From a virus: a stretch of DNA of 21,485 bases. A program made the translations under genes and the position numbers. The stretch is taken from the IMG/VR virus record IMGVR_UViG_3300017759_000107, positions 1 to 21,485 of that record. One strand, written 5' to 3'. The notes below the pieces were generated by a model. It searched no databases. It worked only from the letters and a program-made list of their open reading frames with translations, and was not told where the DNA came from. Shown here in pieces: positions 1 through 21,485 of this stretch (position 1 is the first letter of the stretch; the number at the start of each line of letters is the position of its first letter).

Positions 1-815
1 CCAAAATTTAGTGTTGGATTTGTTGGACTATTATCTTGTATTAGTTTTAATTGACCTAATGAACCAGTTGATGTTGCTGAACCACTTATCAATCCATTGG
101 CTTTTCCAGAAATTATGTTTCCATTGGTAGAAATAATATTAGTAGCAGCAGTGATTTGCCCACCTAATTCGACAGCATTACCATCTATTCCAATCTCTAT
201 GTTATTAGAACCATCAACACCTATTATACGAACATCACCATCACCAGCTTGATTTCTCGCATATATGAGACCAGAATCTCGTGGAAATCTAAGTTTACCA
301 TCCGATGCAACATTAGTTCCTGCAGCAATAAAACCACTTCCACTTATATCACCTGCTACTTGAAGTTTATTAGCTGGAGTTGTTATGCCGATGCCGACAT
401 TTTGACTTGCATCTATTCTTACGGCTTCGGTTCCAGCAGCTGTTTTTATAACAACTTGACCACTTGCAACATCACTTCCAATGTTTAAGACCTTAGTGCC
501 ATGAGAATAATCTAAGACCGCACCTCTATTGTCTGATGGTGATCCAAACATCAAATTACTAAATTTATCATCAGGTGTTAATATAGAAATACCACCGTGG
601 TCTGAGTTTTCTACTACTAAATCATCACCATCTGTTCTATCGGTTGTTCCTACACCAGAAGCAGCAGTTGTTACAATAAGTGAACCTTGAACTCTATCAG
701 CGACTACTAATGAACCAAATGAACCGGTTGAGGTAGCTGAACCACTTACATTACCTTTTTTAAGGGTAAGGTCATGATTTAAAATATTTTTACCTATGTA
801 TTTTAGGTTAGCCAT
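1..815 (-). CDS. Phage fibre-like protein, C-terminus cut by the left edge
   Basis: The frame opens with ATG at 815 and has no stop before base 1, so about 271 N-terminal residues are visible. GGAGAT lies 8 nt before the ATG, inside the end of the preceding gene, and supports this start. The product is rich in Gly, Ser, Thr and Asn with no signal peptide or membrane segment. It carries SGSATSTGSFG at residues 24-34, a second copy near the left edge, and NVGIGITTPANKLQVAG near residue 140. The NVGIG..P..KL.V.G pattern is common in beta-helical tail fibre shafts, and the same signatures occur in the 732-residue protein at 1146-3344, so the two are related fibre components. It is the last gene of the fibre cluster. 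The missing C-terminus would show whether a receptor-binding tip or a self-cleaving chaperone domain follows. The exact location on the virion is unknown. Confidence 0.8.
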   Translation of the reverse strand, partial: MANLKYIGKNILNHDLTLKKGNVSGSATSTGSFGSLVVADRVQGSLIVTTAASGVGTTDRTDGDDLVVENSDHGGISILTPDDKFSNLMFGSPSDNRGAVLDYSHGTKVLNIGSDVASGQVVIKTAAGTEAVRIDASQNVGIGITTPANKLQVAGDISGSGFIAAGTNVASDGKLRFPRDSGLIYARNQAGDGDVRIIGVDGSNNIEIGIDGNAVELGGQITAATNIISTNGNIISGKANGLISGSATSTGSLGQLKLIQDNSPTNPTLNF

Positions 816-3234
816 ATTAGGTTATCTCCAATATACTTGCAAAAACATCTATGTCACCATCAGCAGAAGCTTGGGTTTCTAATTTATCAGCTGCTCCAAG
901 ATTAATTGGTTTTTCAATTACTACCGTTGAGTCAGCTGGTACATCTACTGTTTTTAACAAAAAGTGTCGTGTTTTAAAGTTAGCACTTCCACTAACGCTC
1001 ACACTAATGGTAGCATCATTTGTACCATCTATGTTACTCAGATACATGGCATGAACAACTGCAGAAGTTGCTGCTGGGCATGTATATAATGTTGTTGTAT
1101 TTGTATTTGAACCTGTTGCGGCACTTTTAAATGTATTAGCCATTATTATCCTCCAAAGACTATTGCCATAGCTGTTGCGTGGTCAATTACCGATGTACCA
1201 CTTTCAAAAATTCTTCCTTCACTATAAATATCACCTGCTGCACTAACTCTTCCAAATGAACCCGTTGAGGTTGCTGAACCACTTATATTTCCTTCTACTT
1301 GAATTTTACCAGCAGCAATTATATCACCATCACCCGCTCCTGTGCCAGTACCCGAAAGAGTGATATCACCAGGCACAGTAATGTCACCAACGGAATCCAT
1401 TTTAAAAACATTCTGAGTTTGATTTCTTGGCGAGATATTAATTTCATCGGTTGAATTGTTTTCACCATAAAGTAGATGTGATATACCACTACCACCCCTC
1501 ATTCTTAATATGGCTCTACCAGAAGAGTGTGTGTTTTCTATTAACATACCACCACCTCTACCATCTACACCTGCAGTATGTACATCACTTGAAAAATCAC
1601 TTAATGCCTGTACTCCATATCTATGAACACCTCTGGTGTTTGTCACAATATTACTGAACGAACCCGTTGAGGTTGCAGAACTACTGATGTTACCAGATGC
1701 AGTGATATTCTGTATAGATGTTATACTGTCATCTGATCCAAATGCTACATCATCTTGAAAAGAAATTGTACTGCTACCATCCCTTGATACAAAACTATCA
1801 GCTGATACCTCACCAACAGCATAAACATGACCAAATGAACCAGTTGAGGTTGATGAACCACTTATGTTACCAGTTGAAGTAATTCCTGTTGTTGTAATTG
1901 CGGCAGTTGTTAATGTATCAGTAAATCTACCAGTTCCGCTTACATCTAATTTACGTGCTGGACTTGAATTTCCGATGCCAACACCAGTGCTATTCATATA
2001 AAAATTATTAGTAGAATCACCAATAAAAAATATAATATCCGAAGTAGCGTTTAATACTGTTCTTGTAGCATTAGCAACTAAAGCATAATTACTAGTTGCG
2101 GGAGTAACAGCACCACTCCATAGTCCACCGAATGAAGCATTATATGCTCCAATTTTAAGTCCACCAGCTGATGTACTCGTTCCACCTACAATATTGAGTG
2201 GTGTTGATACTCCACTTGTTGATACACCAAGAACTTTACCACTTGACACTTGTACTCTACCAAACGAACCAGTTGATGATGCTGAACCACTTACACCACC
2301 TACACTATCGATGGTTAGACTTGAACCAGTAATTACTAAACTACCTGTGATGCTATGTAAATCATCAGTTGTATCACCAAATTTTGTTGAACCGCTTGTA
2401 AATTGAATTGAAGCACTAACAAATTCCGTATGGAATTCTTGTGCAGTTAGGATTCCTGTTACTAGGGCATCACCAACGACATGCAATTCTTTAGTTGGAT
2501 TTGTTGTGCCGATACCGACATTACCTGATGCATCTATTCTAACTCTCTCTGTATTTGATGTGCCAGTATGAAATGTTAGGAAACCAGATTGTAATTTCAT
2601 CTGAGCACCAGCATTTGAGGTAGCATATAAATGGTTTAAAGTAACAACTGTTAGTCCACTATTATCATGTGTAATGTTTAATCCTGCACCACTACCTATT
2701 CTAACATCTCCATTTGAAGAACCGAAAAAAGCTTTGTCTGCTATATCTAATCTTGCAAACGAACCAGTTGAGGTTGATGAACCAGTTATATTTCCAGTTG
2801 TTGTTATAGTTCCAAATGTTGGGGTTGCAGAAGTATGAATGTTCTGAGGTGTGGAAAGTGTTATACTACCTGCTCCATTGGTAACGGTAACTTGGTTCGA
2901 TGTACCAGTTAATGTTGCAATTGTTGGATCACCACTATTATCACCAATTAAAAGTTGTCCATTAGTTAATACTGCGGTTGCTGTTATAGCATCTGTTCCA
3001 CTACCAAGTAAAACACCACCATCGGTAAGTGTACTTACTCCAGTACCACCATCTGCTACTGCTAAATCTGTAATACCATTGATTGTACCACCATTTATAT
3101 CAATCGTGGTAAATGTACCACCATCTGCAACGGTGTTTCCAGCATTAGTCCAATTACCTTGTATGCTATCAATATCTAATGTGTATGAATTTAATCTTCC
3201 GAAAGAACCACTTGATAAAGCTGAACCACTTACA
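61..3234 (-). repeat. Eight-copy ~30-bp repeat encoding SGSxxSTGSFxxx in two fibre genes
   Basis: Imperfect copies begin at about 61, 721, 1258, 1660, 1837, 2266, 2761 and 3205 (plus strand core GAACCAGTTGAGGTTGCTGA with variants). Read on the minus strand each encodes a version of SGSATSTGSFGRV. The copies are irregularly spaced and embedded in coding sequence, so this is a protein repeat also visible in DNA, not a CRISPR array. Confidence 0.8.
817..1143 (-). CDS. Small beta-rich virion protein (hypothetical)
   Basis: A 108-residue protein with no signal peptide, membrane segment or cysteine cluster; its single Cys is in LYTCPAATSA. Alternating hydrophobic and polar residues suggest a compact beta sandwich. 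The pattern of LYTCPAATSAVVHAMYLSNI, then VPADSTVVIEKPINL, then DVFASILEI resembles small structural proteins often found beside phage fibre genes, but I cannot give it a named family. The start is well supported: GGAGG is formed by the last codons of the upstream gene, and its TAA stop lies 2 nt before this ATG, so translation is probably coupled. The downstream fibre gene begins 1 nt after this stop. A fibre tip, fibre connector or decoration role would fit the position but is inferred. Confidence 0.7.
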   Translation of the reverse strand: MANTFKSAATGSNTNTTTLYTCPAATSAVVHAMYLSNIDGTNDATISVSVSGSANFKTRHFLLKTVDVPADSTVVIEKPINLGAADKLETQASADGDIDVFASILEIT

Positions 3235-3344
3235 CTACCCTTACCATCTATTGTAAGGGCTGAGCCCGAGACTCCAAGACTACCAGAAACATTTAAAGAA
3301 CCTGTTAGTACGCTATCAAATTGTTTTAATCTTAACTTAGCCAT
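1146..3344 (-). CDS. Large repetitive phage fibre protein (732 aa)
   Basis: A Gly/Ser/Thr-rich, largely beta protein typical of elongated trimeric fibres, with no signal peptide or membrane helix. Six copies of an SGSxxSTGSF motif punctuate the chain, the first at residues 39-48. Two shaft motifs of the type VGIG..P..KL.V.G occur near residues 273 (NVGIGTTNPTKELHVVG) and 455 (VGIGNSSPARKLDVSG). Around residue 295 it contains GILTAQEFHTEF followed by a GS(T/S)(K/Q)FGDT.DD module that is shared with the gp15-like protein and the LamG protein at 3647-5143. Start: AGAAGGTG lies just before ATG at 3344, and the gene overlaps the upstream small gene by 13 bp. It is probably part of a side or tail fibre. 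Which receptor it binds, and whether it attaches to the neck or baseplate, cannot be told. Confidence 0.8.
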   Translation of the reverse strand: MAKLRLKQFDSVLTGSLNVSGSLGVSGSALTIDGKGSVSGSALSSGSFGRLNSYTLDIDSIQGNWTNAGNTVADGGTFTTIDINGGTINGITDLAVADGGTGVSTLTDGGVLLGSGTDAITATAVLTNGQLLIGDNSGDPTIATLTGTSNQVTVTNGAGSITLSTPQNIHTSATPTFGTITTTGNITGSSTSTGSFARLDIADKAFFGSSNGDVRIGSGAGLNITHDNSGLTVVTLNHLYATSNAGAQMKLQSGFLTFHTGTSNTERVRIDASGNVGIGTTNPTKELHVVGDALVTGILTAQEFHTEFVSASIQFTSGSTKFGDTTDDLHSITGSLVITGSSLTIDSVGGVSGSASSTGSFGRVQVSSGKVLGVSTSGVSTPLNIVGGTSTSAGGLKIGAYNASFGGLWSGAVTPATSNYALVANATRTVLNATSDIIFFIGDSTNNFYMNSTGVGIGNSSPARKLDVSGTGRFTDTLTTAAITTTGITSTGNISGSSTSTGSFGHVYAVGEVSADSFVSRDGSSTISFQDDVAFGSDDSITSIQNITASGNISSSATSTGSFSNIVTNTRGVHRYGVQALSDFSSDVHTAGVDGRGGGMLIENTHSSGRAILRMRGGSGISHLLYGENNSTDEINISPRNQTQNVFKMDSVGDITVPGDITLSGTGTGAGDGDIIAAGKIQVEGNISGSATSTGSFGRVSAAGDIYSEGRIFESGTSVIDHATAMAIVFGG

Positions 3345-3595
3345 TCACCTTCTCTTTTATCTTCCCACCATTTTTTAACACTATGGGATATTTTCTTTTT
3401 ATGTTCAACTGATTTTGGTTTTTTCATTTTCTGTAGTGTTTCCATTGTAAGCTTCCTATCTAATTGTGCACATGATTTACAAACTGTATTGTTACCAACT
3501 GCTCTATCAAAAGAATCTTTTCTAGTATAATAAATCACTTTACTACAATCAGGACATTTTCTATTTTTTCTATTCTTCCAATATCGTTTTCTCAT
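3332..3595 (-). CDS. Small zinc-finger / NUMOD3-like protein, possible homing-endonuclease remnant
   Basis: A basic protein of about 87 residues from ATG at 3595; a GTG at 3610 would add five residues (IFII type), but neither start has a good ribosome binding site. CPDC and CKSC, spaced 21 residues apart, form a likely four-Cys zinc site. MKKPKSVEHKKKISHSVKKW resembles the NUMOD3 DNA-binding helix found in phage homing endonucleases. No HNH or GIY-YIG catalytic motif is visible, so it is either a decayed homing endonuclease or a stand-alone DNA-binding protein. It lies between two fibre genes and its 3' end overlaps the start of the 732-residue fibre gene by 13 bp. Unlike its neighbours it is Lys/Arg-rich with no fibre repeats, which suggests later insertion. 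Family assignment is by motif only. Confidence 0.6.
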   Translation of the reverse strand: MRKRYWKNRKNRKCPDCSKVIYYTRKDSFDRAVGNNTVCKSCAQLDRKLTMETLQKMKKPKSVEHKKKISHSVKKWWEDKREGEWLS

Positions 3596-3599
3596 AATA

Positions 3600-3607
3600 A
3601 TAAATAT
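3600..3607. promoter_or_regulatory. ATAAATAT motif in the gap after the LamG gene
   Basis: This is one of five occurrences of ATAAATAT, one in each larger gap between genes here. It sits only 5 nt before ATG 3595, so it cannot be an ordinary promoter for a leadered mRNA of that gene. It may be a chance AT-rich match. Confidence 0.2.
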
Positions 3608-3646
3608 CACGAAATGGTAAAAGAAAAGTGGAACTATAAAAGTATT

Positions 3647-5143
3647 TTATTCTTTATCCCAAGTTGCACCATCTATCGTTCCATGATTTCCCTGCCCACT
3701 AAAATCATTAACCACACTACCGCTACCCTCATTCATTCTCCAATATGCCTGTAAATCATCTTCATTGATTAAATTATATGGTGTTCCACCATTATAGTAC
3801 AGAGCAGCTTTACTCGATTTATCACCATCAAAAATACCAAATTCTCTTAGTTCACCTGCAAAATGTCTACCACTATTTGTTGAATTATTTTGATATGATC
3901 CTATGGTTAAAGGTTGAGCTTGGGTTTGTAAATTAGATACCGTACCACTCGTTACAAATAAACTAACTCCTACATCAACACCATCAACAAATAATCTAGA
4001 ACCAGTTATTGCATTTACATCGTTAAAAAGTAAAAAGTGATGCCATTCACCATCATCTTGAGCTGATGTGTCGTTAAAAAAAGCATACCAATTATTTCCA
4101 TTCCAAATCAAAGGTCTACCGCTACTCCAATTCGGTGAGAAAGCACCCTTTCTCTGTCCACCATATGCAAACACAGACTCATTTTTAGAAGTTTGACTTG
4201 AATTATACCAAAAAGAATATGTTAGGTTTCTAGGTGTAGCACTACTACCTGAAAATGTGGTTGTTACCTCATCATTACTGCCATCAAAACTCAGATAATT
4301 AAATTCACTTTCAAATTTACCCCAAGCAACAATTTCATCGGTTGATTCCAAATCATACCCCACACCATCGTTATCAATTTCTAGATGAAGTAAAGAACCT
4401 GTTTGTCTTATTGTCAATGCATCGTGTTCTATCATCTGTCCGTTTAAGAAAAACATAAAATCGTTTTCAGTTGTTGTTGTTATACCTGTTGGTGCTGAGG
4501 CGGTTGTCGCTGTAAAACTAGCTGTACTTGAATTTATAAAACTACCAGTATGAGCAAAACATTTTCTCAAGTAAGTCTGAAAATTATTTGTATTATTATC
4601 TATATATGTTTTAAAAGCATTTTCTGTAATTACAGAATTTGATCTATTATCTGCCATAGAGGTATCGTTTGATATTTCTTCTATGGAATCGTTATTTAAT
4701 CGTAATGAACCTGATACTAAAAGACTACCACTAAACTGATGAGTGTCATCGCTTGTGTCTCCAAATTGTGTAGAGCCACTTTCAAATAAAGTAACGGATT
4801 GGGTTAATTCTGTTTCTATTTTTTCAGCTGTTAGAATTCCTTGTACAGTTAAATCACTAGTACCTACAAGATTACTTGATATTGTTTTAGAACCAGCTAA
4901 TGTAAAAGAACCTAATATAGAACTACCAGATAATACCAAACCACCATCGTTAATTGTAATTTTTTTGTTAGTTACTGTTACTTGATCAAATACAACATTT
5001 GAACCCGATGACACTGCTTGACCTATGGAAAATGTGATTGTTTGTGATGGGCTTACCTTTCCAAATAATTCGGTATCATTTGGTTCTATGGTTACACCAG
5101 TAAATTGTTTAAAAATTAATGGTGCTTTAAAAATAAAAGCCAT
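3647..5143 (-). CDS. Fibre-like protein with C-terminal LamG / concanavalin A-like lectin domain
   Basis: A 498-residue protein in two parts. Residues ~35-280 are a Ser/Thr/Gly-rich stalk plus the block VITENAFKTYIDNN, STASFTATTASAP and FFLNGQMIEHDALTI, ending in DEIVAWGKF. This part closely matches residues ~320-563 of the upstream gp15-like protein and is clearly paralogous. Residues ~281-498 look like a LamG/concanavalin A-type jelly roll: YLSFDGSNDEV, LTYSFWY, DGEWHHFLLFND, RLFVDGVDVG, FAGELREFGIF and LQAYWRMNEGSG followed by NHGTIDGATW. Such domains usually bind glycans, so adsorption to surface polysaccharide is the likely role. AGGA lies upstream of ATG 5143. The gene follows the gp15-like gene after 8 nt, which suggests co-expression. 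No signal peptide is present, as expected for a virion protein. The sugar ligand is unknown. Confidence 0.8.
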   Translation of the reverse strand: MAFIFKAPLIFKQFTGVTIEPNDTELFGKVSPSQTITFSIGQAVSSGSNVVFDQVTVTNKKITINDGGLVLSGSSILGSFTLAGSKTISSNLVGTSDLTVQGILTAEKIETELTQSVTLFESGSTQFGDTSDDTHQFSGSLLVSGSLRLNNDSIEEISNDTSMADNRSNSVITENAFKTYIDNNTNNFQTYLRKCFAHTGSFINSSTASFTATTASAPTGITTTTENDFMFFLNGQMIEHDALTIRQTGSLLHLEIDNDGVGYDLESTDEIVAWGKFESEFNYLSFDGSNDEVTTTFSGSSATPRNLTYSFWYNSSQTSKNESVFAYGGQRKGAFSPNWSSGRPLIWNGNNWYAFFNDTSAQDDGEWHHFLLFNDVNAITGSRLFVDGVDVGVSLFVTSGTVSNLQTQAQPLTIGSYQNNSTNSGRHFAGELREFGIFDGDKSSKAALYYNGGTPYNLINEDDLQAYWRMNEGSGSVVNDFSGQGNHGTIDGATWDKE

Positions 5144-5151
5144 TATAAATC

Positions 5152-6843
5152 CTAAGAGTTAAACTTACCTATTGCCAATACCTCATCATCTGTTTCTAGA
5201 TCATAACCTATACCATCGTTATCAACTATTACGTGAAAAGTAGAACCTGCCTGTTGAATTGTAAGTGCATCATGTTCCATATATTGACCATTTATAAAAA
5301 ATATAAAATCATTTTCCGATGTATCAGTTAAATCACTAGGTGCTGAAGCTGTTACTGCTGTGAAACTAGCAGTACTTGGAGCTGTTATGGAAGATGAAGT
5401 CTTTACAAATTGTTTTCTCAAATAAGCCTGTTGAGTATTGGTTTGATTATCCACATAAGTTTTAGCAGCATTTTCCGTAACCAATGATGTAGCACTGCTA
5501 TCATTTAAAGCTGTATCATTTGATATCTCGGTTACGGAATAATTATTTAGTCTTAATGAACCAGATGTGAAAATACTACCGCTGAATTGGTGAGTGTCAT
5601 CTGCAGTATCACCAAACTGTGAAGAACCACTTGAATAAATTATTGAAGCAGATGTAAACTCGGTATGAAATTCTTGAGCTGTTAAAATACCTGCTATTGT
5701 TGTATCACCATTAACAGTTAAACTACCAGTAACGGTTACTGCTCCCAATATACTTAAACTACCACTAATGCTACCATCGTTGTATGTGTTATCACCCAAG
5801 ACAACAGAACTAGCAGAAATTTGATTGAATGTAACATCATCGGTTACTGCTACAGGTTGACCGATTGATATTGTTTGATTTAAAGTAGAGCTACCATTGA
5901 ACTCAATTCCACTATTTGTTAATGTAACACCAGTTCCAGCTGTAAATATTAATGGATTTGTTACTGTAATAGCTATATCCGATACCGTGGTACCTGGTGA
6001 AGAAACTGAATCTGATAAACCCTCTGTAAATTGTCCACTTCTACCAGTAGTATTATTTATTATAGCATCAGATTCCATACCAAATACAAGTTTTTTTGGT
6101 GTTATAAATTTTTGTGTGGTTGAACGATGATCAAAATTACCCTTTGGTAACAAGTAACCTTTTAGAGTAACTGTAAAATTTGTTCTTACCAACCTTTCAC
6201 CATCACTTAATTCTGTTGCATCTGTAAAACTTTCTACATTAGTTCTAAATCTCAGTTTGTTGGGATCACCCCAATAAGCTCCATCTGAATATACTATCCT
6301 TTCCACTATCTTATTCATCTGTTCTATATAAGTTGTCCAAATAATAAAATCATATGTTAATGTAACATAATCTGGTAACATTACGTTGTAATATTCTCGT
6401 TGAGGTATAGTTCCTATTTGAGTTTGAAAATTATCATATCTATTTGTGGTTGAAAATTTCTTTTCAAATGTGTAAAAATGTCGTGGATTATTAGCATCTA
6501 ATTTATCTACTGGTAAACTTTCATCTTTTTCTAATCCAGTTCTGCGATAAACAATTACTGGTGTGATTACTTTTTGTTTTTTATCTCTTATAAAACCATC
6601 TTTACTTATTGACTTCCACCTTTCAGGTGAAGCATACATAACTGGTACTTTTACATTCTCACCGTTATCTTTTACCGATGGTTTTATGATTTCATTAAAA
6701 TAGTATAATATGGAACTATCCATATCCATAAGAGTTACTTCAGCATTTTTTATATTCTCGTTTTTTCTGGAATACAAATACCCTCTGTTTATAACTCTTT
6801 GTTTTCTTGGTAACGGTTTATTAGACTCACTTCGATTTGACAT
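5152..6843 (-). CDS. gp15-like tail completion protein fused to a C-terminal fibre-like domain
   Basis: A 563-residue protein, about twice the length of T4 gp15 (272 aa). Residues ~40-255 resemble the gp15 tail terminator / sheath-stabiliser layout: ILYYFNEIIKPSV, VPVMYASPERW, LPDYVTLTYDFIIWTTYIEQ, MNKIVERI and RLVRTNFTVTLKGYLLP. Gene order gp13-gp14-gp15, as in T4, supports this. Residues ~290-563 are different: a Thr/Ser/Gly-rich stalk with GILTAQEFHTEF, SGSLRLNN, LVTENAAKTYVDN, FFINGQYMEHDALTI and a terminal DEVLAIGKFNS, paralogous to the N-terminal part of the next gene. The start overlaps the gp14 stop by 1 nt (TAATG), with GAGAAG upstream. gp15 normally forms a ring at the top of the tail, so the extension could display fibres at the neck; this is inferred. 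The N-terminal assignment rests on motif pattern, not a computed alignment. Confidence 0.65.
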   Translation of the reverse strand: MSNRSESNKPLPRKQRVINRGYLYSRKNENIKNAEVTLMDMDSSILYYFNEIIKPSVKDNGENVKVPVMYASPERWKSISKDGFIRDKKQKVITPVIVYRRTGLEKDESLPVDKLDANNPRHFYTFEKKFSTTNRYDNFQTQIGTIPQREYYNVMLPDYVTLTYDFIIWTTYIEQMNKIVERIVYSDGAYWGDPNKLRFRTNVESFTDATELSDGERLVRTNFTVTLKGYLLPKGNFDHRSTTQKFITPKKLVFGMESDAIINNTTGRSGQFTEGLSDSVSSPGTTVSDIAITVTNPLIFTAGTGVTLTNSGIEFNGSSTLNQTISIGQPVAVTDDVTFNQISASSVVLGDNTYNDGSISGSLSILGAVTVTGSLTVNGDTTIAGILTAQEFHTEFTSASIIYSSGSSQFGDTADDTHQFSGSIFTSGSLRLNNYSVTEISNDTALNDSSATSLVTENAAKTYVDNQTNTQQAYLRKQFVKTSSSITAPSTASFTAVTASAPSDLTDTSENDFIFFINGQYMEHDALTIQQAGSTFHVIVDNDGIGYDLETDDEVLAIGKFNS

Positions 6844-7328
6844 TATATACTTCTCACCCTTTCAATATTTAAGTTAGATATTCTAACCAAGAATGTATTA
6901 CATATGACAGAATGGTTAAAATCTGTTTGCCCACCTACTCTTTGATTTTCATTAACAGAAGATACTTCCCAATATCCACTATTCCAATCAATAACATCTC
7001 CTATCTCTATAACATAACTTATATCAACCAATGATTGCCTTACAAAAGAAAACAGAGCTGTTTGTTGTAAATCTGGCCCAAACTCATCTGTGGTTGTTGA
7101 TTGGTCGTCAGCTTCGACTATAGATGTAATTTCAACACCAGCTTTATAAACTTTACCCTCCGCAGATTCTCCATACATATTCGTTTCTGTATCATACACA
7201 GATACTTTGTATATCACTACTGGTTGATAAATTATACCATCTTGACCAGAGTTTAAATCTCCGACTAACTCTTTATTAAATTTGTCAAAAGTATCTATGT
7301 CTTTTTGTGAATAAAAACGACTTGGCAT
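6843..7328 (-). CDS. 14: Neck protein gp14-like
   Basis: A 161-residue protein matching the conserved core of T4-type gp14, which joins the filled head to the tail below the portal. Visible signatures are NMYGESAEGKVYKAGVEI (residues ~50-67), TTDEFGPDLQQTALFSF, VIEIGDVIDWNSGYWEV, SSVNENQRVGGQ and the C-terminal ICNTFLVRIS. T4 gp14 is longer (256 aa), so this is a compact form. Start: AGGATAA lies before ATG 7328, four nucleotides after the stop of the gp13-like gene. The stop overlaps the start of the gp15-like gene by 1 nt, so the neck genes are probably translationally coupled. No signal peptide or membrane segment is seen. The short core and its place in a 13-14-15 order make the assignment fairly secure. 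Confidence 0.75.
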   Translation of the reverse strand: MPSRFYSQKDIDTFDKFNKELVGDLNSGQDGIIYQPVVIYKVSVYDTETNMYGESAEGKVYKAGVEITSIVEADDQSTTTDEFGPDLQQTALFSFVRQSLVDISYVIEIGDVIDWNSGYWEVSSVNENQRVGGQTDFNHSVICNTFLVRISNLNIERVRSI

Positions 7329-7332
7329 TTAA

Positions 7333-8490
7333 TTATCCTATAAAAATTGGAATTGGAACTTTACTTAATTTTTCTTGTAAGAATTCAGCTTCATCTTTAT
7401 CAGCTTCTAGTAAAGTTTTTCGACTCATCTGTTCTAAAATTTCTCTTAATTGTGAAACCAACCCTTCTTTTTCAGTAGCTGCTTCAGCTCTTAATGAATC
7501 ACCGTCTAATGTTGTTTCAGCACCTGGTATTGGAATACTACCATACTTAGAACGAATTATACCAAGTAACTCTTTACATAGAGCCAATCCATATTTTCTA
7601 ATCCATTGTTTACCAACGTCATTAATAAACTGATATTGCATATTGTCATAAGGAACATTTGAATAATCTGAAACTACGTTGGCAGAGCCACTATACTCTG
7701 TAAATAATGGATTATCTCTATCAGAGGTATCTACATAATCAAAATGTAGAGTGCTACTTTCTGTTGGGTCTGGAAAAATTCTTAATTTATTATTTACTAG
7801 TGTAAAACTATAAGCTGATTTTCTTATAGAATCATTTAACTCTATGGCTTGAACCCTAAGTAAATCTTCAAATATAGGCATGAGAGTAAATGATACTGCT
7901 GGTGAATATCCACCGAAACCAAAACCTTCAACCATATTTAAAGTACCATATCCTGTTGTTGCATATGGATCAAAAAATCTTTGCATAGCTGGAGTACCCT
8001 CATAGTAAACTCGTTTTACTTCTATTGAACCACTACCACTCCCATCAACCACTAAAGAATTTAAATCATATTCTTGACTACCACTTGATATTGTTATCGA
8101 TGCTTTTTTAATATCAACATTACCACCGACACCAGCTTCAGTACCGTATTGTTTTGATAAGAATACACTCCTACCCATAGTTGGTGTAACTCTTTTATGT
8201 GTAACATTATTACTCGAACCAGTTGCTTGACCAGTAAGATGTAACAAATTATCCTTTATGTTAAATTGATTTACTTGTGCTGAATATTCTGATGTGGATT
8301 CTTCAAAACAAGCATAAAAAGAACCTGATTGTAATTCAACTGACATAATTGGATGACCCAATCTACGAGCACACCAATCTGCAAACTTATCTATATCAGA
8401 AGAAAAGGTTGAATCGGAGTCATATAATCCCCACGGTGTTTGTCCAGTTGCAAAGGAACTACTTCCTTGCCAAATTACTTCTTGTGCCAT
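7333..8490 (-). CDS. Putative neck protein, gp13-like
   Basis: A 385-residue protein beginning MAQEVIWQGSSSFATGQTPW. The N-terminal half is beta-rich; the middle has LRIFPDPTESSTLHFDYVDT; the C-terminal third is helical, with QFINDVGKQWIRKYGLALCK, ELLGIIRSKYGSIPIPGAE and ending KVPIPIFIG. That C-terminal layout (helix that packs against the connector, then IPIPG, then a helical hairpin) is what I associate with gp13-type neck proteins of marine T4-like phages. The place directly before gp14 and gp15-like genes supports it. It is longer than T4 gp13 (309 aa). AGGAGA precedes ATG 8490. The gene is the first after the terminator that follows gene 23, so it may have its own promoter in the 8491-8622 gap. 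The gp13 call is moderate, and a general head-completion protein is the alternative. Confidence 0.55.
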   Translation of the reverse strand: MAQEVIWQGSSSFATGQTPWGLYDSDSTFSSDIDKFADWCARRLGHPIMSVELQSGSFYACFEESTSEYSAQVNQFNIKDNLLHLTGQATGSSNNVTHKRVTPTMGRSVFLSKQYGTEAGVGGNVDIKKASITISSGSQEYDLNSLVVDGSGSGSIEVKRVYYEGTPAMQRFFDPYATTGYGTLNMVEGFGFGGYSPAVSFTLMPIFEDLLRVQAIELNDSIRKSAYSFTLVNNKLRIFPDPTESSTLHFDYVDTSDRDNPLFTEYSGSANVVSDYSNVPYDNMQYQFINDVGKQWIRKYGLALCKELLGIIRSKYGSIPIPGAETTLDGDSLRAEAATEKEGLVSQLREILEQMSRKTLLEADKDEAEFLQEKLSKVPIPIFIG

Positions 8491-8521
8491 AAAAATCTCC
8501 TAAATATACAATTAGTCAATA

Positions 8522-8529
8522 ATAAATAT
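8522..8529. promoter_or_regulatory. ATAAATAT motif upstream of the gp13-like gene
   Basis: Read on the minus strand, CTTATATTTATT lies 32 nt before ATG 8490 and just downstream of the gene 23 terminator. A transcription start for the neck and fibre genes is expected here. The motif recurs in similar positions at 13036 and 18196, so it is a candidate promoter element, although it is not the T4 late consensus TATAAATA in the transcribed direction. Confidence 0.35.
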
Positions 8530-8549
8530 AAGAAGTGATAATATTACAT

Positions 8550-8581
8550 AAAAAAAGGGGAGTATAAAACTCCCCTTTTTT
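8550..8581 (-). terminator. Intrinsic terminator after gene 23
   Basis: On the minus strand a 7-bp stem GGGGAGT/ACTCCCC with a 5-nt loop (TTTAT) is followed by seven T. A run of A before the stem extends the pairing. It begins 42 nt past the gene 23 stop and is the only strong GC stem in the gaps. It should end or attenuate transcription between the capsid and neck genes, and limit read-through from the abundant capsid message. The A/T symmetry means it could also work on the opposite strand, but no gene there needs it. Confidence 0.85.
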
Positions 8582-8622
8582 ATTTTTGTACTCTAAGTAC
8601 AGTCTTAGTTGAGGTCAACTAT

Positions 8623-10293
8623 TTAGACATAGTTTACATCAGCAACAATGACTTTTCCGTAGAATTCAGGTCTTACAATCTTCTTTGCATAACGAGTCAT
8701 AACACCTTTACGTGGAGTAAAGTTCTTAGGATCGTATACAAGAGGAGTCATAATTAACGGAACATACGGAGCATACACAGCACCAGTTTCTAGGAAGTTA
8801 CTTCCACGGAAACCAACCAATATCACGTTTTCGAACTGATAAGGGTTTTTGTAAACTGTATATCTGTTGTTCAATAAACCAGCCTTTTGAACACCCATTG
8901 CGTAAGATTTGTTAGTTGAAGCTCCATCACTATCTGTTGTATATCCTGGAATTGATTCTAGGATTGTAGCAACCTCAGGACTTACTACGATGAAGTTTGC
9001 ACCACCACGTAGAGTTTTCTGATGAATTGCATTAGAAACAGATTGTATCTTGTTACCAAGAGTCTGGAACCAATCACCTTTAGTGTATGCATTAGATGCA
9101 CCAGATGATTCAGCAAATAGAGTAGTAGCTGAATTATATTCAAATCCAACTCTTGCTGACCAGCGTTCTGTCTTAGCGTTAGCATTCATGTTAAGCATGT
9201 CAAGGATTTCTAAATCGATTTCCATTGTTACATACTCACTCAATAGAGCTGTTAGTTCTGCTTCAGCATCAACTGAATGGTATGCATTCAAGTCTTGTGC
9301 TAACTCAGGAGTCCATACAGCTTTCAACTTACGAGTCTTAGCAACGATAGGAATTGATCGCATTGCGATATCAATTTCTGGTATATCAATGTCCGTTTCT
9401 GGATTTGCATCGATTTGTGTTGCAGTTGCCTCGAAATCACCACGAGTGACATCAGTAGGCTGTTTGTGATAATTAACAGTTACGTGTAATCCTGCAGCTG
9501 CTACTTCATCTACGATAAAACGTACATGAGAAGCTTCACCACTTGAAGGTTCTACTTCGTTTCCATTAACACCATCCAACATTTTTGTATATGCTGGGTA
9601 GTATGCATCAAATGCAGTTGAACCTGTGATTTCAAAGGCTTTAATACCTTCTTTATCAGGATTAGTCATTGTACTTAAAGCTACATCAAAGTACTTCAAG
9701 CTACTTAAAGATGCTGATAGACCTGGTTCATAATCAACATCAGCCCAAGTAATTGAACCAGTTGAAGTTGCACCAGCTTCAGAAGCTAGACCAATTTCAT
9801 AAGATGTGCCTGGATAATCGTTTATTGAATATCCACTTCTACCTGCACCATAAAGACCTTGTGATGGATCAGCGTTTGAAGCTGATGTGATACCAAATAC
9901 TTGGTCACCATCACCAAATCCAGCTTGAGCTGTACCATATTTAAAATCAAGATAGAAAATCAGACCAGATGGTAGATTCATAGGTTGTACAGATACGAAC
10001 TCTTGAGCTGCTAACTCACCAAAGATTTTTCTTACCAATGGCAACGCAACACCAGACCATTCCTCAGAATTTGCAGATGTTCCAGTTGAACTAGCTTCGT
10101 CAATTAACTGACGGGCTTGGTTTTCTAGAAGAACTGCCATTCCATTAACTTTCTGTTCGTCTGTCATACCTTCTAACAATCCAGTAGGCTCCCACTTCTT
10201 GATTAATCCGCGGGTTTCCTCTTGTCGTTGACGATGTGGGTTATACCCATCCATCAATTTCTCGACTGTAGAGAGATTTTTAAAATTTGACAT
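8623..10293 (-). CDS. 23: Major capsid protein gp23
   Basis: A 556-residue T4-type major capsid precursor (T4: 521 aa). An N-terminal helical region of ~66 residues ends in RQLIDE followed by ASSTG; hydrophobic-X-Glu at residue 66 matches the gp21 cleavage site of T4 gp23 (after residue 65). Family signatures follow: ALPLVRKIFGELAAQEFVSV and then VQPMNLPSGLIFYLDFKYG (residues ~102-120), the same place as VQPMNSPTG in T4, and a C-terminal KGVMTRYAKKIV. The product forms the hexamers of the head shell. GGAGA lies upstream of ATG 10293, and the scaffold gene 22 ends 21 nt before it. A strong terminator follows. The gene reads visibly less AT-rich than neighbouring genes, consistent with codon selection for high expression. 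No gp24-type vertex paralogue is seen in the window. Confidence 0.95.
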   Translation of the reverse strand: MSNFKNLSTVEKLMDGYNPHRQRQEETRGLIKKWEPTGLLEGMTDEQKVNGMAVLLENQARQLIDEASSTGTSANSEEWSGVALPLVRKIFGELAAQEFVSVQPMNLPSGLIFYLDFKYGTAQAGFGDGDQVFGITSASNADPSQGLYGAGRSGYSINDYPGTSYEIGLASEAGATSTGSITWADVDYEPGLSASLSSLKYFDVALSTMTNPDKEGIKAFEITGSTAFDAYYPAYTKMLDGVNGNEVEPSSGEASHVRFIVDEVAAAGLHVTVNYHKQPTDVTRGDFEATATQIDANPETDIDIPEIDIAMRSIPIVAKTRKLKAVWTPELAQDLNAYHSVDAEAELTALLSEYVTMEIDLEILDMLNMNANAKTERWSARVGFEYNSATTLFAESSGASNAYTKGDWFQTLGNKIQSVSNAIHQKTLRGGANFIVVSPEVATILESIPGYTTDSDGASTNKSYAMGVQKAGLLNNRYTVYKNPYQFENVILVGFRGSNFLETGAVYAPYVPLIMTPLVYDPKNFTPRKGVMTRYAKKIVRPEFYGKVIVADVNYV

Positions 10294-10314
10294 TATATTT
10301 CTCCAATTTATGTC

Positions 10315-11463
10315 TTAAAGAATACCTGCCAACTTCTTAAATCTAGCCTTCAACTCTGAACCTTCTGAAATCACTTCTGATTTTTTAGATTTTGTTGAGG
10401 CAACAACTTTAGAAGCTGAACCTTTTGATTCTTTAATTTGATTTTTAGTTTGTTTACTACCAAACGATTCTGCTAAAGTGGAATAAACCAATTTAACTTC
10501 ACGTAAGTTAGCTGCTCTGTCAAAAGTTTCCACAACTTTCATCTTCTGTTCATTGGTTAAACCATGTGAACGGAAAAGTTTGTTTGTGAAAAGTAATTTT
10601 GCATTAAGCAAGTTAACTTCATTTAGTTTGGAACGTAAGTATTTAACCACATTGCGATGCTCATCGAGATCAGATTGAAGATTTGCAACTTCATTTTTCT
10701 CCTCTTCTTTCTTTTCTTCGTCATCCTCTTCTTCGGAAAGTGCTTTTAGTACTTCTTCAAGGTCGATATCTTCTTCCTTATCATCTTCTTCTTCCTCAGT
10801 TACTCTAACTGATTCAAATTTAGCTTTATCTTTAGTACCAATGGCAGAAGATTTATCAGCTGTTCCGTTTTTATTGTCGGATGAACCGATTCCAGATGTT
10901 GCGTCTACTTCTTCTTCAACATCCTCTTTATCTTCTTCATGCTCACCTTCATCGATTTCTGTTTCAAGTTCTTTGATTACAGCTTCAAGGTCAAGGTCTG
11001 TTTCTTCCATCTCTTCATCTTCATGATATCCCTCTTCCTTTTCATCATCTTCTTCCTCAGAAACAACAGGTGCGTATTTTACTCCGTTGATTTCAATTAC
11101 TTTAGTTTCATCCATATCTTCATCTTCGTCATGCATTCCTTCTTCTTCCATATCTTCATCTTCGTCATGCATTCCTTCAGCTGGTTCATCGTCATCATCA
11201 TTATCAGCGTCAATGTTAATATCTACTCCACCATCTTCTTTATCATCTTCCATGTCCATTTCATCTTCTTCCATCTCTTCATCTTCATGATATCCTTCTT
11301 CTTTTTCGTCATCTTCATGATCCATTTCAGATTGGATTTTCTTTGAAAGCATAGATTGTAATCGTGGTGTAAAGGCTTCTTCTAAAGCGATCTTTGCATT
11401 TTCCAAAGCGGTTTCACGAACTGCTTTTGCATCTGCAATGGCTTCTTTTAATAGATCATCCAT
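10315..11463 (-). CDS. 22: Prohead core scaffold protein gp22
   Basis: A 382-residue, very acidic protein directly before gene 23, the T4 position of the scaffold gene 22 (T4: 269 aa). Residues 1-40 are helical (MDDLLKEAIADAKAVRETAL). The middle ~50-260 is almost entirely Asp/Glu with His and Met, including duplicated blocks (HEDEEMEE and EGMHDEDEDM, each present twice). The C-terminal third carries the family-like signature LNEVNLLNAKLLFTNKLF, then LTNEQKMKVVETFDRA and VKLVYSTLAES, and ends in a basic tail KARFKKLAGIL. Scaffold proteins form the transient core of the prohead and are degraded by gp21. GGAGA precedes ATG 11463. The extra acidic length and duplications are unusual compared with T4. 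A 142-nt leader with hairpins separates it from the bS21 gene and may set its expression. Confidence 0.88.
   Translation of the reverse strand: MDDLLKEAIADAKAVRETALENAKIALEEAFTPRLQSMLSKKIQSEMDHEDDEKEEGYHEDEEMEEDEMDMEDDKEDGGVDINIDADNDDDDEPAEGMHDEDEDMEEEGMHDEDEDMDETKVIEINGVKYAPVVSEEEDDEKEEGYHEDEEMEETDLDLEAVIKELETEIDEGEHEEDKEDVEEEVDATSGIGSSDNKNGTADKSSAIGTKDKAKFESVRVTEEEEDDKEEDIDLEEVLKALSEEEDDEEKKEEEKNEVANLQSDLDEHRNVVKYLRSKLNEVNLLNAKLLFTNKLFRSHGLTNEQKMKVVETFDRAANLREVKLVYSTLAESFGSKQTKNQIKESKGSASKVVASTKSKKSEVISEGSELKARFKKLAGIL
11005..11295 (-). repeat. Direct repeat in gene 22 (29 bp, two copies)
   Basis: Identical 29-nt copies at 11005-11033 and 11267-11295 (262 nt apart) encode the acidic block GYHEDEEMEE, and the similarity extends on both sides. 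This points to duplication of an acidic segment inside the scaffold. Confidence 0.8.
11111..11178 (-). repeat. Tandem repeat in gene 22 (36-bp period, two copies)
   Basis: The 32-nt copies at 11111-11142 and 11147-11178 are identical, with a 36-nt period, encoding EGMHDEDEDMEE twice in frame. This is a recent tandem duplication that lengthens the acidic middle of the scaffold. Confidence 0.85.
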
Positions 11464-11488
11464 TACTTTTTCTCCATTTAGGATTTAG

Positions 11489-11556
11489 TATAGTTATTGG
11501 GAACTATAATGAGTTTAATTCTGATTGCACTACATGATGGTTGAAAAACCGTAGTG
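11489..11556 (-). promoter_or_regulatory. Structured leader before gene 22
   Basis: Two inverted repeats lie between the bS21 gene and gene 22. TATAGTT (11489-11495) pairs with AACTATA (11502-11508) across a 6-nt loop. CACTAC (11528-11533) pairs with GTAGTG (11551-11556), enclosing GGTT/AACC. In the mRNA both fall in the gene 22 leader, upstream of its GGAGA site. They could tune translation or RNA stability. No known RNA family is recognised. Confidence 0.4.
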
Positions 11557-11569
11557 TATTTTTATATAT

Positions 11570-11577
11570 ATAAATAT
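11570..11577. promoter_or_regulatory. ATAAATAT motif between bS21 and gene 22
   Basis: It lies in a strongly AT-rich stretch (11557-11583), 107 nt before the gene 22 start. A weak AAACA-GGT-TGTTT hairpin followed by T residues lies just upstream on the minus strand (about 11588-11604) and could be a poor terminator for the bS21 message. A transcription start here would give gene 22 a leader with the hairpins noted separately. Confidence 0.3.
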
Positions 11578-11605
11578 ATAATTTTTAAAAAAACAACCTG
11601 TTTAA

Positions 11606-11782
11606 TTAAATTAATTTTCTTCTTAGTTTAGCTTTTGCGTTTCTTTCTTTTTTTATTAAAGATGGTTTTTTGTAGAACTCACGTTCCCTCAATTCCAACA
11701 TTAATTTACTTTCTTTTACTTTCTTTTTTAGTTTACTTAAAGCTTTGTCTATGTTGTTGTTATAAACTTTTATGTAAATCAA
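11606..11782 (-). CDS. rpsU: Phage-encoded ribosomal protein bS21 homologue
   Basis: A 58-residue, strongly basic protein. IYIKVYNNNIDKALSKLKKK aligns with the bS21 start (E. coli VIKVRENEPFDVALRRFKR), and ELREREFYKKPS with the bS21 signature EVRRREFYEKPT. A Lys/Arg-rich tail follows (KKERNAKAKLRRKLI). E. coli bS21 has 71 residues, so the C-terminal basic extension is shorter. bS21 sits on the small subunit beside the 3' end of 16S rRNA and assists initiation. The start is TTG at 11782: an in-frame TGA lies four codons upstream and no ATG is available before the conserved region. A perfect AGGAGG lies 4 nt before it, overlapping the TAG stop of the upstream gene, so coupled translation is likely. 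Phage bS21 genes are known in marine phages. Incorporation into host ribosomes here is inferred. Confidence 0.88.
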   Translation of the reverse strand: MIYIKVYNNNIDKALSKLKKKVKESKLMLELREREFYKKPSLIKKERNAKAKLRRKLI

Positions 11783-11783
11783 G

Positions 11784-11792
11784 TAGCCTCCT
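11784..11792 (-). promoter_or_regulatory. Shine-Dalgarno site that fixes the TTG start of bS21
   Basis: AGGAGG on the minus strand (about 11787-11792) shares bases with the TAG stop of the preceding gene and ends 4 nt before TTG 11782. It is one of the strongest such sites in the window and is the main evidence for a non-ATG start. Confidence 0.75.
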
Positions 11793-12417
11793 AATCAGCT
11801 TCGTTATCACCCTGCCAATTCTTATCTATGTAGTTAAAAAAATCTTTTTTCTTATCATCTTCTAATTCATCAGGTGAACTTACATTATATTTTTTCAAAG
11901 CTGCATTAAAGAACTTCTGATATGCTTCCTTATCACCAGACTCTTCGTCAATTGTCTCACCTATGGAATAATATCTGCTTAGGATATTACCCATATCTTC
12001 GTATAAAGCACCCATTCTTTGTTTTAATCCATTTGCTTCAGAAGAAATCTTACTGAACTGCTTAGACAATCCAGTAAGTTCCTTCATATTACGATTTACA
12101 GTTATTTTATCAAACCAACTATCAGTTTCTTGAAGAGTATGAGACTTTGCTTGACTAGCAATCCAACTTAATTTTTCTGATATCTTGGTTATATCGGACT
12201 TACCGAAAATAGATTCTCCTAATTTGTTGTATTGTGCTAACTCAGTAGTTAATCCCTTTACATCAACACTTTGTCCATCTACATCACCGTATTTTTCTTT
12301 TACGATTTTAGATAAACTTTGATCTGTATGAAAAGGTGTACGAGAAACCACACCACCCATTAGTGTACCGCTAAAGTTTTCATTTAGCAAGTCTTTTAGT
12401 TTTATTTTCTTAGACAT
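11791..12417 (-). CDS. Candidate head internal protein with cleavable leader
   Basis: A 208-residue protein I do not recognise. The N-terminus MSKKIKLKDLLNE then NFSG has the shape of a T4 capsid-targeting leader: a short basic/amphipathic helix ending in L-N-E, the gp21 type of site, which would release a mature chain from residue 14. The rest is mostly helical, with heptad-like stretches around residues 90-150 (SKQFSKISSEANGLKQRMG) and an acidic C-terminus. There is no signal peptide, membrane segment or cysteine. AGAGGACAT lies before ATG 12417. The stop forms part of the bS21 ribosome binding site. The location between protease and scaffold/capsid genes suggests a protein packed in the prohead core, perhaps ejected with DNA. 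Function is inferred from leader and context only. Confidence 0.65.
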   Translation of the reverse strand: MSKKIKLKDLLNENFSGTLMGGVVSRTPFHTDQSLSKIVKEKYGDVDGQSVDVKGLTTELAQYNKLGESIFGKSDITKISEKLSWIASQAKSHTLQETDSWFDKITVNRNMKELTGLSKQFSKISSEANGLKQRMGALYEDMGNILSRYYSIGETIDEESGDKEAYQKFFNAALKKYNVSSPDELEDDKKKDFFNYIDKNWQGDNEAD

Positions 12418-12440
12418 GATATGTCCTCTTTATTTAATTA

Positions 12441-12989
12441 TTATGTAAGTGTTATTGAACCGTCAGCATCATACACAGCATCAAGAAACCAATTAGTTCC
12501 ATCTGACCACATTTCAGCCATATCACCAGCAGTTGCTTTATTATGTACAAATGTTACCACTCCTTTAACAGCTACAACATTAGCTCCATTGTCATCACCA
12601 TGACCTCTAACATTACCGATAATTAACGGTGAACCAGCTGTTCCGTTGGAAGTTGAGTGAACCTTAATAGCTGCTGCTGCATTATTTGCTATTGATGGTG
12701 CTCTCAAGATAAACTTATAATGAAGTCCTCTTTCTGGTGTTGGTAGAGCTAATGAAAAACCCATACCTAATGCCTGTGCAGTTCCGATAGCACTACCTAG
12801 TACAACATATCCACTCTCAGCACGTGATAGTGAACCTGATGGATTGTCGCCTGGTGAAACTGCTCTTGAACCAGTATCACTAGCATTTAAATTTGTTACG
12901 TTACGAAGCACCATAGAATCACCGTGGAAGTCTAAATCACCTCCGAAGATACCATCAACGCTTTCGTTAAAATCCTGTCCTCTTTTCAT
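12441..12989 (-). CDS. Beta-rich virion protein, candidate capsid decoration protein
   Basis: A 182-residue Gly/Ala/Asn/Ser-rich protein with the layout of small phage beta-sandwich proteins: GMGFSLALPTPERGLHYKFI (residues ~76-95), a middle region with AAAAIKVHSTSNG and PLIIGNVRGHG, then GDMAEMWSDGTNWFLDAVYD and a terminal DGSITLT. The ALP.PE.GL.Y.F and SDGTNW patterns recur in structural proteins of marine phages, but I know of no certain function. The N-terminus MKRGQDFNESV contains F-N-E, possibly a short processed leader. AGGAGAG precedes ATG 12989, and a 73-bp AT-rich gap before it may hold a promoter. It sits just upstream of bS21 and the capsid genes, so a head decoration or head fibre role is plausible. 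A minor tail or fibre protein is the alternative. Confidence 0.65.
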   Translation of the reverse strand: MKRGQDFNESVDGIFGGDLDFHGDSMVLRNVTNLNASDTGSRAVSPGDNPSGSLSRAESGYVVLGSAIGTAQALGMGFSLALPTPERGLHYKFILRAPSIANNAAAAIKVHSTSNGTAGSPLIIGNVRGHGDDNGANVVAVKGVVTFVHNKATAGDMAEMWSDGTNWFLDAVYDADGSITLT

Positions 12990-13035
12990 TTTTACTCTCC
13001 TAATTTTATTTTATTGTTGGACTACTCATATACAT

Positions 13036-13043
13036 ATAAATAT
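13036..13043. promoter_or_regulatory. ATAAATAT motif upstream of the candidate decoration gene
   Basis: On the minus strand AACTTATATTTATATG lies 47 nt before ATG 12989, in the gap 12990-13062. It shares CTTATATTTAT exactly with the site before the gp13-like gene, so the two are the best-matched pair of the set. Confidence 0.35.
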
Positions 13044-13062
13044 AAGTTATCAAAATTTTTCT

Positions 13063-13455
13063 TTATCTTAGTTTTCCTTTTGGTGAATATCTTCTAAAGC
13101 CATCACGAACCTTTCTCCATAACATTCTCATAAAAGGTCTTTCACCCTCATGTGTTCTGTTAAACGGGCCAACTTTAATTCCCCTCTGTATATCCAAAGC
13201 ATCGTATCTACCAGATTTAACACCATCCATCATGATCTTTATTACTTGTTGTGAAGCCTTACCTAAAACCTTTGACATCTTTTTTATATCAGCGTCTATG
13301 TGTAGTTTAGCTTCACTATCACTATATTTTGGTGGTGTGTCCATATCCTCTTCAATCTGTTGAGATGATTTAAATGAGGTTGCAAATGGATTTGAGTAAA
13401 CCCTACCAGTTGATACCATGTTTTCAGACATTAATTTTTTATAATTTGATTTCAT
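13063..13455 (-). CDS. Candidate head internal protein, 130 aa
   Basis: The N-terminus MKSNYKKLMSE then NMVSTG has the capsid-targeting leader form, with M-S-E at residues 9-11. The body has an acidic segment (EEDMDTPPKYSDSEAKLHID), a helical segment with KKMSKVLGKASQQVIKIMM, and a strongly basic C-terminus (MLWRKVRDGFRRYSPKGKLR) that could contact DNA. No family is recognised. The ATG at 13455 directly follows the stop of the DUF3008 gene (TAAATG) and lacks a clear Shine-Dalgarno site, so translation probably depends on coupling. No membrane segment or cysteine is present. Packaging inside the head with the DNA is the inferred role; it rests on the leader, charge pattern and location. Confidence 0.62.
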   Translation of the reverse strand: MKSNYKKLMSENMVSTGRVYSNPFATSFKSSQQIEEDMDTPPKYSDSEAKLHIDADIKKMSKVLGKASQQVIKIMMDGVKSGRYDALDIQRGIKVGPFNRTHEGERPFMRMLWRKVRDGFRRYSPKGKLR

Positions 13456-14586
13456 TTAAAATTTCTTATTTCCGTCTTTCCAATGAACACCATCATAGTA
13501 TAGATTTGCTTTTCTAATTCCTGTATTCTTTGTTAACTGATTAACAAAAAATCCTTTATCTCGTGGTCGTATTCCAATAACATTTAACTTATTACCCTTT
13601 AATTTATAACTACCCTTATTATTAATACTTCCACTGCGTACTAACATTTTAATCCTATCTTCACCCCTGAGGTTATCATTACTAGTTTCATCAACATTCA
13701 TACTATCTAAATGTGCTTGAATTCTTTTTGATTGACCTAGATGCATCTTTGATGCACCTTCGAGTTCTTTAACTATTTTTTTTAAATCTTCTACATCCTC
13801 TTTTAGTAATCCTTCATCAACTTTATTTTTATTTGTTGGTTTACCTAAACTTTTTCGTATTTCACCCCTAACATACTCTCTTAATTTAGATACAGCTTCA
13901 GTTTTGGATAATTCATTACCTGTTCTAAATGAGATACCTGAAGCTTTGGCTTGTGCTTTAGCATCAGCATCTGACATCTTCTTATCACCTTTTTTCTTAT
14001 CGTCTTTTTTCTTACCCTTGACCTTATCCATCAACTTACTGAAAAAACCCTTTGCTTTCTTATGACCTGGATGATCTTTATCAGCTAGAGCAGTACTCAT
14101 CTTGTTTGTTCTACCTGTTTTTGAATTTTTAATTGTAGCTGTTTGGATGGCACCCATTACAGAGCCTGGTATTTCATTTAAAGTACCTTCCTTTTTCAAC
14201 CTACTCTTTTCAGCTCTTCCTCTGTTTTTAGATTGTGCTTCAAATCCCACGATTTTTCCTCCTTTATGTGATGCATCTTTACCATCACCATTTCCATAAG
14301 TACCTTTTTGTCTGTTGTACTTATTTAATTCAGCTCTATACTTCTTAGATTTTTTAGATGATTGAAATTTCTTATACTCATCCTTGTAATCTCTTTTTGT
14401 TTCTTCCTTAACCTTTACAGGTAAATCATCATGATCTGTTTTTGCATATTTTTTAACAGACTTCTTAGTCATAGACTTTGCTGCTTTCTTTACTGCTTGA
14501 CTTACCTTCGAAGCTGGAACCTCTCCTTTTTTAAAAGCATGAACCAACCCCATAAATTTTTGTTGTTGTTTAGACTTAGCAGGCAT
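13456..14586 (-). CDS. DUF3008-type basic head protein (376 aa)
   Basis: Residues 1-60 match the DUF3008 pattern: MPAKSKQQQKFMGLVHAFKK, a helix with SQAVKKAAKSM, then KKYAKTDHDDLPVKV. Such domains occur alone as short proteins; here one heads a much longer chain. Residues ~65-135 are basic and disordered-looking, L-N-E occurs at 136-138, ~175-205 is a Lys run (KVKGKKKDDKKKGDKK), ~225-300 is helical, and the C-terminus (IRPRDKGFFVNQLTKNTGIR to YYDGVHW) looks like a small folded domain. The high positive charge suggests DNA binding inside the head. The start overlaps the preceding stop by 1 nt (TAATG) with no clear Shine-Dalgarno site. V-D-E at 256-258 and 298-300 are further possible processing sites. 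The molecular role of DUF3008 is not known to me. Confidence 0.7.
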   Translation of the reverse strand: MPAKSKQQQKFMGLVHAFKKGEVPASKVSQAVKKAAKSMTKKSVKKYAKTDHDDLPVKVKEETKRDYKDEYKKFQSSKKSKKYRAELNKYNRQKGTYGNGDGKDASHKGGKIVGFEAQSKNRGRAEKSRLKKEGTLNEIPGSVMGAIQTATIKNSKTGRTNKMSTALADKDHPGHKKAKGFFSKLMDKVKGKKKDDKKKGDKKMSDADAKAQAKASGISFRTGNELSKTEAVSKLREYVRGEIRKSLGKPTNKNKVDEGLLKEDVEDLKKIVKELEGASKMHLGQSKRIQAHLDSMNVDETSNDNLRGEDRIKMLVRSGSINNKGSYKLKGNKLNVIGIRPRDKGFFVNQLTKNTGIRKANLYYDGVHWKDGNKKF

Positions 14587-14933
14587 TACTTATACTGTTT
14601 TAGTTCCATATCACATTTTTTCAACATTACAGCCATCATTTTAGTATATTTTTTAATTATTTTATATGGTTCTTTTTCTTCCATCATACCAGAAAATTTT
14701 CTCCATGATTTGGTTCGGTTAAGTACTTCATCTTCCATATACTCAAGTGCGATATCATTATAATCTCGATTGGTTGATGATTCTTTTATAGTTGATTTAC
14801 ACCCACATGAATTACCAGTATCACAACCACACGATTCATTGGTTTTTTCAATCACGGATTTTAATGTTGGAAGTGGTTCACCAAAACTCCTATCCCAAAC
14901 ATTCTCACTTAACATCTCTTTTAATTTTATCAT
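14586..14933 (-). CDS. Candidate head internal protein with CxC...CxC motif
   Basis: A 115-residue protein with the clearest T4-style leader: MIKLKEMLSE then NVWD, with L-S-E at residues 8-10. After it, SCGCDTGNSCGC places four Cys as two CGC pairs about 6 residues apart near residues 34-44, a possible metal site unusual for a protein made in the reducing cytoplasm. The C-terminal half is helical and basic (KPYKIIKKYTKMM-type: EKEPYKIIKKYTKMMAVMLK), ending CDMELKQYK. AAGGAAA lies before ATG 14933. The stop overlaps the start of the DUF3008 gene by 1 nt. I do not recognise a family. Packaging in the prohead and possible injection are inferred. Confidence 0.62.
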   Translation of the reverse strand: MIKLKEMLSENVWDRSFGEPLPTLKSVIEKTNESCGCDTGNSCGCKSTIKESSTNRDYNDIALEYMEDEVLNRTKSWRKFSGMMEEKEPYKIIKKYTKMMAVMLKKCDMELKQYK

Positions 14934-14945
14934 TATATTTTCCTT

Positions 14946-15179
14946 TTAATCCCAACCTTTATAAGCTTTATCTAAATATCTAGTTAATTCATCGTCTAGT
15001 TTATATATTTTATTAATAATAGATTTGAGTTTACCATCACTTTTAAGTTTTTTATTAGCTAATTCACCTAATCCCTCAACTGCATCACCGAATTCATAAT
15101 AAGCATCTCGTATATTATCTAATTCTGCTCCAGAATTTTCTCCAAATAATCTCTTATATGTTTTTTTTAAACTTCTCAT
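14946..15179 (-). CDS. Small head-region protein with leader, 77 aa
   Basis: The N-terminus MRSLKKTYKRLFGE then NSGAE is basic and ends in F-G-E at residues 12-14, similar to the leaders of the neighbouring genes. The remaining ~63 residues are acidic-to-neutral helices (LDNIRDAYYEFGDAVEGLGE, then NKIYKLDDELTRYLDKAY). AAAAGGAAA lies in the last codons of the upstream gene, and the ATG overlaps its stop by 1 nt, so translation should be coupled. No family is recognised. Its size is close to T4 gp67 (80 aa), a small prohead core protein, but no sequence match is evident. Confidence 0.6.
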   Translation of the reverse strand: MRSLKKTYKRLFGENSGAELDNIRDAYYEFGDAVEGLGELANKKLKSDGKLKSIINKIYKLDDELTRYLDKAYKGWD

Positions 15180-15430
15180 TACATTTTCCTTTTAAGGTTT
15201 TCAAATTTTGCTTTAAATTCTAAAATGTAATTTTTATAAAGTTTTTGCATTTCCATAGACTCGGCTTTCATTCCATCCTTACCCAAATCCCTAGCAAATT
15301 GTTTAACATTCTTATCCAATCTGACTAAACTGCTATCTATATTACTGACATATCCTCTGAAATAATTTGGAATGGATTCATCCAACCGCCAATCTCTCCA
15401 CTTTTCTATAATTGATTTTTCTCTAGGCAT
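15179..15430 (-). CDS. Small helical head-region protein, 83 aa
   Basis: An 83-residue helical, basic protein starting MPREKSIIEKWRDWRLDE then SIPNYF; L-D-E at residues 16-18 could be a processing site. The C-terminus is Lys-rich (ILEFKAKFENLKRKM). GAGAGGAAA lies within the last codons of the protease gene, and ATG 15430 is 1 nt after its stop, so the pair is translated together. No family is recognised. The tight coupling to gene 21 makes a prohead core role plausible. Confidence 0.6.
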   Translation of the reverse strand: MPREKSIIEKWRDWRLDESIPNYFRGYVSNIDSSLVRLDKNVKQFARDLGKDGMKAESMEMQKLYKNYILEFKAKFENLKRKM

Positions 15431-15431
15431 T

Positions 15432-16058
15432 TTAGTTTCCTCTCATTATATCATTGATGATTGATTCAACCTTACAATACTCACCACAGGTTCTACCACT
15501 AGTTATGGTCTTATCAACGCTCTCATTTACGCCCGTAGGATACATGAATGCACCATGTGTAGATGGATTTGAAACAAAGTCAAATGCGATCAATTCAAAA
15601 TCATCCTGTACTTCTTGTGATTGTCCACCATTATCCTCTGTTACAGTTTCTACTGAACCCATACCACGAGAACTAATACCAAGTTTTATATTACCCTTAA
15701 ATAATTCTTTTAATATGTTACCACTCGGTGTGGATAATACTTCAACAGTACCTAATAAATTATCACCTTCCCAATGCATGTCTTTTATATTATGGGATAC
15801 ATTCTGTAAATTTACCACCGATGATTCTGGATGATCTAGTTCACCCATAGCCCTACGTTGACTAATAAATTCCTTATGATACTTTTTAGCCTCACGAGTT
15901 AATATTTCTCTTGGATATACCCTACCGTTTTGATTCTTAGCTTCAGCACGTTGTAATACACCCTTAACAATTAATTTACCATTGTTTTCACTCATGGATT
16001 CATTAATATGTTCTGGTTTAATTTCAAATGGTAAATAATCTACTATTAGTTGTTTCAT
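15432..16058 (-). CDS. 21: Prohead maturation protease gp21
   Basis: A 208-residue protein, close to T4 gp21 (212 aa). It cleaves scaffold, capsid and internal proteins during head maturation. Family features: GKLIVKGVLQRAEAKNQNGR and VYPREIL (residues ~27-54), the catalytic-His block MGELDHPESS (His76), IKDMHWEGDNLLGTVEVLST (residues ~91-110), the Ser block KLGISSRGMGS (Ser129 or Ser130), and the conserved AFDFVSNPST (residues ~159-167). These fit the herpesvirus-protease-like fold of gp21. Possible self-processing sites are I-N-E near residue 20 and V-N-E at 177-179. The start overlaps the stop of the 62-residue gene by 4 nt (ATGA). It lies between portal and capsid genes, as in T4. Confidence 0.92.
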   Translation of the reverse strand: MKQLIVDYLPFEIKPEHINESMSENNGKLIVKGVLQRAEAKNQNGRVYPREILTREAKKYHKEFISQRRAMGELDHPESSVVNLQNVSHNIKDMHWEGDNLLGTVEVLSTPSGNILKELFKGNIKLGISSRGMGSVETVTEDNGGQSQEVQDDFELIAFDFVSNPSTHGAFMYPTGVNESVDKTITSGRTCGEYCKVESIINDIMRGN

Positions 16059-16243
16059 TTATCTTTTCCCATCATTATTTCTGTTTTTAGACTTTCCAAC
16101 ATTTCAATCCATTGGGTTAGTCTTGTAATCATATAATTCTTGTCTATTTCCTTACTCTGTATCTCTGTTTGCCATCTTTTTAACAAAGTAGATATACTGA
16201 ACAAGGTATCCATATAGGATTTCTTCTTCTCTTCAAAAGGCAT
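16055..16243 (-). CDS. Small helical protein before the protease, 62 aa
   Basis: A 62-residue helical protein (MPFEEKKKSYMDTLFSISTL, then KRWQTEIQSKEIDKNYMITR and IEMLESLKTEIMMGKDK) without signal peptide, membrane segment or cysteine. A weak GAGAAAC lies upstream of ATG 16243, and the TGA stop overlaps the protease ATG by 4 nt, a typical coupled pair. It occupies the place of T4 genes 67/68 between portal and protease, but I see no sequence match to either. A small prohead core or protease-associated protein is the best guess from context. Confidence 0.6.
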   Translation of the reverse strand: MPFEEKKKSYMDTLFSISTLLKRWQTEIQSKEIDKNYMITRLTQWIEMLESLKTEIMMGKDK

Positions 16244-16255
16244 AATGTTTCTCGG

Positions 16256-17302
16256 TTACTGTAATTTTCCAACTTTATTAGCTAATTTAACTAACCTTTC
16301 ACTTATTTTATGTAACGCCTTGTGTGTATTTTTCCAATATGAACCTGAATTCACATTCATTTCTTTCTTTAATCTAACATTCATATCAATTAGTTTACTT
16401 AATTCACTTAAAGAATTTTTAACCTCTCTCATTGAATGACCAATTTTTTGTTTTGGAGTCATCGACTCATCATTTCTGTAATCGTGGTATTTTCCCTCAT
16501 TTAAACCTGGATTTTTTTGTTTTTGATTATTCCATCCGTTTAAAAACTCATAAAATTTGTTAACATACTTTTTAAATGCGGTATATATTATTTTTTGATC
16601 TGTTCTATCTCCATCAATATCTACTGCAGATTTAGTTAAAATTACCACTTCTCTATTAAACTGTTCATATGCTTTATAAAATCTATTCCACGCTTTGTTG
16701 TATTTTTTCTTTTGACCTTCATTTACGGATTCTTTTACACCTGTACCACCCATTTGTTTATAAACCTTTATTAGATTCTTTAGGTGTTCTTCATCTCTTG
16801 CATTAGTGACGCTACCTTGTTTCTTAATCTTCTTTTGAAACATCAGTATAGCATCTTTAATCTTTTTCAATTCTACTTTAGCTAAAGTTCGTTTATAAGC
16901 CATACCAACATTGTCTCTTTCATTTACGGATTCATTAGCCGTAAGAAATGAAATGTATTGGGCTAATTGTGCTGGTGTTGCTCCAGACCTATCCCCTTTG
17001 GCTTTCTTATAGTGTTTATCCACCCACGGTTTTACTTCTTTTGGATTATTACCATACTTTATTAAAAATTTTACAATCTTTGCTTTTTCTGCGGAGTTTT
17101 CATTTACTTTTTTATATCCTGTGGAGTTTGTGGAGATTTCTTCCTCTTTATCCTTGTCTTTTTTCTTTTTTCCTCTAAAAGCATAAGGTGTTTTCGGTGG
17201 GCCTTCTCCACCATCAAGTGCACCAGTAACAGAAGCTTCCTCTAACTCATCTTCTATGACCTCTGTAATGTATTCTTTAATCTTACTAAGATTTATGGAC
17301 AT
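16256..17302 (-). CDS. Multi-module helical head protein with repeated V/L-N-E sites (possible polyprotein)
   Basis: A 348-residue, Lys-rich, mostly helical protein. Residues 1-22 form an amphipathic acidic leader with I-K-E, I-T-E and L-E-E; 23-60 are disordered-looking (GEGPPKTPYAFRGKKKKDKD). V-N-E then occurs at 66-68, 126-128 and 193-195, and L-N-E at 267-269. These sites split the rest into four helical pieces of about 60, 67, 74 and 79 residues, each predicted compact. Because gp21 cuts after hydrophobic-X-Glu and its gene is nearby, this may be a precursor cut into several internal proteins; that is inferred. AAGGAG lies in the last codons of the upstream gene, which it overlaps by 17 bp. 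No family is recognised for any module, and no catalytic motif is seen. Confidence 0.68.
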   Translation of the reverse strand: MSINLSKIKEYITEVIEDELEEASVTGALDGGEGPPKTPYAFRGKKKKDKDKEEEISTNSTGYKKVNENSAEKAKIVKFLIKYGNNPKEVKPWVDKHYKKAKGDRSGATPAQLAQYISFLTANESVNERDNVGMAYKRTLAKVELKKIKDAILMFQKKIKKQGSVTNARDEEHLKNLIKVYKQMGGTGVKESVNEGQKKKYNKAWNRFYKAYEQFNREVVILTKSAVDIDGDRTDQKIIYTAFKKYVNKFYEFLNGWNNQKQKNPGLNEGKYHDYRNDESMTPKQKIGHSMREVKNSLSELSKLIDMNVRLKKEMNVNSGSYWKNTHKALHKISERLVKLANKVGKLQ

Positions 17303-18155
17303 TTTTAATCTCCTTAATCAGTTCATAGTATCGCATAAGGGTTAAAACCTGTTTTTCATTGACTATCTTACCTTTGGTCAGGTTTTCTATCTGATTTACT
17401 GCTTCATTTAGTTTAATCTTTGTTATTTTATCACTAACCTTTGGTAAATGAACTTTTAATTGTTTTTTTATACCAATAGCCTCGGTATCAACGAATTCAC
17501 GCAGTGAATTTGTATTACTTACATTGTTAATGTAATGTTTTAACAATTTTCTCTGTGATTCGTCTAATTTTTTGTATTTTGTGTTAAATTTATCAACAAG
17601 AATCTCATAAGCAAGCAATCTCAGGTCTTTATCTGATTTACTGTACTCATTTAGTACTTTTTCTTGTATTTTTTTATTACTTGACTTTCCATTAGTGATA
17701 TGTTCTAATATAGTGAACTTAGAATTAACAACATGGTCTGGTTTAAATTGTTCTTGTGATGATTCTGATTGAAACACGTTATAGATAGAAGCTAACATTC
17801 TATAATTTGGTATTCTACCATTAAAAAAATCATTTACATTGTAAGTTTCTTTAATTTCTTTAATTAAATTAAATTTTTCACGTTTTAACGATGAGTTACT
17901 TAACTTTCTTCTTGATTTTATCACAGCATCTAGTAAATAATCAGCTCTATTTTCAGATTGATAATGTTTTTCTGAAAGAAGTTGATATAGTTCAAGTTCT
18001 TTACCTAATTCGGTAGTTTCGTTAAAATATTTTTTTACTATTGAAACTGTTTTCGTGCTTTTTCCAGCCAAAACATCAGCTGTGATCTGTCTTGTTAATA
18101 ATTCAAAAAGAATACCTGTATTCTTTATCTTAGAATGCTTTAATTTTCGAGCCAT
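17286..18155 (-). CDS. Conserved-looking helical protein after the portal gene, 289 aa
   Basis: A 289-residue, basic, helical protein. It begins MARKLKHSKIKNTGILFELL then TRQITADVLAG; other notable stretches are VKKYFNETTELGKELELYQL, ADYLLDAVIKSRRKL, and a C-terminal helical region with LTKGKIVNEKQVLTLMRYYE. No signal peptide, membrane segment or enzymatic motif is visible. CTGGAG lies 10 nt before ATG 18155. The gene follows the portal gene after a 63-nt AT-rich gap and overlaps the next gene by 17 bp. V-N-E near the C-terminus is a possible gp21 site. The position equals that of T4 genes 67/68 (prohead core), but the size differs and I see no similarity. I cannot name its function; a prohead core or portal-associated role is inferred. 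Confidence 0.65.
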   Translation of the reverse strand: MARKLKHSKIKNTGILFELLTRQITADVLAGKSTKTVSIVKKYFNETTELGKELELYQLLSEKHYQSENRADYLLDAVIKSRRKLSNSSLKREKFNLIKEIKETYNVNDFFNGRIPNYRMLASIYNVFQSESSQEQFKPDHVVNSKFTILEHITNGKSSNKKIQEKVLNEYSKSDKDLRLLAYEILVDKFNTKYKKLDESQRKLLKHYINNVSNTNSLREFVDTEAIGIKKQLKVHLPKVSDKITKIKLNEAVNQIENLTKGKIVNEKQVLTLMRYYELIKEIKNVHKS

Positions 18156-18170
18156 TATAGAGTACTCCAG

Positions 18171-18178
18171 TATTTATA
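18171..18178 (-). promoter_or_regulatory. Exact match to the T4 late promoter box TATAAATA
   Basis: TATAAATA is read on the minus strand 16 nt before ATG 18155. It matches the T4 late -10 box, but a start point about 6 nt downstream would leave the Shine-Dalgarno CTGGAG outside the transcript. It is therefore either a promoter used in an unusual way or a chance match in an AT-rich gap. Confidence 0.3.
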
Positions 18179-18195
18179 TATATTTTTACTCTTAA

Positions 18196-18203
18196 ATAAA
18201 TAT
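18196..18203. promoter_or_regulatory. ATAAATAT motif after the portal gene
   Basis: On the minus strand ACTTTATATTTATTT lies 41 nt before ATG 18155 and 16-23 nt after the portal stop. It resembles the sites at 8522 and 13036 in sequence and in distance to the next start codon. Confidence 0.35.
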
Positions 18204-18218
18204 AAAGTTATATAATAA

Positions 18219-20078
18219 TTATTCATTTGAACTGCCTTTAGCCAAAGAAGTTACTTCATCGGCGTAATCTTTTTCAACTTCTGACATTTCTGTTATAATT
18301 TTTTTATCCTTTATACCAAAATTCATTGATTTTTTTAATGAATCATAGTGTGCTAATGCTAAATTCTTACCGTATTTAGGTGAACTACTCCCACCTTTCT
18401 TTTTATCATGTGCTCCCAATGGATCACGACCTCGAGCACTACCATCCTTACCATATTTAGCCATTTCCTCTGGCCTTCCAGCATCATTGTCTTTAGTAAA
18501 TATAGAACCAGCTGGACTATCAGGTGGTAATTCACCCTCTCCTGCAGGTGCAGCTGATGCCATTTCACTTGGTGTACCAACAGATTCACCACTCTTAACA
18601 GGATCATTACCTTCTGTTTCAATTTGTGACCTACGAAACTTCTGTTTATAGTCATTTGCTATCTGTTGATTTTCGTTTGCAATTTCCTCATCAGAAAATT
18701 TAAATATATTTTTATATATCCATTCCGTTGACACTATACCATCTTGTAACATTGACGCTGCTAGGGAAGTTTTATTATTCCAAAGTTCAATTTTTTCTGT
18801 CTCATATATTGTAGATGGATTTGTAAGACTTAATTCAAAATTAACCAAGTCAGCATCCTGATATCCTTGTGAGTACAAGTGTACGATAGCTATCTTAGTT
18901 AATTCCGATAGTGTTATTCTCTGTATTCTTTCAATCGTTCTTGCAAACCTAACATCCTCAGCAGCTAGGGTTGCTTTTGAACCAATACCCTCTTCGTAAC
19001 CAAGAAAAGCTTTTGGTATTCTCAAAGAAGCTAATAATTTATTTTTAAGATATTCAATGTCCTCTGTGGCTTCATATGTTAAGCCTGGAAGTGAATCAAT
19101 ACCTGTACCACTATCACCACCCCTGACTGGTAGGAAAAAATCCTCTGTTATGTTCTGCATATTGTATTTTAGATTATAATCACCAGTAGCTTCATCTACT
19201 ACTGGAGCTTTCTTCATCTTATTGATTACTTGTTGCATATAGTTATCAACTTCAGCTGGTGGTATGTTACCAATATCTAATTTAAATATTCTTTTTTCTG
19301 GTGCTCTCATGATTCTATGAATCAACATAGCATCCTTCATAAGAGTTAATTGTTTAAAAATCTTACGAGCACCTTCAACTTGTGATTTTCCATATGGTAG
19401 ATAGTTGGAATCTGATAATAGTCTGAAATGTGCAACTTCATAGTTTTCTAATTCCTCTTTTGAAGAAGATTGATCACTTTTATACCTTGCTTGTTCTCCA
19501 GTAGTTGTGTGTTCTAATAAATATTTTACATACTCTGGATTCTCAGGGTCTAAACCCTCTATCCTAGAAATATCATAAACTGGTAATGGAATTACATTGG
19601 TGATACCATACTTGTCATTTATTTCTAATTTTAAAAAGAAATCACCATATTTACACATATTCCTTACCCAAGGCCATAGATTAAATTCTATATTTATAAT
19701 ATCATAAAATAAATTGTGTAGAATATCCTTTACTTGATTGTTATCAGTTTTTATTTCTAAAACTTCACCATATTCTGATTTCATCGTTGATTCATCTGCG
19801 TATATATCAAGTGCACTTGATATTATAGCATCACTATCCATTGTCTCGTAGTCTTTAAATAGATTTAACCTCATTGATTTTGCAAGTAATGCATCGGAAT
19901 AACCACTCATTCCAACTCCAGTAAATATCTTTTGATATCTATCCACTAGATTACTTTTTGCAATAGATTGTATACGACTTGTATCGGCTACTTTTAATTT
20001 TTTACCTCCGACATTTCTTACAATTACATTTGTAGAAAAAAGTCTTAATAATCTTGATCTTAAACTTGTATCAGCCAT
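18219..20078 (-). CDS. 20: Portal vertex protein gp20
   Basis: A 619-residue T4-type portal protein (T4: 524 aa). It forms the dodecameric ring through which DNA enters and to which the neck binds. Signatures: YETMDSDAIISSALDIYADE (residues ~77-96), YGDFFLKLEI, LIHRIMRAPEKRIFKLDIGN (the portal core; T4 has RAPERRVFYIDVGN), VDNYMQQVINKMKK, EDFFLPVRGGDSGTGIDSLP, LLASLRIPKAFLGYEEG and KATLAAEDVRFARTIERIQ. The last ~130 residues are a Pro/Gly/Ser-rich, disordered-looking extension (MASAAPAGEGELPPDSPAGS) ending in a helical, acidic tail, which accounts for the extra length over T4. GAGGAC lies before ATG 20078, and the terminase gene ends 15 nt earlier. In T4 genes 18 and 19 separate 17 and 20; they do not here. 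Confidence 0.95.
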   Translation of the reverse strand: MADTSLRSRLLRLFSTNVIVRNVGGKKLKVADTSRIQSIAKSNLVDRYQKIFTGVGMSGYSDALLAKSMRLNLFKDYETMDSDAIISSALDIYADESTMKSEYGEVLEIKTDNNQVKDILHNLFYDIINIEFNLWPWVRNMCKYGDFFLKLEINDKYGITNVIPLPVYDISRIEGLDPENPEYVKYLLEHTTTGEQARYKSDQSSSKEELENYEVAHFRLLSDSNYLPYGKSQVEGARKIFKQLTLMKDAMLIHRIMRAPEKRIFKLDIGNIPPAEVDNYMQQVINKMKKAPVVDEATGDYNLKYNMQNITEDFFLPVRGGDSGTGIDSLPGLTYEATEDIEYLKNKLLASLRIPKAFLGYEEGIGSKATLAAEDVRFARTIERIQRITLSELTKIAIVHLYSQGYQDADLVNFELSLTNPSTIYETEKIELWNNKTSLAASMLQDGIVSTEWIYKNIFKFSDEEIANENQQIANDYKQKFRRSQIETEGNDPVKSGESVGTPSEMASAAPAGEGELPPDSPAGSIFTKDNDAGRPEEMAKYGKDGSARGRDPLGAHDKKKGGSSSPKYGKNLALAHYDSLKKSMNFGIKDKKIITEMSEVEKDYADEVTSLAKGSSNE

Positions 20079-20093
20079 TTTGTCCTCTTGTTA

Positions 20094-21485
20094 TTAAATT
20101 AACCATTCCAATGATTCCTTTTCTTTTCCTATTTCCCAAGTCCATTCACCATTTTGATTGTTTTTTGGTATATAAACACCTTGATTTGAAGTTATACCAC
20201 CCATAGCCTTTTTTTGTAATTCTATACCCTCAGCTCTCAACCGTAAAGCAGTCTCTCGTATCCATAATCCCATAGCGTAAGCCATTACCAAGTCATCATT
20301 ATACCCTCTCATTGCTTCTGCTCTGTTATTGTTATATATAAATACAAAAAGTTCATCAATTAACCTATTTGAACGAACCATCACGGATTTTTCTCTAAAA
20401 AATTCTTCTAATTTAGCTACAATTAATGGTCTTGTTTTTTGTGTTACAGTAAATCCAGGTACTAATTGTTTTTCAGTTCTATTAATTTTATTATTTATGT
20501 GTTTTTGAGTATCAACTATTTGTAAATCCTTACTCATGTAAAATAAATTTTCATAATTCCTATCAATGACTTGCTGTATAGCAGCCCAACCAATATTGTT
20601 GTTCTCTATAACTAGTAAGGCATTGTTGTATTCGATTGAAATATTTGTTAATAGATTTCCATAGTCTCTCGTGGACAATCTACCCTTGTATTCTGCTACC
20701 TGCTCAAGACTTTCTATTTCTATGACATGAAAAGCTGAATAGTCTGTTGAATCTCCACGACTAACATCAGCACACACTATATAATCCTTTGTATAATTTG
20801 GTGGCTCCCATATCCAAATATTACTATCAACACCTCGTTTTTCAATTGGGTCTTTTACGTGTTTAGTTCTATACTCTTCTAGTATAACACCATCAACAAC
20901 AGATTGACCAGACGTGATGAAGTCACAATCACATTCTTGAGCAGCTAATGTAGGCCCAAGTAATTTATCTTGTTCATCTCTCCACTCTTGACCTCTATCT
21001 GGATGTAAATCCCAAAATAATTTAATGAAATTAAAATCATTTAAACCATCCTCTGCATCCATCCAAGTTTTATGAAACCAATTACCAACACCATTTGGTG
21101 TGGAAAGTGCAATACATTGACCACCAGTTGATAACGTCTGTGAGGCAGCTGCCCATATTGTATCTATCCTATCAATGAATGCAGCTTCATCTAATACTAA
21201 TAAAGATAGAGCTTCTGAACGACCTGCATCCTCACCACTAGACACTGCTTTAATCTGTGAACCATTTTTATAACTCAAACTTAGTTTATTATCTTCTGTA
21301 CATTTTTGTTTTAACCAACTAGGGAGATTTGCATGCATCACTCGAACTTTAGTTACGAGATTTTTTGCTGTTTCTTGTTTTGTGGCTATAACTAATATAT
21401 TTTTATCTTGATGAAATGTCATCATCCATAAAGAATACCCAGCAGTAATTGTGGATATACCAAGTTGTCGTGCTTTCAAAATAAC
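20094..21485 (-). CDS. 17: Terminase large subunit gp17, N-terminus cut by the right edge
   Basis: An open frame runs in from the right edge and gives 463 residues; about 150 N-terminal residues are missing relative to T4 gp17 (610 aa). It packages DNA through the portal and cuts concatemers. Counting the TTG codon at 21479 as residue 1 (it is internal, not the start): a Walker A-like KARQLGIST at 2-10, with the Lys at the front of the loop as in several terminases instead of the T4 GKT form; Walker B LLVLDEAAF (Asp97, Glu98); and coupling motif STPNG at 126-130. The C-terminal RuvC-like nuclease shows CADVSRGDSTDY (Asp238), VIENNNIG (Glu292) and GYNDDLVMAYAMG (Asp395/396). All key residues are present. 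The gene is directly followed by the portal gene. The small terminase subunit is not in the window. Confidence 0.95.
   Translation of the reverse strand, partial: VILKARQLGISTITAGYSLWMMTFHQDKNILVIATKQETAKNLVTKVRVMHANLPSWLKQKCTEDNKLSLSYKNGSQIKAVSSGEDAGRSEALSLLVLDEAAFIDRIDTIWAAASQTLSTGGQCIALSTPNGVGNWFHKTWMDAEDGLNDFNFIKLFWDLHPDRGQEWRDEQDKLLGPTLAAQECDCDFITSGQSVVDGVILEEYRTKHVKDPIEKRGVDSNIWIWEPPNYTKDYIVCADVSRGDSTDYSAFHVIEIESLEQVAEYKGRLSTRDYGNLLTNISIEYNNALLVIENNNIGWAAIQQVIDRNYENLFYMSKDLQIVDTQKHINNKINRTEKQLVPGFTVTQKTRPLIVAKLEEFFREKSVMVRSNRLIDELFVFIYNNNRAEAMRGYNDDLVMAYAMGLWIRETALRLRAEGIELQKKAMGGITSNQGVYIPKNNQNGEWTWEIGKEKESLEWLI

Follow-up and report, generated by a model that had tools for sequence, protein, structure and literature searches.

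Why do adjacent and otherwise unrelated small proteins in a viral head operon begin with short peptides that end in the same hydrophobic-x-Glu motif (Phi-x-E)? The window, by which we mean the whole 21,485-nucleotide stretch of virus DNA analysed here, comes from a marine phage related to T4. It is a head operon of the T4-like kind and includes an S77 protease of the gp21 family, and a first-pass annotation had proposed that its genes at 11791-15430 share leaders of the kind that target T4 internal proteins to the capsid and are removed by gp21. The leaders are real and occur far above chance. They most likely act like the capsid targeting sequences of T4, because they are enriched, because leaders and bodies are swapped, and because the LIDE|A site of the capsid protein aligns with that of T4 gp23 (a bar marks a candidate cut).

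The head operon and its leaders

Alignment of the protease with T4 gp21 shows that GELxHP (GELDHP in the window) and SSRG are kept, and these we take to be the conserved active-site blocks of S77. The protease has N-terminal candidate sites of its own, INE|S (Glu20) and MSE|N (Glu24). In the major capsid protein, E66-A67 aligns exactly with Glu65|Ala66 of T4 gp23 and is invariant in five of five sequences, and QLIDE|[AS] is present in 17 of the 17 capsid proteins from the fetched loci. The scaffold-like protein, for which PHROGs and Pfam gave no family match, contains DETKVIEINGVKYAPVVSE, which resembles a module in class B cargo.

The six peptides originally named all lie at the genes to which they had been assigned, all on the minus strand (Table 1), and relatives have five of them too (LLNE|NF, LMSE|NM, LSE|NV, LFGE|NS, LDE|SI). 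The remaining one, offered with a 'perhaps' as FNE|SV, is not a leader, because FNE is FNK in the homologue of locus L028 (75% identical, FNKS). The proposed extent also needed revision: the 376-aa gene inside it has no N-terminal leader, and matching sites in genes upstream of this extent, in 16256-17302 (ELEE|AS) and in the protease, had been left out. The end of the probable leader of the 348-aa protein has its counterpart in relatives as ELEE|[AV]S[VM]TG. What the 376-aa protein does have is a series of internal Phi-x-E sites (Glu61, 138, 237, 258, 263, 274 and 300), and its module after LLKE|DVEDLKKIV recurs in a stand-alone leader protein of locus L038. In the 115-aa protein, the leader is followed by a W.RxFGEPLPTL module and then by a second candidate site, TIKE|SST. 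P3, the residue two before Glu, is strictly L/I in the leaders of the 208-, 115- and 83-aa proteins; the M of LMSE (130-aa) and the F of LFGE (77-aa) fall outside the strict T4 L/I-x-E.

The modelled 208-aa protein, which has nine Phi-x-E matches, is mainly helical at low confidence (mean pLDDT 50.6). The model of the 130-aa protein is also weak (pLDDT 62.9), with a helical mature part, and its fold search against the PDB gave no match at E <= 0.001. Pfam, PHROGs and PADLOC returned no usable function match for the window's small proteins, and the suggested anti-defence or host-takeover roles are not supported for them; these proteins may belong to the core instead of acting as effectors.

Table 1. 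Features of the head operon in the window
Feature	Position	Strand	Basis or remark
Major capsid protein, gp23-like	8623..10293	-	phrog_138, E 4.8e-74
Capsid-protein propeptide, end QLIDE|ASS (Glu66)	10096..10293	-	alignment with T4 gp23
Acidic scaffold-like protein, gp22 position, many Phi-x-E sites	10315..11463	-	position, composition
208-aa leader-bearing protein	11791..12417	-	
Its leader, MSKKIKLKDLLNE|NFSG (LLNE|NF, Glu13)	12379..12417	-	class D
182-aa protein (DFNE|SV, Glu9)	12441..12989	-	judged not leader-bearing
130-aa leader-bearing protein, basic	13063..13455	-	pI 10.0
Its leader, MKSNYKKLMSE|NMV (Glu11)	13423..13455	-	class E
376-aa modular protein, DUF3008 at N-terminus	13456..14586	-	PF11450, E 5.3e-8
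115-aa leader-bearing protein	14586..14933	-	
Its leader, MIKLKEMLSE|NVWDRSFGEPLPTL (MLSE|NV, Glu10)	14904..14933	-	class A
77-aa leader-bearing protein	14946..15179	-	mature part 63 aa
Its leader, MRSLKKTYKRLFGE|NSGA (LFGE|NS, Glu14)	15138..15179	-	
83-aa leader-bearing protein	15179..15430	-	mature part 65 aa, pI 9.7
Its leader, MPREKSIIEKWRDWRLDE|SIPN (RLDE|SI, Glu18)	15377..15430	-	class C
Head maturation (prohead) protease, gp21/Peptidase_S77	15432..16058	-	PF03420, E 8.1e-29, 101 bits, cut-off 27 (Pfam); phrog_207, E 5.8e-53 (PHROGs)
348-aa protein, portal-protease gap (T4 gp67/gp68 position)	16256..17302	-	further internal candidate sites
Its probable leader, MSINLSKIKEYITEVIEDELEE|ASVTG	17237..17302	-	recurs in relatives

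Leaders across related loci

The comparison covered 80 related loci and the window. Locus L001, which duplicates the window, was excluded, L002 is nearly identical with the window's phage, and L078 and L079 were removed from the cargo set because the gene caller had lost their protease. Among 126 de-duplicated genes between the protease and bS21 or the scaffold, as called by a simple caller whose start sites may be wrong, 62 have [LIVMF][LIVMF]xE with the Glu at positions 6-25; composition-preserving shuffles gave a mean of 12.9 and a maximum of 22 (500 shuffles). Of 115 control genes, which include those for terL, portal and neck, 9 have the motif, against 7.3 in shuffles. Because de-duplication leaves related sequences, the count was repeated at the level of families, with one weight for each of 36 body clusters (single-linkage BLAST clusters, some of which, B0 and B1, are mixed): hydrophobic-hydrophobic-x-Glu at Glu 7-20 was found in 18.8 of the 36 (shuffles: mean 3.1, maximum 8), and Phi-x-E alone in 23.0, with 10.6 expected by chance (maximum 19). 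Phi-x-E is a short motif and is frequent in Glu-rich proteins.

In these loci and the window, the interval from protease to scaffold is a variable cassette region, in which the same leaders are found on unrelated bodies and differing leaders on homologous bodies. The class A leader occurs on 14 body clusters and class C leaders on several, and the homologous body of the 77-aa protein in locus L005 bears MIKLKDILNE| in place of MRSLKKTYKRLFGE. The class A leader is known here from 37 distinct DNA versions, all 37 of which encode I2, K3, L4 and E10, and between class A leaders on different bodies (471 pairs) pS is 0.598 and pN 0.187; it is therefore the peptide that is conserved, and not the DNA. 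In class D, K6, K8, L10 and E13 are invariant in 14 aligned sequences, and the relative of the 208-aa protein in phage Mel-JY01 has ...VVREVIAE|NVSG. Counts of leaders in the collection are to be read as minimum values, the class A leader joined to the W.RxFGEPLPTL module being present in at least 67 loci. The original idea of a 'large set' of such proteins was right and, indeed, understated. In the isolated relatives immuto and Mel-JY01 the interval between protease and scaffold is short and contains few candidates, and no relative of a class F leader protein was found among phages.

Cut motifs at module and domain boundaries

Beyond what the first-pass annotation had raised, tags in relatives are carried by enzymes, and Phi-x-E lies at the junctions of their multidomain proteins. 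Of 957 module-boundary events, 503 have the boundary at Phi-x-E in each of the two partners (null 77); counted once per module, the figure is 76 of 237 (null 26, maximum 36). The same test on other genes gave only a slight rise, 27 of 195 (null 19). The control motifs E.[LIVMF] and [LIVMF]..E were 1.3-fold and 1.4-fold enriched per module and 2.2-fold and 2.3-fold over all boundary events; several others were depleted at module boundaries, and none was enriched like Phi-x-E. At the kinase junction, Glu at P1 and a hydrophobic residue at P3 are present in 28 of 28 distinct contexts, with variable surroundings from P5 to P12. A relative of the kinase occurs in 118 phage records, and the upstream junction was inspected in four of them. 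The position of the motif at domain joints suggests that these are polyproteins cleaved by the prohead protease.

In relatives, tags, the class A leader among them, are found on recognisable enzymes: an ADP-ribosyltransferase-like protein, NUDIX-zincin proteins and Zeta-toxin-like kinases. The NUDIX match has an E value of 5e-13, and the accompanying MPTase-PolyVal match (E 0.0017) is below the cut-off of that family, with HExxH present; AAA_33/Zeta and CTP_transf_like domains occur together in relatives' proteins of 1.3-1.4 kaa. The stand-alone zincin had no relative in the phage collection, and the kinase none in plasmids. An ADP-ribosyltransferase identity was also considered for gp54-gp62 of Agrobacterium phage Atu_ph07 on the strength of YRG, a block of Ser and NE[IV], and stays a tentative reading of ours: a Pfam scan of gp54, gp55, gp59 and gp62 gave no match, and the single PDB match of a profile built from the nine proteins together was to an unrelated protein at E 0.41. 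A literature search for published virion proteomics of Slopekvirus found none.

A proposed mechanism and its alternatives

These observations would be jointly explained, with good confidence on our part, by capsid targeting leaders of the T4 type, docking, S77 cleavage, cassette exchange and enzyme cargo. During formation of the prohead core, a leader of 10-22 residues, often basic, would dock each of these proteins onto the scaffold. Cleavage by the S77 protease after hydrophobic-x-Glu would then take off the leader, just as it would the capsid propeptide, and the mature protein would stay inside the head and later be injected into the host. Leaders and bodies are exchanged among the protease-scaffold cassettes, and the predicted cut site is where they are joined. 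Since the cut motif lies between their domains, the multidomain proteins of relatives are probably separated by the protease into individual effectors. Weighing against this reading are the shortness and frequency of Phi-x-E, the M or F at P3 in two window leaders, the leaderless 376- and 182-aa genes within the same extent, the rise of two control motifs and the slight rise of other genes in the boundary test, and the few candidates in immuto and Mel-JY01. A broader formulation, which we judge to be evenly balanced, is that the T4 superfamily has a common way of handling cargo, in which a lineage-specific capsid tag and Phi-x-E joints let the prohead protease divide long multidomain proteins into separate virion-borne effectors and W.RKFGEPLPTL serves as a further docking element, itself cut out. 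The effectors concerned would be kinases, zincins, NUDIX hydrolases and ADP-ribosyltransferases. The W.RKFGEPLPTL segment is flanked by two candidate cut sites.

The leader proteins could instead be building blocks of the core, like T4 gp67 and gp68: the leader would bind the core, the protease would cut the proteins up as the head matures, most fragments would leave, and hardly any of the small proteins in the window, if any at all, would be injected effectors. We regard this as a real possibility that falls somewhat short of probable. It would fit the location of the leader genes between protease and scaffold, the helical and weakly structured models of the 208- and 130-aa proteins, the further Phi-x-E sites in many leader proteins, the lack of an effector family match for the window's small proteins, and a short module, E[ST]I.INGKKYKPIKE, apparently common to the scaffold and class B cargo. 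However, the bodies turn over and exchange fast, as essential components of a core seldom do, relatives have the class A leader on proteins recognisable as enzymes, and internal sites are few in certain mature parts, for example in the 65 residues after RLDE|. That the leaders are docking helices that stay uncut, with the conserved Glu forming part of the docking surface, we consider unlikely: although the whole class A leader is conserved within its class, and not the site alone, very different leaders share the Phi-x-E ending, and at domain junctions inside proteins the motif persists despite variable surroundings.

Two further explanations would deprive the peptide of any function. Shared N-termini might be a by-product of duplication or recombination with a favourable 5' end, as the variable gene content and the recurrence of leaders within contigs could be taken to imply, but the excess of pS over pN and the like endings of different leader classes make this very improbable. 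Scarcely credible is the proposition that Phi-x-E is so frequent in Glu-rich phage proteins that any N-terminus would show it; the nine matches in the 208-aa protein and the one spurious leader among the six named speak for it, whereas the counts in cargo and control genes, the family-level test and the occurrence of leader swaps at the site itself speak against.

Relation to known systems

The capsid targeting sequence of the T4 internal proteins was reportedly described by Mullaney and Black in 1996. T4's own leaders were inspected as positive controls, and at the level of sequence the comparison with T4 leaders and gp21 has held up well: an S77 protease adjoins the genes, the capsid site is aligned with that of gp23, leaders are shared and swapped, and their amino acids rather than their DNA are conserved. 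Common to both systems are a short N-terminal hydrophobic-x-Glu leader on otherwise unrelated small proteins and a gp21 protease in the phage. According to the portions of PMC9026906 and PMC3012670 drawn on here, IPI, IPII, IPIII and Alt of T4 carry the targeting sequence, and the first 10 residues of IPIII, the length of the class A leader, suffice for packaging (PMC9026906). Unlike in T4, there are at least five leader classes and many more tagged proteins, most of the genes are found between protease and scaffold, an interval that in T4 has no such gene, the residue after Glu is mostly Asn or Ser in the window rather than Ala, and the leaders (MIKLK..LLSE, KWRDWRLDE and others) differ from MKTYQEFIAE, to which those of the window have no sequence similarity. 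They would work like T4 leaders without being their sequence relatives. The T4 core proteins gp22, gp67 and gp68, which are cut by gp21, are alike in operon position, in helical or acidic members and in multiple Phi-x-E sites; the bodies here, in contrast, are variable and shuffled, and PHROGs and Pfam gave no family match between the window proteins and these core proteins.

Giant phages, in the sections of PMC5694885 and PMC9026906 that deal with them, also have large sets of internal or ejected head proteins with short propeptides processed after x-x-Glu, and the paralogues gp53 and gp54 of SPN3US have identical 15-residue N-termini. Their prohead proteases, however, belong to another family (S80) and have another P3 preference, S/A-x-E in phiKZ and A-x-E in SPN3US. 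The polyvalent proteins of Iyer et al. 2017 (PMC5512222), as presented in the extracts consulted, are effectors that combine several domains, zincin, ART and Zeta kinase among them, and are expected to be packaged, for which release by embedded peptidase domains is proposed and a comparison with polyproteins drawn. Relatives of the window appear to encode such proteins, but in these the prohead-protease motif marks the joints between domains, and a putative capsid tag stands at the N-terminus. If this is true, polyvalent proteins gain a processing enzyme and a processing time, and orthogonal tags become available for loading proteins into phage heads. The proteins that phages carry into their hosts are hard to predict from sequence. 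If leader and cut site prove reliable, genome sequences would suffice to list the injected proteins, together with their mature ends, of a large group of uncultured marine phages as well as of cultured T4-like and jumbo phages, and these proteins could be tested singly for counter-defence or host takeover. In Klebsiella phage Matisse, the kinase relative starts with MKSFKQFTESTLTE|A, resembling MKTFKEF...TITE|A of T4 IPI.

The head operon and its leader peptides

The minus strand of the 21,485-base IMG/VR record carries a T4-like head operon in the order terminase, portal, two unknowns and a 62-aa gene, gp21-family protease, seven genes and a bS21-like gene, followed by genes for an acidic scaffold-like protein, a gp23-like capsid protein, and neck and fiber-like proteins. 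The protease lies above the Peptidase_S77 cut-off (101 bits versus 27), and its nearest named cultured relative is that of Microcystis phage Mel-JY01 (59.2%). For the capsid protein these are Mel-JY01 (55.7%), the Flavobacterium phages 'immuto' (51.4%), and Rhodothermus phage RM378 (38.0%). We infer a host among the Bacteroidota.

Coordinates of the features discussed
Record	Position (strand)	Feature	Observation
Window	3-6843 (-)	Fiber-like genes	Repeats common to several genes, e.g. GSxTSTGSFG, AQEFHTEFxSASIxxxSGSxxFGDTxDD
Window	10315-11463 (-)	Scaffold-like protein	Residues about 117-136 contain DETKVIEINGVKYAPVVSE, similar to E[ST]IxINGKKYKPIKE of class B leader proteins
Window	11606-11782 (-)	58-aa ribosomal bS21-like gene in head operon	TTG start behind strong GGAGG; adjoins scaffold gene in relatives too; RpsU in Mel-JY01 annotation
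Window	11791-12417 (-)	208-aa protein	C-terminal module at residues 151-208
Window	11791-15430 (-)	Leader-gene stretch	
Window	15432-16058 (-)	Protease	
L084 (LR756508)	2093-6260	K..LR..I.EE leader genes	
L099-L165	near 2001	W.RKFGEPLPTL segment	Behind class A and class B leaders; second Φ-x-E often next
L311 (T4)	11062-11886	gp2, DNA end protector	Starts MAIFQIINE↓S, matching capsid-tag pattern
L316 (Atu_ph07)	27485-37508	gp53-gp62, ten tandem genes	

The first-pass annotation proposed that adjacent head genes at 11791-15430 share a short N-terminal leader ending in hydrophobic-x-Glu (Φ-x-E; ↓ marks the predicted cut after Glu). All six peptides that it named are present where it placed them, and five (LLNE↓NF, LMSE↓NM, LSE↓NV, LFGE↓NS, and LDE↓SI) are conserved in relatives. 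The sixth, FNE↓SV, reads FNKS in a 75% identical homolog and is ruled out as a leader. The remaining gene of these seven encodes a 376-aa protein without an N-terminal leader, whose residues 1-58 are DUF3008. Beyond the stretch, sites of the same style occur in the protease, as INE↓S and MSE↓N, in the capsid propeptide, as LIDE↓AS, and, as ELEE↓AS, in the 348-aa protein whose gene lies between those for portal and protease.

The published T4 cleavage motif is L/I-x-E, and residues 1-10 of IPIII are enough as a capsid targeting sequence (PMC9026906). The capsid LIDE↓A aligns exactly with FLTE↓A of T4 gp23 (Glu65↓Ala66) and is invariant in 5/5 sequences; QLIDE↓[AS] is kept in all 17 capsid proteins of the fetched loci. 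Read from their sequences, T4 ipII and ipIII (FIAE↓A at Glu10), ipI (TITE↓A at Glu19), gp22 (LIAE↓A), and gp24 (LLRE↓S) fit the same pattern. Beyond those that the papers describe as cut, these matches are candidate sites.

We fetched 80 IMG/VR loci (protease identity 82-100%) and called their genes; L078 and L079, where the gene caller lost the protease, were then dropped. De-duplication (80% over the first 40 residues) left 126 of the 270 genes that lie between the protease and either bS21 or the scaffold. The strict motif [LIVMF][LIVMF]xE, with Glu at 6-25, occurs in 62 of these (shuffle mean 12.9, maximum 22, 0/500 as high) and in 9/115 control genes (shuffle mean 7.3). For the looser [LIVMF]xE the counts are 97/126 (shuffle mean 46.4) and 32/115 (28.6), respectively. 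With one weight per body cluster, a single-linkage BLAST cluster of the parts after the leader, the strict motif (Glu at 7-20) scores 18.8/36 against a mean of 3.1 and maximum of 8 in 300 shuffles, and the loose motif 23.0/36 (mean 10.6, maximum 19).

Leader classes and cargo

The leaders are modular, with five recurring classes: MIKLKxxLxE (A), KILxSYKKIAKSMLTE (B), KWRDWRLDE (C), KKIKLKDLLxE (D), and YKKLMxE (E). Class A is found on 14 body clusters; across its 37 distinct DNA versions I2, K3, L4, and E10 are invariant at the protein level, and the proportion of synonymous differences is higher than that of non-synonymous differences (pS 0.598, pN 0.187; 471 pairs with different bodies). Conversely, homologous bodies carry different leaders: the 77-aa protein has KKTYKRLFGE↓ in the window and MIKLKDILNE↓ in locus L005, the 208-aa protein has KKIKLKDLLNE↓NFSG in the window and ...VVREVIAE↓NVSG in the Mel-JY01 relative, and classes A and C are swapped on other bodies. 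The C-terminal module of the 208-aa protein stands alone in Vibrio phage phiKT1024, behind the T4-like leader MKQTFREFLEE↓S, and follows GINE↓S in Tenacibaculum phage pT24 within a protein annotated as DNA ligase 1. In LR756508, an uncultured phage of 484 kb that is more distant, a different leader family (K..LR..I.EE) is carried by a run of genes preceding those for bS21, scaffold, and capsid protein.

Leader A with a following W.RKFGEPLPTL segment was found by collection scan in at least 67 loci, on many unrelated bodies. The protease is also encoded in 7/10 long records with such genes; no protease match was found in the other three. Among the leader genes that relatives' contigs carry outside the head cluster are those for proteins pairing NUDIX with a zincin (NUDIX E 5e-13 and 6e-11; the zincin part has HExxH and a profile score under its cut-off), for Zeta-toxin/AAA_33 kinases, and for a Tox-ART-HYD1 protein (E 2e-5, 25.6 bits versus cut-off 25). 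Some of the kinases sit in chains of 1.3-1.4 kaa that also contain a cytidylyltransferase-like domain. The leader is present in 5/7 ART loci, with AKQVG immediately after its Glu (in L228 the called start lies further upstream), and absent from the gene calls used for L225, a match within a long frame, and L226.

Sites at domain joints

Pairs of cargo/effector proteins with a common stretch and different upstream sequence were scored for Φ-x-E within 4 residues of the joint in both partners. Such sites mark 503/957 joints (null mean 77, maximum 97), or 76/237 with one event per module (null 26.0, maximum 36), against 27/195 for other genes on the same contigs (null 18.8, maximum 27). None of 12 control motifs equals Φ-x-E; most are at or below null, with E.[LIVMF] (1.29x) and [LIVMF]..E (1.39x) raised per module. 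The kinase joint, in 66 sequences, has 28 distinct upstream 8-mers, all with Glu at P1 and L, V, I, or M at P3, while P2 and P5-P12 vary. With similar contexts collapsed, Φ-x-E lies within 8 residues upstream of the kinase (19/19), zincin (8/8), cytidylyltransferase (12/14), KOW/SH3-like (7/8), helical GPDD (7/7), AFAVRGN (4/4), and PRVPRKKGQ (4/5) modules. The 376-aa protein of the window is built likewise, its DVEDLKKIV module directly following LLKE↓; in locus L038 a stand-alone leader protein has this module after SVNE↓.

Possible function

Earlier work already describes capsid targeting sequences, cleavage by gp21, and the packaging of effectors. We propose that the leader would dock on the growing core before the shell closes, that the S77 protease would cut after Φ-x-E along with the capsid propeptides, and that the mature proteins would stay in the head, enzyme cargo being delivered together with the DNA; what was observed is the sequence features, and the course from docking to delivery is a proposal. 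The stretch that looks alike in the scaffold-like protein and class B leader proteins is a possible shared docking element. A serious alternative, overlapping with capsid targeting, is that the window's own leader proteins are core proteins, a possibility to which we give real weight while inclining against it. In the portions searched of the open-licence literature, we found no account of marine relatives with so many classes of leader and so many tagged proteins, of the RKFGEPLPTL segment, or of polyvalent-type proteins whose joints carry prohead-protease motifs.

Cultured phages

All ten tandem genes gp53-gp62 of Atu_ph07 start M[KR]WxxLxE, with Glu8. According to PMC6102473, 29 products of CDS 31-76, the range holding these genes, were seen in virions by mass spectrometry, a range-wide rather than per-gene count. 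Aligned, gp54-gp62 have YRG and NE[IV]-like motifs in common and by eye may be ADP-ribosyltransferase-like, a reading that found no confirmation from Pfam (four scanned) or a PDB profile search. Relatives of the kinase occur in 118 phage records, of which the upstream regions were read in four: these hold FILKE↓G in HTVC008M, LQE↓G in Melnitz-3, EVTE↓GVND in Atu_ph07 gp053, and, in Matisse gp236, MKSFKQFTESTLTE↓A, which is similar to T4 IPI.

Follow-up and report, generated by a model that had tools for sequence, protein, structure and literature searches.

The 348-aa protein encoded near the prohead protease gene of this virus is probably a head-core polyprotein, assembled by cassette exchange and cut by gp21 at the regularly spaced sites between its modules. 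Observed here are its modular anatomy, the exchange of modules at the sites, the conservation of a DNA seam at the junctions and the match between its first site and that of the major capsid protein. An earlier note on this DNA had already read the gene as a polyprotein, and this is still the best reading of the sequence evidence, one that would imply both cutting and presence in the virion. The note was correct but understates what the gene holds: it mentioned neither the better supported site LEE22↓A23, nor a second array gene, nor the small genes with leaders ending x-x-E. Table 1 lists the features of the window, the 21,485-nt stretch of viral DNA analysed.

Table 1. Coordinates of the array gene, its parts and its neighbours in the window (↓, putative cut or module boundary)
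Feature	Coordinates	Strand	Basis
348-aa protein built of a constant N-part, three exchangeable modules and a constant C-module	16256..17302	(-)	translation and orthologue comparison
Residues 1-22, leader with a predicted helix, similar to a capsid targeting sequence, ends LEE↓AS	17237..17302	(-)	
Putative gp21 site 1, L-E-E (20-22) before ASVTG	17237..17245	(-)	
Residues 23-68, conserved N-module, predicted disordered	17099..17236	(-)	
Putative site 2, VNE 66-68; C-module joined directly here in short orthologues	17099..17107	(-)	
Module 2 (69-128), net charge +5; related modules in arrays of the DUF3008 locus; replaced in L003	16919..17098	(-)	
15-nt seam GAATCCGTAAATGAA, ESVNE (124-128), putative site 3	16919..16933	(-)	
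Module 3 (129-195), net charge +8; recurs in the arrays of L080, L055, L033, L095 and L100; replaced in L003	16718..16918	(-)	
15-nt seam GAATCCGTAAATGAA, ESVNE (191-195), putative site 4	16718..16732	(-)	
Module 4 (196-269), helical hairpin by prediction, net charge +7; L057, L062 and L121 have it as a stand-alone gene	16496..16717	(-)	
Putative site 5, LNE 267-269	16496..16504	(-)	
Constant C-module (270-348), DNA 99.6% identical in L003	16259..16495	(-)	
Terminase-like gene	20094-21479		gene order and sequence look
62-aa gene separating array from gp21	16055..16243	(-)	DNA 100% identical in L003
gp21-like S77 prohead protease, presumed processing enzyme	15432..16058	(-)	Pfam S77, E = 8e-29
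83-aa gene, leader ends RLDE then SIPNYF	15179..15430	(-)	
115-aa gene, leader MIKLKEMLSE↓	14586..14933	(-)	
Second array gene (376 aa), with a DUF3008 module, a DYKDEYKK module and others	13456..14586	(-)	
130-aa gene, leader MKSNYKKLMSE↓	13063..13455	(-)	
208-aa gene, leader MSKKIKLKDLLNE↓	11791..12417	(-)	
Major capsid protein, putative maturation site IDE (64-66) before ASSTGTSA, reference for gp21 specificity here	10096..10104	(-)	

Genes in the window follow the order terminase-like, portal gp20 (Pfam, E = 7e-76), 289-aa gene, 348-aa array, 62-aa gene, gp21, small genes, acidic scaffold-like gene and major capsid protein. The gp21 gene that the earlier note had seen just downstream of the array is confirmed by its S77 match and follows after the 62-aa gene. 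Portal gp20 thus flanks the array site on one side and gp21 on the other; since the T4 order is 20-67-68-21-22-23, the array takes the position of the core proteins gp67 and gp68. Profile comparison of the 348-aa protein with gp68 gave no homology (hhalign probability 0.1%). It is gene position and leader that suggest the label of head protein, and several small genes of the window carry similar leaders ending x-x-E.

VNE at residues 66-68, 126-128 and 193-195 and LNE at 267-269 stand exactly where they had been placed in the 348-aa protein, and their regular spacing (60, 67 and 74 residues) fits the module lengths of relatives (median 70 aa, n = 95). By expectation there would be 0.45 [VLI]NE motifs, and four or more [VL]NE occurred in the shuffled protein with p = 0.00015 (20,000 shuffles). 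No other window gene holds four such motifs; there are three in the 289-aa neighbour (p = 0.012) and two in gp21. A full-length structure model of poor quality (pTM 0.25) placed the sites in coil between helices or at the edge of coil and predicted no single fold that would bury them, in both respects at low confidence. Modelled alone, module 4 was predicted to form a helical hairpin (pLDDT 89.4) with a weakly defined, low-confidence C-terminal tail at the site, as expected if modules fold alone. Searches with this fold in viral and PDB libraries gave no match with E < 1.

A scan of viral contigs returned 80 loci, mostly matching the query in part, from which the orthologue set was formed as the 70 distinct sequences with the constant C-terminal end (133-441 aa; uncultured, mostly marine T4 relatives). 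Orthologues consist of a constant N-terminus, none to several exchangeable modules and a constant C-terminus, and the shortest are N-part and C-part joined at VNE, VKE or VTE. In the comparison of homologues that the note had proposed, the sites are kept while the modules vary: the residue triplet directly before the C-module ends in Glu in 70/70 sequences and reads [VILM]-x-E in 65/70, with a variable middle residue (N, K, T, S, D or R). The leader ends in [VILM]xE followed by [AV][STN] in 68/70, usually AST or ASV.

Modules are gained and lost at the [VIL]-x-E junctions. The DNA of L037 and L041 is near-identical: where the two align they differ by a single substitution, and one carries a clean insertion of 204 nt with its boundaries after VKE and after ESVNE. 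Among about 100 indel pairs in two array families, read from the list rather than scored, most boundaries fell at or beside a Glu codon. Compared with L003, the gp21, 62-aa and 289-aa genes of the window are 97.4-100% identical. In the array, identity is 95% for module 1, 91% for module 4 and 99.6% for module 5; modules 2 and 3 show only 62% and 57% and have thus been replaced. The second array gene is 97% identical to L088 up to nt 771 and divergent beyond. Two findings fit less well: generic BLAST breakpoints coincided exactly with sites in 9.2% versus 1.4%, a modest enrichment diluted by gapped extension, and the boundaries of arrays at the DUF3008 locus often read RLKKE↓ or KKE↓, not [VIL]xE. 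Leaders are exchangeable as well, since the 83-aa gene has RLDE↓SIPNYF in the window and FLNE↓GIPNYF in L107.

The modules recur outside the orthologues. Module 2 was seen again in 13 DUF3008-locus sequences and module 3 in several arrays of that locus, and module 4 was found not only in 13 orthologues but also in arrays at the DUF3008 locus and in stand-alone genes whose leaders end in ESINE or ETINE. The longest arrays measure 839 aa (L166) and 1315 aa (L205). The 95 internal modules carry a mean net charge of +7.3, 98% of them being basic, and nearly all belong to families of unknown function (Pfam, PHROGs, PADLOC); the PADLOC search of the modules gave nothing convincing. With iterated profiles, ribosomal protein S21 was added to the module 3 family, and as Pfam gave no S21 match on module 3 sequences, this membership was dropped as drift. 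That the 83-aa and 77-aa genes of the window resemble module 4 is a weak lead from an iterated profile, which also drew in S21, and 12-17% identity. The DYKDEYKK-type matches in cyanopodoviruses are related stand-alone proteins with no bearing on cleavage; an 82-aa stand-alone relative in podovirus P-SSP7 (L170 1980-2228) adjoins the small terminase gene.

Similar architectures were noticed elsewhere. At a third array site (L167 2674-4044, minus strand), beside tail genes, lies a 456-aa array-like protein. Its seams are of the ESINE and ESVNE types, and its conserved C-terminal end (...SCRKW) recurs in L191, L210 and L211. The scaffold-like protein of Flavobacterium phage immuto (L083 9898-11139) contains a stretch of roughly 60 aa (GFEQWLDSVSAQMDK...) twice in tandem, with VNE or LEE ahead of each copy, and is a case of a module duplicated within a scaffold. 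Three tail-region proteins of the window (1146-3344, 3647-5143 and 5152-6843) each contain a segment resembling LTAQEFHTEF..SGSTQFGDTSDDTHQFSGS, which appears to be a repeated module common to the three genes.

A hint of virion presence exists for the family of DUF3008, the first module of the second array, which is a 70-aa protein annotated 'virion protein' in cyanophage S-SCSM1, where its neighbours, a 410-aa NMNAT and a 521-aa protein, are both annotated as virion proteins. The virion proteins of S-SCSM1 were identified by mass spectrometry, to which the 70-aa protein is linked by record annotation. The S-SCSM1 NMNAT (L171 194-1423) begins with the leader MKSFLQFLKE↓A, much like a capsid targeting sequence, and such a leader might explain how metabolic enzymes enter cyanophage heads.

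These observations bear on the fate of the pieces, the only point on which a pure scaffold differs from the explanation that we prefer. Here the chain would be a core protein of the gp67/gp68 kind, cut in the same way, whose fragments exit the head; its modules would have no cargo role and would vary because many basic fillers work. The array does occupy the position of T4 67/68, and in T4 the cutting of gp22, gp67 and gp68 yields numerous fragments that mostly exit (PMC9026906), but modules that are diverse, kept as discrete units and present as genes of their own, together with a DUF3008 protein annotated in mature S-SCSM1 virions, make this explanation somewhat unlikely.

At the junctions the DNA is conserved beyond codon need as a 15-nt seam, GAATC[C/T]GTAAATGAA, and conservation falls off at either end. 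Within the 179 ORFs of the family, the encoded ES[VIL]NE was counted 116 times. The same loci hold 435 other ORFs of 200 aa or longer, and there the motif was confined to further array-like ORFs or gp21 and one unclassified 406-aa ORF (L140). Codons were counted at 80 junctions with unrelated upstream 12 residues. Ser was TCC/TCT in 70/80 (38% in the same genes), Val was GTA in 57/61 (44%) and the first Glu was GAA in 79/80 (77%), with binomial p between 2e-8 and 4e-22 if junctions are taken as independent, which shared descent would violate; the bias could come from common descent alone. The copy of the motif within gp21 uses other codons (TCC once in 19). A pattern-only scan of IMG/VR viral contigs for two seams 165-195 nt apart found 40 stretches, in which the span was divisible by 3 in 48/48 seam pairs (chance 1/3 each) and the pairs enclosed 29 non-redundant modules without stop codons, while the pattern written backwards gave 0-1 matches per record. 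S77 protease was present in 16/24 seam-pair contigs and gp23 in two of the other eight, all contigs being fragments.

The strongest evidence that the junctions may be gp21 cut sites is the match of the first site to that of the capsid protein. T4 gp21 recognises L/I-X-E and cuts after it (PMC9026906), and T4 gp23 sheds a 65-residue propeptide at its LTE (63-65). The major capsid protein of these phages has I[KD]E↓ASxTG at residue 62-66, matched by LEE↓ASVTG at site 1 in the window, and array leaders commonly end L[ED]E↓AS[VT]TG. In cultured phages, the homologue and the capsid protein read KMNE↓ENVTG and LISE↓ANRTG (Microcystis phage Mel-JY01) and VLEE↓MSTTG and IVSE↓ANVTG (immuto). The Mel-JY01 homologue is 178 aa long and has a second predicted cut, AVNE↓VSYKIYRED; immuto has a 73-aa N-module gene and a 360-aa protein. 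Against cutting, Val dominates P3 of the seams, whereas T4 prefers Leu/Ile.

The protease itself carries the motif. In the gp21 proteins of L051, L058, L073 and others (residues about 136-140 and 173-180), ES[VI]NE lies near the C-terminus and, in some of them, in a loop after the catalytic serine region; the window gp21 contains INE 18-20, VTE 139-141 and VNE 177-179. The ES[VI]NE copies are possible self-processing sites. A cut at the internal ESVNE near 136-140 might inactivate gp21, a point that counts against cutting.

The constraint before the C-module also speaks to whether the chain is cut at all. Its form is that of a protease pattern (P1 always Glu, P3 aliphatic, P2 free), even where the seam DNA is absent (VKE, VTE), which is hard to reconcile with an uncut chain of beads on a string, in which ESVNE would be linker and recombination seam and the intact multi-domain protein would work in the core or as an internal protein. 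We regard such a chain as quite improbable: conservation of the seam at the DNA level would suit it, and phages are known to deliver multi-domain proteins along with their DNA (PMC5512222), but the first site matches that of the capsid protein and modules also exist as separate proteins. That Glu- and Asn-rich late proteins, in which loose [VLI]xE is frequent, merely produced VNE motifs and misaligned repeats by chance or low complexity is almost certainly wrong, given the shuffling result, the clean DNA indels, the seam pairs found in frame by pattern only and the near-absence of backwards matches.

We therefore return to the head-core polyprotein, for which the following course of events can be proposed. 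The leader of about 22 residues, a putative capsid targeting sequence, and the constant C-module would place the chain in the prohead core, with exchangeable modules of about 60-80 aa between them. During head maturation, gp21 would cut after the Glu of [VIL]-x-E at residues 22, 68, 128, 195 and 269, and the released small basic proteins would remain with the DNA as internal proteins or exit as core fragments; cutting, head location and the function of released modules are what we infer from sequence. The module pool is common to related phages and to at least two loci. The seam would be a protease site and at once provide homology for the in-frame exchange of modules: because the sequence coding for the cut site varies little from one module end to the next, one sequence would serve both roles, its conservation being what suggests that it drives recombination. 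Tentatively, and with somewhat less than even confidence, we extend this to a cassette system for head cargo, in which one polyprotein with a dual-role seam would supply interchangeable injected small proteins, possibly directed against host defences.

The cut site appears to define evolutionary units, in that whole modules enter or leave a head protein while the rest is undisturbed. If true, a phage could alter its set of small head proteins in this way, which would explain quick variation of head contents. The family would offer a large pool of small modules, uncharacterised and associated with the head, that could be screened for activity against host defences, and natural examples of several proteins packaged from one gene.

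Prohead proteases of tailed phages are known for propeptide trimming and scaffold clearing. Closest in position are T4 gp67 and gp68 (with gp22), which like the array lie between gp20 and gp21, have several L/I/V-x-E sites per chain and are cut by gp21 into multiple fragments (PMC9026906, PMC5694885), as the array would be; unlike it, they have not been described in terms of exchangeable cassettes joined by a conserved DNA seam. T4 IPI, IPII, IPIII and Alt have a short N-terminal leader ending in a gp21 site, yield small basic products and vary between phages (PMC9026906). Array leaders end in a gp21-type site too and would serve capsid targeting, and several small genes of the window resemble these internal proteins, but T4 makes one protein per gene, whereas the array joins several modules behind one leader in one chain. 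Polyvalent proteins, with 2-15 domains per chain, are likewise mosaic and thought to be delivered with DNA (PMC5512222). Their domains are recognisable and often enzymatic, with no regular protease seams described, whereas the 60-80 aa modules of the array are mostly of unknown family; the search for the enzymatic or DNA-binding domains expected of a polyvalent protein (Pfam, PHROGs, PADLOC) gave almost only families of unknown function. Many inner-head proteins of phiKZ and SPN3US are cut by the prohead protease after a short Glu-ending motif, with several propeptide sites (PMC5694885); these sites trim propeptides and, unlike those of the array, have not been described as boundaries within a series of exchangeable modules. 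In the open-access literature, to which the search was confined, we found no earlier description of a phage head polyprotein cut at regular sites. By analogy only, Rhs and other polymorphic toxins have a conserved cut motif before a variable tip; they differ in having a single C-terminal tip and in involving other proteins and chemistry. Set against these systems, what is new is the exchange of cassettes, with a seam that may have a double purpose.
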